Positions 1 to 64,000 of a stretch of 64,000 bases of DNA are shown piece after piece (positions within the stretch are counted from its first letter, which is position 1; every line of letters starts with the position of its first letter). The notes under the pieces were generated by a model, which saw nothing but the letters and a program-made list of their open reading frames with translations, was not told the DNA's origin and did not search any database. This DNA is from Aphrocallistes beatrix (lineage: Eukaryota; Porifera; Hexactinellida; Sceptrulophora; Aphrocallistidae), in NCBI GenBank assembly GCA_963281255.1, contig OY725493.1:3255857-3319856 (forward strand), in the 5' to 3' direction. The position numbers were made by a program, and so were the translations under genes.

Positions 1-595
1 GTCCGAAGAACGAGTCTCTAAGAAGCGCGCTCGAGATACCGCCTTTGAAGAGGCAAAGACGCATGGAGACATCAAACGATTTTGCATGGATAACATCGCG
101 GATATCCAATGGGCACAGAAGGCCGCAGCCTACCTGCCATCTTATGAGGGACGCCGCGAAGTTATCTGGCTGTACGGAGCTAGTGGAGTTGGAAAGTCCA
201 CCACCCCCTGGAAGTACCTCAAGAAGCTTGGACACGGGGTGTTCATCAAGAAGCCCCACACCAAGTTTCACGAGGGATACCTCGGAGAACCAGTCGTCAT
301 CTGGGATGAGTACAGCTCTGACATGCCCCTCGGTGACTTCCTCCACCTCACTTCAACCATCCCAACGAAAGTTGAAGTCAAAGGGGCCGCGATGCCCTGG
401 GACTGCCGGCTGCTCGTCATTACAAGCAATGAGTCACCTTTTGAGAACTATTGCCAGGCTCGTGAAAAGAACGCTGATAAAGACACCGCTTTTAGAAGAA
501 GATTTAAGAAGTATTATCTCGATGAAGAAACTTCTTACGAAGATATTGAAAAAATATTAGATAGCCATATTAGTGTACTGAATGATAAGATATAA
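1..595 (+). CDS. rep: Partial CRESS-DNA Rep, forward copy 1 (cut by window edge)
   Basis: Same protein as the copy at 1053-1649. The window begins at the last base of the start codon, so the frame opens at base 2 (TCC). It shows that the array continues to the left. Confidence 0.8.
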   Translation, partial: SEERVSKKRARDTAFEEAKTHGDIKRFCMDNIADIQWAQKAAAYLPSYEGRREVIWLYGASGVGKSTTPWKYLKKLGHGVFIKKPHTKFHEGYLGEPVVIWDEYSSDMPLGDFLHLTSTIPTKVEVKGAAMPWDCRLLVITSNESPFENYCQAREKNADKDTAFRRRFKKYYLDEETSYEDIEKILDSHISVLNDKI

Positions 596-655
596 ATTAA
601 ATAGTTAGAAGGCAATCTTCCCTATATTTCCGATTAAAAGCGAAGGTTGGGGGGT

Positions 656-680
656 CCGGGGGGGCTTGCCTACCCCCCGG
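656..680. repeat. GC-rich inverted repeat downstream of Rep in each unit
   Basis: CCGGGGGG and CCCCCCGG arms around a nine-base loop can form an 8-bp GC stem, about 60 bases after the Rep stop codon. Long G runs just before it (GGGGGG, GGGGGGG) stand out in an AT-rich genome. It may be a second replicon structure or a transcription stop; no function can be proven here. It repeats every 1054 bp. Confidence 0.5.
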
Positions 681-741
681 CATGGCTACTGCTTGCAGTT
701 GCCTTAAGTTACAAGACAGAGCGGCGCCCCGCCGGCCAACG

Positions 742-774
742 ACAGATGTCAGTGTAGTATTACCTGACATCTGT
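742..774 (+). promoter_or_regulatory. Rolling-circle replication origin hairpin with nonanucleotide TAGTATTAC
   Basis: A perfect 11-bp stem (ACAGATGTCAG at 742-752 and CTGACATCTGT at 764-774) encloses an 11-base loop that contains TAGTATTAC at 755-763. In circoviruses, geminiviruses and nanoviruses this nonanucleotide is where Rep nicks, between T7 and A8. The same hairpin recurs in every unit: 1796-1828, 2850-2882 and 3904-3936 forward; 5460-5492, 6514-6546, 7568-7600, 8622-8654, 9676-9708, 10730-10762, 11784-11816, 12838-12870 and 13892-13924 reverse. A half hairpin lies against the gap at 4421. This is the strongest evidence that the array derives from a circular Rep replicon. Confidence 0.92.
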
Positions 775-800
775 GGAGCTATTTTCTGTGGAACTATTTT
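771..800 (+). promoter_or_regulatory. Iteron-like 15-bp tandem repeat next to the origin hairpin
   Basis: CTGTGGAGCTATTTT (771-785) is followed directly by CTGTGGAACTATTTT (786-800), one mismatch apart. The first repeat overlaps the end of the hairpin stem. Short tandem iterons beside the hairpin are the Rep-binding sites in many CRESS-DNA viruses, so this is the likely recognition sequence. It is present once per unit throughout the array. Function is inferred from position. Confidence 0.6.
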
Positions 801-1052
801 ATTTAACACAGGAGATGACGTTGACCATATATGGACAGAACATGCGTCGATCACGCTGTATATTGGTAACTATGGCAACGTTTCGTCGAGAATGGAATGT
901 ATATTTTAAACTGATTCTAAAAATAACTCGACGGAAGATGCACGGGGGCTGAAAAGATCCTTCCGCGGGCTCATTGGGAAAAGCGCAGAGGGACCCCTAA
1001 AGAAGCCGCTACTTACTGCAAGAAGGACGGACACTGGCGAGAAAGAGGACTC

Positions 1053-1649
1053 ATGTCCGAAGAACGAGTCTCTAAGAAGCGCGCTCGAGATACCGCCTTT
1101 GAAGAGGCAAAGACGCATGGAGACATCAAACGATTTTGCATGGATAACATCGCGGATATCCAATGGGCACAGAAGGCCGCAGCCTACCTGCCATCTTATG
1201 AGGGACGCCGCGAAGTTATCTGGCTGTACGGAGCTAGTGGAGTTGGAAAGTCCACCACCCCCTGGAAGTACCTCAAGAAGCTTGGACACGGGGTGTTCAT
1301 CAAGAAGCCCCACACCAAGTTTCACGAGGGATACCTCGGAGAACCAGTCGTCATCTGGGATGAGTACAGCTCTGACATGCCCCTCGGTGACTTCCTCCAC
1401 CTCACTTCAACCATCCCAACGAAAGTTGAAGTCAAAGGGGCCGCGATGCCCTGGGACTGCCGGCTGCTCGTCATTACAAGCAATGAGTCACCTTTTGAGA
1501 ACTATTGCCAGGCTCGTGAAAAGAACGCTGATAAAGACACCGCTTTTAGAAGAAGATTTAAGAAGTATTATCTCGATGAAGAAACTTCTTACGAAGATAT
1601 TGAAAAAATATTAGATAGCCATATTAGTGTACTGAATGATAAGATATAA
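1053..1649 (+). CDS. rep: Partial CRESS-DNA Rep (SF3 helicase), reference copy
   Basis: A 198-residue open frame from the ATG. Known role of the family: Rep nicks the origin hairpin and unwinds DNA during rolling-circle replication in the nucleus. Visible parts: Walker A GASGVGKST near residues 61-69, Walker B VVIWDEY near 98-104, motif C ITSN near 141-144, and a basic FRRRFKK segment near 166 that fits the arginine-finger region. The same frame is open upstream of the ATG and includes YCKKDG, which fits rolling-circle endonuclease motif III. Only part of the endonuclease is present, so I call the gene a broken fossil. The N-terminal basic stretch SKKRAR could be a nuclear localisation signal. 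Family placement (circovirus, nanovirus/alphasatellite or unclassified CRESS) cannot be fixed by eye. Confidence 0.85.
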   Translation: MSEERVSKKRARDTAFEEAKTHGDIKRFCMDNIADIQWAQKAAAYLPSYEGRREVIWLYGASGVGKSTTPWKYLKKLGHGVFIKKPHTKFHEGYLGEPVVIWDEYSSDMPLGDFLHLTSTIPTKVEVKGAAMPWDCRLLVITSNESPFENYCQAREKNADKDTAFRRRFKKYYLDEETSYEDIEKILDSHISVLNDKI

Positions 1650-2106
1650 ATTAAATAGTTAGAAGGCAATCTTCCCTATATTTCCGATTAAAAGCGAAGG
1701 TTGGGGGGTCCGGGGGGGCTTGCCTACCCCCCGGCATGGCTACTGCTTGCAGTTGCCTTAAGTTACAAGACAGAGCGGCGCCCCGCCGGCCAACGACAGA
1801 TGTCAGTGTAGTATTACCTGACATCTGTGGAGCTATTTTCTGTGGAACTATTTTATTTAACACAGGAGATGACGTTGACCATATATGGACAGAACATGCG
1901 TCGATCACGCTGTATATTGGTAACTATGGCAACGTTTCGTCGAGAATGGAATGTATATTTTAAACTGATTCTAAAAATAACTCGACGGAAGATGCACGGG
2001 GGCTGAAAAGATCCTTCCGCGGGCTCATTGGGAAAAGCGCAGAGGGACCCCTAAAGAAGCCGCTACTTACTGCAAGAAGGACGGACACTGGCGAGAAAGA
2101 GGACTC

Positions 2107-2703
2107 ATGTCCGAAGAACGAGTCTCTAAGAAGCGCGCTCGAGATACCGCCTTTGAAGAGGCAAAGACGCATGGAGACATCAAACGATTTTGCATGGATA
2201 ACATCGCGGATATCCAATGGGCACAGAAGGCCGCAGCCTACCTGCCATCTTATGAGGGACGCCGCGAAGTTATCTGGCTGTACGGAGCTAGTGGAGTTGG
2301 AAAGTCCACCACCCCCTGGAAGTACCTCAAGAAGCTTGGACACGGGGTGTTCATCAAGAAGCCCCACACCAAGTTTCACGAGGGATACCTCGGAGAACCA
2401 GTCGTCATCTGGGATGAGTACAGCTCTGACATGCCCCTCGGTGACTTCCTCCACCTCACTTCAACCATCCCAACGAAAGTTGAAGTCAAAGGGGCCGCGA
2501 TGCCCTGGGACTGCCGGCTGCTCGTCATTACAAGCAATGAGTCACCTTTTGAGAACTATTGCCAGGCTCGTGAAAAGAACGCTGATAAAGACACCGCTTT
2601 TAGAAGAAGATTTAAGAAGTATTATCTCGATGAAGAAACTTCTTACGAAGATATTGAAAAAATATTAGATAGCCATATTAGTGTACTGAATGATAAGATA
2701 TAA
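2107..2703 (+). CDS. rep: Partial CRESS-DNA Rep, forward copy 3
   Basis: Identical in protein sequence to the copy at 1053-1649 and spaced 1054 bp from it. Part of the broken fossil array. Confidence 0.82.
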   Translation: MSEERVSKKRARDTAFEEAKTHGDIKRFCMDNIADIQWAQKAAAYLPSYEGRREVIWLYGASGVGKSTTPWKYLKKLGHGVFIKKPHTKFHEGYLGEPVVIWDEYSSDMPLGDFLHLTSTIPTKVEVKGAAMPWDCRLLVITSNESPFENYCQAREKNADKDTAFRRRFKKYYLDEETSYEDIEKILDSHISVLNDKI

Positions 2704-3160
2704 ATTAAATAGTTAGAAGGCAATCTTCCCTATATTTCCGATTAAAAGCGAAGGTTGGGGGGTCCGGGGGGGCTTGCCTACCCCCCGGCATGGCTACTGC
2801 TTGCAGTTGCCTTAAGTTACAAGACAGAGCGGCGCCCCGCCGGCCAACGACAGATGTCAGTGTAGTATTACCTGACATCTGTGGAGCTATTTTCTGTGGA
2901 ACTATTTTATTTAACACAGGAGATGACGTTGACCATATATGGACAGAACATGCGTCGATCACGCTGTATATTGGTAACTATGGCAACGTTTCGTCGAGAA
3001 TGGAATGTATATTTTAAACTGATTCTAAAAATAACTCGACGGAAGATGCACGGGGGCTGAAAAGATCCTTCCGCGGGCTCATTGGGAAAAGCGCAGAGGG
3101 ACCCCTAAAGAAGCCGCTACTTACTGCAAGAAGGACGGACACTGGCGAGAAAGAGGACTC

Positions 3161-3757
3161 ATGTCCGAAGAACGAGTCTCTAAGAAGCGCGCTCGAGATA
3201 CCGCCTTTGAAGAGGCAAAGACGCATGGAGACATCAAACGATTTTGCATGGATAACATCGCGGATATCCAATGGGCACAGAAGGCCGCAGCCTACCTGCC
3301 ATCTTATGAGGGACGCCGCGAAGTTATCTGGCTGTACGGAGCTAGTGGAGTTGGAAAGTCCACCACCCCCTGGAAGTACCTCAAGAAGCTTGGACACGGG
3401 GTGTTCATCAAGAAGCCCCACACCAAGTTTCACGAGGGATACCTCGGAGAACCAGTCGTCATCTGGGATGAGTACAGCTCTGACATGCCCCTCGGTGACT
3501 TCCTCCACCTCACTTCAACCATCCCAACGAAAGTTGAAGTCAAAGGGGCCGCGATGCCCTGGGACTGCCGGCTGCTCGTCATTACAAGCAATGAGTCACC
3601 TTTTGAGAACTATTGCCAGGCTCGTGAAAAGAACGCTGATAAAGACACCGCTTTTAGAAGAAGATTTAAGAAGTATTATCTCGATGAAGAAACTTCTTAC
3701 GAAGATATTGAAAAAATATTAGATAGCCATATTAGTGTACTGAATGATAAGATATAA
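3161..3757 (+). CDS. rep: Partial CRESS-DNA Rep, forward copy 4
   Basis: Identical in protein sequence to the reference copy. It is the last complete forward copy before the gap; the next start codon (4215) runs directly into N. Confidence 0.82.
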   Translation: MSEERVSKKRARDTAFEEAKTHGDIKRFCMDNIADIQWAQKAAAYLPSYEGRREVIWLYGASGVGKSTTPWKYLKKLGHGVFIKKPHTKFHEGYLGEPVVIWDEYSSDMPLGDFLHLTSTIPTKVEVKGAAMPWDCRLLVITSNESPFENYCQAREKNADKDTAFRRRFKKYYLDEETSYEDIEKILDSHISVLNDKI

Positions 3758-4220
3758 ATTAAATAGTTAGAAGGCAATCTTCCCTATATTTCCGATTAAA
3801 AGCGAAGGTTGGGGGGTCCGGGGGGGCTTGCCTACCCCCCGGCATGGCTACTGCTTGCAGTTGCCTTAAGTTACAAGACAGAGCGGCGCCCCGCCGGCCA
3901 ACGACAGATGTCAGTGTAGTATTACCTGACATCTGTGGAGCTATTTTCTGTGGAACTATTTTATTTAACACAGGAGATGACGTTGACCATATATGGACAG
4001 AACATGCGTCGATCACGCTGTATATTGGTAACTATGGCAACGTTTCGTCGAGAATGGAATGTATATTTTAAACTGATTCTAAAAATAACTCGACGGAAGA
4101 TGCACGGGGGCTGAAAAGATCCTTCCGCGGGCTCATTGGGAAAAGCGCAGAGGGACCCCTAAAGAAGCCGCTACTTACTGCAAGAAGGACGGACACTGGC
4201 GAGAAAGAGGACTCATGTCC

Positions 4221-4420
4221 NNNNNNNNNNNNNNNNNNNNNNNNNNNNNNNNNNNNNNNNNNNNNNNNNNNNNNNNNNNNNNNNNNNNNNNNNNNNNNNN
4301 NNNNNNNNNNNNNNNNNNNNNNNNNNNNNNNNNNNNNNNNNNNNNNNNNNNNNNNNNNNNNNNNNNNNNNNNNNNNNNNNNNNNNNNNNNNNNNNNNNNN
4401 NNNNNNNNNNNNNNNNNNNN
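4221..4420. other. Assembly gap (200 N) at the head-to-head turn of the array
   Basis: Two hundred N separate the forward and reverse arms. The left side stops at a Rep start and the right side resumes within an origin hairpin of the opposite orientation. The round length suggests a placeholder of unknown true size, so the number of units across the turn is not known. Confidence 0.97.
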
Positions 4421-4584
4421 TACTACACTGACATCTGTCGTTGGCCGGCGGGGCGCCGCTCTGTCTTGTAACTTAAGGCAACTGCAAGCAGTAGCCATGC
4501 CGGGGGGTAGGCAAGCCCCCCCGGACCCCCCAACCTTCGCTTTTAATCGGAAATATAGGGAAGATTGCCTTCTAACTATTTAAT

Positions 4585-5181
4585 TTATATCTTATCATTC
4601 AGTACACTAATATGGCTATCTAATATTTTTTCAATATCTTCGTAAGAAGTTTCTTCATCGAGATAATACTTCTTAAATCTTCTTCTAAAAGCGGTGTCTT
4701 TATCAGCGTTCTTTTCACGAGCCTGGCAATAGTTCTCAAAAGGTGACTCATTGCTTGTAATGACGAGCAGCCGGCAGTCCCAGGGCATCGCGGCCCCTTT
4801 GACTTCAACTTTCGTTGGGATGGTTGAAGTGAGGTGGAGGAAGTCACCGAGGGGCATGTCAGAGCTGTACTCATCCCAGATGACGACTGGTTCTCCGAGG
4901 TATCCCTCGTGAAACTTGGTGTGGGGCTTCTTGATGAACACCCCGTGTCCAAGCTTCTTGAGGTACTTCCAGGGGGTGGTGGACTTTCCAACTCCACTAG
5001 CTCCGTACAGCCAGATAACTTCGCGGCGTCCCTCATAAGATGGCAGGTAGGCTGCGGCCTTCTGTGCCCATTGGATATCCGCGATGTTATCCATGCAAAA
5101 TCGTTTGATGTCTCCATGCGTCTTTGCCTCTTCAAAGGCGGTATCTCGAGCGCGCTTCTTAGAGACTCGTTCTTCGGACAT
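4585..5181 (-). CDS. rep: Partial CRESS-DNA Rep, reverse copy 1
   Basis: First copy after the gap, on the opposite strand, same 198-residue protein. With the copy at 3161 it forms a head-to-head pair across the gap. Confidence 0.82.
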   Translation of the reverse strand: MSEERVSKKRARDTAFEEAKTHGDIKRFCMDNIADIQWAQKAAAYLPSYEGRREVIWLYGASGVGKSTTPWKYLKKLGHGVFIKKPHTKFHEGYLGEPVVIWDEYSSDMPLGDFLHLTSTIPTKVEVKGAAMPWDCRLLVITSNESPFENYCQAREKNADKDTAFRRRFKKYYLDEETSYEDIEKILDSHISVLNDKI

Positions 5182-5638
5182 GAGTCCTCTTTCTCGCCAG
5201 TGTCCGTCCTTCTTGCAGTAAGTAGCGGCTTCTTTAGGGGTCCCTCTGCGCTTTTCCCAATGAGCCCGCGGAAGGATCTTTTCAGCCCCCGTGCATCTTC
5301 CGTCGAGTTATTTTTAGAATCAGTTTAAAATATACATTCCATTCTCGACGAAACGTTGCCATAGTTACCAATATACAGCGTGATCGACGCATGTTCTGTC
5401 CATATATGGTCAACGTCATCTCCTGTGTTAAATAAAATAGTTCCACAGAAAATAGCTCCACAGATGTCAGGTAATACTACACTGACATCTGTCGTTGGCC
5501 GGCGGGGCGCCGCTCTGTCTTGTAACTTAAGGCAACTGCAAGCAGTAGCCATGCCGGGGGGTAGGCAAGCCCCCCCGGACCCCCCAACCTTCGCTTTTAA
5601 TCGGAAATATAGGGAAGATTGCCTTCTAACTATTTAAT

Positions 5639-6235
5639 TTATATCTTATCATTCAGTACACTAATATGGCTATCTAATATTTTTTCAATATCTTCGTAAG
5701 AAGTTTCTTCATCGAGATAATACTTCTTAAATCTTCTTCTAAAAGCGGTGTCTTTATCAGCGTTCTTTTCACGAGCCTGGCAATAGTTCTCAAAAGGTGA
5801 CTCATTGCTTGTAATGACGAGCAGCCGGCAGTCCCAGGGCATCGCGGCCCCTTTGACTTCAACTTTCGTTGGGATGGTTGAAGTGAGGTGGAGGAAGTCA
5901 CCGAGGGGCATGTCAGAGCTGTACTCATCCCAGATGACGACTGGTTCTCCGAGGTATCCCTCGTGAAACTTGGTGTGGGGCTTCTTGATGAACACCCCGT
6001 GTCCAAGCTTCTTGAGGTACTTCCAGGGGGTGGTGGACTTTCCAACTCCACTAGCTCCGTACAGCCAGATAACTTCGCGGCGTCCCTCATAAGATGGCAG
6101 GTAGGCTGCGGCCTTCTGTGCCCATTGGATATCCGCGATGTTATCCATGCAAAATCGTTTGATGTCTCCATGCGTCTTTGCCTCTTCAAAGGCGGTATCT
6201 CGAGCGCGCTTCTTAGAGACTCGTTCTTCGGACAT
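5639..6235 (-). CDS. rep: Partial CRESS-DNA Rep, reverse copy 2
   Basis: Same frame and protein as its neighbours at 1054-bp spacing; preceded on its own strand by an origin hairpin at 6514-6546. Confidence 0.82.
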   Translation of the reverse strand: MSEERVSKKRARDTAFEEAKTHGDIKRFCMDNIADIQWAQKAAAYLPSYEGRREVIWLYGASGVGKSTTPWKYLKKLGHGVFIKKPHTKFHEGYLGEPVVIWDEYSSDMPLGDFLHLTSTIPTKVEVKGAAMPWDCRLLVITSNESPFENYCQAREKNADKDTAFRRRFKKYYLDEETSYEDIEKILDSHISVLNDKI

Positions 6236-6692
6236 GAGTCCTCTTTCTCGCCAGTGTCCGTCCTTCTTGCAGTAAGTAGCGGCTTCTTTAGGGGTCCCTC
6301 TGCGCTTTTCCCAATGAGCCCGCGGAAGGATCTTTTCAGCCCCCGTGCATCTTCCGTCGAGTTATTTTTAGAATCAGTTTAAAATATACATTCCATTCTC
6401 GACGAAACGTTGCCATAGTTACCAATATACAGCGTGATCGACGCATGTTCTGTCCATATATGGTCAACGTCATCTCCTGTGTTAAATAAAATAGTTCCAC
6501 AGAAAATAGCTCCACAGATGTCAGGTAATACTACACTGACATCTGTCGTTGGCCGGCGGGGCGCCGCTCTGTCTTGTAACTTAAGGCAACTGCAAGCAGT
6601 AGCCATGCCGGGGGGTAGGCAAGCCCCCCCGGACCCCCCAACCTTCGCTTTTAATCGGAAATATAGGGAAGATTGCCTTCTAACTATTTAAT

Positions 6693-7289
6693 TTATATCT
6701 TATCATTCAGTACACTAATATGGCTATCTAATATTTTTTCAATATCTTCGTAAGAAGTTTCTTCATCGAGATAATACTTCTTAAATCTTCTTCTAAAAGC
6801 GGTGTCTTTATCAGCGTTCTTTTCACGAGCCTGGCAATAGTTCTCAAAAGGTGACTCATTGCTTGTAATGACGAGCAGCCGGCAGTCCCAGGGCATCGCG
6901 GCCCCTTTGACTTCAACTTTCGTTGGGATGGTTGAAGTGAGGTGGAGGAAGTCACCGAGGGGCATGTCAGAGCTGTACTCATCCCAGATGACGACTGGTT
7001 CTCCGAGGTATCCCTCGTGAAACTTGGTGTGGGGCTTCTTGATGAACACCCCGTGTCCAAGCTTCTTGAGGTACTTCCAGGGGGTGGTGGACTTTCCAAC
7101 TCCACTAGCTCCGTACAGCCAGATAACTTCGCGGCGTCCCTCATAAGATGGCAGGTAGGCTGCGGCCTTCTGTGCCCATTGGATATCCGCGATGTTATCC
7201 ATGCAAAATCGTTTGATGTCTCCATGCGTCTTTGCCTCTTCAAAGGCGGTATCTCGAGCGCGCTTCTTAGAGACTCGTTCTTCGGACAT
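6693..7289 (-). CDS. rep: Partial CRESS-DNA Rep, reverse copy 3
   Basis: Array copy with the same helicase motifs; origin hairpin of its unit at 7568-7600. Confidence 0.82.
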   Translation of the reverse strand: MSEERVSKKRARDTAFEEAKTHGDIKRFCMDNIADIQWAQKAAAYLPSYEGRREVIWLYGASGVGKSTTPWKYLKKLGHGVFIKKPHTKFHEGYLGEPVVIWDEYSSDMPLGDFLHLTSTIPTKVEVKGAAMPWDCRLLVITSNESPFENYCQAREKNADKDTAFRRRFKKYYLDEETSYEDIEKILDSHISVLNDKI

Positions 7290-7746
7290 GAGTCCTCTTT
7301 CTCGCCAGTGTCCGTCCTTCTTGCAGTAAGTAGCGGCTTCTTTAGGGGTCCCTCTGCGCTTTTCCCAATGAGCCCGCGGAAGGATCTTTTCAGCCCCCGT
7401 GCATCTTCCGTCGAGTTATTTTTAGAATCAGTTTAAAATATACATTCCATTCTCGACGAAACGTTGCCATAGTTACCAATATACAGCGTGATCGACGCAT
7501 GTTCTGTCCATATATGGTCAACGTCATCTCCTGTGTTAAATAAAATAGTTCCACAGAAAATAGCTCCACAGATGTCAGGTAATACTACACTGACATCTGT
7601 CGTTGGCCGGCGGGGCGCCGCTCTGTCTTGTAACTTAAGGCAACTGCAAGCAGTAGCCATGCCGGGGGGTAGGCAAGCCCCCCCGGACCCCCCAACCTTC
7701 GCTTTTAATCGGAAATATAGGGAAGATTGCCTTCTAACTATTTAAT

Positions 7747-8343
7747 TTATATCTTATCATTCAGTACACTAATATGGCTATCTAATATTTTTTCAATATC
7801 TTCGTAAGAAGTTTCTTCATCGAGATAATACTTCTTAAATCTTCTTCTAAAAGCGGTGTCTTTATCAGCGTTCTTTTCACGAGCCTGGCAATAGTTCTCA
7901 AAAGGTGACTCATTGCTTGTAATGACGAGCAGCCGGCAGTCCCAGGGCATCGCGGCCCCTTTGACTTCAACTTTCGTTGGGATGGTTGAAGTGAGGTGGA
8001 GGAAGTCACCGAGGGGCATGTCAGAGCTGTACTCATCCCAGATGACGACTGGTTCTCCGAGGTATCCCTCGTGAAACTTGGTGTGGGGCTTCTTGATGAA
8101 CACCCCGTGTCCAAGCTTCTTGAGGTACTTCCAGGGGGTGGTGGACTTTCCAACTCCACTAGCTCCGTACAGCCAGATAACTTCGCGGCGTCCCTCATAA
8201 GATGGCAGGTAGGCTGCGGCCTTCTGTGCCCATTGGATATCCGCGATGTTATCCATGCAAAATCGTTTGATGTCTCCATGCGTCTTTGCCTCTTCAAAGG
8301 CGGTATCTCGAGCGCGCTTCTTAGAGACTCGTTCTTCGGACAT
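7747..8343 (-). CDS. rep: Partial CRESS-DNA Rep, reverse copy 4
   Basis: Array copy with the same helicase motifs; origin hairpin of its unit at 8622-8654. Confidence 0.82.
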   Translation of the reverse strand: MSEERVSKKRARDTAFEEAKTHGDIKRFCMDNIADIQWAQKAAAYLPSYEGRREVIWLYGASGVGKSTTPWKYLKKLGHGVFIKKPHTKFHEGYLGEPVVIWDEYSSDMPLGDFLHLTSTIPTKVEVKGAAMPWDCRLLVITSNESPFENYCQAREKNADKDTAFRRRFKKYYLDEETSYEDIEKILDSHISVLNDKI

Positions 8344-8800
8344 GAGTCCTCTTTCTCGCCAGTGTCCGTCCTTCTTGCAGTAAGTAGCGGCTTCTTTAGG
8401 GGTCCCTCTGCGCTTTTCCCAATGAGCCCGCGGAAGGATCTTTTCAGCCCCCGTGCATCTTCCGTCGAGTTATTTTTAGAATCAGTTTAAAATATACATT
8501 CCATTCTCGACGAAACGTTGCCATAGTTACCAATATACAGCGTGATCGACGCATGTTCTGTCCATATATGGTCAACGTCATCTCCTGTGTTAAATAAAAT
8601 AGTTCCACAGAAAATAGCTCCACAGATGTCAGGTAATACTACACTGACATCTGTCGTTGGCCGGCGGGGCGCCGCTCTGTCTTGTAACTTAAGGCAACTG
8701 CAAGCAGTAGCCATGCCGGGGGGTAGGCAAGCCCCCCCGGACCCCCCAACCTTCGCTTTTAATCGGAAATATAGGGAAGATTGCCTTCTAACTATTTAAT

Positions 8801-9397
8801 TTATATCTTATCATTCAGTACACTAATATGGCTATCTAATATTTTTTCAATATCTTCGTAAGAAGTTTCTTCATCGAGATAATACTTCTTAAATCTTCTT
8901 CTAAAAGCGGTGTCTTTATCAGCGTTCTTTTCACGAGCCTGGCAATAGTTCTCAAAAGGTGACTCATTGCTTGTAATGACGAGCAGCCGGCAGTCCCAGG
9001 GCATCGCGGCCCCTTTGACTTCAACTTTCGTTGGGATGGTTGAAGTGAGGTGGAGGAAGTCACCGAGGGGCATGTCAGAGCTGTACTCATCCCAGATGAC
9101 GACTGGTTCTCCGAGGTATCCCTCGTGAAACTTGGTGTGGGGCTTCTTGATGAACACCCCGTGTCCAAGCTTCTTGAGGTACTTCCAGGGGGTGGTGGAC
9201 TTTCCAACTCCACTAGCTCCGTACAGCCAGATAACTTCGCGGCGTCCCTCATAAGATGGCAGGTAGGCTGCGGCCTTCTGTGCCCATTAGATATCCGCGA
9301 TGTTATCCATGCAAAATCGTTTGATGTCTCCATGCGTCTTTGCCTCTTCAAAGGCGGTATCTCGAGCGCGCTTCTTAGAGACTCGTTCTTCGGACAT
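8801..9397 (-). CDS. rep: Partial CRESS-DNA Rep, reverse copy 5
   Basis: Array copy with the same helicase motifs; origin hairpin of its unit at 9676-9708. Treated as a fossil copy like the others. Confidence 0.75.
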
Positions 9398-9854
9398 GAG
9401 TCCTCTTTCTCGCCAGTGTCCGTCCTTCTTGCAGTAAGTAGCGGCTTCTTTAGGGGTCCCTCTGCGCTTTTCCCAATGAGCCCGCGGAAGGATCTTTTCA
9501 GCCCCCGTGCATCTTCCGTCGAGTTATTTTTAGAATCAGTTTAAAATATACATTCCATTCTCGACGAAACGTTGCCATAGTTACCAATATACAGCGTGAT
9601 CGACGCATGTTCTGTCCATATATGGTCAACGTCATCTCCTGTGTTAAATAAAATAGTTCCACAGAAAATAGCTCCACAGATGTCAGGTAATACTACACTG
9701 ACATCTGTCGTTGGCCGGCGGGGCGCCGCTCTGTCTTGTAACTTAAGGCAACTGCAAGCAGTAGCCATGCCGGGGGGTAGGCAAGCCCCCCCGGACCCCC
9801 CAACCTTCGCTTTTAATCGGAAATATAGGGAAGATTGCCTTCTAACTATTTAAT

Positions 9855-10451
9855 TTATATCTTATCATTCAGTACACTAATATGGCTATCTAATATTTTT
9901 TCAATATCTTCGTAAGAAGTTTCTTCATCGAGATAATACTTCTTAAATCTTCTTCTAAAAGCGGTGTCTTTATCAGCGTTCTTTTCACGAGCCTGGCAAT
10001 AGTTCTCAAAAGGTGACTCATTGCTTGTAATGACGAGCAGCCGGCAGTCCCAGGGCATCGCGGCCCCTTTGACTTCAACTTTCGTTGGGATGGTTGAAGT
10101 GAGGTGGAGGAAGTCACCGAGGGGCATGTCAGAGCTGTACTCATCCCAGATGACGACTGGTTCTCCGAGGTATCCCTCGTGAAACTTGGTGTGGGGCTTC
10201 TTGATGAACACCCCGTGTCCAAGCTTCTTGAGGTACTTCCAGGGGGTGGTGGACTTTCCAACTCCACTAGCTCCGTACAGCCAGATAACTTCGCGGCGTC
10301 CCTCATAAGATGGCAGGTAGGCTGCGGCCTTCTGTGCCCATTGGATATCCGCGATGTTATCCATGCAAAATCGTTTGATGTCTCCATGCGTCTTTGCCTC
10401 TTCAAAGGCGGTATCTCGAGCGCGCTTCTTAGAGACTCGTTCTTCGGACAT
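9855..10451 (-). CDS. rep: Partial CRESS-DNA Rep, reverse copy 6
   Basis: Array copy with the same helicase motifs; origin hairpin of its unit at 10730-10762. Confidence 0.82.
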   Translation of the reverse strand: MSEERVSKKRARDTAFEEAKTHGDIKRFCMDNIADIQWAQKAAAYLPSYEGRREVIWLYGASGVGKSTTPWKYLKKLGHGVFIKKPHTKFHEGYLGEPVVIWDEYSSDMPLGDFLHLTSTIPTKVEVKGAAMPWDCRLLVITSNESPFENYCQAREKNADKDTAFRRRFKKYYLDEETSYEDIEKILDSHISVLNDKI

Positions 10452-10908
10452 GAGTCCTCTTTCTCGCCAGTGTCCGTCCTTCTTGCAGTAAGTAGCGGCT
10501 TCTTTAGGGGTCCCTCTGCGCTTTTCCCAATGAGCCCGCGGAAGGATCTTTTCAGCCCCCGTGCATCTTCCGTCGAGTTATTTTTAGAATCAGTTTAAAA
10601 TATACATTCCATTCTCGACGAAACGTTGCCATAGTTACCAATATACAGCGTGATCGACGCATGTTCTGTCCATATATGGTCAACGTCATCTCCTGTGTTA
10701 AATAAAATAGTTCCACAGAAAATAGCTCCACAGATGTCAGGTAATACTACACTGACATCTGTCGTTGGCCGGCGGGGCGCCGCTCTGTCTTGTAACTTAA
10801 GGCAACTGCAAGCAGTAGCCATGCCGGGGGGTAGGCAAGCCCCCCCGGACCCCCCAACCTTCGCTTTTAATCGGAAATATAGGGAAGATTGCCTTCTAAC
10901 TATTTAAT

Positions 10909-11505
10909 TTATATCTTATCATTCAGTACACTAATATGGCTATCTAATATTTTTTCAATATCTTCGTAAGAAGTTTCTTCATCGAGATAATACTTCTTAA
11001 ATCTTCTTCTAAAAGCGGTGTCTTTATCAGCGTTCTTTTCACGAGCCTGGCAATAGTTCTCAAAAGGTGACTCATTGCTTGTAATGACGAGCAGCCGGCA
11101 GTCCCAGGGCATCGCGGCCCCTTTGACTTCAACTTTCGTTGGGATGGTTGAAGTGAGGTGGAGGAAGTCACCGAGGGGCATGTCAGAGCTGTACTCATCC
11201 CAGATGACGACTGGTTCTCCGAGGTATCCCTCGTGAAACTTGGTGTGGGGCTTCTTGATGAACACCCCGTGTCCAAGCTTCTTGAGGTACTTCCAGGGGG
11301 TGGTGGACTTTCCAACTCCACTAGCTCCGTACAGCCAGATAACTTCGCGGCGTCCCTCATAAGATGGCAGGTAGGCTGCGGCCTTCTGTGCCCATTGGAT
11401 ATCCGCGATGTTATCCATGCAAAATCGTTTGATGTCTCCATGCGTCTTTGCCTCTTCAAAGGCGGTATCTCGAGCGCGCTTCTTAGAGACTCGTTCTTCG
11501 GACAT
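10909..11505 (-). CDS. rep: Partial CRESS-DNA Rep, reverse copy 7
   Basis: Array copy with the same helicase motifs; origin hairpin of its unit at 11784-11816. Confidence 0.82.
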   Translation of the reverse strand: MSEERVSKKRARDTAFEEAKTHGDIKRFCMDNIADIQWAQKAAAYLPSYEGRREVIWLYGASGVGKSTTPWKYLKKLGHGVFIKKPHTKFHEGYLGEPVVIWDEYSSDMPLGDFLHLTSTIPTKVEVKGAAMPWDCRLLVITSNESPFENYCQAREKNADKDTAFRRRFKKYYLDEETSYEDIEKILDSHISVLNDKI

Positions 11506-11962
11506 GAGTCCTCTTTCTCGCCAGTGTCCGTCCTTCTTGCAGTAAGTAGCGGCTTCTTTAGGGGTCCCTCTGCGCTTTTCCCAATGAGCCCGCGGAAGGA
11601 TCTTTTCAGCCCCCGTGCATCTTCCGTCGAGTTATTTTTAGAATCAGTTTAAAATATACATTCCATTCTCGACGAAACGTTGCCATAGTTACCAATATAC
11701 AGCGTGATCGACGCATGTTCTGTCCATATATGGTCAACGTCATCTCCTGTGTTAAATAAAATAGTTCCACAGAAAATAGCTCCACAGATGTCAGGTAATA
11801 CTACACTGACATCTGTCGTTGGCCGGCGGGGCGCCGCTCTGTCTTGTAACTTAAGGCAACTGCAAGCAGTAGCCATGCCGGGGGGTAGGCAAGCCCCCCC
11901 GGACCCCCCAACCTTCGCTTTTAATCGGAAATATAGGGAAGATTGCCTTCTAACTATTTAAT

Positions 11963-12559
11963 TTATATCTTATCATTCAGTACACTAATATGGCTATCTA
12001 ATATTTTTTCAATATCTTCGTAAGAAGTTTCTTCATCGAGATAATACTTCTTAAATCTTCTTCTAAAAGCGGTGTCTTTATCAGCGTTCTTTTCACGAGC
12101 CTGGCAATAGTTCTCAAAAGGTGACTCATTGCTTGTAATGACGAGCAGCCGGCAGTCCCAGGGCATCGCGGCCCCTTTGACTTCAACTTTCGTTGGGATG
12201 GTTGAAGTGAGGTGGAGGAAGTCACCGAGGGGCATGTCAGAGCTGTACTCATCCCAGATGACGACTGGTTCTCCGAGGTATCCCTCGTGAAACTTGGTGT
12301 GGGGCTTCTTGATGAACACCCCGTGTCCAAGCTTCTTGAGGTACTTCCAGGGGGTGGTGGACTTTCCAACTCCACTAGCTCCGTACAGCCAGATAACTTC
12401 GCGGCGTCCCTCATAAGATGGCAGGTAGGCTGCGGCCTTCTGTGCCCATTGGATATCCGCGATGTTATCCATGCAAAATCGTTTGATGTCTCCATGCGTC
12501 TTTGCCTCTTCAAAGGCGGTATCTCGAGCGCGCTTCTTAGAGACTCGTTCTTCGGACAT
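11963..12559 (-). CDS. rep: Partial CRESS-DNA Rep, reverse copy 8
   Basis: Array copy with the same helicase motifs; origin hairpin of its unit at 12838-12870. Confidence 0.82.
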   Translation of the reverse strand: MSEERVSKKRARDTAFEEAKTHGDIKRFCMDNIADIQWAQKAAAYLPSYEGRREVIWLYGASGVGKSTTPWKYLKKLGHGVFIKKPHTKFHEGYLGEPVVIWDEYSSDMPLGDFLHLTSTIPTKVEVKGAAMPWDCRLLVITSNESPFENYCQAREKNADKDTAFRRRFKKYYLDEETSYEDIEKILDSHISVLNDKI

Positions 12560-13016
12560 GAGTCCTCTTTCTCGCCAGTGTCCGTCCTTCTTGCAGTAAG
12601 TAGCGGCTTCTTTAGGGGTCCCTCTGCGCTTTTCCCAATGAGCCCGCGGAAGGATCTTTTCAGCCCCCGTGCATCTTCCGTCGAGTTATTTTTAGAATCA
12701 GTTTAAAATATACATTCCATTCTCGACGAAACGTTGCCATAGTTACCAATATACAGCGTGATCGACGCATGTTCTGTCCATATATGGTCAACGTCATCTC
12801 CTGTGTTAAATAAAATAGTTCCACAGAAAATAGCTCCACAGATGTCAGGTAATACTACACTGACATCTGTCGTTGGCCGGCGGGGCGCCGCTCTGTCTTG
12901 TAACTTAAGGCAACTGCAAGCAGTAGCCATGCCGGGGGGTAGGCAAGCCCCCCCGGACCCCCCAACCTTCGCTTTTAATCGGAAATATAGGGAAGATTGC
13001 CTTCTAACTATTTAAT

Positions 13017-13613
13017 TTATATCTTATCATTCAGTACACTAATATGGCTATCTAATATTTTTTCAATATCTTCGTAAGAAGTTTCTTCATCGAGATAATA
13101 CTTCTTAAATCTTCTTCTAAAAGCGGTGTCTTTATCAGCGTTCTTTTCACGAGCCTGGCAATAGTTCTCAAAAGGTGACTCATTGCTTGTAATGACGAGC
13201 AGCCGGCAGTCCCAGGGCATCGCGGCCCCTTTGACTTCAACTTTCGTTGGGATGGTTGAAGTGAGGTGGAGGAAGTCACCGAGGGGCATGTCAGAGCTGT
13301 ACTCATCCCAGATGACGACTGGTTCTCCGAGGTATCCCTCGTGAAACTTGGTGTGGGGCTTCTTGATGAACACCCCGTGTCCAAGCTTCTTGAGGTACTT
13401 CCAGGGGGTGGTGGACTTTCCAACTCCACTAGCTCCGTACAGCCAGATAACTTCGCGGCGTCCCTCATAAGATGGCAGGTAGGCTGCGGCCTTCTGTGCC
13501 CATTGGATATCCGCGATGTTATCCATGCAAAATCGTTTGATGTCTCCATGCGTCTTTGCCTCTTCAAAGGCGGTATCTCGAGCGCGCTTCTTAGAGACTC
13601 GTTCTTCGGACAT
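13017..13613 (-). CDS. rep: Partial CRESS-DNA Rep, reverse copy 9
   Basis: Array copy with the same helicase motifs; origin hairpin of its unit at 13892-13924, the last complete hairpin before the array ends. Confidence 0.82.
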   Translation of the reverse strand: MSEERVSKKRARDTAFEEAKTHGDIKRFCMDNIADIQWAQKAAAYLPSYEGRREVIWLYGASGVGKSTTPWKYLKKLGHGVFIKKPHTKFHEGYLGEPVVIWDEYSSDMPLGDFLHLTSTIPTKVEVKGAAMPWDCRLLVITSNESPFENYCQAREKNADKDTAFRRRFKKYYLDEETSYEDIEKILDSHISVLNDKI

Positions 13614-14070
13614 GAGTCCTCTTTCTCGCCAGTGTCCGTCCTTCTTGCAGTAAGTAGCGGCTTCTTTAGGGGTCCCTCTGCGCTTTTCCCAATGAGCCCG
13701 CGGAAGGATCTTTTCAGCCCCCGTGCATCTTCCGTCGAGTTATTTTTAGAATCAGTTTAAAATATACATTCCATTCTCGACGAAACGTTGCCATAGTTAC
13801 CAATATACAGCGTGATCGACGCATGTTCTGTCCATATATGGTCAACGTCATCTCCTGTGTTAAATAAAATAGTTCCACAGAAAATAGCTCCACAGATGTC
13901 AGGTAATACTACACTGACATCTGTCGTTGGCCGGCGGGGCGCCGCTCTGTCTTGTAACTTAAGGCAACTGCAAGCAGTAGCCATGCCGGGGGGTAGGCAA
14001 GCCCCCCCGGACCCCCCAACCTTCGCTTTTAATCGGAAATATAGGGAAGATTGCCTTCTAACTATTTAAT

Positions 14071-14667
14071 TTATATCTTATCATTCAGTACACTAATATG
14101 GCTATCTAATATTTTTTCAATATCTTCGTAAGAAGTTTCTTCATCGAGATAATACTTCTTAAATCTTCTTCTAAAAGCGGTGTCTTTATCAGCGTTCTTT
14201 TCACGAGCCTGGCAATAGTTCTCAAAAGGTGACTCATTGCTTGTAATGACGAGCAGCCGGCAGTCCCAGGGCATCGCGGCCCCTTTGACTTCAACTTTCG
14301 TTGGGATGGTTGAAGTGAGGTGGAGGAAGTCACCGAGGGGCATGTCAGAGCTGTACTCATCCCAGATGACGACTGGTTCTCCGAGGTATCCCTCGTGAAA
14401 CTTGGTGTGGGGCTTCTTGATGAACACCCCGTGTCCAAGCTTCTTGAGGTACTTCCAGGGGGTGGTGGACTTTCCAACTCCACTAGCTCCGTACAGCCAG
14501 ATAACTTCGCGGCGTCCCTCATAAGATGGCAGGTAGGCTGCGGCCTTCTGTGCCCATTGGATATCCGCGATGTTATCCATGCAAAATCGTTTGATGTCTC
14601 CATGCGTCTTTGCCTCTTCAAAGGCGGTATCTCGAGCGCGCTTCTTAGAGACTCGTTCTTCGGACAT
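14071..14667 (-). CDS. rep: Partial CRESS-DNA Rep, reverse copy 10 (last before the host junction)
   Basis: Final copy of the array. The upstream part of its unit continues to about 14843, where the array meets unrelated DNA, so this unit lacks its own upstream origin hairpin inside the array. Confidence 0.82.
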   Translation of the reverse strand: MSEERVSKKRARDTAFEEAKTHGDIKRFCMDNIADIQWAQKAAAYLPSYEGRREVIWLYGASGVGKSTTPWKYLKKLGHGVFIKKPHTKFHEGYLGEPVVIWDEYSSDMPLGDFLHLTSTIPTKVEVKGAAMPWDCRLLVITSNESPFENYCQAREKNADKDTAFRRRFKKYYLDEETSYEDIEKILDSHISVLNDKI

Positions 14668-14843
14668 GAGTCCTCTTTCTCGCCAGTGTCCGTCCTTCTT
14701 GCAGTAAGTAGCGGCTTCTTTAGGGGTCCCTCTGCGCTTTTCCCAATGAGCCCGCGGAAGGATCTTTTCAGCCCCCGTGCATCTTCCGTCGAGTTATTTT
14801 TAGAATCAGTTTAAAATATACATTCCATTCTCGACGAAACGTT

Positions 14844-15747
14844 TTTATCACGATCTATAGAGAAGTAATGTGATGCGACAAAATCCTAGATAACAACTTA
14901 TTGAAAATAGACATGTGAATAGTATTATTCTCATATAGGAAGTAATAGTTTGCGGATTAAATAGTATAATTTTTTAGTGTCTACGATCTATACTTTTCGA
15001 GTTATGGCTTAAACATGTAATTTTTTGTTTCCATAGCAACTGAGGAATGCATAGACATTCCAACTAAAATTTTCAGATTTTTTGACTTGAGGTCTACCTA
15101 TTGTTGCTCCATCAAAAAATCAAGCATTAGAAATGCAGATAATGATGTTTATTATGAGCTAGAACAGCAACATTTTCCGCTCTAAAAAGAGCCTATTGCG
15201 GAATCACATGATGACATATCAAATTTTTGACAGCGGAATTGGATACTCTGATATAATGTTTGTATATGGTAATAATACATTTCAAATGTCTATCGGAAGC
15301 GGTTTTTGATTTATCAGTCTAATTGAAATTTGACTTTGTAAAAACTGGCCTCTTCGTTTTGTAGCCTTCTCGGTGACATATATAGCCGTATATTAAGTAG
15401 GCCATGGACTGATACAACTTAAATATGATGAGTTAAGAATATTTGTAAAGGATAATGAAAAAATATTTACTGCCAATAATTTCCGGAAAAAGTTTTGACA
15501 CCAGACGAAAATGTCGAGTCATCATGGAATTATGACGACATTGTCACATTTTATTTTTTGCATTTGTTATGCCCATTTAATCAATTATGGGACCATTTCA
15601 AAAAAGATTTTTTCTGTGATTACGATTTTAACCGAAAATCCGAAATATCTATTTTGGGCACACAATCCTCGTATCTCAACTATCAAAATGTATAGCTAGA
15701 CTCATAAAATTATCAATCCATCCTTTAGTAGACACTGTATTAAAGTT
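14844..15747. other. AT-rich flank of the viral array, no gene seen
   Basis: About 900 bases of AT-rich DNA with no convincing coding frame. The short frames at 15495-15699 fall inside a fragment that matches, in reverse complement, the Helitron-like family described below (around 15507-15560). AGTAGACACTGTA at 15728-15740 resembles the end of a Tc1/mariner-type element and has a counterpart at about 23405, but I could not define an element. Confidence 0.4.
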
Positions 15748-16034
15748 TTAAGGTTGGTGTTTCCCATGAGACACTTGTTGCTTTCTAAAATGTGCCCAAA
15801 TTGCTTTTTTATCATTTTTGGATCCTTATAGGGGTTCTAAACAATAATTCCGATTTTTATAACTCCAGCCACAATATTTCCCCACTTGTCACTTGTATCA
15901 CCTGGTGTCGCTCTGAAAACGACACATTTTAAATGCGAAATGTCCCACAGCTATAACTTCATTTAACAGTGCCAGATCATCTTTTTAATGCTGAATTCAT
16001 GCTCAGCACTAGATTTCCAGCAATTTGATATATA

Positions 16035-16575
16035 CAAGCGCGCTTCGCTTGCTTGAGCTGCGCGGCTGGAGGACACAAAGTGTCCGCGGGAGGCTCCCTT
16101 CGATCGCCTGGAAGTAACATTGGTTAATTATAAGGGAGACATCATCTCTAAATATGTCCATCTTAGTTTTAAAATCGATTTCACTCGAAAAGTCACCAAA
16201 TTTGTCAATTTTTAAAATTTTGATGAGTAATGATGACGTCACAAAGTGATGAGTAATCATTTTTTGATGATAGTTGCATCATATGTGAGGTATGTTAGTA
16301 TACATTTTCTATTAAAATTTCAGCCTTCTATCTCCTATAATGGCTGAGTTATGCCCGAATAACTATGTTGCTTAACTTTTAAAAATGTGACAATGACGTC
16401 ATAATTCCATGATGAGTCGACATTTTGCTCTGAGCTCAGAACTTACTGGAGCCATAGCCAAAAGACTCCCACATGCCAAAAATCAACTTTCTACGCCAGG
16501 CAGTTTCTTCAATCAATTCGTTAGATATATATATACGTATATACATACACATTAATCGAGTTTTAATAGTAAGGA
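16035..16575 (-). mobile_element. Helitron-like non-autonomous element, copy 1
   Basis: On the minus strand it starts TCCTTACTATTAAAAC, preceded by A, and ends GCGAAGCGCGCTTG, followed by T. A 5' TC, insertion between A and T, no target duplication and a GC-rich hairpin near the 3' end (GCGGACAC...GTGTCCGC, here slightly decayed) all fit Helitrons, although the 3' end is CTTG instead of the usual CTRR. No RepHel gene is inside. Other copies: 24054-24606 and 40658-41632. It interrupts a palindromic module of the family B element, so it is younger. Confidence 0.55.
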
Positions 16576-16692
16576 TATGGACCATATTTGGAAACATTTT
16601 TGTTTGACCGTGCCTAGCAACGGCAAGGAATTTTCACATTCCTTACCGTTGCTAGGAAAAGGCAATCAAAATATTCTCCAAATATGGTCAAT
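16576..16692. repeat. Short palindromic module (TTGACCATATTTGG type), copy 1
   Basis: An inverted repeat of about 115 bp with ACCATATTTGG and CCAAATATGGT ends and an inner stem CTAGCAACGG/CCGTTGCTAG. It is flanked by inverted AATTTGATATATA, so the whole arm is a larger stem. Sister modules lie at 17555-17670, 53772-53886 and 54209-54323. Confidence 0.6.
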
Positions 16693-17554
16693 ATATATAT
16701 CAAATTGCTGGAAATCTAGTGCTGAGCACGAATTCAGTATTAATTAAAATAACGACCTGGCATAGTCAAATAAAGTTATAGATGCGGGATTTTGGCGGAT
16801 ACTATCGGACAAGGTCATTTTTGTCTCCCCAGTCATAACTGACAACTTTTTCACACTTTTTAAGGTGTCATGATGTGAAAATATTTGATACGCCATATTG
16901 TGAAGTTAAGTACTAGTATAAGTTGTTGATTTAGGATGTTTAGATGTTATTTAATACTAGGACAAAGTAAAAACTATTGGAAATCAAGCCTTTTTCGAAG
17001 GAAATTGCTTTGTAGCCTGTTTTTAGCACTCCAAAAAATCAATTTTACAACGGAGGAATCTCTAGTTACAAAAGTCGTAGATTAAAAATCTCGATGGTTT
17101 TGGAAAGATCTCGTCACGTAGAACAAAATGATAGAGACAGATTTTCGATATTCTAATCGAGTTTTTTACTCTATGACTTTTGTAACTAGAGATTCCTCCG
17201 TTGTAAAATTGATTTTTTTGAGTGTTAAAAACATGCTACAAAGCAATTTTCTTCGGAAAGGCTTGATTTCCATTTGTTTTTACGGAATTCTGATAATGTA
17301 TAACATCAAAACATCCTCAATCAACAACTTATTGTAGTACTTAACTTCAAAATATGGCATATCAAATATTTTCACATCATGACACCTTCAAAAGTGTGAA
17401 AAAGTTGACAGTTATCACTGGGGGCCCAAAAATGACCATGTCCGATAGTTTCCGCCGAAATCCCATACCTATAACTTTATTTGACTATGCCAGGTCGTTA
17501 TTTTAATACTGAGTTCGTACTCAGCACTAAATTTCCAGCAATTTGATATATATA

Positions 17555-17670
17555 TTGACCATATTTGGAAATATTTTTGGTTGCCTTTTCCTAGCAACGG
17601 TCAGGAATGTTAAAAAATTCCTGGCCGTTGCTAGGCACGGTTAAACAAAAATGTTTCCAAATATGGTCAA
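17555..17670. repeat. Short palindromic module, copy 2
   Basis: Same palindrome as at 16576-16692, here uninterrupted and flanked by inverted CAGCAATTTGATATATA. It lies in the right arm of the family B foldback element. Confidence 0.6.
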
Positions 17671-17963
17671 TATATATATCAAATTGCTGGAAATCCAGTG
17701 CTGAGCATGAATTCAGCATTAAAAAGATGATCTGGCACTGTTTAAAGAAGTTAGAGCTGTGGGACATTTCGCATTTAAAATGTGTCGTTTTTAGAGCGAC
17801 ACTAGGTGATACAAGTGGCTCAAAGTGGCGAAATATTGGGGCTGGAGTTATAAAAATCGGGATTATTGTTTAGAACCCCTATAAGGATCTAAAAATGATA
17901 AAAAAGCAATTCGGGCACATTTTTAATAAAAAACAAGTTTCGCATGGGAAACACCAACCTTAA

Positions 17964-18209
17964 ATGCTTATTTAAATACATATAATTCAATAGCTCATTC
18001 AATGTGCAGTCTGGTAACTAAGAAAAACCTTAAATTAGAATTTCGACTTTTTGAGATTTGCTTGATGCATACCATCTTATTTTAAAACGAGCATTCAATA
18101 ATCAGGTTTTGTTAACTTCAAATTACATAATTGATACACGCATTCCAATGGTATTCTATTTCTAATCTAATATACAATATCATTATATATATACCAGAAT
18201 AATACATCA
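17964..18209. other. AT-rich spacer, nothing recognised
   Basis: No coding frame, repeat end or RNA gene could be supported here. Confidence 0.4.
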
Positions 18210-18967
18210 CAAGCACGCTTCGCTTGCTTGCGCTGCGCGGCATGCGGACACTGCGTGTCCGCAGAGTCGCTCTGCGGGAGCCTGGAATTACTCAATCTAA
18301 CATATTTTGGAATTTTTTCCTTTATATAAATATTGTAAACAAGGTCGACGAATAATTTCTCATATGGATCCGAAAATATAATATTCGAAATCTTCAGCAC
18401 AAAAAACCCATGTCAACCTTTTAAAGCAAGTTTCTAGCATATCTTTGAGATTTTTTTATTTTATTTATCTGATGTAAACAAAAGTAAACAAATAATTCAT
18501 CATATAGATCTGAAAATACGATATTCGAAATCTACACCCCTAAAAACCCCATGTCACCCGTTGGAAGGTAGTCTCTAGCATTATTTTCAAAATTCATCAA
18601 ATGGTGTGAAAATATGTATATAAAGGTGTGAAAATATGCACATCATCTTTTTTATTGCCATACATTATGATATCAAACATAAGTCTTGGCTTTGAAGTAT
18701 TAATAACAATGACGATATATTGTAGTGTCGTACAATGATTTCTATTGTGATAGTGTAGTCATCTATTTAGTATAGAAAAGGTGTGAAAAATTGTTTTCCA
18801 TTTTTTTTGCATAGGTGTGAAAATTTCGCTTAGATTTTAGAACTTAATCGTAGTCATATCATTTGGCGCCTACATGCCAATTTTCACACCTCTACGACTT
18901 GCCAATTTTTCAATCAATTCGGACAAACACACACACACAAAAAATTCTAGCGTTTTAAGATATAAGA
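18210..18967 (-). mobile_element. Helitron-like element, divergent subfamily
   Basis: Minus-strand 5' end TCTTATATCTTAAAACGC preceded by A, and 3' end GCGAAGCGTGCTTG followed by T. The 3' GC-rich tail is shared with the other Helitron-like copies, but the body and 5' end differ, which is normal for Helitron subfamilies that share a 3' end. The 3' tail carries the hairpin GCGGACACTGCGTGTCCGC. A short CA run lies at 18926-18939. No transposase gene. Confidence 0.5.
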
Positions 18968-19189
18968 TTAAACAATAAATCATATCAGGAATTTAAATTA
19001 TCTTTCAATAGTGAATGACTACGAAAAGATGTACAAGCAATTGAAAACCGATACAGAATCTGTTTACAGAGAAAGTACCGTGACAATTTAAGTAATTTTA
19101 GTGAGAAGCTAATCGAAGCATAAGAAATGAATATGAAATCGATTATGAATACGAGTCGAACCTTTGATTGAATCCACAGCATATTTGTA

Positions 19190-20137
19190 AAAGATGTGCA
19201 TCTTCAATTATGAAAGGTCGTGTTCCTAAATTGGCATCATTGGGTTCACATTCGATTCTCCACAGAGTTACGACACATTGTTTATCTCCCCAAAATATTG
19301 GTCACGTTTGCAGCCGTGTCAACTTAATTTAAAATATAGTTGAGCTTCGGGAGAATAAGGGTATCGATGAAAAGGTAATTGCGGCGTTACTACGTAAAAG
19401 AGCAGTTGAAGATAATTCTCCAGAATTTGAAATGCACACTTTGAAAGTACGTCTTCTTAAAGAGCGCTATGGAAAACTATTTGAATCGTCTTCAATAACC
19501 AAAGAAGATTTATCACGACTAGTGAGCGAAATCTCTTTGCCAACTGAATCCCTTCGTAAGCTCTGTAATTGGATCAAAGCTTGTGGGATAAAAATACCTG
19601 GTCTCGAAGTATCTTTACAAACGCTGACCAAATCTCCCCAATATTTTCTGAAATACAATTAAAATTACAGCACAGGGTATCAAGTAGTGATGATTGAACC
19701 CAGTGGTTACATCGAGAAGGAAACAGAGGTCGTATATTGTAATAATATCGAATCGTTAATAAACTTTGCTGAAGACTCTCGTTCGAAACCGTCACAAGTG
19801 TATCGTTGGGGATTGGATCATGGGAAAGGATACCTCAAAGTGGTTTTACAGCGGTTACAGTACAAAGACAGCGTAAAGGGGTGCCTGATTGTTGCTGTAA
19901 CGATGGCACCGGAAACAAGGGACAATTTAACTGCACATACTGCTGGACATCTGAAGTGGAAGGCTTTATGAGAAATTGGGACCATTTTGAGAGTATAGCC
20001 AACAAAATTCAGGAGGTTTATGCCTCCGATTCAAAACATGCCAAGGAATGCTTCGGAGTTTCGACCCTCCTGCTTCTAAGGTTTGATGATCCTAAGCTAA
20101 CCTTTCCGAAAGCTGCTGTCCATGCGCAATTTAACTT
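19190..20137 (+). pseudogene. Decayed fragment of an unnamed repeat-associated protein family (left part)
   Basis: Frames at 19432-19662 and 19687-19971 read like remains of one larger protein. Visible features: a CxxC-like start (ICKRCASS near 19186-19210), the phrase WGLDHGKGYLKVVLQ near 19806-19850, and CTYCWTSEVEGF near 19937-19970. I recall similar D-x-G-x-G-[FY]-x-K-V proteins from many invertebrate genomes, but I cannot give a name or function. The fragment is broken by several changes and by insertion of a short hAT element (20138-22752); what looks like its continuation resumes at 22753. Treated as a dead copy of a mobile or multicopy gene. Confidence 0.45.
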
Positions 20138-20379
20138 TAGGGATCGACAGGGAGCGGAATTCGGCCGAAGCCGGGACCGGGCTGAAACATTTTTAGCCGG
20201 GGCCGGGGCAGGGGTTAAGGTTAGGGTTATTGTGAATAATACAAATTTAGAGTTGTGGCTTGGGTTTGTAACCTTATAAACATATACACAAAGCTCCTTT
20301 AATAAAGTCAACACCGTTAAATATAGTGAACGTGAATAAAATCGTAACTGTAATCAAATGTCTGGGTTCTGAATACATA

Positions 20380-21749
20380 CAGTCTGTTTCATAATTATTT
20401 ACAATTTTTGAGGTGATTTTGAATGACCATAACTTACTATGTAATCTGTTAGGCAGTACTTCAATGCAATTTTTCTCAACTATACACTCATTCTAACGAT
20501 TTCTATTGATACCTTTCCAACTCTTTGATACCCAACTAATTTTTTTAAAATTTATTCACTTCCGGCGGGCTTTTTTCTCTCTTTTTGGTCTCGAAGTTAA
20601 TTCTGACAAACTAGAAGGTAATTCAACCAATTTTCAGCGAATAATGCAGAAACAACGTAGAGAAGATGTAGCTAAGCTCATTGAAACTTCAAAACTTCCA
20701 ATGAAGGGCATTGCTTCTATGTGCGGTGTCACCCTGAAGACGGCCTATAATGTTAAGCAACGAATTTGAGCGGGCGAAAGCATTGAGCACAGGGGTGGAG
20801 ATGGGCCTAAAAGGTGCCTCAACAAAGGAGACAGGATCTCACTCTCTCTAAATATTTAAAAAAATTCCCGAATTTCTTTGCGGACTATGCAGAGTAGTCT
20901 AAAGGTTTCACGAGGAGTTGATGTGTCGTATTCAACGGTGAGGAGATGCATCAAAGAGATGTCCTATTCCAAGAAAACTGCCATCAAAGGACCAAATATT
21001 ACTCCCTCCCATGAAGCATTGAGAGTTTTATGGGCTAAGAGACACAACTTCATCAATTGGAACAAGGTTTTCTTTACGGATGAGTGCTCCATTTGGCTTT
21101 GTGGCGGGAAAGTACAGATGTGAACCAAGGGTACTCAAAAGCCCGTCATCAACATTCCGAGACATTCACCCAAGATCCATATTTGGGTCGGGATATCTAC
21201 TCGAGGAACTACTCCTGTGCATATTTTTAGAGAGAATTTCAATTCTATCGCATATTGTAATGTGATAAATGAATGTCTGACAGAAACAGCAGACCTACTC
21301 TATCCAGACGGTTGGAAACTCCAGGAGGATAATTCAAGTATCCATAAATCCAAGCTCTCTGTCTCATACAAAGAGGAACGCGCCATTAGATGCATAGATT
21401 GGCCATCCTGCAGCCCTGATTTGAATCCTATAGAGAATTTATGGGCTGTTCTTAAGAAAATAATTCTAAACAGGGCACCTAAGACGATCGAAGATGTCAA
21501 AAACTATGTCGATATAGAGTGGGGAACCTTTGATCCAGAATTCATTGGCAACTTCACAAAATCTATGCGTAAGCGGTGCGACCCCTTGTGATTGCTGCTC
21601 AAGGCAAAAAGATTAACTATTAAACTATATCCTATTTAATTGTTACTAAGGGGCCATAGAACCAAAATAAAACTTGAATGAGTGTATATCAACTTGGGTT
21701 ATCAAGTTGCATTGGGTATAATAATTGTAAATAATTATGAAACAGACTG
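20380..21749 (+). mobile_element. Tc1-like transposon, copy 1, full length
   Basis: 1370 bp bounded by inverted CAGTCTGTTTCATAATTATT repeats, with TA duplications at 20378-20379 and 21750-21751. A transposase frame lies inside. It sits within a short hAT derivative and is therefore younger than it. A closely related copy is at 61739-63104. Confidence 0.93.
20644..21623 (+). pseudogene. Tc1-family transposase (DD34E), broken
   Basis: One frame from ATG 20644 reads through about 325 residues. An N-terminal helix-turn-helix (IASMCGVTLKTAYNVKQRI) precedes a DDE domain with FFTDECSIW (first D), LQEDNSS (second D) and DLNPIENLW (E); 34 residues separate the second D and the E, the DD34E spacing of Tc1. 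The enzyme would cut and paste its own element at TA. It is dead: in-frame stops at 20767 (TGA), 20857 (TAA) and 21121 (TGA), and a frameshift near the C terminus at about 21585. The TGA at 20767 is also present in the second copy. Confidence 0.9.
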
Positions 21750-21776
21750 TAGTATGTATATGCATATCATTCTATA

Positions 21777-22603
21777 CACTAAGGCAATGGCGCGCTTAAC
21801 ATTTTGGGTCCAGCGATTGGTTAGTTAATTAGATGTTGTATGTTGATATTTTCTATATCGTCTTAGGAAATTTGAAATTTGATGTCAAATTTATTAACTA
21901 CACCCCTTAGACATCTTATAAACCATATTAGAATATTTTTGAATCCATACTTTAATATTTCACTTTTACGTTTTATTGCAATTCCAATATTCCATTAATA
22001 TTTAAGAAATTGACGCCATTCTGATTGTGAAAGAAGTTTATCAATCATTATGTCTAGTGATGATTTAATTAAAGTATAATACAAAAGCCAAATAATGTTT
22101 ATTTTTAAACAGTAATTGGTTTGTGCAGATTTTACTTCGAGATATCACTTCCCCCATCAAAACAATCAAGTACAGCTTCGAATGCAATTTGTTTTTTATC
22201 CACCCATAATGTATATTTACAAAATGCATACCAATACCATAAAACGTTCTATTTTCATTACCACTTTCATCCTCTACTACAGCACTGTCCAACAGGCGGC
22301 CTGCGGCCTTGCTTTGTGCGGCCCGCGTTGCCTGCTTCAATCTCCCCTTTTTTACCCACTTATACTGAGTCGGATGTAAGCCAGTTAGGAGTAAGTTCTG
22401 GTAGGAACATAGGGACATAGGGCTGATAGACCATGGTCCTACCAATTCTTTTCAATAGATATTTCTAACTCAGATTATTCTAACTTATCGGTTATGATCG
22501 AATATTCACATAAAACAATATATATCATAATCGCATATGGCAGATTCCTTAATTGACTAACCAATCCCTGGTCCCAAAAATGTTACGCGCCATTGCCTTA
22601 GTG
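21777..22603. mobile_element. TIR element with TA duplication (termini CACTAAGGCAATGGCGCG)
   Basis: Inverted ends of about 60 bp (CACTAAGGCAATGGCGCG... at 21777 and its complement ending 22603), flanked by TA and by further inverted bases CATTCTA/TAGAATG. Tc1/mariner or pogo-type by target site. The interior has no transposase; it includes a hAT-like end motif (CACTGTCCAACAGGCGGCC near 22283) and a block near 22465-22493 shared with 24000-24030. It lies inside the short hAT derivative. Confidence 0.65.
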
Positions 22604-22752
22604 TATAGAATGCTATGGTATATGTTATATGATTTTTCCAACCCAACTAGTCCCTGGTCAGGTTCGGGACTTTAAGCCGGGGCCAGGTCCGGGACATAAG
22701 TGGCCGCGATTGGCCGGGATCGGGGCAGGGCCGGGTGACCGGTCGATCCCCA

Positions 22753-23110
22753 CTTGACCTCAGTGAAAACTTTGTCGATCATCTAGCTCGAAACCTTCTT
22801 AGGGAATAAAATTTCAGAAACTTTGATTTAGAATGGATTGAACCGCTTGTAGGTCCTGCGATACAGTATCCCAATTTTGATATTTTCCACCATGAAACCC
22901 CTCGTACCAGTTATGGAAGCAGCGGCCAAACTGCATGCGGTAAAGAGTTTTTAAACAAACTGAGAAACAATCAATCGAAATCTTCCAAAATGAATTCAAC
23001 AGAATGCGTGAAGATACAGAAAAAAAGCTATTCAAGAGCTAGATCAATTTCAAGATATTGACAAAAAAGGAAACATGCTAGAGAGCTTACCAGACCAACC
23101 CCCAATATAA
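22753..23110 (+). pseudogene. Decayed fragment of the unnamed protein family (right part)
   Basis: Directly after the hAT derivative a degenerate coding stretch resumes, readable as a leucine-rich segment followed by W-I-E-P-L and G-K-E-F-L-N-K-L. It resembles the downstream region of the same unnamed family as 19190-20137. The hAT target duplication marks the split. Dead copy; function unknown. Confidence 0.4.
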
Positions 23111-24053
23111 ATTTTCTACTTTACTATCTCCGAAACTATCTCATCACTGTCAATGAAGAACTTTCAGGGCTGGGTTACTTTTAGGACAAGTATTGGAGAG
23201 CTTCCTTCAGAATTTTACTAAACCCTGCTGTATTGATGAAATTTCAGTTCAATATTATGTTTGCATCAATCCATCAGTCAATATAATGTAATGCATATAC
23301 CTAATCGGAGTGATATTTGAATTTTTGCTGACTGCACATTGAATGAACAATTGAATCATTTAGTATTTAGGTAAGCATTCTAATTTTCGCTTAAAAACTT
23401 CCATACAGTGTCTACTTAAGATTGGACAGTAATATTAAAGGGGCACGCTTTACATTTTGATAGTTGCAATACGAAGATTGTGTGTCCAAAATATTTCGGA
23501 TTTTGGACGCACATGCTACATCGAGTTTAAGTAGTATGTGCATAATATTTGCAGAGTACTTATACAATAGACTAGAAGTTCAAATTACAAACAGCTTCAA
23601 ATTCTGAAACAGAACAGTTAAAATCATAAATCAGAAAAATCGGACGTTTTTTTGAAATGGTTTTTGAGAATTCTGGATCCGCTAGTGGGGAGGGCATACA
23701 GTGGCAGCGCTAATGCGCCGCCCCTAGGGAGACATTTCCGTATTCTAAAGGAGCTCAGATCACCCTAACAAATTAAAAGTTCTATAGTACAATTTGGATT
23801 ATAGCGATATACAGTCCAAACCGGTTTTTTCTAACCATTTCTTTCAGGTAAGAATATTTAGAAAAACCCGATAGTTAGAAAAAGCCGAGTTAGATGAAAC
23901 CGATAGTTAGAATAAACCGAGTTAGAAGAATGGTTAGAAAAAACAGATGGAAAATACTAGTCAATTTGGAATTTCTTACATCGTAAAAAGTTCGAATAAA
24001 CCGATAAGTTAGAATAATCTGAGTTAGAAAAAAACGATGAAAATTAATTATAA
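23111..24053. other. Unclassified AT-rich stretch with a GTTAGAA-rich remnant
   Basis: No gene seen. From about 23812 (CAGTCCAAACCGG) to 24040 the sequence repeats AGTTAGAA-AAACCGA-like blocks and looks like one end of a pogo/Tigger-type MITE whose other end is missing, next to a Helitron-like insertion at 24054. Confidence 0.35.
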
Positions 24054-24606
24054 CAAGCGCGCTTCGCTTGCTTGCGCTGCGCGGCTGGCGGACACAAAGT
24101 GTCCGCCGGAGGCTCCCTTTGGTTTCTGGTGATGACATTGGTTAATTAAAAGGGAAATATCATCTCTAAATATGTCCATCTTAGTTTTAAAATCGATATC
24201 ACTCGAAAAATCACCAAATTTGTCAATTTTTAAAATTTTGATGAGTAATGATGACGTCATTACAAAGTGATGAGTCATCATTTTTTGATGATAGTTACAT
24301 CATATATGAGGCGTGTTAGTATACAGATTCTATTAAAATTTCAGCCTTCTATCTCCTATAATGGCTGAGTTATGCCCGAATAACTGTGTTGCTTAACTTT
24401 TAAAAATGTGACAATGACGTCATAATTCCATGATGAGTCGACATTTTCGTCTGAGCTCAGAACTTATTGGAGCCATAGCCAAAATACTCCCACATGCCAA
24501 AAATCAGCTTTCTGTGCCGGGCAGTTTCTTCAATCAATTCGTTACAGATATATATATATATATATACATATATACACAAACAATAATCGAGTTTTAATAG
24601 TAAGGA
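24054..24606 (-). mobile_element. Helitron-like non-autonomous element, copy 2
   Basis: Minus-strand 5' end A|TCCTTACTATTAAAACTCG and 3' end GCGAAGCGCGCTTG|T, with a perfect GGCGGACAC/GTGTCCGCC hairpin near the 3' end. A (TA)n run at 24549-24566 lies near the 5' end. It is highly similar to 16035-16575 over its whole length. No coding capacity. Confidence 0.55.
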
Positions 24607-24689
24607 TAACGAATTGAATAATATGTGCATTAAAAATCCGTTAGAAAACCCTGTTTCTACTGTAGTCATTTAAGGAGTTGATTGACTAA

Positions 24690-25233
24690 AAACGTGTAAG
24701 TAACTGTGCTCTACCCGAGAGATCGGTTTACCAAAAGTTTGCTCTTCCGGGTCCTCCGAATTTGTCACAAAAACTGGATGAAGGTCCAGGCAAATGCAGT
24801 TCCAGTCAACGTGGGATGCTGGGATGGATTGGTTGGAGTACTCGCAACTGCAGGGGTGTACTATTATTAATCACCGATACTGAAGCCGGAACTGGCCATG
24901 ATGTCCCATATCTGGGCGAGAGATGCTGATGACCTACCGATGTCTCAAGGACTTCTTAAGATTCACCCAGCAGCACACACGTGTGTTCAGCGTCCTATAT
25001 CCGGCACTTAACATTGCTGCAACAATATCAGTGTCAAGTTCTTCTGCTGAGTGATCATTCTCTGCTCTGGAGAGAATAAACCTCCGCTGCGAGCTGTAAT
25101 TGGCAACAGTCGTCTAAGTGTTCTTGCAGTAATCATTGTAAATCTAGTTGTAACGAACAAGATTGCTGATGACCCAGACACTATTATAGATCACTTCGCT
25201 AAAGGGGGAAATCGTAGGAATGCACTAGACTAA
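24690..25233 (+). pseudogene. Decayed hAT-type transposase C-terminal region
   Basis: Around 24980-25070 the frame reads LYPALNIAATISVSSSSAE followed by SFSALERIN, which is the hAT dimerisation motif usually seen as SSSAERSFSALRRIK. The shifted frame at 25051-25233 continues with RLSVLAVIIVN and DTIIDHFA, the expected tail. It resembles the DUF4371/ZMYM-like branch of hAT proteins. At least one in-frame TGA (25051 region) and one frameshift break it. No TIRs found. Confidence 0.65.
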
Positions 25234-25369
25234 ACCATCAAAATTATTATGTGATATGTAAACTTTTTACTTGTCTATGCGATAGTATTGTAATGCAAAA
25301 TGGAATATGTTTTATAATAATGGAAGGCATGCTACTACAGAAACTATAGATGTAGATTACACTTTATTC

Positions 25370-26020
25370 CACTCTTGCTCGCATTTCCTACAGATATAAG
25401 GATCATCACCTATATCCTCTAATCAAACATCTTCACAGCCAGTGTGATACCAATTTTCACAAAAGCAACATCCCACCAAGTCATCATTTTTCTGGTCTGT
25501 CAGAACTGAATAATCATGCATTCGCATTTCTCGCAGATTTCATTATCATTCTTGTTAACAACAAGGATGGGAGGAGTTAATTCTTTCCTGCCAGAAGATG
25601 GTAGCTCACTACCAAAGCACCCAGATTTATACGTAGTCGCGTATTTTCAAGTTTACGCTTTGAAGATTCGTCAAACAGGAATTGGTTTCTTCAGAAAACG
25701 CCTGCATCCTTTATGAGTATCCTTAACAACCCTTTTCTTGCATCTATTCCGTTCCGTATATAGCGCTACAAGGTGAACTAGAGTCACATTAGTACATTGG
25801 ACCACCATATACGCTAAGATTGATGCGAGTATCATTGAACTTTCATTGAAGGTTGACACTGCTATTGAAGCAGAAGCTTGGAGTGAGTATTTTCCTACCC
25901 GTTTTCCTTTAGGGGCATTATACCACAGAACTGAATGTGGGGATTCATTGGCATTTTGTGTTAAACCAAGCGTCAAGACGGAACTCAAATCTAGGCTTGC
26001 AAATTTCAAAAAGAAATCAT
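25370..26020 (-). pseudogene. Mutator-like transposase C-terminal fragment with PHD finger, broken
   Basis: Minus-strand frame 25671-26009 contains LGLTQNANESPHSVLWYNAP, the signature I recall from the Mutator-like transposase domain of invertebrate elements (TQNxNESxNxxIWxxxPK). Further along the same strand, 25380-25550 reads EICEKCE, then VGCCFCENWYHTGCEDV and YICRKCE, a C4HC3 PHD finger with W-Y-H core. A PHD at the C terminus of a transposase would bind histone tails or act as a protein-protein module. In-frame stops and a frameshift between the two parts show that the copy is dead. Confidence 0.6.
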
Positions 26021-26570
26021 ACAGTCGTGATAACTCATCTGCATTCGATAGGATCTTCGCATTTTGGGAGGTGGAATCGAGTTACTATTTTTGATTGAAA
26101 ATGCAAGAGTCTTTTGAAAGTGGTACCAAGTGCTCATTGAAAACGGACAACTTTCATGCTTTTCAATCAAATTTCTCGTAACCGCTTAACATATTGTTAA
26201 CATTTGATCGTTTGTTTAATAATTGGTAATCATGGAATTTATACATAGAAATTATATCATCGCATAATATGAAGTAACTATTGGCTATCAAATAGGTTCA
26301 AATTTGAATGCCAAGTTATCGCGGTTTTCAAGATATGACCTCAAATCACCTCAACTTTCCAGATCAACGCTGGAATGTACAGCAACATTCCGTGAAATTT
26401 TTTTCGCTTTAAAGCGAACAGTTTGGAGTAGTTAATACGAGTTGCTATATATTAATCATAGATTGTCGAATCATAGATAGTCCATCATATTTCCCACCTC
26501 ATAGGACAAAAGTTAAAATGACAAAAATTGTAAATTTTATATGGGCCAGAAAAAAAGGAAGTTAGAACCA

Positions 26571-27591
26571 GGGGCCTCATTCACTAAAGTTCTAAACTGA
26601 AATTCTTAGAATTTTTCTTAGAATCTAGCGAATTCTTCGAATTTTTCTTAGAATTTAGCGAATTCTTAGAATGTTTCTTAAATCTAAGAATTATTCTTAG
26701 AATTATTTTAAGTGGTATTCACTAAAGTTCTAAACTGAAATTCTTAGAATTTTTCTTAGAATTTAGTGAATTCTTAGAATTTTTCTTAGAATTTAGTGGA
26801 TTCTTAGAATTTTTCTTAAAACTAAGAATTATTCTTAGAATTATTTTAAGTGGTATTCACTAAAGTTCTAAAGTCAAATTCTTAGAATTTTTCTTAGAAT
26901 TTGCCAAATTCTTAGAAAATCCTTGAATTCTAAGAAAAATTCTTAGAATGCATACGAATTCTAAGAGAATTTTTAAGTGAGGTAGGAGGTTGACTTAAAG
27001 TCATTCTAAATCGTTGAAGTTCGATTTTTTTAATATTAGCTAATTAATGATGAATAGAATGGGTGTCTCTTAAGGTATAGTTTACGTTGTTGGATACCGT
27101 TAGTTTCAGTAAAAAACATTGGCTTTACTTTATGAAATGGTTAGGTGCAACGTCGTAACATCTACGCCCTTCAGCTCTCCCCAATGTTGAAATTTGTAAA
27201 GGATTTTATAATATTAGCATCAACTTTAATTAATGTTTCAAGAAAATTTCTAAGATAGTATTCTATAAGAATTCTGAGAAAAAATGCGATTCTAAGAATT
27301 ATTCTTAGAATTGATCAAATTCTAAGAATAATTCTTAGAATCCGTAAAGAATTTAAAGTTTAAGAATTCTATAAGGATTTTAAGAATTATTCTAAGAATT
27401 GATCAAATTCTAAGAATAATTCTAAGAATTAATCAAATTCTAAGAATAATTCTTAGAATCCGTAAAGAATTTGATGCCACATAATTCTTTATGAATTCTA
27501 AGAATTTCAAAGCAATTCTAAGAAATATTCTTAGAATTGCACTTAGAATTAAATTAAGAAAAATTCTAAGAACTTTAGTGAATGAGGCCCC
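26571..27591. mobile_element. Foldback element built from TTCTTAGAA-like repeats
   Basis: Perfect inverted ends GGGGCCTCATTCACTAAAGT bound 1021 bp. The left arm is packed with TTCTTAGAATTTTTCTTAGAA-type units and the right arm with their complement, leaving a unique centre at about 27000-27230. No frame. The empty site is visible in sister family A copies (GTTAGAACAAGAGTCTACG at about 47823), which shows that the whole block is an insertion with little or no target duplication. Confidence 0.75.
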
Positions 27592-28096
27592 AGAGTCTAA
27601 GACTTTTAGTTTCCAAGTTAGGATTTTCTAAAAATGCGAAGTCATTATATTATCAAAAACAAAAACTAACATTTCATAGGATATGTGCAATTAATATCAA
27701 TGAATCATATATATACAGTTATAAAAGAATACTTGGAATTGAGAACTAAGAATTTGGGCATATATTTACAGAGATAGAGAGAGATCTCTTTTTGGACCAT
27801 AAATGGGGAGTTTTGACCGAATCTGGGAGGTCCAAGGACAGAGCTTCAAAAATAATTCTAAAAAATGCTCCAATATTTCTGTACACATTATTAACAACAA
27901 TTGTCTTGATTGTTTAGCTTAAAAGCCACATTTGGACACATATTTCATGATTAGATACGCCATTTTCTAATATATTCAAAGTTCTCCATACAATTTGTTT
28001 TGCGATAAAGTCAATGATATGTCGTGAAATATTTATTTTTTGACATAGGGTTGTTTGAGGAAGCTATATATCTTCGCCATGCATCCATTCATTTAA

Positions 28097-30037
28097 GGAT
28101 ACCGCCCTCGAAAAATCTTGACTGGCGTAAAAAAAAACAGCAAAATGTTTTATTGCTAATTTCATCGTATTACTGATCGGTCTACCATCTGATAGCACTA
28201 TTTGGATGGCATTTTCTTTTATTTTTTGCGAAATAACCCCCTAAAGTTTAGCGTTAATAAAAATTGAAAAATTATTAGAGGATTTTAACTCATTTACCAA
28301 TTAGTTTTTAACTTATTTGATATTTTTTTAATGATATGAACCTTAACATTGTATTAGCACCTTTGGAGATTATAAAACACAAAGATTTAAAAGAATGGGC
28401 AAATAAAATCCAAACAAAATAGCTCTATAAGGGAGTTCATTTATATAATCCTCGGGAAATCGCAAGTTTGATCTCAGATATTTAGCGATCCCTGGGTCAG
28501 AAATAAAATTCTGATCGTTTCAAATAAAGATTTGTTCAGATCCGACCATTTGTTCTTGAGATATCGCATATTATAGGTAAAGTTCGGCCATAATATCCCT
28601 CTAAGGTCCCGAAAGAGGCTGATGTCATATCTTAAAAACTATTGTAGATATATAATATATTATATCCTTAAATAAAAGGATATATGCGAAAATATATAGG
28701 TTCCTCGACCATTCCTTTGTCAAAAAATAAATAATTCTCGACTTATCATTGATTTAATTGTAATAGAAATTCTATGGAGAACTTTGAATCTATTAGAAAA
28801 TGGCGAATCTAATCATTAAATATGTGTCCAAATTTAGCTATTATGCTAAATAGTGAATACAATTGCCGTTAATAATATGTACAGAAAAATTGGAGAACTT
28901 TTGATAATTATTGTGAAAGTTCTGGCCTTGGACCTCGCAGATTCGGTCAAAAACCCCCATTTAGGGTCCAAAAAGAGATATCTCTCTATCTTTATAAATA
29001 CAAGTCGAAATTCTTAGTTCTCACTTCCAAATATACTTTTTATGAGTGTACATATATGATTCTTTGATAATAATTGAACTACACCCTATGGAATGTTAAG
29101 TTTTAAATTTTTGTCATATGATGACGTAGCATTTTTCGAAAATCCTAACTTCGAAACTAAAAGTCGTAGACTTTCGCTCTAACTTCCTAATATACTTTTT
29201 GGAAGCTTTTTATTCATTCTAAACTGATAGATTATACTTCGCAGTGCCAGCAATATGAAATATTATCTAAAATTATCTAAAAATATTCAGAGTTAGGGGC
29301 CTCAAGGAAATTTGTGGATTTTCAGGGTACTTTTGCTATTTTTGGTAAATATTTGGCTTTAATATACCTAAATCAGCAGTATGGATGCGAATAAATGTCT
29401 GTGGATGCTTATGTGCATTATTAATAACTCATTTTACATTCTTCTTAACCCCTAAACTTAAAATCTCTATATCTCGGGACTTTAAAATTTCAAAATTGAC
29501 CGTCTTTACAGAATTATTTCTCAAATTTGGTTTGAGATATAAGTTTGAAAATCTCAAGAGTTCTTTCATATCATTAGGCGATGAACGTAGGACCACCATT
29601 TTTTGGATATATTCTAACTCGGTGATTTTATTCAAGATTTCTCAAAAAAAACAGACATTTTTCGCCGTTTTTTTGCCCTTTTTTTTCGGACACCGATAAA
29701 ATTTACAATATTTGTCATTTTAACTTTCATCTGGTCCTATGAAGTTGCAAATATGGTAGACTATCTATGATTCGATTTTGGAAGCGTTTGATTCCTTTGT
29801 ATCTTCTAAACAATTCATTGAGTGCCTAAATTTCTACCATTAAGATGTGCTAGCGGAAAATTAAAAAAACAGACTTTGAGACACTGTATTTCAAAATCTA
29901 GAAATGAGAATCAAAAACGGTTTGGATAGTGCCAGTATTTCTTGATGGAGATACCTCCCCACGCTTAACATCTCTTATAGCTATACTTTCATCGTATGCT
30001 GTAATGCAAATCATATGTTTTTTCGAGGGCGGTATCC
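28097..30037 (-). mobile_element. Complete TTAA-flanked family A element (1.94 kb, non-coding)
   Basis: The ends GGATACCGCCCTCGAAAAA and TTTTTCGAGGGCGGTATCC are flanked by TTAA at 28093-28096 and 30038-30041. The site is in another family A copy at CATTTAAGATTATAAT, so TTAA is a true target duplication. That fits piggyBac-like integration. The body matches seven other copies in this window, and no copy shows a transposase frame. The frame at 29385-29699 lies in repeat sequence and is not a gene. Confidence 0.75.
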
Positions 30038-30135
30038 TTAAGATTATAATTGATTATATATCTTCAATAGTTTTTAAGATATGACATCGGCCTCTTTCGG
30101 GACCATAGAGAGGTATTATGCTAGAACAACTCCAA

Positions 30136-30600
30136 CTATCTATAAGATATAGAAAAAGTGAAATTACCAGAACGTTTCAAGTTTATACTTAGGATTGACA
30201 AGAATACAAAGGTTGATTTCAAAATGAAGGACAAGTTCATTATGAGATTTCATTTCAAATTTATTGATGGAATAACGTCAGGACCATCAAGTTTTAGCGC
30301 GCCGATTGGTAAGCAATTTCAAAACAACCATCTTTCTTGTCTGCCATTAGTATAATTCAAAACAATATCTGATAAAATCAACTATTTTCACACTTCAATA
30401 TTACAAATGATGAACACTGATAAAAATATATGTTTGAAGCATCACTAGCTGTCCAATCTGGTTTCCCAAGATCGCTTTCGAATATTAAACCGGGTAAGTT
30501 GCATAACGCGAGGTGGCTACCTTAGCAAACAGACTTCTTCGCTTATATGTTTCAACAGTTAACGTAAGTAAATAACTTTGTGATATTGTATATTAAATAT
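30136..30600. other. AT-rich spacer, no gene seen
   Basis: Short frames only (for example 30158-30355) with no recognisable motif. Confidence 0.35.
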
Positions 30601-31128
30601 GTATGCACCTGCATGGTTTTTCTTAAAACAACATTGGAAATGTGTTGATGGGCCCTAAAATATTCACTACATTGCTTCTCTTATCTGTTTATTACCTCCA
30701 AGTGTTAAAGATGTAATTATTCCTGCTTTTCAACGAAACGCTTACTTTGCAAACCCAGAAAATATCCTATTTTCTATGATAATTGATGACAGTTTAGCAA
30801 TAAGGGAAAAAGCTTTTTCATTAATCTTCAATGGAAGAGCTAAAAATCAGAAGATTTAACTGATATGATTCGTGGATTTCAAATACCAATTATACATATC
30901 AATGCTCAACATTATTCAGAATTGATCGACTGGGATGATGACGAAATGCTACTAACCGAACCTCCTATGTTGTCAGATCTATCAGATGTTGAATTAGAAA
31001 ACTGTGTGGATGGCATTTTGAAAATAACAGATTATCCTTGCAATACACAAGGTGTTGAGAGACATGTAAAATCAGTTACGGAAGCGTCTGAAGCTGTATA
31101 TGGAAGAGAAATCGTAATGAATGGATAG
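30600..31128 (+). pseudogene. Decayed fragment of an unnamed repeat-associated protein (PCxTQxVER motif)
   Basis: The frame 30865-31128 ends with DYPCNTQGVERHVKSVTEAS, which I recall as PCHTQxVERxVKxVTEAS from multicopy proteins of many invertebrate genomes. The segment before it (30660-30860) reads PPSVKDVIIPAFQRNAYFAN in another frame. It may belong to the same family as 19190-23110. Function is unknown and the copy is broken. Confidence 0.5.
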
Positions 31129-31221
31129 TGAATACAATTGCTGGAAGGGAGAAAATCCAAATTTCACGACTAAATCTAATTTTAAAGTCTAGATAAACCT
31201 ATGTAAATCGTGTAAGATATA

Positions 31222-32560
31222 CTACGGGCGTTCAAAAAGTCCTAGTCCCATGTCTATAATTTCATTATTACATTAAATATCTAAAAGAATGGCATTACAT
31301 TTTCTCGATATAATCACCCTTACACTCTATAACCCGTTTAAGTCGAGATAACCAGTCGAAAAATACTTGTTTGTAGTCTTCTTGTGGAATGGACTTTAGG
31401 GATCTCCAAACGGCGTTTCCCAGGTCGATTCTGTTCTTAAAATGCTTGCCTGCAAGGTCTTTCTTTAGTCTCGCGAACAACCAGAAGTCGCAAGGAGCAA
31501 GGTCTGGTGAGTAGGGCGGATGCTCTAGCTCGGTTACCTACATACTCTCCAATACTGACTTCACGAGCTTGGTTTTGTGAGGCCTAGCATTATCATGTAG
31601 AAGCTTGAGGCCTCTTGGTCCAGACTTAGGCCTTCGCTCCCAGTAGTATTTCTCGACTTCTGATAGACAGTTGTAGGCATACAATTCTCCATTAATTGTT
31701 TTACCCTTTGGAACAATAATTTGGGCTACTGGACCTTGTGCATCAAAAAAAATCGAATAGAGAACCTTCGGGTCTCTGAAATCGGGCCTTGGAATAAGCG
31801 GAGGCCGCTCTCCCTTCAGTACCCACACCTTGTTTTTTTCTTTAGAAAGGGGCACGTCATACTTGATCCATGTTTCATCTCCCGTAATTATTTCAGATAA
31901 TCTCCTTGGATCAGCATTGTCATACTCCGCTAGGAGATTGCGAGCACACAATACCCGATGGTCCTTTTGGGAATCTGTGAGATTGTGTGGGATCCATCTG
32001 GAACAAATTTTACTAGCATGCATCTTATCAACTAGAATGCCATGAGCTGCTCCCGTTGACATCCCAAGATGCATAGCTATCTCATCCACAGTTATATGTG
32101 GATCTTCTTCCACCAACCGCCTAACCTCAAGGATATTCCCACTTGAGCTGACCGATTTGGGCCTACCGCTCCGGAAGCCATCTTCCAACGACTCCTGCCC
32201 CTCACGAAAGTGCTTCGCCCAGTATTTAACGTTGGAATAAGATGGACTGTCATCTTTATATACCATCTGAGGGTCAGCAAGTATATCACTTGGAGAACGC
32301 CCGAGTAGTGTACGTATTTTGATGTAAGCTCTTTGCTCGAGTTTGAAATCAGTTTCCATTTTCAATCAAAATTATCAAGATAGTCAAAACAGTGTGTAAA
32401 TAAATAAGCACAGATTAAAAAGTATACGAGTTGGCGCTATCAACTCAGTAGCGTTTGATAGACAAGTATTGTGGCTAAGTAATATACCAGTAATGCTATA
32501 GTGAACTAGCCTAGACGCGATTATAGAGACTAGGGTCTAAGACTTATTGAACGCCCGTAG
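31222..32560 (-). mobile_element. Complete mariner transposon (1339 bp)
   Basis: Inverted ends CTACGGGCGTTCAAAAAGTC (31222) and, in complement, CTACGGGCGTTCAATAAGTC (ending 32560) are flanked by TA at 31220-31221 and 32561-32562. A full-length transposase lies inside on the minus strand. Confidence 0.95.
31295..32359 (-). pseudogene. Mariner transposase (DD34D) with a single in-frame stop
   Basis: The frame from ATG 32359 encodes about 354 residues: N-terminal paired-type helix-turn-helix region (SNVKYWAKHFREGQESLEDG, DEIAMHLGMSTGAAHGIL), then the catalytic core with ITGDETWI (first D), LLHDNARPH (second D) and YSPDLAPCDFWLF (third D). The second and third D are 34 residues apart, the mariner DD34D signature. 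Its length matches the usual ~345 residues. One TAG at 31538-31540 interrupts an otherwise open frame that resumes immediately and ends at 31295. With one break and intact ends it is one of the youngest elements here; the protein could not be made without readthrough. Confidence 0.93.
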
Positions 32561-32603
32561 TACCTATGAAAGTAGAATATTTACTGACTATGGCTAAGGT
32601 TTT

Positions 32604-35600
32604 ATCATAATCCATAGCCTACTAAAGATAAGACCTGATCACCGAGCAAATTTTACTGTACCAGGGATAAAAGGAAGGGGATTTTATTATTCACCCATAA
32701 TGTATATTTTTAGAATTATTATGATTCCGATATTTGTTCTCAAATGTTTACGAACTAAATTCAACCTCTATTCCGCTTCTTAACTTATTTTCTTGCTGAT
32801 TTTACTCCTAGTTTGTTCTTGTTTCGATGAATCTTATTTGTTTTTCAGTTTCAATATCACGAATAACTAGTCCCAACTTTTTAGTCTGTATTTTTGTATT
32901 CCTCATTTGTAGTACCAGTTTTGTAATAATATTTAAGATAATCCAAAAGGAACGATAAAGTGTATATATTATCCTTACGTTCATAAGCGTAAACTTCCAA
33001 TTTTCAACAAAACCTTGGTGGTCTGCCCCCCCAGAATGGATACTTTCATGCTTATGCTTACGTCACATGATTTACTATAGAGTATATGATTTATTTGAGA
33101 CCTCACTATTTTATAGATACCGACCAGTTGAAGAAAGTGTTCCTTTGTGCTAAACCTTTTGATGCTAAGGATATAATTGACAAGCAAACGTATTTAGATA
33201 TTGACGGTATAACGAAAACTCGAAATATCCAAGCTAGATTAAAGAAAGGGGCTATACCTAAATACCTTCCTGGTTGTCCTATATACCTCAATGATACTTC
33301 CGTTAAGGTTCAACGTTTTGATAGAGATAAAAGAGAACTTGAGTTGCAGATACAGGTATGTAGTATGTATATACTATATAAATTTGGATTTTAGGCTATG
33401 ATTTATATTCAGTTTAATTATACGCCAACATCCTTTGACTGCTTTGAGTAATTAATAATCTATATATTTATGTTTTGTAATAGGCCCAAACTTTAAGTGC
33501 TGAGTTCTTTCAAGTTGAACAAACTAAATATGCAGTTGATACTTTCGATGAGTTAGTCAACAAATTATCAGAAGTACAGGTTCCTGTTGGATAGTTTATT
33601 TTGTATCCAAATTCTTCCTGCATGAATGTTCTCAACCTCACATCCACGCATCCTATTACACTTAAGAGTTATTTTACAATTGATAATTCTCTACGGTTCA
33701 TATGCTATCATCATGGTTCCCCTATTATTCTTTCAATCAAACGTATTACCGATGTTCGCCAGATAAGCACGCTAATAGATGAATTTGAAAAACATGAAGC
33801 CGATTCAGTCGATACTGGTTAGTACTATTTTCTATTTTTCATGGGTAAAACAGAGCATTTCATCACTGAAACAAGCAATCCTATCGCTTGAAGTAATCTA
33901 TTCAGAATCAGGTAAAATTTATAGGCTTAGAATTTTCATATTTCTATCCACTTGTGTGAAATTTATTCTACCTTTAATTCTAGGCACTTACAGGTTTCCA
34001 GTTTTACTGCCTCAACTTTATTTCATACTTGGTCAACTGGAAAACTCAATTGTGAGGAAAAATAGACGACAGTATAACATGATAACTATAATTTTATCAC
34101 TTAAATCCCACCTGGCATCACGTTCTTGTTATATGCAACTTCGGAGAATGGATTGCATTACCTTGCCACATGAATCTTCACTAAACGATTATATTCCAAC
34201 TTTGGTCTGGATACAGAATTCCTAACTTATTTGAGAGGTGAGACTACAGAATTTAATGAATTGGAAAGTCATCTCTGCCTGAACATGGATGAAATTCAAG
34301 TAAAGTCTAACATTACCTATAAAGGTTAGTTTGACATTGTAGTAACTCATTGATTTATTATTATTCCTACTTTTCTATAGCTGAAAAATTTATTGGCAAC
34401 GTAGAGTGTTCTAATGATTCTCTTGAGGTAGAACCTGCCAAAACAATTCTCTGTTTTATGGTGTCCAGTTTATCGAAGAAATGGTCCACAGTAGTACGTC
34501 TATTGCCTTTATCTAATCCGAAAGCATCTGATCTACTCCCGATTACACTACAAGTTATTAAGGATATACGTAGTGCAGTTAGATAGTTTCAGATAACTAT
34601 CCACTTAATGTTAACTTATTCAAATTACTTGGCAATAGTAAGGAACTTCTATCATATGTACCACACCCAACTAATAACAAACGGCCGCTATACTTGCTCT
34701 TTGATTTTGATCATATATTAAAGACTATTAGGAATAACTGGCTAAATCAAAAAGATTACAATTGTACATTCACATTTCCGTGTTTTCAAGCTATCTGCAA
34801 TTCCATCTATCCAGTTAGACAGTAAAAAGCAGCTCTTCAGGTAACAAAAATTTAATATACTAGGAACTCGATACAATATCATAGTCTTTTATTCGTATTT
34901 TCCTATAGGATTTGAGGTTACTCTATAAATTTGAAAAATTATAATGTATCAGTATGCCAAGTGTTGGAGAGTGAAAGAGTGTTGAAATTGTCTAACATTC
35001 TTAAACTTTATAATAGGCAAAGTGTTATTAGAAAGGATAGAGAATCTTTTATGGACTTTCTCAATACTTATAACGTGACTATTTATGAATTACGGAAATA
35101 ATATGAATAATAAATATAGAATTAACATCTCTATTTCTTTTCTTTTCTCAGGTTGTTCCTAATAAATACAAGTGTGTCTAAAGTGCTATCATTCAGCCTT
35201 GTTCTTAACTTGTTGCATATATCGTTCTTAAATGAATGTGTAATCCTTTGGTCTATCCACCTTCGCACTTAAGCTGTTTACTACATGAATTACACTGAGC
35301 TAATTTCTCACATAGGGAACGCTTGAAATATTTCCAAATGGGTGCACCTGCAAAATTTTGAAAACCGTTTTTCTCAGCCATCATATAGATATTTGTAAAT
35401 TTGAAGTGTAAGAGTCACATACAAACACTTTTATAATAAATCAGAAAGGTCCTTGCAAGTTCTATTTGACCATATTATTAGTATCACAACTTTGTATATA
35501 TTAATCAAAGTGTGTTATATATATTGAATCACTATTTCATCCAATTATGGGAAACCCTGTATATACAAACCAATAGACATTACAACAAATGTGTGATATC

Positions 35601-36382
35601 TAAACTGCATTAATCATCAGTATCCCGGGATTGAAAAATGAATCCCAGGATTCAATCCCGGGCTAAAACAAGCCGGGATCCCGGGATTAAAAACCCTAGT
35701 ACAGAATGTATTTTCTTTTTAACCGAGGACAAATCTATGGTAATTGAAGAAGCAGACTCCTCTTTTGGATTAATTCAACTTCTAGATCGTGGAGGATTAA
35801 AATGGCCATCGCAACTAGTTTTTGCTGCTGTTTGTACTCTTTGGAAAGTATTTATTAAAATAGAGCAGTCCCCTGTTCTTTTGAAAGACAAGATTTCCAA
35901 TTCGAGGTCAATTTTAGTTCAACTAATCCATTTTAAAAATTGAAAGTGAGGACATTGATGATTGGACTTATGAGTGTACTGACTGTTTTACTGAAGGAAA
36001 GTCGATGCTATATCATGTATTGAAAACTGCAAGTAATTGCATACTAAATAATAAGGCAAATAATATTAATTCTTTTACAACACATAGCCAATCAAAAGAA
36101 CCTGGGAGAAAGATCCTTAAACTTAGTTCAAAATAGTGTGTGTATGTATTTTCAAAGAAATTTTGAAAGAAACAAATTACTATTACATTTAGAATAGTAC
36201 AGTCTCTATTAGTTGATTATGATGTACTAATAAAAAATCTTGTACTCATTTGACAATTGAATGAATCGAAAATACCCATTTTTATGCTTATAGAAAACTC
36301 GACTTCCTGTTATCCCTGGTCATCAGGCCAGGCCTGGTCATCAGGATCAGGCCTTATCTTTAGTAGGCTATGAATAATCCTC
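32604..36382 (+). mobile_element. P-element-like transposon with inverted ends and 8-bp target duplication
   Basis: The sequence around CATAGCCTACTAAAGATAAG near 32612-32640 is repeated in complement near 36340-36372, with CCAGGGATAA (32661) and TTATCCCTGG (36310) as inner matches. Flanking octamers AAGGTTTT (32596-32603) and AAGGTTTA (36383-36390) agree at 7 of 8 positions, as expected for P elements. A multi-exon P-like transposase lies between. Exact termini are uncertain by a few bases. Confidence 0.72.
33086..36140 (+). pseudogene. P-element/THAP9-like transposase, multi-exon, broken
   Basis: Segments in order: 33086-33355 ends in ARLKKGAIPKYLPGCPIYL, like the end of a THAP DNA-binding domain; 33484-33820 FDELVNKLSEVQVP; 33990-34225 with YNMITIILSLKSHLASRSCY and LPHESSL; 34270-34330 LCLNMDEIQVKSNITY, the first acidic region of the RNase-H-like core; 34380-34590; 34670-34800 LYLLFDFDHILKTIRNNWLN, the family's D-x-x-H-x-x-K-x-x-R-N-N-W motif; and 35690-36110 LLDRGGLKWPSQLVF, a C-terminal signature. 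Short GT..AG introns are visible, for example 33356-33483 (GTATGT...AATAG), and probably four others of 30-130 bp. In-frame TAG at 33592 and further stops make it dead. Confidence 0.75.
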
Positions 36383-36390
36383 AAGGTTTA

Positions 36391-38269
36391 GAGGTTAGGA
36401 ATGTATTAGTAAAAAAGCTAAGCTCAAGCTTTAATAGATTTATAGTTAATGAGTTTACGCGTCCAAAGGGGGTTTGGTCGATTTCTTTGCATATTAGATA
36501 ATAACTTTTGAACGTATGCTATAAATTGCAAAATATTTTCTTTCTAATAACCACCAGTCCTACGTCACATTTTACAATTCCAAAACACACTCTTTCATCA
36601 TTAAAGTGTTAAATTAACACAAATGTACACACATTTCGAATCCCTCTTCTTCTGAAGCCTGTAGGGTGATGTTAAATTATAAAGGAGGTGGTTTAATGAT
36701 AAAATAATTATTTTTTAGGTCAAGCCGGTTCATTTCTGAGATCGCCAAGTGAGAGGACCAAAAGTTGAAAAATCGATCCACCCTACCGGAGTCCCCCTCA
36801 CCCTTCCGAGACTTCCCAGTATTGAGTTCATGTCCTCGCGTTTTGGTAGGAACTGAAGCAGCTGGTGCCATGTTATCCAATTATTGGGATGTCTATGAAT
36901 AGAAAGCTACCTGAGAGTAGATCCGAGCTCAGTAGGCGTGGATGTTGCTGGTATTAAATCAGTTGGTGTTGTTAGGATCTTGAATATGAAATCACCTTAA
37001 TTGTCAGACCAAGGGTTCAAACAAGTTTTAAAAATTGAATATTGTCACATTCCTATGTTGCTATGACAATCCCGCTAAATACAACAATCTCACTAAATCC
37101 TACATTCCCATTGGATCTTATATTTTTGCTAAGTCTTACAATCCAAGTGTATCAATTTTCATCTCTACATCTTTTGTTATCATTTTTCACCTTCATTCTT
37201 TCTTTTTTTTATTCTTCAGATTTGTTCAATTCAAATCAAGTCTACAAATCCTATTTCATGATCGTTTATTTTCGTGATATTTCAACAAAGAAAAACAGCA
37301 ATTTTGTGTACAATGGTCCGATAAACTGCATTCTTCACTTCTTTGTATCGTTGAAGGGTCTAATATTTGTAATATTCTACCGATGTGGCTTCCGAATGTA
37401 TCTACCATTCTATCTTGGTACAAGATTTGCAAAACTCGGAACATTTGATTCAGAAGTTTAACAATGTCGATCTCAAATGAACTTGTACAATACTCAATAA
37501 AAAGGTCATCTAAGACTTCGGAATGTCATTATCGATAGAAATTCATTTCGCTATCACCTTGTTCATTTCCTTCATTGTATCTTTCGTCTAAATTATCGAA
37601 CTAACCTTTGTCGTTTTGCAGACATTTTATAAAAATTTTCGGATCAAATCCGGATAGTCACAACTGTTTTCAGCAGTTATCTGTTCAAATTCAATTAATA
37701 ACTTTTTGTAGTATTTTTCCCGATTATTAAAATAATGGGAAAAATCTGCTACAATTGTATCTGAACTGATAAAATCATAACTTTCTCTGATTTCATGTGT
37801 GTGTAAAGCTCGCTATAATGCACCAACTTATCTATTTTATCATTTAGGAAATTTTCTTACTCAATATAGTATTGATTAGATGGATGTTGAATGAATTTTC
37901 AAAATTTTTGCTCTAACATTTAAGCATTCCTGAAGGTTTTTCTTTCCCAGACATATTTCGATTCAGCATATATATATATATGCAATTATTCTTACTTCAA
38001 CTTTGACTATCCAAGTTTGTGTTAAAGTTTGAATGACCATCCTTTTTATGTTTGCACGGACTATTATTTGTTAAATTACTAGTACATCCCTCGATACTAG
38101 TAGTTGCTTCTGCTTGAGGTTATGAGCATGACTTGACAAAACTAGGTGAAGAAGATTCCAAAAGTGTAACAGATTTCAATGGATGAGGTGACGATCTGCG
38201 CATAATATAATTCTCATGGTGTCCTAGAGTCTAGAGTCTAGACAATGATCTATTATTGTTAAGAACATA
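36391..38269. other. Unclassified AT-rich region
   Basis: Frames such as 37035-37461 (+), 37256-37444 (-) and 36677-36880 (-) show no motif I recognise and are low-complexity or hydrophobic. A (TA)n run lies at 37971-37982. Decayed coding sequence on the minus strand related to the integrase-like fossil next door is possible. Confidence 0.35.
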
Positions 38270-38600
38270 GATATCCATTATTTCGGTAATATTTCCTTTG
38301 ACCAATTATCCAATTAATGTGTAGATTTGGACAATTTTGAACAATTTGACCTTGAAAAGTAGGAGAATAGGGTCAACCATCTATTAATTTATTCCAATTT
38401 TGTGCATTACAAACTTAATTATCCTAGATACAAACTCACCTCCATTGTTACTTTGCAATATTATCGGTACACCTGCTTTATGAAACAAATCGCAAATATT
38501 TCACAGATTGGGTTGGTTTCATTTGATTGCAGCGAAAAACCCATCAAATTTAGAAAAACAGTCGATTACTGTTAAAATCCATTTATAACCTTTTTAGAGA
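38270..38600 (-). pseudogene. Integrase-core-like fossil
   Basis: A minus-strand stretch reads as an integrase catalytic segment (a hydrophobic run, then a Q-S-N-N-G-G-E-F block like the common Q-S-D-N-G-x-E-F). Such cores occur in Ty3-like LTR elements, Ginger transposons, Polintons and host proteins of the KRBA2 kind, and I cannot choose between them. It is old and broken several times; no terminal repeats were found. Confidence 0.4.
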
Positions 38601-40180
38601 GCATGTTATCATCATCAAACGATTTGTGTGAGATCAATTTGGATTCTACAAAAAACAGCGAAAGTTTGTGCTTGTAGTGTTATTTTATCGGGAGATGAGA
38701 TATTAGAGACATATTTCGCAATTTGAGGGTACCGCCCGCTAAAAATCCTTAGGATTGGCTTACAGCATATGTTAAGAATAGAGATATATAAGATGTTAAG
38801 GATACCGCCCGCGAAAAATCCTTAGGTTTGGCTTACAGCTTATATTAAGGAGAGATATATATAATGTTAAGCGTGGGCAGGTAGTGCAATTAAAAAATAT
38901 TGAGGCATGCCAAACCGTTTTTGGTTCGCACTTCTAGTTTTTTAGTTACAGCTTCTCAAAGTCGTTTGTTTTCCGTTTTTCGCTAGCACATCCTAATGTT
39001 AGACCCTCCTCCACTCTTTATATTTTTCGAACATACGTTTGGATCAAATACTTTCAAATACCGAAAATTCATTGATATATAGTCTATCATATTTGCAATC
39101 GCATAGGACCAAAAGAAAGTTAAAATAACCAAAATTGTTAATTTTATAGGGGTTTGAAAAAAAATCAAAAAACGAGGAAAATTATTTTTGGAAATCAGCA
39201 ATAAAATTACAAATTTATGAGATATCGAAAATCGAGTGGTCCTAAGTTAATCGTAGAATGATGTTGACAACTATTGTAAATTTCAGCCTTCTAGCTCAAA
39301 CCAAATTTAATTTCTTTTTATATTTTAATTAATTAAAGACGGTCAATTTTTAAATTTTAAAGTCCCGAGATATAGGGATTTAAAGTTATAATGTTAAGAA
39401 CGATGTAAAATGAGCTATTAAAGATAAATATTCATGGGCATTTAATCGCAATTATACTGATGAATTAGATATATTCCAACAAATTTTGGTGAAAATAGCA
39501 AAAGCATTGTGAAATTCCACAAATTTTCTTGAGGCTCCTAACCCCCGAATATTTTGAACCAATTGGGAAATATGATTCATACTCCTAGCACTGCAATGTA
39601 TAATCCATCGGTTTAGAATGAATAAAGAGCTTCTAAAAAGTTTATTAGGAAGTTAGAGCGAGAGTGTACGCCTTTTAGTTTTCAAGTTAGGATTTCGAAA
39701 AATGCTACGTCATCACGTTATAAAAATTAAAAAAAAAAACAACAAAAAAACAAACAAAAACAACTTAGCATTCCATAGGACATTGCACACTTATTATCAA
39801 AGAATCATATATATACTGTTATAAAAAGTACATTAGGATTTGAGAGCTAAGAATTTGGGTCATATTTCCAGAGATAGGGAGGAATCTGTTTGTGGACCAT
39901 AAATGGGGGGCTTTGACCGAATTTGGGAGGTAAAAGGCCAGAACTCTTAAAATAATTATGAAAAGTGTTCCATTTTTTCTATACACATTGTTGGTGACAA
40001 TTGCATTGATTTTTTAGTTTAATAGCTACATTTGGGCACATATTACATTACTAGATTCGCCATTTTCTAACATATTCAAAGTTCTCCATACAATTTGTTT
40101 TGCGATAAATTCAATGATATGTCGAGAAATATTTATTTTTTGACAAAGAGATGTTTGAGGAACCTAAATATTATCATATA

Positions 40181-40628
40181 CCTTATTTCCCTGAATAAGC
40201 GCCGGTTTGAATAAGCGCCGGGTCTAAATGGTGAGCGAAATAAATAAGCGCCGGAGCTCGAATAAGCGCCTGGGCTTGAATAAGCGCCGGAGCTTGAATA
40301 ACCTTCGGGGATCGAATAAGCGTCGGACGCCGGGGCATTTTAGTTCTCTGAACATCATATCAAATTAGTATTCTCAGTAGTGGCATAGATACTACGTAGA
40401 AGTGCTTTTTGAAACAATACATTATCCTTTTTTAATAGAACTAATATTCTCAGTTGTGGCAAAAATAAAAGTGCCAGTCAATGTAGCAAACAAAAAAAGA
40501 GCGCCGGGTCAAAATAGCGAATAAAAAATATGCTCCAGGGCTTGAATAAGCGCCAGTTTGAATAAGCGCCGGGTCTAAAGGGTGCACGAAAAAAATAAGC
40601 GCCCGGGCGCTTATTCGAAGCAATACGG
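40181..40628. mobile_element. Pogo/Tigger-like MITE (GAATAAGCGCC type)
   Basis: Inverted ends CCTTATTTCCCTGAATAAGC and CCGTATTGCTTCGAATAAGC (complement), TA duplications at 40179-40180 and 40629-40630. The interior repeats GAATAAGCGCCGG many times and has no transposase. Inserted in a family A copy. Confidence 0.7.
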
Positions 40629-40657
40629 TATATCCTTTCATTTAAGATTATAATAGA

Positions 40658-41632
40658 CAAGTGTGCTTCGCTTGCTTGCGCTGCGCGGCTGGCGGACACT
40701 TTGTGTCCGCCGGAGGCGCCTGTGATCATCATTCATTAATTATAAGGGTAATAACATCTCTAAATACGTTTGTCCAACTGTTATAATCGATATCGCACTA
40801 AAAATTTATAAATTTTGAAAATTTTGATGAGTATGATGAGTCATAACAGAGTGATAAGTCATCATTTTTTGAAGATAGTTGCATCATATGTGCAGTATGT
40901 TAGTATACACATTCTATTAAAATTTCAGCCTTCTATCTCCTATAATGGCTAAGTTATATTCGAATAACTGTATTGCTTAACTTTTTAAAATGTGACAATG
41001 ACGTAATAATTCCATGATGAGTCGACATTTTGGTCTGAGCTCAGAACCTACTGGAGCCATAGCCAAAAGACTTCCACATGCCAAAAATCAGCTTTCTGCG
41101 CCCGGAAGTTTCTTCAATCAATTCGTTACAGATATATCTATCTATATATAGACAATCAAACCTGCTATAACTGCCACTCTATATAACGGTCACCTGTCTA
41201 TAGCGATCACCAATGAACAGTCCAGTCCGAAATTCCATAATATTGTACATGTGTATAGCGGTCACCTGCCCAACGCGGCCAGCGTCCACCCGTTTGTAGT
41301 CCTTTACTTACCCTAAAACTGTTTATAACGGCCACTACCTGTCTATAACGGCCACTACCTATCTATAACGGCCATCACCTTTTCACCTTTTTATTGTTTA
41401 TTACAGGACCTGTTACTAACGATAAACAAGTTTCATTTAATTACTTCAAGAAATGGATTTCTATAAACTTATATTTATTTCACTATGTTAATTCCTTTTG
41501 GGGATTAAGACAATCACCTGTATATAACGGTTACCTGTGTATAACGGCCAATTTTGTCCAGTCCCTTGGGTGGCCGTTATATATAGGTTCCACTGTATAT
41601 ATATAAATATTAATCGAGTTTTAATAGTAAGA
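40658..41632 (-). mobile_element. Helitron-like non-autonomous element, copy 3, interrupted by a MITE
   Basis: Same family as 24054-24606, with minus-strand ends TCTTACTATTAAAACTCG and GCACACTTG. The hairpin GGCGGACAC/GTGTCCGCC is near the 3' end. A TA-flanked MITE (41151-41595) is inserted near its 5' end. It sits in a family A copy. Confidence 0.55.
41151..41595. mobile_element. Pogo-like MITE (TATAACGGCCAC type)
   Basis: Inverted ends ...AACCTGCTATAACTGCCAC and CAGTGGAACCTATATATAAC (complement), with TA on both sides (41149-41150, 41596-41597). The interior repeats CTATAACGGCCAC. No coding frame. Inserted in a Helitron-like copy, so this MITE moved last in the stack. Confidence 0.65.
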
Positions 41633-42530
41633 ATTATATATCTTCAATAGTTTATTTGATTTGACCTTGACTTCTTTCGGGACCATAGAGAGGTATCATG
41701 TCCGAACTTTACCTATAATATACGATTACTTACGAACAAATGATCGGATCTGAGCAATATTTTTTTAAAATGATCAAAATTCTATTTTATATACAATAGC
41801 TAATATCACAGCGGCCATTTCCCACCATTTTAGATTTGAAGTCCCTCATAGAGCTATTTTGATTGGATTGTATATGCCTTTTTTTTCAAAATTTTTCTGT
41901 TTTATAATCTCTAAAGGGGCCAAAACAATTTGAGGTTTATATCATCAAAAAAATATCAGATAGGTAAGAAACTAATTGATTAATGCGCCGAAAAACCACT
42001 AATAATTTCACAATTTTTAATTACACTAAACTTTAGGGGGTCAACTCATAAACTCAAAATAAATACTGTCCAACTTGTAAGATTAGATGGTAGACTACTC
42101 AGTAATACAATGGAATTAGCAATAAAAAATTTACCATTTTTTTTTATGTCAGGCGGTGTATTTCGAGGGCGGTATCCTTAAGCGTGGGCACGTACTGGCA
42201 TTAAAAAATATTGACGAATGCCAAAAAGTTTTTGGTTAGAATTTCTAGTTTTTGGGTTACAGCGTCTCAAAGTCCAATTTTTTTCGATTTTCGCTAGCAA
42301 ATCCTAATGGTAGACCCGCCTCCACTCCGTATATATTTTGGAACATCCCATTGGAACAAATGCTCCCAAAATTGATTCATATATCTATCATATCTGCTAT
42401 CGCATAGGACCTAAAGAAAGTTAAAGTTGTATTTGTAAATATTTTGAAAAGGTAAGTCATCTACCCACCAAATGGGACGTGAGTCCTCTAGTATTTCAAA
42501 AAAATTCTTGATTTACCTAAAAAGACAGTA

Positions 42531-42863
42531 CAGTACACCCTCGCTAGTCCGAACCTCGCCAATCCGAACCCTCGCTAATCCGAACACTTCATTCTTAAAA
42601 TCCGAACACACAAAATATAATTTTATTCACCTCTATGCTTAGATTAAAAGTTTATAAACTTAAATATATCAATAAGATTGAGAAACCTCGTTAAATAAGC
42701 AATCATAGCGAAATAATACACTCAATATTCTAACATTACAAATTCATTATAATTAATGGCCTATTGAATTAGTGTTATTTCACTAATCGGAACAAATTCA
42801 CTAATCCGAACGATTTTTTCGAACATTGAAACAGAGCTGTTCGGATTAGCGAGGGTGTACTGT
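42531..42863. mobile_element. Pogo/Tigger-like MITE (CAGTACACCCTCGCTAGTCC)
   Basis: 333 bp with inverted CAGTACACCCTCGCTA ends and TA duplications at 42529-42530 and 42864-42865. AATCCGAAC repeats fill both arms, a pattern common in Tigger MITEs. Non-coding. Confidence 0.8.
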
Positions 42864-43723
42864 ATTGCCGTCCTATTTAATCATTTCATGAAATTCTAGA
42901 ATAAAATTGTAAATATTGATATTTAGGACGTACCTAGCGATTTCTGAACAAGCCATGAAACCATTCTTCTTAGGGTGGGAACGTTGTAGCTTTTGGACTC
43001 ATATTTCATTATTAGATACACCATTTTCTAATATATTCAAAGTTCTGCATACAATTTGTATTGCGATAAAGTCAATGATATGTCGAGAAATATTTATTTT
43101 TTGACATAGGGATGTTTGAGGAACCTATATATTTTCGCATTTATCCTTTAATTTAAGATTATAATATATTATATATCTTCAATAGTTTTTAAGATATGAC
43201 ATCGGCCTCTTTCGGGACCATAGAGAGGTATTATGCCCGAATTTACCTATAATAAGGGATATCTAACGAACAAATGGTCGGATCCGTGCCAATTCTTTTT
43301 AAAATGGTCAGAATTTTATAACTGATACAATTGTCGCTAAATATCTGATATCAATCTAGCCATTTCCCGTGCATTATCGAAATGAAATGAACCCTTATGG
43401 AACTATTTTGATTGGATTTTATTGGCCTTTCTTCAATATCTTTGTGTTATATAACCTCCAATGGGGCCAAAACACTTTTGAGGTCCATATTATTAAAAAA
43501 ATATCAAATAAGTAAGAAACTAATTGGTGATGCTTTGAAAAACCTCCAACAATTTTTCAATTTTTAGTAAACGCTAAACAATTGGGTGTTAACTCATAAA
43601 AATCAAAATAAATACCGTCCAACTAGTATGATTAGATGGTAGACCACTCAGTAATACAATTTAATTAACAATAAAAAAGTTTTTTATACTTCATGCAAAG
43701 TTTTTCAAGGCCGGTATCCTTAA

Positions 43724-44112
43724 CTCGGTATAGTATAAATTCTTACTACAATTATTGACAATACCCCAAATAAAAATGATATTTCACGGATTTAATAATT
43801 GTCGTGTACTTTTGGGTAGTTGAGTTTATCATAGAACCATTCTATCATCTGACAATACTGTTTTCTCTCCCTTTTTCAGCAAATATCCATGGACTTTTCC
43901 TTAAATAAAGTAAAAACATTACATAAATGATTTCATAGTTGCAAATACATTTCATTGTTATAAGATACAATTCCTATCAAAGCAACCGTCTTTAGTAATT
44001 AACTAAACATTCTAACTAGAAGCTAATTAATTATTTCCGCAATATTAGAGTAATGAAATCATTCCAATTCCATCTTAATGTTATAATGTTAATGGAATTT
44101 GGAGGTATTGAA
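43724..44112. other. AT-rich spacer, nothing recognised
   Basis: No coding frame or repeat end could be supported. Confidence 0.35.
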
Positions 44113-44667
44113 AAGTCGAGAGAGCATGCTCATTAGGTCGAGAGAGCATGCTCCTTACATTATTTATACCTTCTTTTTGTTCAAAAAAAGGACAAGTACG
44201 TATTTACTGATTTGAATCTACTACATGCGCCCTAGATACTGTACTTCCCGTACGGAGTATCACCTATAAAAATCCTGATGTAAAATTGGTTTAAATTAGT
44301 TCGAGAAGTTTCATATACTACGTAATAACTTCCTACTATTATAAGTAGGTATGATGCTGGTAACCAATGGAGGAATGGCGGAACTTTCGTCCCCTGAAAT
44401 GCCCTTTTCGCAATTAATGATTTCTCAATTAAAATGCCTCGTTTTCACCCTTTTTTTCAAACATACTCCACTCCAAAAGCCTCAATTTCCGTTCCTTACA
44501 TATTAGTGCCCGTTTATTTTGGTCTCTAATGATACAAAAATTCCAGGGACGAAAGTTCTGCTTACCACAATGGAGTATATAACGAGCATGCTCTCTCGAC
44601 CTAACGAGCATGCTCTCTCGACCTAACGAGCATGCTCTCTCGACTCAACGAGCATGCTCTCTCGACT
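44113..44667. repeat. Element with inverted tandem ends based on CGAGCATGCTCTCTCGAC
   Basis: Two units of GTCGAGAGAGCATGCTC lie at 44113-44158 and four units in the opposite orientation at 44582-44667, spaced about 21 bp. Each unit has the palindromic decamer GAGCATGCTC. The inner 420 bp has no clear gene; a minus-strand frame at 44429-44611 shows no recognisable motif. It looks like a small foldback element or a pair of satellite-like ends. Confidence 0.55.
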
Positions 44668-44919
44668 TTTTATTATAAGGGAATTTGTGATTAAATAAGA
44701 AATCATTTTCTGGAGCTGATTATAGCTAACCATTGAATATGGCAATAAACCGATAAAATAGTTCTAGTCGAAGAGTCTTTTCTCTCAGCTCCATCTTTTC
44801 CACTATGGATCTTGTTATTTTTGCAACAGTCAGCCTTACAAACAGCAATGGCTTGATTATTAGGATCCACAGTGGAATAGGACTATTCACTCGACCTGCT
44901 ATGTGAAGTTAAAACTTCA
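44668..44919. other. Spacer, nothing recognised
   Basis: About 250 bases of AT-rich sequence without supportable features. Confidence 0.3.
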
Positions 44920-46118
44920 GGATACCGCCTAGGTATCTCCGTCAAGAAATACTCGCACTTTCCAAATCGTTTTTGATTCTCATTTCTAGTTTTTGAGATA
45001 CAGTGTCTCAAAGTCTGTTTTTTTCGTTTTTCGCTAGCACATCTTAATGGTAGAAATCCGGCTATTCAAGGAATTGTTTAGGACATACCAAGGAATCAAA
45101 AGCTTCCAAAATCGAATCATAGATAGTCTACCATATTTTCAACTTCATTAGACCAAAAGAAAGTTAAAATGACAAAAATTGTAAATTTTATCGGTGTCCG
45201 AAAAAAAAGGGCCAAAAATGTCTGTTTTTTTGGTAAATCAGGAATAAAATCACCAAGTTATAAGATATCGAAAAAAAGTTGTCCTACGTTCATCGCCTAA
45301 TAATAAGGAACAACTCTTGAAATTTTCAAACCTCTATCTCAAACCAATTTTGACTTAAAATTCTGTAAAGACTGTCAATTTTGAAATTTTAAAGTCCCGA
45401 GATATAGAGATTTTAAGTATAGATGTTAAAAAGAATGTAAAATGAGTTATTAATATTGAACAAAAGCATTCACAGACATTTATTCGCATTTATACTGCTG
45501 ATTTAGGTATACTATTCTAACCAAATATTTACAAAAAATAGCACGAGTACCCTGAAAATCCATAAATTTCCTTGAGGCCCCTAATCCCGAATATTTTGAG
45601 ATAATTGTAAATAATAATTCATATTCCTGGCATTACGAAGTATAATCTATCAGTTTAGAATGAATAAAGAGCTTCCAAAAAGTATATTAGGAAGTTAGAG
45701 CGAAAGTCTACGACTTTTAGTTTCGAAGTTAGGATTTTCGAAAAATGCTACGTCATCATATGACAAAATTCTAAAACTTACATTCCATAGGATGTAGTGC
45801 AATTATTATCAATGAATCATATATGTGCCCTCATAAAAAGTATATTAGGAAGTGAGAACTAAGAATTTGGGCTTATATTTACAGAGATAGAGAGATATCT
45901 CTTTTTGGATCCTAGATGGGTTTTTTTGACCGAATCTGGAAGGTCTAAGGCCAGAACTTTCAAAATAATTATTAAAAGTTCTTCATTTTTTCTGTACACA
46001 TTATTAAGGACAATTGTATTCATTGTTTTGCATAATAGCCACATTTGGATACATATTTAATGATTAGATTCGCCATTCTCTAATATATTCAAAGTTCTAC
46101 ATAGAATTTAAATTACTA
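44920..46118 (+). mobile_element. TTAA family A element, 3'-truncated copy
   Basis: Starts GGATACCGCCT, lacks a short internal stretch next to the end, then follows the family A consensus to about 46118 (CAAAGTTCTACATAGAATTT), where identity stops. No second end. Non-coding. Confidence 0.6.
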
Positions 46119-47015
46119 TTAAGGAACCTAGCCAGTGAATCCGATCAATGTCTGCCGACAGGGCCTCTGCTACGTCTTTGGTTTGGACAATAATTTTTGA
46201 GGATTAGTGAACTAGCTAGACTCTAGAATCTAGAAAGTACTACAGAATTTGATTAATATAGGCCAACATATCTGGAGACAGAGCTTACTCAAGATACAGA
46301 TAGATACGCTTCCGCAAACTAATGAAATATAGTAGTCCGATATTTATGATAAAATTATTGTCATTATGATTATGAATGTTACTTTTGGTGTGTTTACTCT
46401 GGAACGACTTAGCTTCAAAAGTATAAATAGGGATGACCCCAATTTCATTTTCACTTTCAATTAACTTTCATTTTCACTTTCAATATGCCGTGACGTGCTA
46501 GGAATAACTTATTAATCATAATAACATACTACATGCGTAATATTAAATTCAAAGTGATCTTGGAATTATTCTTTAGTAAGCTATCGTGATTTAAGAACTT
46601 CCACCTAATTTGTATCTTTCCTCAGTGATTTCTTCAGCTATAATTTTTAAATAAATGTTGACTATTATGGACTGTATCATACTGTAAATTTATTTCGGAA
46701 GAAGGATATGTTGAATTGAAGATTGCATAGTTCTTACATCGTCGGGGTACATCTTATGCAAATCCTTGTAAGCACTAACATTAGTAGAGAGATTGTGATA
46801 GATTGCCCTTCATAGTTGGAATTTACACTCAGTTAGAGCTATAATACATTTGAAAATCATGTCTCTCACGAGTTTGTTCGAAAGCTTGACGACATAATTT
46901 GCCCTCAATACGAAAGGAACACATCTTGAGATCACATTCAACAAGAGTTGTACCATTGAATTTGACTTGGGATTGCAGATACATCTCGTCCAGTATCAAT
47001 AAATATCGGAATCAA
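46119..47015. other. Unclassified region between two family A copies
   Basis: No gene recognised. A TTTTCACTTTCAA-rich patch at 46445-46485 has a complementary counterpart at 56570-56630, so part of this region belongs to another dispersed repeat. Confidence 0.35.
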
Positions 47016-48131
47016 TTAAGGATACAGCCCTCGAAAAACCATATGATTTGGCTTACAGCATACGATTAAAGTAGAGCTATAAGATATGTTAAGCGTGGGC
47101 AGGTAATTTCGTCAAGAAATACTAGCACATTCCAAACCGTTTTTGATTCTCATTTCTAGTTTTTGAGATAGTGTCTCAAAGTCTGTTTTTTTTCGTTTAT
47201 CGCTAGCACATCTTAATTGTAGAAATCCGGTCACTCAAGAAATTGTTTAGGACATACCAAGGAAACAAATGCTTCCAAAATCGAATCATAGATATTCTAT
47301 CATATTTGCCACTTCATAGGACCAAAAGAAAGTAAAATGACAAAATTTGTAAGTTTTATCGGTGTCCGAGAAAAAAGGGCCAAAATCCGGAGAAAATGTA
47401 TGTTTTTTGGAAAAGTTATAAGATATCGAAAATAAAGTGGTCCTACTTCATCGCCTAATGATATGGAACAACTATTGAAAATCTTAGCTATCAATTCTAA
47501 GGGAATAATCCTTTTTTTTATTTAAAGACATTTGATATAGCGATTTTAAGTTCAAATATTACAAACAATGTAAAATGAGTCATTAAGGATAAATAAAAAT
47601 ATTTACACGCATATATTCGCATCTATACTAATGAATTTAACATATTCAAACCAAATTTGGGGAAAAATATCAAAAGTTCGCTGAAAATTCAGAAATTTCT
47701 TAGTGGCCCCATAATCCCGAATAATTCAGCTATTGTGGATAATAATTCATGTTATTACTGCTACAAAATAAAATCTCTCTATTTATAATGAAAAAGGAGC
47801 TTCGAAAAAGTATATTAGGTAGTTAGAACAAGAGTCTACGACTTGTTGTTTTCAAGTAAGGATTTTCCAACAATACTACTTCATCACATGACAATGTATT
47901 TAAAACTTAACATTCCATAGTATGTAGATAAATTATTATTAATGAATCATGTGTATATATCGTTATAAAAAGTATATTTACAATTCAAAACTAAGAATTT
48001 GTGGTTAGATTTGCAGAGATTTCATTTTTGTCCTAAATGGGTGGTTTTGACCGAATATGGAAAGTTCAAGGCCAGAACTTTCAAAATAATTTTGATATTG
48101 TTCAAATTTATATGTACACATTATTATTAAT

Positions 48132-48631
48132 CAGGGTTGCAACCGAATAGTTAATTATTCGGTTTAACCAAATAATATTTACAAATAGTTTATATTTGGT
48201 TTGTAACCAAATATCATTATTTGGTATTCGGTTGAGAACCAAATAATTTGGTCAACCGAATAATTTGTCAACCAAATAATTTGGTCAACCGAATAATTTG
48301 GTCAACCAAATAATTTGGTCAACCGAATATTTGGTCAACCACAGAATATATATTTGTATAAATGTTTATATATTCAATATATAAACATTTATACAAAAAT
48401 ATAATCAAATATAACTTAGCCTATTATATGTATTTGTGTTCGGACCACCTCATGTAAGAACATGTAATTGTGTTGGGAAAACATGCAAATTATTTGATTG
48501 ACCAAATATTTGGTTAACCAAATTATTCGGTTAACCAAATTATTCGGTTTGACCATTATTCGGTTAACCAAATTATTTGTCTGGCCATTATTCGGTTAAA
48601 TTGGTATTTGGTTGAAGCGGTTTCAACCTTG
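48132..48631. mobile_element. hAT-type MITE with AACCGAATAATTTGGTC minisatellite
   Basis: Ends CAGGGTTGCAACCG and CAAGGTTGAAACCG (complement). Flanking octamers TTATTAAT (48124-48131) and TTACTAAT (48632-48639) match at 7 of 8 positions, the hAT target duplication. The interior is largely tandem AACC[GA]AATAATTTGGTC units of 17-18 bp at 48240-48340 and again, in altered phase, at 48495-48610. No coding frame. Confidence 0.72.
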
Positions 48632-48807
48632 TTACTAATACACTGCAGTATCGATTTACGAATTATTTCCAAGTATTGATCGATTTTACGAATTTCCTCT
48701 CCAAATTCATTTTATTAATAGTTTTAATATTTTTATCTTGTAAAACAATTTGGTTGTCTTTTATATCAATATTGCATACGTAGTATGTATACAAATTACG
48801 TAGTAAC

Positions 48808-48985
48808 TATCGAACTATCGATTTTACGAACTGAGATTATCGATTTTACGAATTTAAACTATCGATTTTACGAACTGAAATTATCGATTTTACGAACTGA
48901 GATTATCGATTTTGCGAACTCAAACTATCGATTTTACGGACTCAAACTCTATTGATTTTACGAACCCAAACTATTGATTTTACTA
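48808..48985. repeat. Minisatellite, ATCGATTTTACGAA unit
   Basis: About eight degenerate units of ACTATCGATTTTACGAACT, 20-24 bp each. The ends of the surrounding element contain the same core, so the array grew from the terminal sequence. Not a CRISPR array: units are contiguous and there are no unique spacers. Confidence 0.75.
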
Positions 48986-49220
48986 ATTCATATCAATAGT
49001 TACATGATTCAAAGGAAGTCATGGTTGGCTTAGAAGTTTAAGAGATTGAATTATATCATGCATCATTGTGTAATCTGATACTTGAAGTTTGTAGTTCCAA
49101 ACAAGCCTAATTAGAAATGTAAATGGTTGACAAATTTTCCAGGACTAGTTCAGCGTCTAGTTTATTGTACGAAATAATGTTTGTTCAATGAATAATACTA
49201 TATGTAGAACTACGAGTATA

Positions 49221-49407
49221 CAGGGCAATTCCGCTTAATCGGGACACCGGTTAATCGGGGACAGCCGCTTAATTGGGACAAGTCTCCAGGTCCGAAATGG
49301 TTTTCATACATAGAAGCTAATACTAAATTTCATCGGTTAATTGGGAACTCCGCTTAAAGGGACAAAATATCCGGGAGCAAAGTGTCCCGATTAAGCGGAG
49401 TCGCCTG
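49221..49407. mobile_element. Pogo-like MITE (CCGCTTAATCGGGAC type)
   Basis: 187 bp with ends CAGGGCAATTCCGCTTAATC and CAGGCGACTCCGCTTAATCG (complement) and TA duplications at 49219-49220 and 49408-49409. Closely related in design to 50924-51111. Non-coding. Confidence 0.75.
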
Positions 49408-50265
49408 TATTATATTTCGGATCAGAGAATTGAACGGTGTTATAAAATACAAAAAATATTTGTTTGTATTTATTTCTAACCACAAGTCTTGAACAAAAAT
49501 TAAATTAAGTTACAAAGGATGATTGATTTTACGATTTATTCGATTTACGAACAGTTTGGGTCCCAACTAGTTCATAAAATCGATACTGCAGTTTAATTGT
49601 ATTGATTGTTTTGCATTATAACCCACTTGGACACATTTCATTTTGGATTCGCCTTTTTCTTATTTATTCAACTTCTCCATAGAATTTATATTACAGTTAA
49701 GTCAATCAGAAGTCGAGAAATATTTTTTTTGACAAAATACTGTTTGGGAAACCTATTAATTATCGTATATATCCTTTCAATTAAGATTTACTGGGTGTTA
49801 TATCTTCAATAGTTTTTAAGATATGACTTCGGCCTCTTTCGGGACCTTGAGAGTTTTTTCCGAACCTTATCTAAAATAAACCATAACTTACGAACCAATG
49901 GTCGGATTTGAACAAATCTTTTTTAAAATGATCATAATTATTTTGATGCGATTATCGCTCGATATCTGCTATTTATCCATCCATTCCCCTTGTATCATAC
50001 AATGGAACTTTTAGATTTATTTTGTTGGGATACTAATCGCATTTCTTCTAAATATTTGCATTATATAATCTCTACAGGGGCTAATACAATCTTTGATGTT
50101 CATGCAATTTAAAAATAAACCGAATAATTAAAAAACAACTGTAAAAAACCCTCCAATAATTTTCAATTTTTAGTGACATTAAACTTTAGGGGGTATAATC
50201 ATAAAAATCATAATGTCTACCGTAAAACTGGTATGATTAGAGGGTTGATCACTTAGCAATACAAT

Positions 50266-50921
50266 GAAAAGGTAAAGGAAGCGAGGTACTCTCATGACTC
50301 AATTTGACATGAAGATCACTGTCAATGTGAATGCATTCCTTTACAAATGCGATACCAGAGTCTATCCTCAACACAGTAGGTTGTTATTGAAGTCTCAGTG
50401 TGATAAAATGTAAACCCTTCATATTCTTTAGCAGAATGTATATAAGCTACCACATCATCTAAAGATTTAACTGAGAATAGTTCGGAGAACAAGGATAGTT
50501 CATCAGGTTGATAAATTCTTTCAGAGGAGAGTTTCTACAAGTTTTAGGAATAACAGCTTGACTGTGAAGGATTGAGGAAGGGTGGATCCAGGACCACGGG
50601 AGTCAACCGAGAAATTTGAGAAATATGAACATTTTTGGTGGATTTGACTTCTTAGGGTCTCCAAGACCAAAATTAAGCCCATGCCACTTTTGCATTTGGA
50701 CAGGACGGTTTTTACCACATGGACAAAACCTGCCAACCCTGATTTATGTTTATTTGAACTCATGTACTAATTGACTATGTTATATAGCTGGTCCACCCGA
50801 GATTGGCCGGTATAGTAGTCATTTACAGTATGTCCCAAATTATTTTTGGCAGCGAATTTAACTTCGTGTAATATTAAGGTGACAGGCCCTGAAATTTTGA
50901 AAAATTTGACAAATCCAAATA
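50266..50921. other. Unclassified region, no gene seen
   Basis: Short minus-strand frames at 50521-50763 and 50767-50949 show no motif I recognise. Confidence 0.35.
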
Positions 50922-50923
50922 TA

Positions 50924-51111
50924 CAGTCGACTCCGCTTAATAGGGTCACATCGGTCAGGGGATATTTTGCCCCGATTAAGCGGAGAACCCTATTAACCGA
51001 AAATATTTAGTATTAGCTTCGATGTGTAAGAGCTATTCCGGTCCTGCCAAAAGTGACCCGATTAAGCGGCTGACCCGATTAAACAGTGACCCTATTAAGC
51101 GGAGTCGACTG
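50924..51111. mobile_element. Pogo-like MITE (CAGTCGACTCCGCTTAATAG)
   Basis: 188 bp with near-perfect inverted CAGTCGACTCCGCTTAATAG ends, TA duplications at 50922-50923 and 51112-51113, and inner CCGATTAAGCGG repeats. No coding frame. Confidence 0.82.
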
Positions 51112-51113
51112 TA

Positions 51114-51725
51114 TTGTAATTTAGTTTTTTATATCATTCTAGGATGTCTAAATCATCCGATGATGAGATACTTTGTCAATCTGATTATTATTTATGTACT
51201 TATAGCCGGTCAAATCTAGCTTTTTCATTCATAATCTATTAATTTAAAATTTTCAAATTTTCAATTGGCGCACATCCGTAGAATCACCCTAACTCAGAAA
51301 ATAATCATATTTTAAGTGCAAACATATAGTAAAAAACACGCAAAATACTCTGATTAAACTGGGAGCGAAACCCGATTTTGAAATAAAAGGAAAGTTTAAA
51401 AACTAAAATTATTTTGACTCAAAAATTCCAAATTAAATGGCTTGACAAAATATTTTTCATCATAATTTAATATTAAATTTAAAATTGAACAAAATACCTT
51501 CGCTACTAGCTCTATCGATCGCTAATAATGATTTTTGAATAGTTTAATCAGCTTAATCCTAGTCAATAGTTAATTATGCCAACCGGGCCAACCACGGATA
51601 CTGTATAGGATTTAGACTTCACTTCAAAATGACCTAGACACTTACTAGAATTTGCAGTTGGAGAATAGTCTAGTCGGTATGAAAAGGGTGTCCATTTTTT
51701 GCAGAAAAAACTCTGCGTTGGAAAC
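51114..51725. other. AT-rich spacer, nothing recognised
   Basis: No coding frame, repeat end or RNA gene could be supported. Confidence 0.35.
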
Positions 51726-51729
51726 TTAA

Positions 51730-52165
51730 GGATACCGTCATCGAAAAACTTTGCCTAATGTGAAAAACTGACAAAATTATCAACTAATCGTACTAATTAG
51801 ACGAGAGCTATTTTGATTTTTAAGATTTTACCCCTAAAGTTTAGATCAACTAAAAACGGAAACTAATTGGAGGGTTTTTGAACCTTTTATTAGTTGGTTT
51901 CTACTTATTTGATATCTTTAATTATATGGACCTCAAACAATGTTTTGGCCATAAATAATGAAAGCATTTAGAAGAACATTAAAATGCGTAGAAAAGAGAT
52001 CTAAAAGAGCATGCCTTCCAATATAACTCGGAGGTTTAATGGCAGAAATCTATTGACAAATGGATCAGAAATAATATTCTGAACATTTGAAAATAAAATT
52101 CAGATATGAACATTGATTCGTGAGTTATACTATTTATGGGCAAATGACTCTCTAGGCCCCGAATT
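51730..52165 (-). mobile_element. TTAA family A element, one-ended fragment
   Basis: GGATACCGTCATCGAAAAAC after TTAA (51726-51729), followed by the reverse-oriented right end of family A as in 28097-28560, fading at about 52165. Non-coding. Confidence 0.55.
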
Positions 52166-52172
52166 AAGCCGA

Positions 52173-52225
52173 GGAAGTTCTATCAACACGTAAAAAATAC
52201 CTTTTTGCGTGTTGATAGATCTTCC
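52173..52225. repeat. Isolated hairpin, 18-bp arms
   Basis: GGAAGTTCTATCAACACG and CGTGTTGATAGATCTTCC pair over 18 bp with one mismatch, around a 17-base loop that can itself pair partly (AAAAAA/TTTTT). It could be a tiny foldback element or a small-RNA precursor; sequence alone does not decide. Confidence 0.5.
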
Positions 52226-52795
52226 TTCAGGAAGCGGAAAGAGCCAATCAGAACCCAAATCTGTTGAGTTTTCAACCAAGTTACATCGATTTTAATGTTA
52301 CAAGCCAAAGTCTATGGGAAAATGTTGCTATACTGACTGGTGCCATATAATTCATTATTATTGATTGTGTCTAATGATATCGCGATCTGCATACTTCCTT
52401 TTGAATCTTACAATCTTACCCAGTCAATATTAGAAGTTACTATTTTAAGATCGAGGTTTGGTAGTTATGATTGAAAATTTCAAAACAAAAATCCAATCTT
52501 ATTGATTCTAGTCATTGCTTGATAAAATTTGATTACTGTAAACACTATTAGAGTTTTAACACATACAAGTATTACTAGTAGTATCGGGAAAGCATTAAGG
52601 AATATCGATAACCTATTAATGGCTGTTGGTGCAATATACATTGGCTCTAAAGTAGCACAATTCTATTCTCAAGCCAGGGGGGGCATCCATGGCATTTGTC
52701 GCGAGTTTGATTCTGCGGCCCCGGACTCACTCGACCACCTAATCCAAAATCATAGTAATGGCCCCGGATTTTTTCCTTTTCCCGCCTCGCAAAAT
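52226..52795. other. Unclassified region
   Basis: The frame 52529-52804 shows no known motif and ends in a GC-rich patch that looks repeat-derived (52675-52745). No gene is called. Confidence 0.35.
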
Positions 52796-52799
52796 ATGG

Positions 52800-54610
52800 T
52801 ATAACAGAAATTTCCTCATCAAAAGTGTGAAAAACTGGTCATTGATGACTGGTCGCCCAAAAATAACCACTTTCGATAGTATCCGCCGGAATCCCAGATC
52901 CATAACTTCTTTGAACCATGTCAGATCATCATTTGAATTCTGAATTCGCATTGAATTAAGGTTGGTGTTTCCTTCCAGAACTAACTTTAAAAGTTTTCAT
53001 TATTTTATCCTGAAATTTTTGGTGGAAACTATTCTCGATGAGTTATCTGCAAAAATACACTTTTCGGGAGCCCAAGAAGTAAGAGAAAATTTTTTTTTTT
53101 CACAAATGACCTAATTTATAGAGGACATTCAAGGAAACTTTAATGCCTTATGCCTCTTTTACTCAATTATTCTTGCACAAAATGGTTGAATAAAGAAAAT
53201 AATAGGAATAGAATTTTCAATTTTAACCCAAATAATTTTTTCTTTCAAATTTCGTTTGTAAAAATTTAGAGGCAGATTTTCGTAAGGAAAAATATTTTAA
53301 CTTTTTTCGAAAGTAGAATATCAAAAATCTGTCTCTATCATTTTGTTCTACGTGACGAGATCTTTCTAAAACCGTCGAGTTTTTAACTCTACGACCTTTG
53401 TAACTAGAGATTCCTCCTTTGTAAATTGATTTTTTTAAGTGCTAAATACTGGCTACAAAGCAATTTTCTTCGGAAAGGCTTGATTTCCATTTGTTTTTAC
53501 TGTATTCTGATAATAAATAACATCAAAACATCCTAAATCAACAACTTATAGTAATACTTAACTTCAAAATATGACATATCAAATATTTTAACATCATGTC
53601 ACCTTCAAAAGTGTGAAAAAGTTGACAGTTATCACTGGGGGCCCAAAAATGACCATGTCCGACAGTTTCCGCCGAAATCCCATACCTATAACTTTATTTG
53701 ACTATGCCAGGTCGTTATTTGAATCCTGAATTCGTACTCAGCACTAAATTTCCAGCAATTTGATATATATATTGACCATATTTGGAAATATTTTTGGTTG
53801 CCTTTCCTAGCAACGGTCAGGAATGTTAAAAAATTTCTGGCCGTTGCTAGGCACGGTCAAACAAAAATGTTTCCAAATATGGCCAATATATATATCAAAT
53901 TGCTGGAAATCTAGTTCTGAGCATGAATTCAGCATTAAAAATATGATCTGACACTGTTGAAAGAGGTTATAGCTGTGGGACATTTCGCATTTGAAATGTG
54001 TCGTTTTTAGAGCGACACCAGGTGATACAAGTGGCTCATAGTGGCGAAATATTGGGGCTGGAGTTATAAAAATCGGGATTATTTTTTAGAACCCCTATAA
54101 GGATCTAAAAATGATAAAAAAGCAATTTGGGCACATTTATAATAAAAAACAAGTTTCGCATGGGAAACACCAACCTTAATTGAATTTCCAGCAATTTGAT
54201 ATATATATTTACCATATTTGGAGGATTTTTTGGTTGTCCGTGCCTAGCAACGGCCAGGAATTCTTTCACATACCTGGTCGTTGCTAGGAACCCGCAGCCA
54301 ACAAATTCTCCAAATGTGACCAATATATATATCAAATTGCTGGAAATTTAGTGCTGAGCACGAATTTAGAATGAACATCTGACATGGTTCAAGGAAGTTA
54401 TGGATATCAGGCATTTCGCTTCAAAAGTGTGTCCTTTTTTGGGTGACGCCAGGTGGTACAAGTGGCTCTAAGTGGCGAAATATTAGCATTGAAATTCTAA
54501 AAATCAAAATTAATGTTTAGAACCCCTTTAGGGATCTAAAATGATTATAAGGGACTTTTGGCAAATTTTTGATAAAAAACAAAATAATGGGAGTGTTATC
54601 GGAGGAAATT
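52800..54610. mobile_element. TTAA family B element, outer decayed copy
   Basis: Sequence at 52800-52955 and 54180-54610 matches interior parts of the family B element 15752-17959 (for example GTGTGAAAAACTGGTCATTG and AAGTGGCGAAATATT). It is interrupted at TTAA by a younger copy (52960-54175). Termini not found. A palindromic module lies at 54209-54323. Confidence 0.55.
52960..54175. mobile_element. TTAA-flanked family B element, asymmetric copy (1216 bp)
   Basis: Left end GGTTGGTGTTTCCTTCC after TTAA 52956-52959, right end GGGAAACACCAACC before TTAA 54176-54179; excision restores GAATTAATTGAAT. The left half is unique and equals the partial copy at 63804-64000; the right half equals the arms of 15752-17959. 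The palindromic module lies at 53772-53886. No transposase frame. Confidence 0.75.
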
Positions 54611-54679
54611 TGTATTTCTAGAACCTCAAAATTAGATGAATCTGTCCAAATTGTGAAATATATTGTTGTTAGAATTCAT

Positions 54680-54740
54680 GGGCTTTGCCCCTGAACCCTA
54701 CTGGGGGGGCTTACTGCGCCCCCCAGCTGGATTTGCCACT
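54680..54740. repeat. GC-rich dispersed repeat motif, possibly SINE-related
   Basis: GGGCTTTGCCCCTGAACCC followed by ACTGGGGGGGCTTACTGCGC is a patch found in altered form at about 55815-55855 (GGGGCTCTCTCCGGGATCCC then ACTGGGGGACTCACAGCGC). The shared layout suggests a dispersed repeat, but its ends could not be found. Confidence 0.35.
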
Positions 54741-54831
54741 CCTTCATCTTATCCTGGCCAATGTCCATTATCCTAACATTTTAGATTTGTATCAGTATTT
54801 GAAATTTATTTACAATTCTGAAATATTTAGC

Positions 54832-54963
54832 ATGGCTATTTTTAAAAGAATATTTTCTAATCGTCCTATTAAAAATGATGATGTTTATAACAATCTTATC
54901 TGCATTAATCCTTTTTTGAAATGGGATATCTTAAAAGAGCTTGGCGACGGAAGTTTTGGAAAG
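54832..54963 (+). CDS. First coding exon of an SLK/STK10 (Slik)-type Ste20 kinase
   Basis: ATG at 54832 opens a 44-codon exon ending in FLKWDILKELGDGSFGK, then a splice donor AAG|GTTTGT at 54964. W-x-I-x-x-E-L-G-D-G-x-F-G-K-V is the start of the kinase domain of SLK, LOK/STK10 and insect Slik, with the glycine-rich ATP-binding loop GDGSFGK; the N terminus (MAIFKRIF) also resembles SLK's MSFFNFRKIF. These kinases phosphorylate ERM proteins at the cell cortex. The next exon (from V-Y-K-A) was not found in the remaining 9 kb, which is full of transposons, so the first intron is long or the gene is broken. This is the only stretch in the window that I would call a host gene. Confidence 0.65.
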
Positions 54964-56679
54964 GTTTGTTTTCTTTCTAATATACTATTCAAAGTTTTAA
55001 TTTTTACGAATCTACTTTTCTTTTCATTAATATTCTATTAAATTGATGAAAAGTCATTCTTTAGGTCATTTCACATTATTTGTAAACATTGGCATATAAT
55101 AGGGTGGGACAATATGTTATATAGTTCTCTCCGCCCCAGCATAAAAATTAATCGGCATGTGTCATATACTGCACTTTTACAGTTGCATCCTTAATAATGT
55201 GTTGTGATACTACTACAATAGGTGTGTTAGAACAGCTTTTAGCCAACCATATATAATTATATATGATAGCGGTATTATCCTGTTTTCAACAAATCATGTA
55301 TTTGCAGAAGGCCAACGCATTTTTCTGATTTCGTGATATAAATTAATCCAACAACTGAGCCATGTCCAGCGCCTCCCTTTCCTCCGTCACGACTCCTTCC
55401 CACAAATAAAGTGTTAATATTTCCTTCTACTTTTTTCTTGATTTTTATGCACCAAAATGAATAAATAATAAGATAAATTGGATCAAGATCATAGCCCCAT
55501 AGATGTTTTGAATAGCTGGAGATCGATATTTCAACGTCTTTTGAAAATTTTAAGGGGGTAAGCTCCCCCGCCTCCTTAATTGTTCGCTTCACTCGCTCAC
55601 GACCCCCCCCAATTCTAAAATCATGGCTACGTTCCTGTTTTAAACTGGTCTTCTCATTCTAGCAGGGTTTAAGTTGGCCACCTACATTAATTTCACTTGA
55701 GCCGCCACTGCCTCTCCTGATATTTGAATGTATTCTAGTCAGGCTAGGTGTACAACAAGAACGAGCAAACTTGGAAGATTTTGGCCTTGTTATAATCAAA
55801 CTGCCTTCAGCTTCCAGGGGCTCTCTCCGGGATCCCACTGGGGGACTCACAGCGCCTTTTTTTTAACCATAGTTCTACGCCACTGTTTGTAAACAACAAT
55901 AACAAAAGAACCTAATTTTTAAAAAAATTCCTGAGTTTAGTTACAACTTTTAATTTTAAGCGTAAAAACTACCTTAAATGTATTTTCAATCAACCATACC
56001 TATCATTTTTAGAAAGGACGCACCACAGTCTCCTCTACATGATTCTTGGTTTCGATTTTACAAAATGCCTTTTAATGTTTTCGTTACAATTTCAAAGGTT
56101 ACTCCAAACTCGGGCTTCTTTAATTTCAAACATCATGGCCACGTAAAATCGAAACCAATCATTAGTAGATAAGACTGTGCTGCTCCTTTTTGTGTTGGTC
56201 ATTTTTTTTGTAGACTGACTATTTTTTCAAAGTTATAGGTTGGGAATTTTATCAAAGTTTGAATTCATTTATTTAGCTGAGCACTTTAGTTTGGAAAAGC
56301 CTCCAAAGAGTTCTGAGTTCTTCCCGAAAAAAAGATTAAACAAAACATGTTAGATTTTCAGTTTCATTTAGCAAAAACACTTTCAGTTAGAACACTTTGA
56401 ACTAAAGCGTTTCCCAACGTGGGGTGCGCAGACAAAATTTCGGGCGCACTGGACAAAAATTTGGGAGTGAAAGTGAGAACATATCTGGCCGTGAAAGATT
56501 GAAGTATTTCTTGTCTTGAAGTTTATAATTTCCAAAAATTTGGGGATATACCGATTTAACCTGTGGACGTCCAGGAATGTTGAAGTGAAAGTGAAAGTGA
56601 ATTGAAAGTAAACTGAAAATGAAAATGAATGCTGGGTCATTTTTATTTATACCTTTGACCCCAAGTATTCCTCGGGTTT
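54964..56679. other. Presumed intron of the kinase gene, with repeat fragments
   Basis: No further kinase exon recognised. It contains GC-rich repeat patches (55360-55400, 55555-55605, 55800-55860) and, near 56400, GCGTTTCCCAACGTGGGGTGC, which resembles a hAT-type end. A GTGAAAGTGAAAGTGAA tract lies at 56583-56599. Frames at 55275-55592, 55659-55850 and 55978-56172 lack recognisable motifs. Confidence 0.35.
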
Positions 56680-57846
56680 TAAAGTTCAAATATTACAAAC
56701 AATGTAAAATGAGTCATTAAGGATAAATAGAAGCATTTATAGGCATATATTCACAATTGTACTAATGAATTTAACATAATCGAACCAAATTTGTGTGAAA
56801 ATATTCAAATTCGCTGAAAATACAGAAATTTCTTAGAGGCCCCCTAATCCCGAACAATTCCAGCTATTGTGAATAATAATTCATGTTTTACTGCTATAAA
56901 ATAAAATCTCTCCATTTATAATGAAAAAGGAGCTTCGAAAAAGTATATTGGGTAGTTAAAACAATAGTCTACGACTTTATGTTTTCAAGTAAGGGTTTTC
57001 GAAGAATTCTATGTCACCACATGACAATATCTTTAAAACATAACATTCCATAGTATGTAGTGCCATTATTATTAATGAATCATATATCTATATCGTTATA
57101 AAAAGTATATTTGCAATTTTGAACTAAGAATTTGGGTTTAGATTTACAGAGAAAGAGATATATCTCCTTTTTGGCCCTAAATACGGGGTTTTGATCGAAT
57201 ATGCAAGGTCCAAGGTCATAACTTCCATAGTAATTATGGAAAGTATTTAAAATTTTCTATACACTCACATTAGTTTCAACAATTTAAATTATGTCTAACA
57301 TCATATCCTCAATTAGACACATATTTCTTGATTAGGTTCGCCATTTTCTAATTTATTCAATGGTCCCCATTGCATATGTATTACGATGAATCAATGATAA
57401 GTCTTGAAATATATTATTTAATAAAGGAATGCTTGAGGAACCTATATATTATCTTATGCATCCCTTCATTCAAAATTTTAATGGATATAATATATTCAAC
57501 AGTTTTTTAAGATATACATTGGCATCTTTCGGGGCCTACTGAGGTTATATGCCCGAATATTATCCAGAAATAGTCATAACTTGCGAAGTATTGGTCGGAT
57601 CTGAACAGTTTTTCTTAAAATGATTGAAATTTAAATCTCAAATAAACAAAAAAACAAAGGATAAATGTGTCAAAACCCTCCAATTATTTTCATTTTAGTC
57701 ATGCTTAACTTTAGGGTGATCAACCCACAAAATCAAATTAGCTACCGTCTAATTAATACGATTAGATGGTAGACCACTCAATAATACAATGAAATTAACG
57801 GTAAAAAAGTTTTTACGTTGGGCAAAGTTAATCGAAGGTGCTATCC
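56680..57846 (+). mobile_element. TTAA family A element, 5'-truncated copy
   Basis: The family A body from AAGTTCAAATATTACAAAC (like 47551) to the right end GGTGCTATCC before TTAA (57847-57850). The left end is missing. Non-coding. Confidence 0.6.
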
Positions 57847-57850
57847 TTAA

Positions 57851-58160
57851 TTCTAAAATCTGAACTTTACAGCATTCCAATCTCCAAAATCAGGCATAGA
57901 GTTGTTTTTCTCTGTTTTGTCTATTGAGTTTGTATTTGTTGATTTAAATATTCTAAATTTGAAAATAAAGAGATGTAGTATGCCGGTTATATTAATGCTT
58001 AACCATGGCCTATTCGATTCAGGCCTCACAGTAAAATGGTAAATTTGGACCAGTGATGGGTCGATGCCAATTGAATACATACAAGATTACCTTAAAATCG
58101 TTAAGCATGCTGAATAGACCTTAAGAGTGTATAAATAGCATATATAAATATGGTGTTAAG
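57851..58160. other. AT-rich spacer, nothing recognised
   Basis: The minus-strand frame 57853-58080 has no recognisable motif. Confidence 0.35.
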
Positions 58161-58860
58161 TTGATTAGTAGTAATATATTTGCGCAATAGGCTATATTAA
58201 TTTTTGAGTTTAGTGATATTAAGCGTTCTGATTAATTTATTTTCCACATAGAACCGGAAAGTGAATGAGTGGTACCAAAAAGCCGGAATTTTTCATGGAA
58301 TGTTGCTACATTTCTCCAGCGTTGCAATGAAAATGCATCTAGTCAGTTGGGGCCATATTTTGAACAGTAATAATGGCATTCAAATTTAATCGCCTTTGAT
58401 AGGCAATATGCTACTTTCTATTAGGTGATAATATAATTTATACTTCTAAACTCAATACTAGTTTTCGAGTTTTAACCAATTAATCATTTATTATTTATCA
58501 CATTTTGTAATTTGTCCAATAACCCGAAAACAATTGAGTCTATAAGTACAAATTTGATTTTCACCTAATAGAAAGCATCCTATTGTCTATCCAAGGTGGT
58601 CAAATTCGAATGCCTAGTAGTTATTACAATCCTCAAAAATATGACCCCAACTGACCAAAATGCGTTTTCATTGCAGCGCTTGTGGAGTGTAGCAACATTC
58701 TATGAAAATTCCTCGTTTTTTCGTACCACAAATTCACACCCCGGTTCTATGTGTGAAATAAATAGATTAGAGTCTTTAGAAGCGTGCTTAAAACGGTTTT
58801 GAATATCACTAAATTCATAGTTAAAATAACCTATTGCGCAAATATATGATCACTAATCAA
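58161..58860. mobile_element. 700-bp palindromic element
   Basis: The ends TTGATTAGTAGTAATATATT and TTGATTAGTGATCATATATT (complement) extend into arms of about 340 bp that match along their length, for example TTTGCGCAATAGG/CCTATTGCGCAAA, CATAGAACCGG/CCGGTTCTATG and CTATTAGGTGA/TCACCTAATAG, turning near 58510. It is an inverted-repeat element without coding capacity. A degraded relative of one arm appears at about 26340-26410. Confidence 0.65.
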
Positions 58861-58940
58861 AAATTTAACAACAGATATGAGTACTTTAACGCCATTTTTA
58901 TATATGCTTTTAGTTTGCAGACTATTCTATGTATAGTAGC

Positions 58941-61515
58941 TAGGGATCGACCGGTCCCCCGGCCCCGGTGCCGGTCAATCCGGGCCATTTCTGTCCCGGC
59001 CCCGGCCCCGGCTTAAAGTCCTGAACCTGGCCGGGGCCCAGTTGAGTTGGAAAAACATGTTGTTTACGAAGGAAACTTTATAATTGTATGACAACTACAT
59101 AAATTTAGCCTATTACCTACTTGCACTAACTACCTATACTAACAAATCTGCACTAGCTACCTATACTAACGAATCTACTATCTACCTATACTAACAAATA
59201 TTTAAGCCGAACTTTCATCATCAATTTCTGAGTTGCGGTTTGGAAGATCAACTTCAGGAGGTGGCTGAGGTAGCTTGAACGAACCAAACCCAATGGTTCG
59301 AAGGTTGTATTTTAGAAACAACAGCTTCTCTATGTTAGGAGGGAGCAAACGGATCCTATCACCTTGAGAAATCTTGCTCGCTATTTTAAATTCTCGTTCA
59401 CTTGGAACTGATCCGCAAGGTGAACTCAAATACCGAAAGGCAAGTCTTGACAAAATTGGATATAGGTTCAAGTTTATGCGCCAGTACCACAATGGATCTA
59501 GCTCTCTGGGAATTCTCTTGTCAGCGAAGTAGAGGAATATTTCTTTTTTAACTTTGTCTCTGATCGTATCCATCTCACCACCAATGGTAGAATTACTTAC
59601 CGAATCGAATTTATCATCTGAATCGCTTAAAATTTCATCCCAACAACTGTTCGCGCTGGAATTGGCTTCAATTTCAAAACTGGTTTGTGCTGGAGACCCT
59701 TCAATGATATTAGAAGCAAAACTAGTCAATTTCACTTTTGCCTCTTCTGCTTTCACTTTGTCCATAAAGCCAGACGTTTTATATCTAGGATCCAGGAGAG
59801 TGGCCACTGCATGCACTTCACTAACTTCGACATCAACGAGATGCACTCGGGGGTCTTGCCCCCTGAAATAACTGTTCATTTGTACGACCATTTCGTTTTT
59901 CATGGTACCAATTCCAAATTCATCAATAGCATTCAACTCATAAAATATTTTCTTGATTAATGGCATGGTATCGGAAATGCAAGCATATTCGTGCTCTGCA
60001 TCCAATGTTGCATCGGAGAATGGTTTTAATAAACGAATTACCTTTGGGATGAGCATTCAGTCATTTGGATTTAGTTGATATTCTGTAGCAATATCGATAT
60101 CATCTTCTGCACAACGAATAGCACGTTTCTGCTGCATTAACCGGACTAACTTATTATAGTAAGAACTCCAGCGTGTTTTCTCGCCTAAAATCAAAGTGCA
60201 TCCAGGAACCCCATTGTGATCTACTTGATGGCCTCTGAGAATTCCCATCGCCTTCGGACTCTTTCGAAAAAAAGAAATCAATTTGGTGGCACGTCCGATC
60301 ATGGATTTAACTCCACTTTGTTCAAAAATAGAATTCATGACCACCAGATGTATCATATGTAAAAAACAACCTGCATTATCCTGTTTGTTGAGAAACATCG
60401 CATTCACCATATTGAGGGCATTATCTCGCACTATCAAGTGGATCTTTCCTTCTAATTTCCAATCAGAAACTATCATGCTTAACGTCTTGGCAATCGAATC
60501 AGCTGTATGTGCCACATCATAGGGAAAACAACGAAGCACAATTGCCTTTCGCTCCCCTTCCTTGTTGATGAAATGCAGCGTGAAGCTAATAAAAGCGTGC
60601 TGACTCTTTGATGTCCAAATATCAGTCGTTGCACTACAATAATCTCCGATATTATTGTGCAACAATTCCATGATTTTGAATTGTACGCGTCTGCATATAT
60701 CTGTAATAATCTTTTGGCGGAGTACTTTCTCACTTGGAACATCGAATTTGTGATTTAAATGACTAATTAAAAAGTTGAATCTCTCGTTTTCGACTGTTGT
60801 GTAAGGGAGAAGCGAATCACAAATCCATTCAGCCAATAAATAATTTCCGCTGATCTGATCAGGATGATCAGGAAGCCATTTGTTTTTCAACTCGAATGTT
60901 TCTCCTAGACTCAGTTGTTTTTGTGAACCTGGAGTAGCCAAAACGTAGATAGACTGTTGTTCGAATTCTCCTCATCTCTTCTGTACCGCTTTGCTTCATC
61001 AGCTTTTCGCATCATCATTGCCTCCTTGTATTCGGTAGGATGATACGATTCCAAGTGACTCCAAAGTGACTTAGTTGAAAAAGACTTTTTTGACCCTCCA
61101 TGAGTACCCCGTCGTATCTTTCTCGTTTTCCCGTGACATACTGAAATGTTACAATTGGTAATTGATTCATCTGCAAAATCAACATCATATAAATTCCAAA
61201 CCCCAGATGCGACCTTTTGGCCATTAATATGAATAGTAATTCGAAACAATTAATGGTACTATTTATTATATTATATGATATTTACCTTTTGACGCTTTTT
61301 TGATATGGATACGATTGGATTACTATGTATTCAGAATCCAGACATTTGATTACAGTTACAATTCTATTCGTACTCACTATTGCTCATTATAATTGCGGTG
61401 TTATATTTTTATAAGGTTACTAACGCAACTTGTATTTTATTTAGCATCAACTCCGGTCCCGGCCAAAAACAGTTCAGCCCGGCCCCGGCTAAATTCTCCC
61501 CCCGGTCGATCACTA
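58941..61515 (-). mobile_element. Complete hAT transposon with perfect 8-bp target duplication
   Basis: Ends TAGGGATCGACCGG (58941) and, in complement, TAGTGATCGACCGG (ending 61515), flanked by ATAGTAGC at 58933-58940 and again at 61516-61523. Very GC-rich subterminal CCGGCCCCGG blocks sit at both ends. The transposase is on the minus strand. A short deleted relative is at 20138-22752. Confidence 0.93.
59202..61249 (-). pseudogene. BED-finger hAT transposase (ZBED-like), two breaks
   Basis: From 61249 downward: a BED-type zinc finger (VWNLYDVDF, NCNISVC, WSHLESYHP), then the RNase-H-like core with ATTDIWTSKSQHAF (first D), IHLIVRDNALNMV (second D) and a long helical insertion, and the C-terminal dimerisation region LAFRYLSSPCGSVPSEREF near residue 600. 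About 680 residues in total, normal for the family. Two breaks: a frameshift near 60943-60950 at a T run, and a TGA at 60057-60059 followed directly by the same frame from 60056. No ATG is obvious upstream of the BED finger, so a short first exon may be missing. Nearly intact ends and few breaks mean recent activity. Confidence 0.9.
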
Positions 61516-61738
61516 ATAGTAGCCAACTTCTAAATGAGTGCCTCCTTATATTTTTCCCTCCATAATGGCTTAAGTGCAAGAAGAATGAAATTTTGGAAAA
61601 GGGCGTATGCTGTTTACCGGCAGACTACACGATTTTTGATCTAACATTTCGCGACACTTGAGACACCATTTAAAATCCAGATATGCTGTATCTCTGAATG
61701 CATGAATGCAACCCTATCTTTTTTTGGCGCATAAGGTA

Positions 61739-63104
61739 CAGTCTGTTTCATAATTATTTACAATTTTTGAGGTGATTTTGAATGACCATAACTTACTATG
61801 TAATCTGTTAGGCAGTACTTCAATGCAATTTTTCTCAACTATACACTCATTCTAACGATTTCTATTGATACCTTTCCAACTCTTTGATACCCAACTATTT
61901 TTTTAAAAATTTATTCACTTCCGGCGGGCTTTTTTCTCCCTTTTTGGTCTCGAAGTTAATTCTGACAAGCTAGTTAAGGTATTTCAACTAATTTTCAGCG
62001 AATAATGCAGAAACAACGTAGAGAAGATGTGGCTAAGCCCATTGAAACTTCAAAACTTCCAATGAAGGACATTGCTTCTATGTGCGGTGTCACCCTGAAG
62101 ACGACCTATAATGTTAAGCAACGAATTTGAGCGGGCGAAAGCATTGAGCACAGGGGTGGAGATGGGCCTAAAAGGTGCCTCAACAAAGGAGACAGGATCT
62201 CACTCTCTAAATATTAAAAACAATCCCCGAATTTCTTTGCGGACTATGCAGAGTAGTCTAAAGGTTTCACGAGGAGTTGATGTGTCGTATTCAACGGTGA
62301 GGAGATGCATCAAATAGATGTCCTATTCCAAGAAAACTACCATCAAAGGACCAAATATTACTCCCTCCCATGAAGCATTGAGAGTTTTATGGGCTAAGAG
62401 ACACAAGTTCATCAATTGGAACAAGGTTTCTTTACGGATGAGTGCTCCATTTGGCTTTGTGGCGGGAAAGTACAGAGTGGACCAAGGGTACTCAAAAGCC
62501 CGTCATCAACATTTCGAGACATTCACCCAAGATCCATATTTGGGGATGGATATCTACTCGAGGAACTACTCCTGTGCATATTTTTAGAGAGAATTTCAAT
62601 TCTATCGCATATTGTAATGTGATAAATGAATGTTTGACAGAGACAGCAGACCTACTCTATCCAGATGGATGGAAACTCCAGGAGGATAATTCATGTATCC
62701 ATAAACCCAAGCTCTCTGTCTCATACAAAGAGGATCGCGCCATTAGATGCATAGATTGACCATCCTGCAGCCCTGATTTGAATCCTATGGAGAATTTATG
62801 GGCTGTTCCGAAGAAAAGGATTCTAAACAGGGCTCCTAAGACGTTCGAAGATGTAAAAAACTATGTCGATATAGAGTGGGGAACCTTTGATCCAGAATTC
62901 ATTGGAAACTTCACAAAATATATACGTAAGCGGTGCGATCTTGTGATTGCTGCTCAAGGCAAAAAGATTAACTATTAAACCATATCCTATTTAATTGTTA
63001 ATAAGGGGCCATAGAACCAAAATAAAACTTGAATGAGTGTATATCAACTTGAGTTATCAAGTTGCATTGGGTATAATAATTGTAAATAATTATGAAACAT
63101 ACTG
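61739..63104 (+). mobile_element. Tc1-like transposon, copy 2, full length
   Basis: 1366 bp with the same inverted ends as 20380-21749 (one mismatch at the right end) and TA duplications at 61737-61738 and 63105-63106. It differs from copy 1 by scattered substitutions and small indels, so the pair is fairly recent. Confidence 0.93.
62005..62978 (+). pseudogene. Tc1-family transposase (DD34E), broken, copy 2
   Basis: The N-terminal helix-turn-helix frame starts at ATG 62005 and meets TGA at 62128, the same stop as in copy 1. Later pieces carry the catalytic region (RVLWAKRH..., the FFTDECSIW equivalent at 62422, LQEDNSC, DLNPMENLW) and the end CDLVIAAQGKKINY at 62978. Breaks include TAG at 62315, TGA at 62757 and frameshifts near 62200 and 62430. 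The enzyme is dead; the C terminus here is in frame, unlike copy 1. Confidence 0.88.
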
Positions 63105-63191
63105 TACATGAGACAATTTTAACATATTGTGCCGTTTCAGTTTTTTTCACAATCTTGATTTTAAAATTTATTATCCATTTCACACTATATA

Positions 63192-63669
63192 CAGTACCCG
63201 GACAAAAGTATTCGGCCACCACAGGACCCGCCATACAAATAGTATTAAAGTGGGTTTATTCATAAAGGAATATGTACTCAAACTGTAAGGAATACTCTAT
63301 TTTTTATTTCAAATTCGTAAACTACACATTCTAATTACTCATAATTGATAGCATCAGCTTAATTACTAACTCCCAAGTTAATAAATATCAACATTTGATA
63401 CTTGATGCTACTTGTCCCAAGTCACAGCCATTATATATAATGGCGTTTAGTGACACAAAGTGGCATAGGTTGATAATTTTATACATAAGAATAAGTAATT
63501 AAGTTGAAGCTCTCAATTATGAGTAATTAGAATGTGCAGATTACGAATTTGAAATAAAAAATAGAGTATTTTCTACTGTTTAAGGACATGTTCCTTTTTT
63601 AATAGATCTAATTTAATACTATTTGTATGGAAGTATTCGTGGTGGTCGAATACTTTTGTCCGGGTAGTG
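63192..63669. mobile_element. Tc1-type palindromic MITE (CAGTACCCGGACAAAAGTAT)
   Basis: 478 bp with inverted CAGTACCCGGACAAAAGTAT ends, TA duplications at 63190-63191 and 63670-63671, and inverted similarity through most of its length (ATTTCAAATTCGTAA/ATTACGAATTTGAAAT and AATTACTCATAATTGA/TCAATTATGAGTAATT). The termini resemble those of Tc1-like elements. Non-coding. Confidence 0.82.
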
Positions 63670-63803
63670 TATTTAGATTAAATTTCAATTTTTCTGGATT
63701 TAACACCCGTTACCAGAAGCTATTGTGAAATTTGAGATCGTGAGAGAGCTTAATTTTAATATTTAACTATACTTTTTCATTGATTCGAGTACGCAACGAT
63801 TAA

Positions 63804-64000
63804 GGTTGGTATTTCCTTCCAGAACTAACTCAAAAAATTATTTTCTCCTGAAATTTTTTGTGGAAACTGTTCTCAATGAGTTATCTGCAAAAATACTTGT
63901 TTTTTTCCCAAATCACCTAATTTTTAGAAGACATTCAAGGAAACTTCAATGGCTTATGCCTCTTTTACTCAATTATTCTTGCAAGAAATGGTTGAATAAA
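63804..64000. mobile_element. TTAA-flanked family B element, left end (runs off the window)
   Basis: GGTTGGTATTTCCTTCCAGA follows TTAA at 63800-63803 and the sequence matches 52960-53200 closely. The right end lies beyond the window. Confidence 0.7.

What the first reader, a model, noticed from the sequence alone, without database searches (positions are those of the whole stretch)
1..14843. Multi-copy chromosomal array of a Rep-only ssDNA replicon fossil
About 14 near-identical 1054-bp units, each with a Rep helicase and a perfect circovirus/geminivirus-style origin hairpin, sit in a repeat-rich animal chromosome. Most endogenous CRESS sequences are single decayed Rep copies; a young, homogeneous tandem array with the origin in every unit is unusual. 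The unit length fits a satellite-sized or sub-genomic circle. Possible origins are rolling-circle concatemer integration or amplification after integration.
Basis: partly seen in the sequence, partly recalled or inferred. Interest (0 to 1): 0.92.

Follow-up and report, generated by a model that had tools for sequence, protein, structure and literature searches.

The report
Mirrored virus-origin array inside a transposon
An animal chromosome carries at least 18 almost identical 1,054-base copies of a crippled small-DNA-virus replicon, laid out as two mirror-image rows inside one copy of a common palindromic transposon; it looks like a very recent capture of viral DNA, similar to arrays known from tobacco but arranged differently.

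Summary
The array is real, but it is not the simple tandem array described. Each 1054-bp unit holds a perfect stem-loop origin (TAGTATTAC), two 15-bp iteron-like repeats and an open frame for the C-terminal part of a CRESS-virus Rep (SF3 helicase plus motif III). Nuclease motifs I and II are missing and no capsid gene was found. The units run + up to a 200-N gap (4221-4420) and - after it; the left half continues 4.4 kb beyond the window (C7:3251463). In all, 18.06 units are assembled and one base varies. Both ends join the same point of the unit to the same half of an abundant ~1.1-kb palindromic transposon. A matching 7-bp target-site duplication (GACTGAT) encloses the ~20 kb, which ties both flanks to one insertion and argues against a scaffold misjoin. 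The transposon halves share private mutations and differ at 1 of 563 bp; the array halves at 1 of 8614 bp. So one old arm plus its array was recently copied in mirror image. A 98%-identical protein with the same truncation sits on a 1090-bp contig elsewhere. Closest precedents: GRD arrays in Nicotiana and tandem circovirus genomes in cyprinid fish. Verdict: new variant of a known kind.

The parts
1..4220 (+). Visible part of the left half-array: 1054-bp units, rep sense on +. It continues left of the window to C7:3251463; the whole left half is 8614 bp, 8.17 units.
4221..4420 (.). Run of exactly 200 N, taken to be a scaffold gap; true length and content of the middle of the array unknown.
4421..14843 (-). 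Right half-array, 10423 bp, 9.89 units, mirror image of the left half (1 difference in 8614 bp compared).
742..774 (+). Stem-loop origin of one unit (11-bp perfect stem, TAGTATTAC at 755-763); next ones at 1796, 2850, 3904; 17 complete copies in both halves together.
771..800 (+). Two 15-bp iteron-like direct repeats (CTGTGGARCTATTTT) at 771 and 786, the first overlapping the 3' end of the stem; 17 pairs in both halves.
927..1646 (+). Open frame of 240 codons in one unit: Rep motif III region (AATYCKKDG) running into the SF3 helicase; nuclease motifs I and II absent.
1053..1649 (+). 198-aa ATG ORF (helicase part, PF00910) within that frame; equivalent ORFs in other units, e.g. 14071-14667 on -.
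8801..9397 (-). The rep frame of the one variant unit: a single-base change puts a stop at codon 37 of the 198-codon ORF; the other units listed are open.
14844..14876 (+). Loop (33 bp) of the palindromic transposon; the array joins exactly at its start, and a mirror copy lies at the left end of the array.
14877..15406 (+). Right arm (terminal inverted repeat) of the palindromic transposon; the mirror left arm with its loop lies at C7:3250900-3251462, 1 mismatch in 563.
15407..15413 (.). Right copy of the 7-bp target-site duplication GACTGAT; left copy at C7:3250893-3250899.

Best explanation
A satellite-sized, already truncated CRESS replicon (origin plus C-terminal Rep, no nuclease motifs I/II, no capsid gene) entered the germline as a head-to-tail concatemer that joined the loop base of an old copy of a palindromic (foldback-like) transposon. 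Arm, loop and array were then copied in mirror image, so that a large inverted array now lies between two nearly identical transposon ends. SHOWN: units, truncation, mirror symmetry of the two assembled halves, identical junctions on both sides, shared private arm mutations, one matching 7-bp target-site duplication round the whole. INFERRED: that rolling-circle replication by a helper Rep made the concatemer; that capture was by end-joining at a hairpin-prone break; that the mirror copy arose by fold-back or inverted-repeat-templated copying. My favoured version of the last step is that the inverted dimer, having two good transposon ends, moved as one unit to its present site. The locus is probably a non-replicating fossil now, because its Rep lacks the nicking motifs.
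For: Junction AACGTTTCG|TTTATCACG (unit start | loop start, each read away from the join) is the same on both sides. Mirror halves differ at 1 of 8614 bp, arms at 1 of 563. The array arms share 19 non-majority columns (7 of them in none of the 32 other arms compared; four of the seven are one 4-bp gap) and differ at 1; 14 ordinary copies share 2-12 and differ at 15-46, gaps counted. Shared private states reach to 43 bp from the outer tip, as expected if a whole arm was copied; at the one weakly diagnostic column both array arms carry the loop-side state. GACTGAT flanks both outer ends, and all 15 ordinary copies in which both ends were found carry an exact 7-bp duplication (of the 18 best-scoring ordinary loci, 3 gave no pair; in L023 two further pairings of unrelated ends gave none). 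The helicase-part probe hits 18 times and the origin-part probe 37 times (17 complete, 3 edge pieces, 17 weak antisense self-matches), all in this array. The same truncated 198-aa ORF, 98% identical over the 100-aa piece, is on a contig of 1090 bp elsewhere, so the truncation is not a local accident of this assembly. Viral_Rep matches only positions 54-81 of 82.
Against: The middle of the array is a 200-N gap, so the turning point was not seen. Only one array locus was found, so movement as a unit is not demonstrated; the 7-bp duplication could equally be that of the old transposon. The array/transposon junction lies 115 nt from the predicted nick (unit position 939/940, nick position recalled), so nothing links Rep nicking to the integration. 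The source of the 1090-bp contig is unknown; it could be another individual of the same species. No reads were available.
Confidence: 0.62

Rival explanations
1. Flip isomers: the array has one orientation, but recombination between the transposon's inverted arms flips it. The assembly took its left contig from one isomer or haplotype and its right contig from the other, so both ends show the same junction.
For: Inverted arms of ~530 bp flank the array; the two halves meet only at a gap; it needs no mirror duplication and explains near-identical arms if the crossover lay near the outer tips.
Against: Needs a crossover within ~43 bp of the outer tip to exchange all shared private states, and a mosaic of isomers. 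Neither probe found an array piece outside this array, and its two outermost pieces show the same junction; but the second junction could be missing from the assembly simply because the other isomer was left out.
Confidence: 0.2
2. Integration of one or a few units followed by tandem amplification in the chromosome (unequal exchange, replication slippage), rather than integration of a ready-made concatemer. Compatible with the mirror reading.
For: Tandem arrays can expand and homogenise; origins are unchanged in all complete units and the rep frame in all but one.
Against: Only 1 variable site in 18 units leaves no gradient of divergence that stepwise growth would leave; but a very young array looks the same either way.
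Confidence: 0.3
3. Assembly artefact: free circles or their concatemers in the sample were joined to chromosome contigs.
For: Near-perfect identity, a gap in the middle, and a closely related ORF on a contig of about one unit length elsewhere.
Against: Two separate contig ends show the identical junction inside a transposon whose outer ends carry a matching 7-bp duplication; unit and transposon share only a few bases at the join, far too little for overlap assembly.
Confidence: 0.06
4. The array is kept for a host function, for example as a source of antiviral small RNA or as decoy origins that titrate an invading virus's Rep.
For: Unchanged origins and iterons and mostly open helicase frames in an inverted (double-stranded-RNA-prone) layout.
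Against: The array is so young that intactness needs no selection; no expression data.
Confidence: 0.05

Closest known systems
Geminivirus-related DNA (GRD) arrays in Nicotiana
   Same: Multiple direct repeats in a chromosome, each with a truncated rep gene and an origin fragment (passages of PMC5014472; tandem layout also in passages of PMC7758297).
   Different: Those are degenerate begomovirus sequences in plants; here the Rep is of the PF02407 type, the copies are essentially identical, the array is mirrored, it lies inside a transposon, and the host is an animal.
Tandem endogenous circovirus genomes in cyprinid fish
   Same: Animal chromosome, circovirus-type ssDNA replicon, tandem arrangement (passages of PMC6372831).
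   Different: Those are complete genomes dated at over 39 million years; here a truncated unit with only a rep gene, very young.
Endogenous geminiviral EGV1 repeats in yam
   Same: Tandem repeats with partial rep and a stem-loop origin (passages of PMC5014472).
   Different: 2.6-kb repeats of a larger geminiviral segment in plants; no mirrored transposon context described in the passages seen.
Multi-copy Rep-like sequences in salmon louse and honeybee mite
   Same: Many copies (near sixty) of ssDNA-virus sequences in an invertebrate genome (passages of PMC3198968).
   Different: Most of those copies have unrelated flanks and are read as separate invasions; no array is described in the passages seen.
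Galileo-type foldback elements (P superfamily)
   Same: Long terminal inverted repeats and mostly 7-bp target-site duplications (passages of PMC4168063).
   Different: No transposase or sequence link was shown here; ordinary copies are ~1.1-kb palindromes.
Alphasatellites and nanovirus Rep components (recalled, no call)
   Same: About 1-1.4-kb Rep-only circles with a TAGTATTAC-type loop.
   Different: Their Rep is complete and plant-associated; here the nuclease motifs are missing and the host is an animal.
Geminivirus-like TIR transposon in Tuber melanosporum
   Same: A Rep-like sequence carried within terminal inverted repeats (passages of PMC3198968).
   Different: Multiple similar copies with transposase ORFs and no obvious target-site duplications; here one locus, no transposase recognised, an origin array as cargo, and a clear 7-bp duplication.

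Membership tests
CRESS DNA replicon (Cressdnaviricota-type Rep) | SF3 helicase domain with Walker motifs | tested here: met
   PF00910 E 1.6e-9 on the 100-aa piece; four solved viral Reps matched at E 8.5e-7 to 6.7e-5
CRESS DNA replicon (Cressdnaviricota-type Rep) | HUH nuclease motifs I and II | tested here: not met
   Viral_Rep profile matched only at positions 54-81 of 82; three-frame reading upstream shows no motif I/II (my reading); relatives P0003 and P0004 have both
CRESS DNA replicon (Cressdnaviricota-type Rep) | Motif III (YxxK type) | tested here: met
   AATYCKKDG aligned with YCKKDG of P0003-P0005; the piece is below Pfam's curated cut-off on its own, 23.4 versus 26 bits, E 7.4e-5
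CRESS DNA replicon (Cressdnaviricota-type Rep) | Stem-loop origin with nonanucleotide, plus iterons | tested here: met
   17 complete hairpins and repeat pairs; fold z -4.4
CRESS DNA virus | Capsid gene | tested here: not met
   Per unit, ORFs of 120 aa or more are the 198-aa rep ORF, a 171-aa ORF in another frame over it and a 164-aa antisense ORF; the last two have no Pfam match at E 0.1. A very divergent capsid could escape Pfam
Endogenous viral element | Host sequence on both sides at one site | tested here: met
   Transposon arms on both sides and a matching 7-bp duplication
Endogenous viral element | Junctions crossed by individual reads | not testable with these tools
   No reads held
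GRD-like truncated-rep arrays | Direct repeats of truncated rep plus origin | tested here: met
   against passages of PMC5014472
GRD-like truncated-rep arrays | Begomovirus ancestry | tested here: not met
   The nuclease remnant matches PF02407 Viral_Rep and no geminivirus family at E 0.001; loop TAGTATTAC, not TAATATTAC as in yam EGV1
Alphasatellite / nanovirus Rep component | Autonomous Rep-only circle of 1-1.4 kb | tested here: inconclusive
   Unit size fits, and 52 of 120 listed Reps of the search with P0003/P0004 sit on contigs under 1350 bp (counted by eye), but the Rep is truncated and circularity unknown
Galileo / P-superfamily transposon | 7-bp target-site duplication and long inverted repeats | tested here: met
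   15 of 15 ordinary copies with both ends found (of 18 loci looked at), plus the array copy; arms ~530 bp
Galileo / P-superfamily transposon | Cognate P-type transposase | tested here: inconclusive
   20 PF12017 matches in the genome, none linked to this palindrome

The most novel reading that the evidence does not exclude
A truncated Rep/origin mini-replicon that still circulates as a helper-dependent circle and colonises animal chromosomes by riding in foldback transposons. Inverted dimers of half-transposon plus concatemer transpose as one unit, and the many origins let a helper Rep from a related virus release circles again.
Probability: 0.12. Interest if true: 0.88.

Novelty: new variant of a known kind. 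Interest (0 to 1): 0.58.

Why it matters
Endogenous circovirus sequences in vertebrates are mostly rep-derived and rarely more than one per lineage outside carnivores (passages of PMC6372831). Here the units, both junctions, the host transposon and its target-site duplication are all still readable, so the order of events (truncation, concatemer, capture at a palindrome, mirror duplication) can be tested. It links three things usually studied apart: ssDNA-virus concatemers, palindrome instability and foldback-transposon mobility. The same truncated protein in another dataset makes it possible to ask whether such defective circles circulate as satellites.

Tried and rejected
Misjoined scaffold: rejected on the matching 7-bp duplication and identical junctions. 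Bacterial, plasmid or phage contamination: no match for the helicase piece in plasmids or phages; in prokaryote genome contigs 95 stretches matched a pattern but none was confirmed. Rep-nick-mediated junction: the transposon junction is 115 nt from the nick site. The 171-aa and 164-aa overlapping ORFs as further genes: no Pfam match. Loop-side versus loopless-side arm types: one weakly diagnostic column only. Viral contigs for DNA of relatives: four scans answered without a confirmed locus; a fifth request was not run because the alignment had no conserved stretch. Host identity: cox1 reads well under code 5 and there is one TTAGGG run, so an animal; the species is not settled because the ribosomal RNA search did not complete. 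An early guess in my notes (Caenorhabditis-like) was dropped. Three paper searches gave nothing I used. Corrections on recounting: an earlier count said 14 of 14 duplications, arms 563/563 and 40 or more copies; searches give 15 of 15, 562 of 563 and 38 places besides the two array flanks.
Full report
WHAT IS THERE. The window is G000:C7:3255857-3319856 of a 100.5-Mb, 28-contig assembly. Two mirror-image arrays of a 1054-bp unit meet at a run of 200 N (window 4221-4420). The left half (+) runs from C7:3251463 to the gap (8614 bp, 8.17 units); the right half (-) from the gap to window 14843 (10423 bp, 9.89 units). Measured against one natural unit, one base differs in all 19,037 bp; it puts a stop in the rep frame of that unit. 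A 330-bp helicase-part probe hits the genome 18 times, all in this array. The 331-bp origin-part probe gives 37 matches, all in this array: 17 complete copies, 3 partial copies at edges, and 17 weak antisense self-matches of the hairpin.

THE UNIT. It holds a perfect 11-bp stem with TAGTATTAC in the loop, two adjacent 15-bp repeats, and a 240-codon open frame. The frame matches the SF3 helicase family and solved viral Reps and, upstream, only the last third of the Viral_Rep profile (positions 54-81 of 82; 23.4 bits, below the curated 26). Motif III is there; motifs I and II are not, while the full-length relatives P0003 and P0004 show both. Two further ORFs of 120 aa or more overlap the rep ORF (171 aa, same strand, other frame; 164 aa, antisense); neither has a Pfam match. 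So the unit has a complete-looking origin but a Rep that, by established knowledge of HUH nucleases, should not nick.

RELATIVES. In about 5.8 billion proteins the helicase piece finds one relative (of 4 candidates; the search needs shared 5-residue words), P0002, 98% identical with the same truncated 198-aa ORF, on a 1090-bp contig. The piece at the nuclease end finds P0002 again and three Reps of 277-322 aa on contigs of 1037-1540 bp. A profile of two of these, without the window's sequence, finds 4893 proteins at E 1e-10 or better; of the 120 listed, 52 (counted by eye) lie on contigs under 1350 bp. That fits small Rep-only molecules but does not prove them, since contigs can be fragments. 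Four answered scans of viral contigs gave no confirmed locus.

THE SETTING. The 563 bp beyond 14843 are one half of a palindromic element found at 38 further places among the 40 candidates scored (of 523). An ordinary copy is about 1.1 kb: arm, 33-bp loop, arm. Of the 18 best-scoring ordinary loci, 15 showed both ends, and all 15 have an exact 7-bp target-site duplication (two extra pairings of unrelated ends in L023 gave none; 3 loci gave no pair). The array copy has GACTGAT on both outer sides, 20 kb apart. A chance match would be 1 in 16,384, so both flanks most likely belong to one insertion and the scaffold join is right in order and orientation.

THE MIRROR. Both ends of the array join the same base of the unit to the same base of the loop. 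The two arms differ at 1 of 563 bp. Between the array arms there are 19 shared non-majority columns and 1 difference; in 14 ordinary copies, 2-12 shared and 15-46 differences, gaps counted. Seven of the 19 columns occur in none of the 32 other arms compared (four of the seven are one 4-bp gap); the other 12 occur in 2-13 of them. Thus an arm that had aged like its relatives was copied, together with loop and at least 8.6 kb of array, in mirror image. Two differences in 9,177 mirrored bases, with an assumed rate of 1e-9 to 1e-8 per site and generation, give roughly ten thousand to a hundred thousand generations; gene conversion could make it look younger than it is.

MECHANISM. Shown: truncation, origin, homogeneity, identical junctions, mirror copy, single transposon insertion. 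Inferred: a helper Rep amplified the truncated circle into concatemers; one was joined to a break at the loop base of the palindrome, a place prone to hairpins and cleavage; fold-back or inverted-repeat-templated copying then made the inverted dimer. If this happened before the last transposition, the dimer had two sound transposon ends and could have moved as one unit, which would explain arms alike to within 43 bp of the tip and the intact duplication. If it happened in place, the copying must have run nearly to the outer tip. The data do not decide; I put the first at about 55 to 45.

AGAINST MY READING. The turning point is unseen; one locus only; no reads; flip isomers between inverted arms remain possible; P0002 may come from the same species. 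The junction is not at the nick site, so Rep need not have taken part in integration. The right contig ends 2 nt from the predicted nick (unit position 937 versus 939/940), which may be chance.

COMPARISON. The nearest precedent in design is GRD in Nicotiana (truncated rep plus origin in direct repeats; passages of PMC5014472); in host kingdom, complete circovirus genomes in tandem in cyprinid fish (passages of PMC6372831). In the passages seen and in the listings of six paper searches I found no mirror-image CRESS array inside a transposon with a target-site duplication; the library holds open-licence papers only, so this is not proof of absence.

SECOND FOSSIL. The genome holds one further Rep-like sequence, at C10:4841339 onward: a nuclease part over Pfam's cut-off and a weak helicase part in a different frame (PF00910 E 0.012, below the cut-off). 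It is distant from the array (29% identity in the helicase part, E 0.009), so this lineage met CRESS replicons more than once (inference).

Noticed in passing
G000:C10:4841339-4841927 (L034 about 3304-4180): A second, distant CRESS Rep-like sequence: nuclease part (PF02407 E 1.2e-14) with motif I-III-like stretches by my reading, and a weak helicase-like part in another frame.
   Followed up: partly
window 4421 (unit position 937): The right contig ends 2 nt from the predicted origin nick site; the left contig ends at unit position 182. Possibly chance, possibly where a structure stopped the assembly.
   Followed up: no
L009:5180-6553: A MULE-type ORF (PF10551) next to a RING-finger ORF (PF13920), bounded by rows of about 30-bp repeats in opposite orientation (my reading), left of the array's left flank.
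   Followed up: partly
L009:1867-2553: Reverse-transcriptase ORF (PF00078) on the minus strand in the left flank.
   Followed up: no
window 31538-32365: Mariner-type transposase ORF (PF01359; PF13565 and PF17906 weak).
   Followed up: no
window 59202-60941: Two adjacent ORFs: hAT C-terminal dimerisation region (PF05699) and a weak DUF659 match.
   Followed up: no
window 825-834: CCATATATGG, a CArG-box-like palindrome (name recalled) between origin and rep frame; by unit identity present in the other units.
   Followed up: no
G000:C28:3140-4480: Mitochondrial cox1 with 11 in-frame TGA; code 5 gives a conserved reading. Nearby frames look like nad3 upstream and cox2 downstream (my reading, not searched), which could help name the host.
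   Followed up: partly
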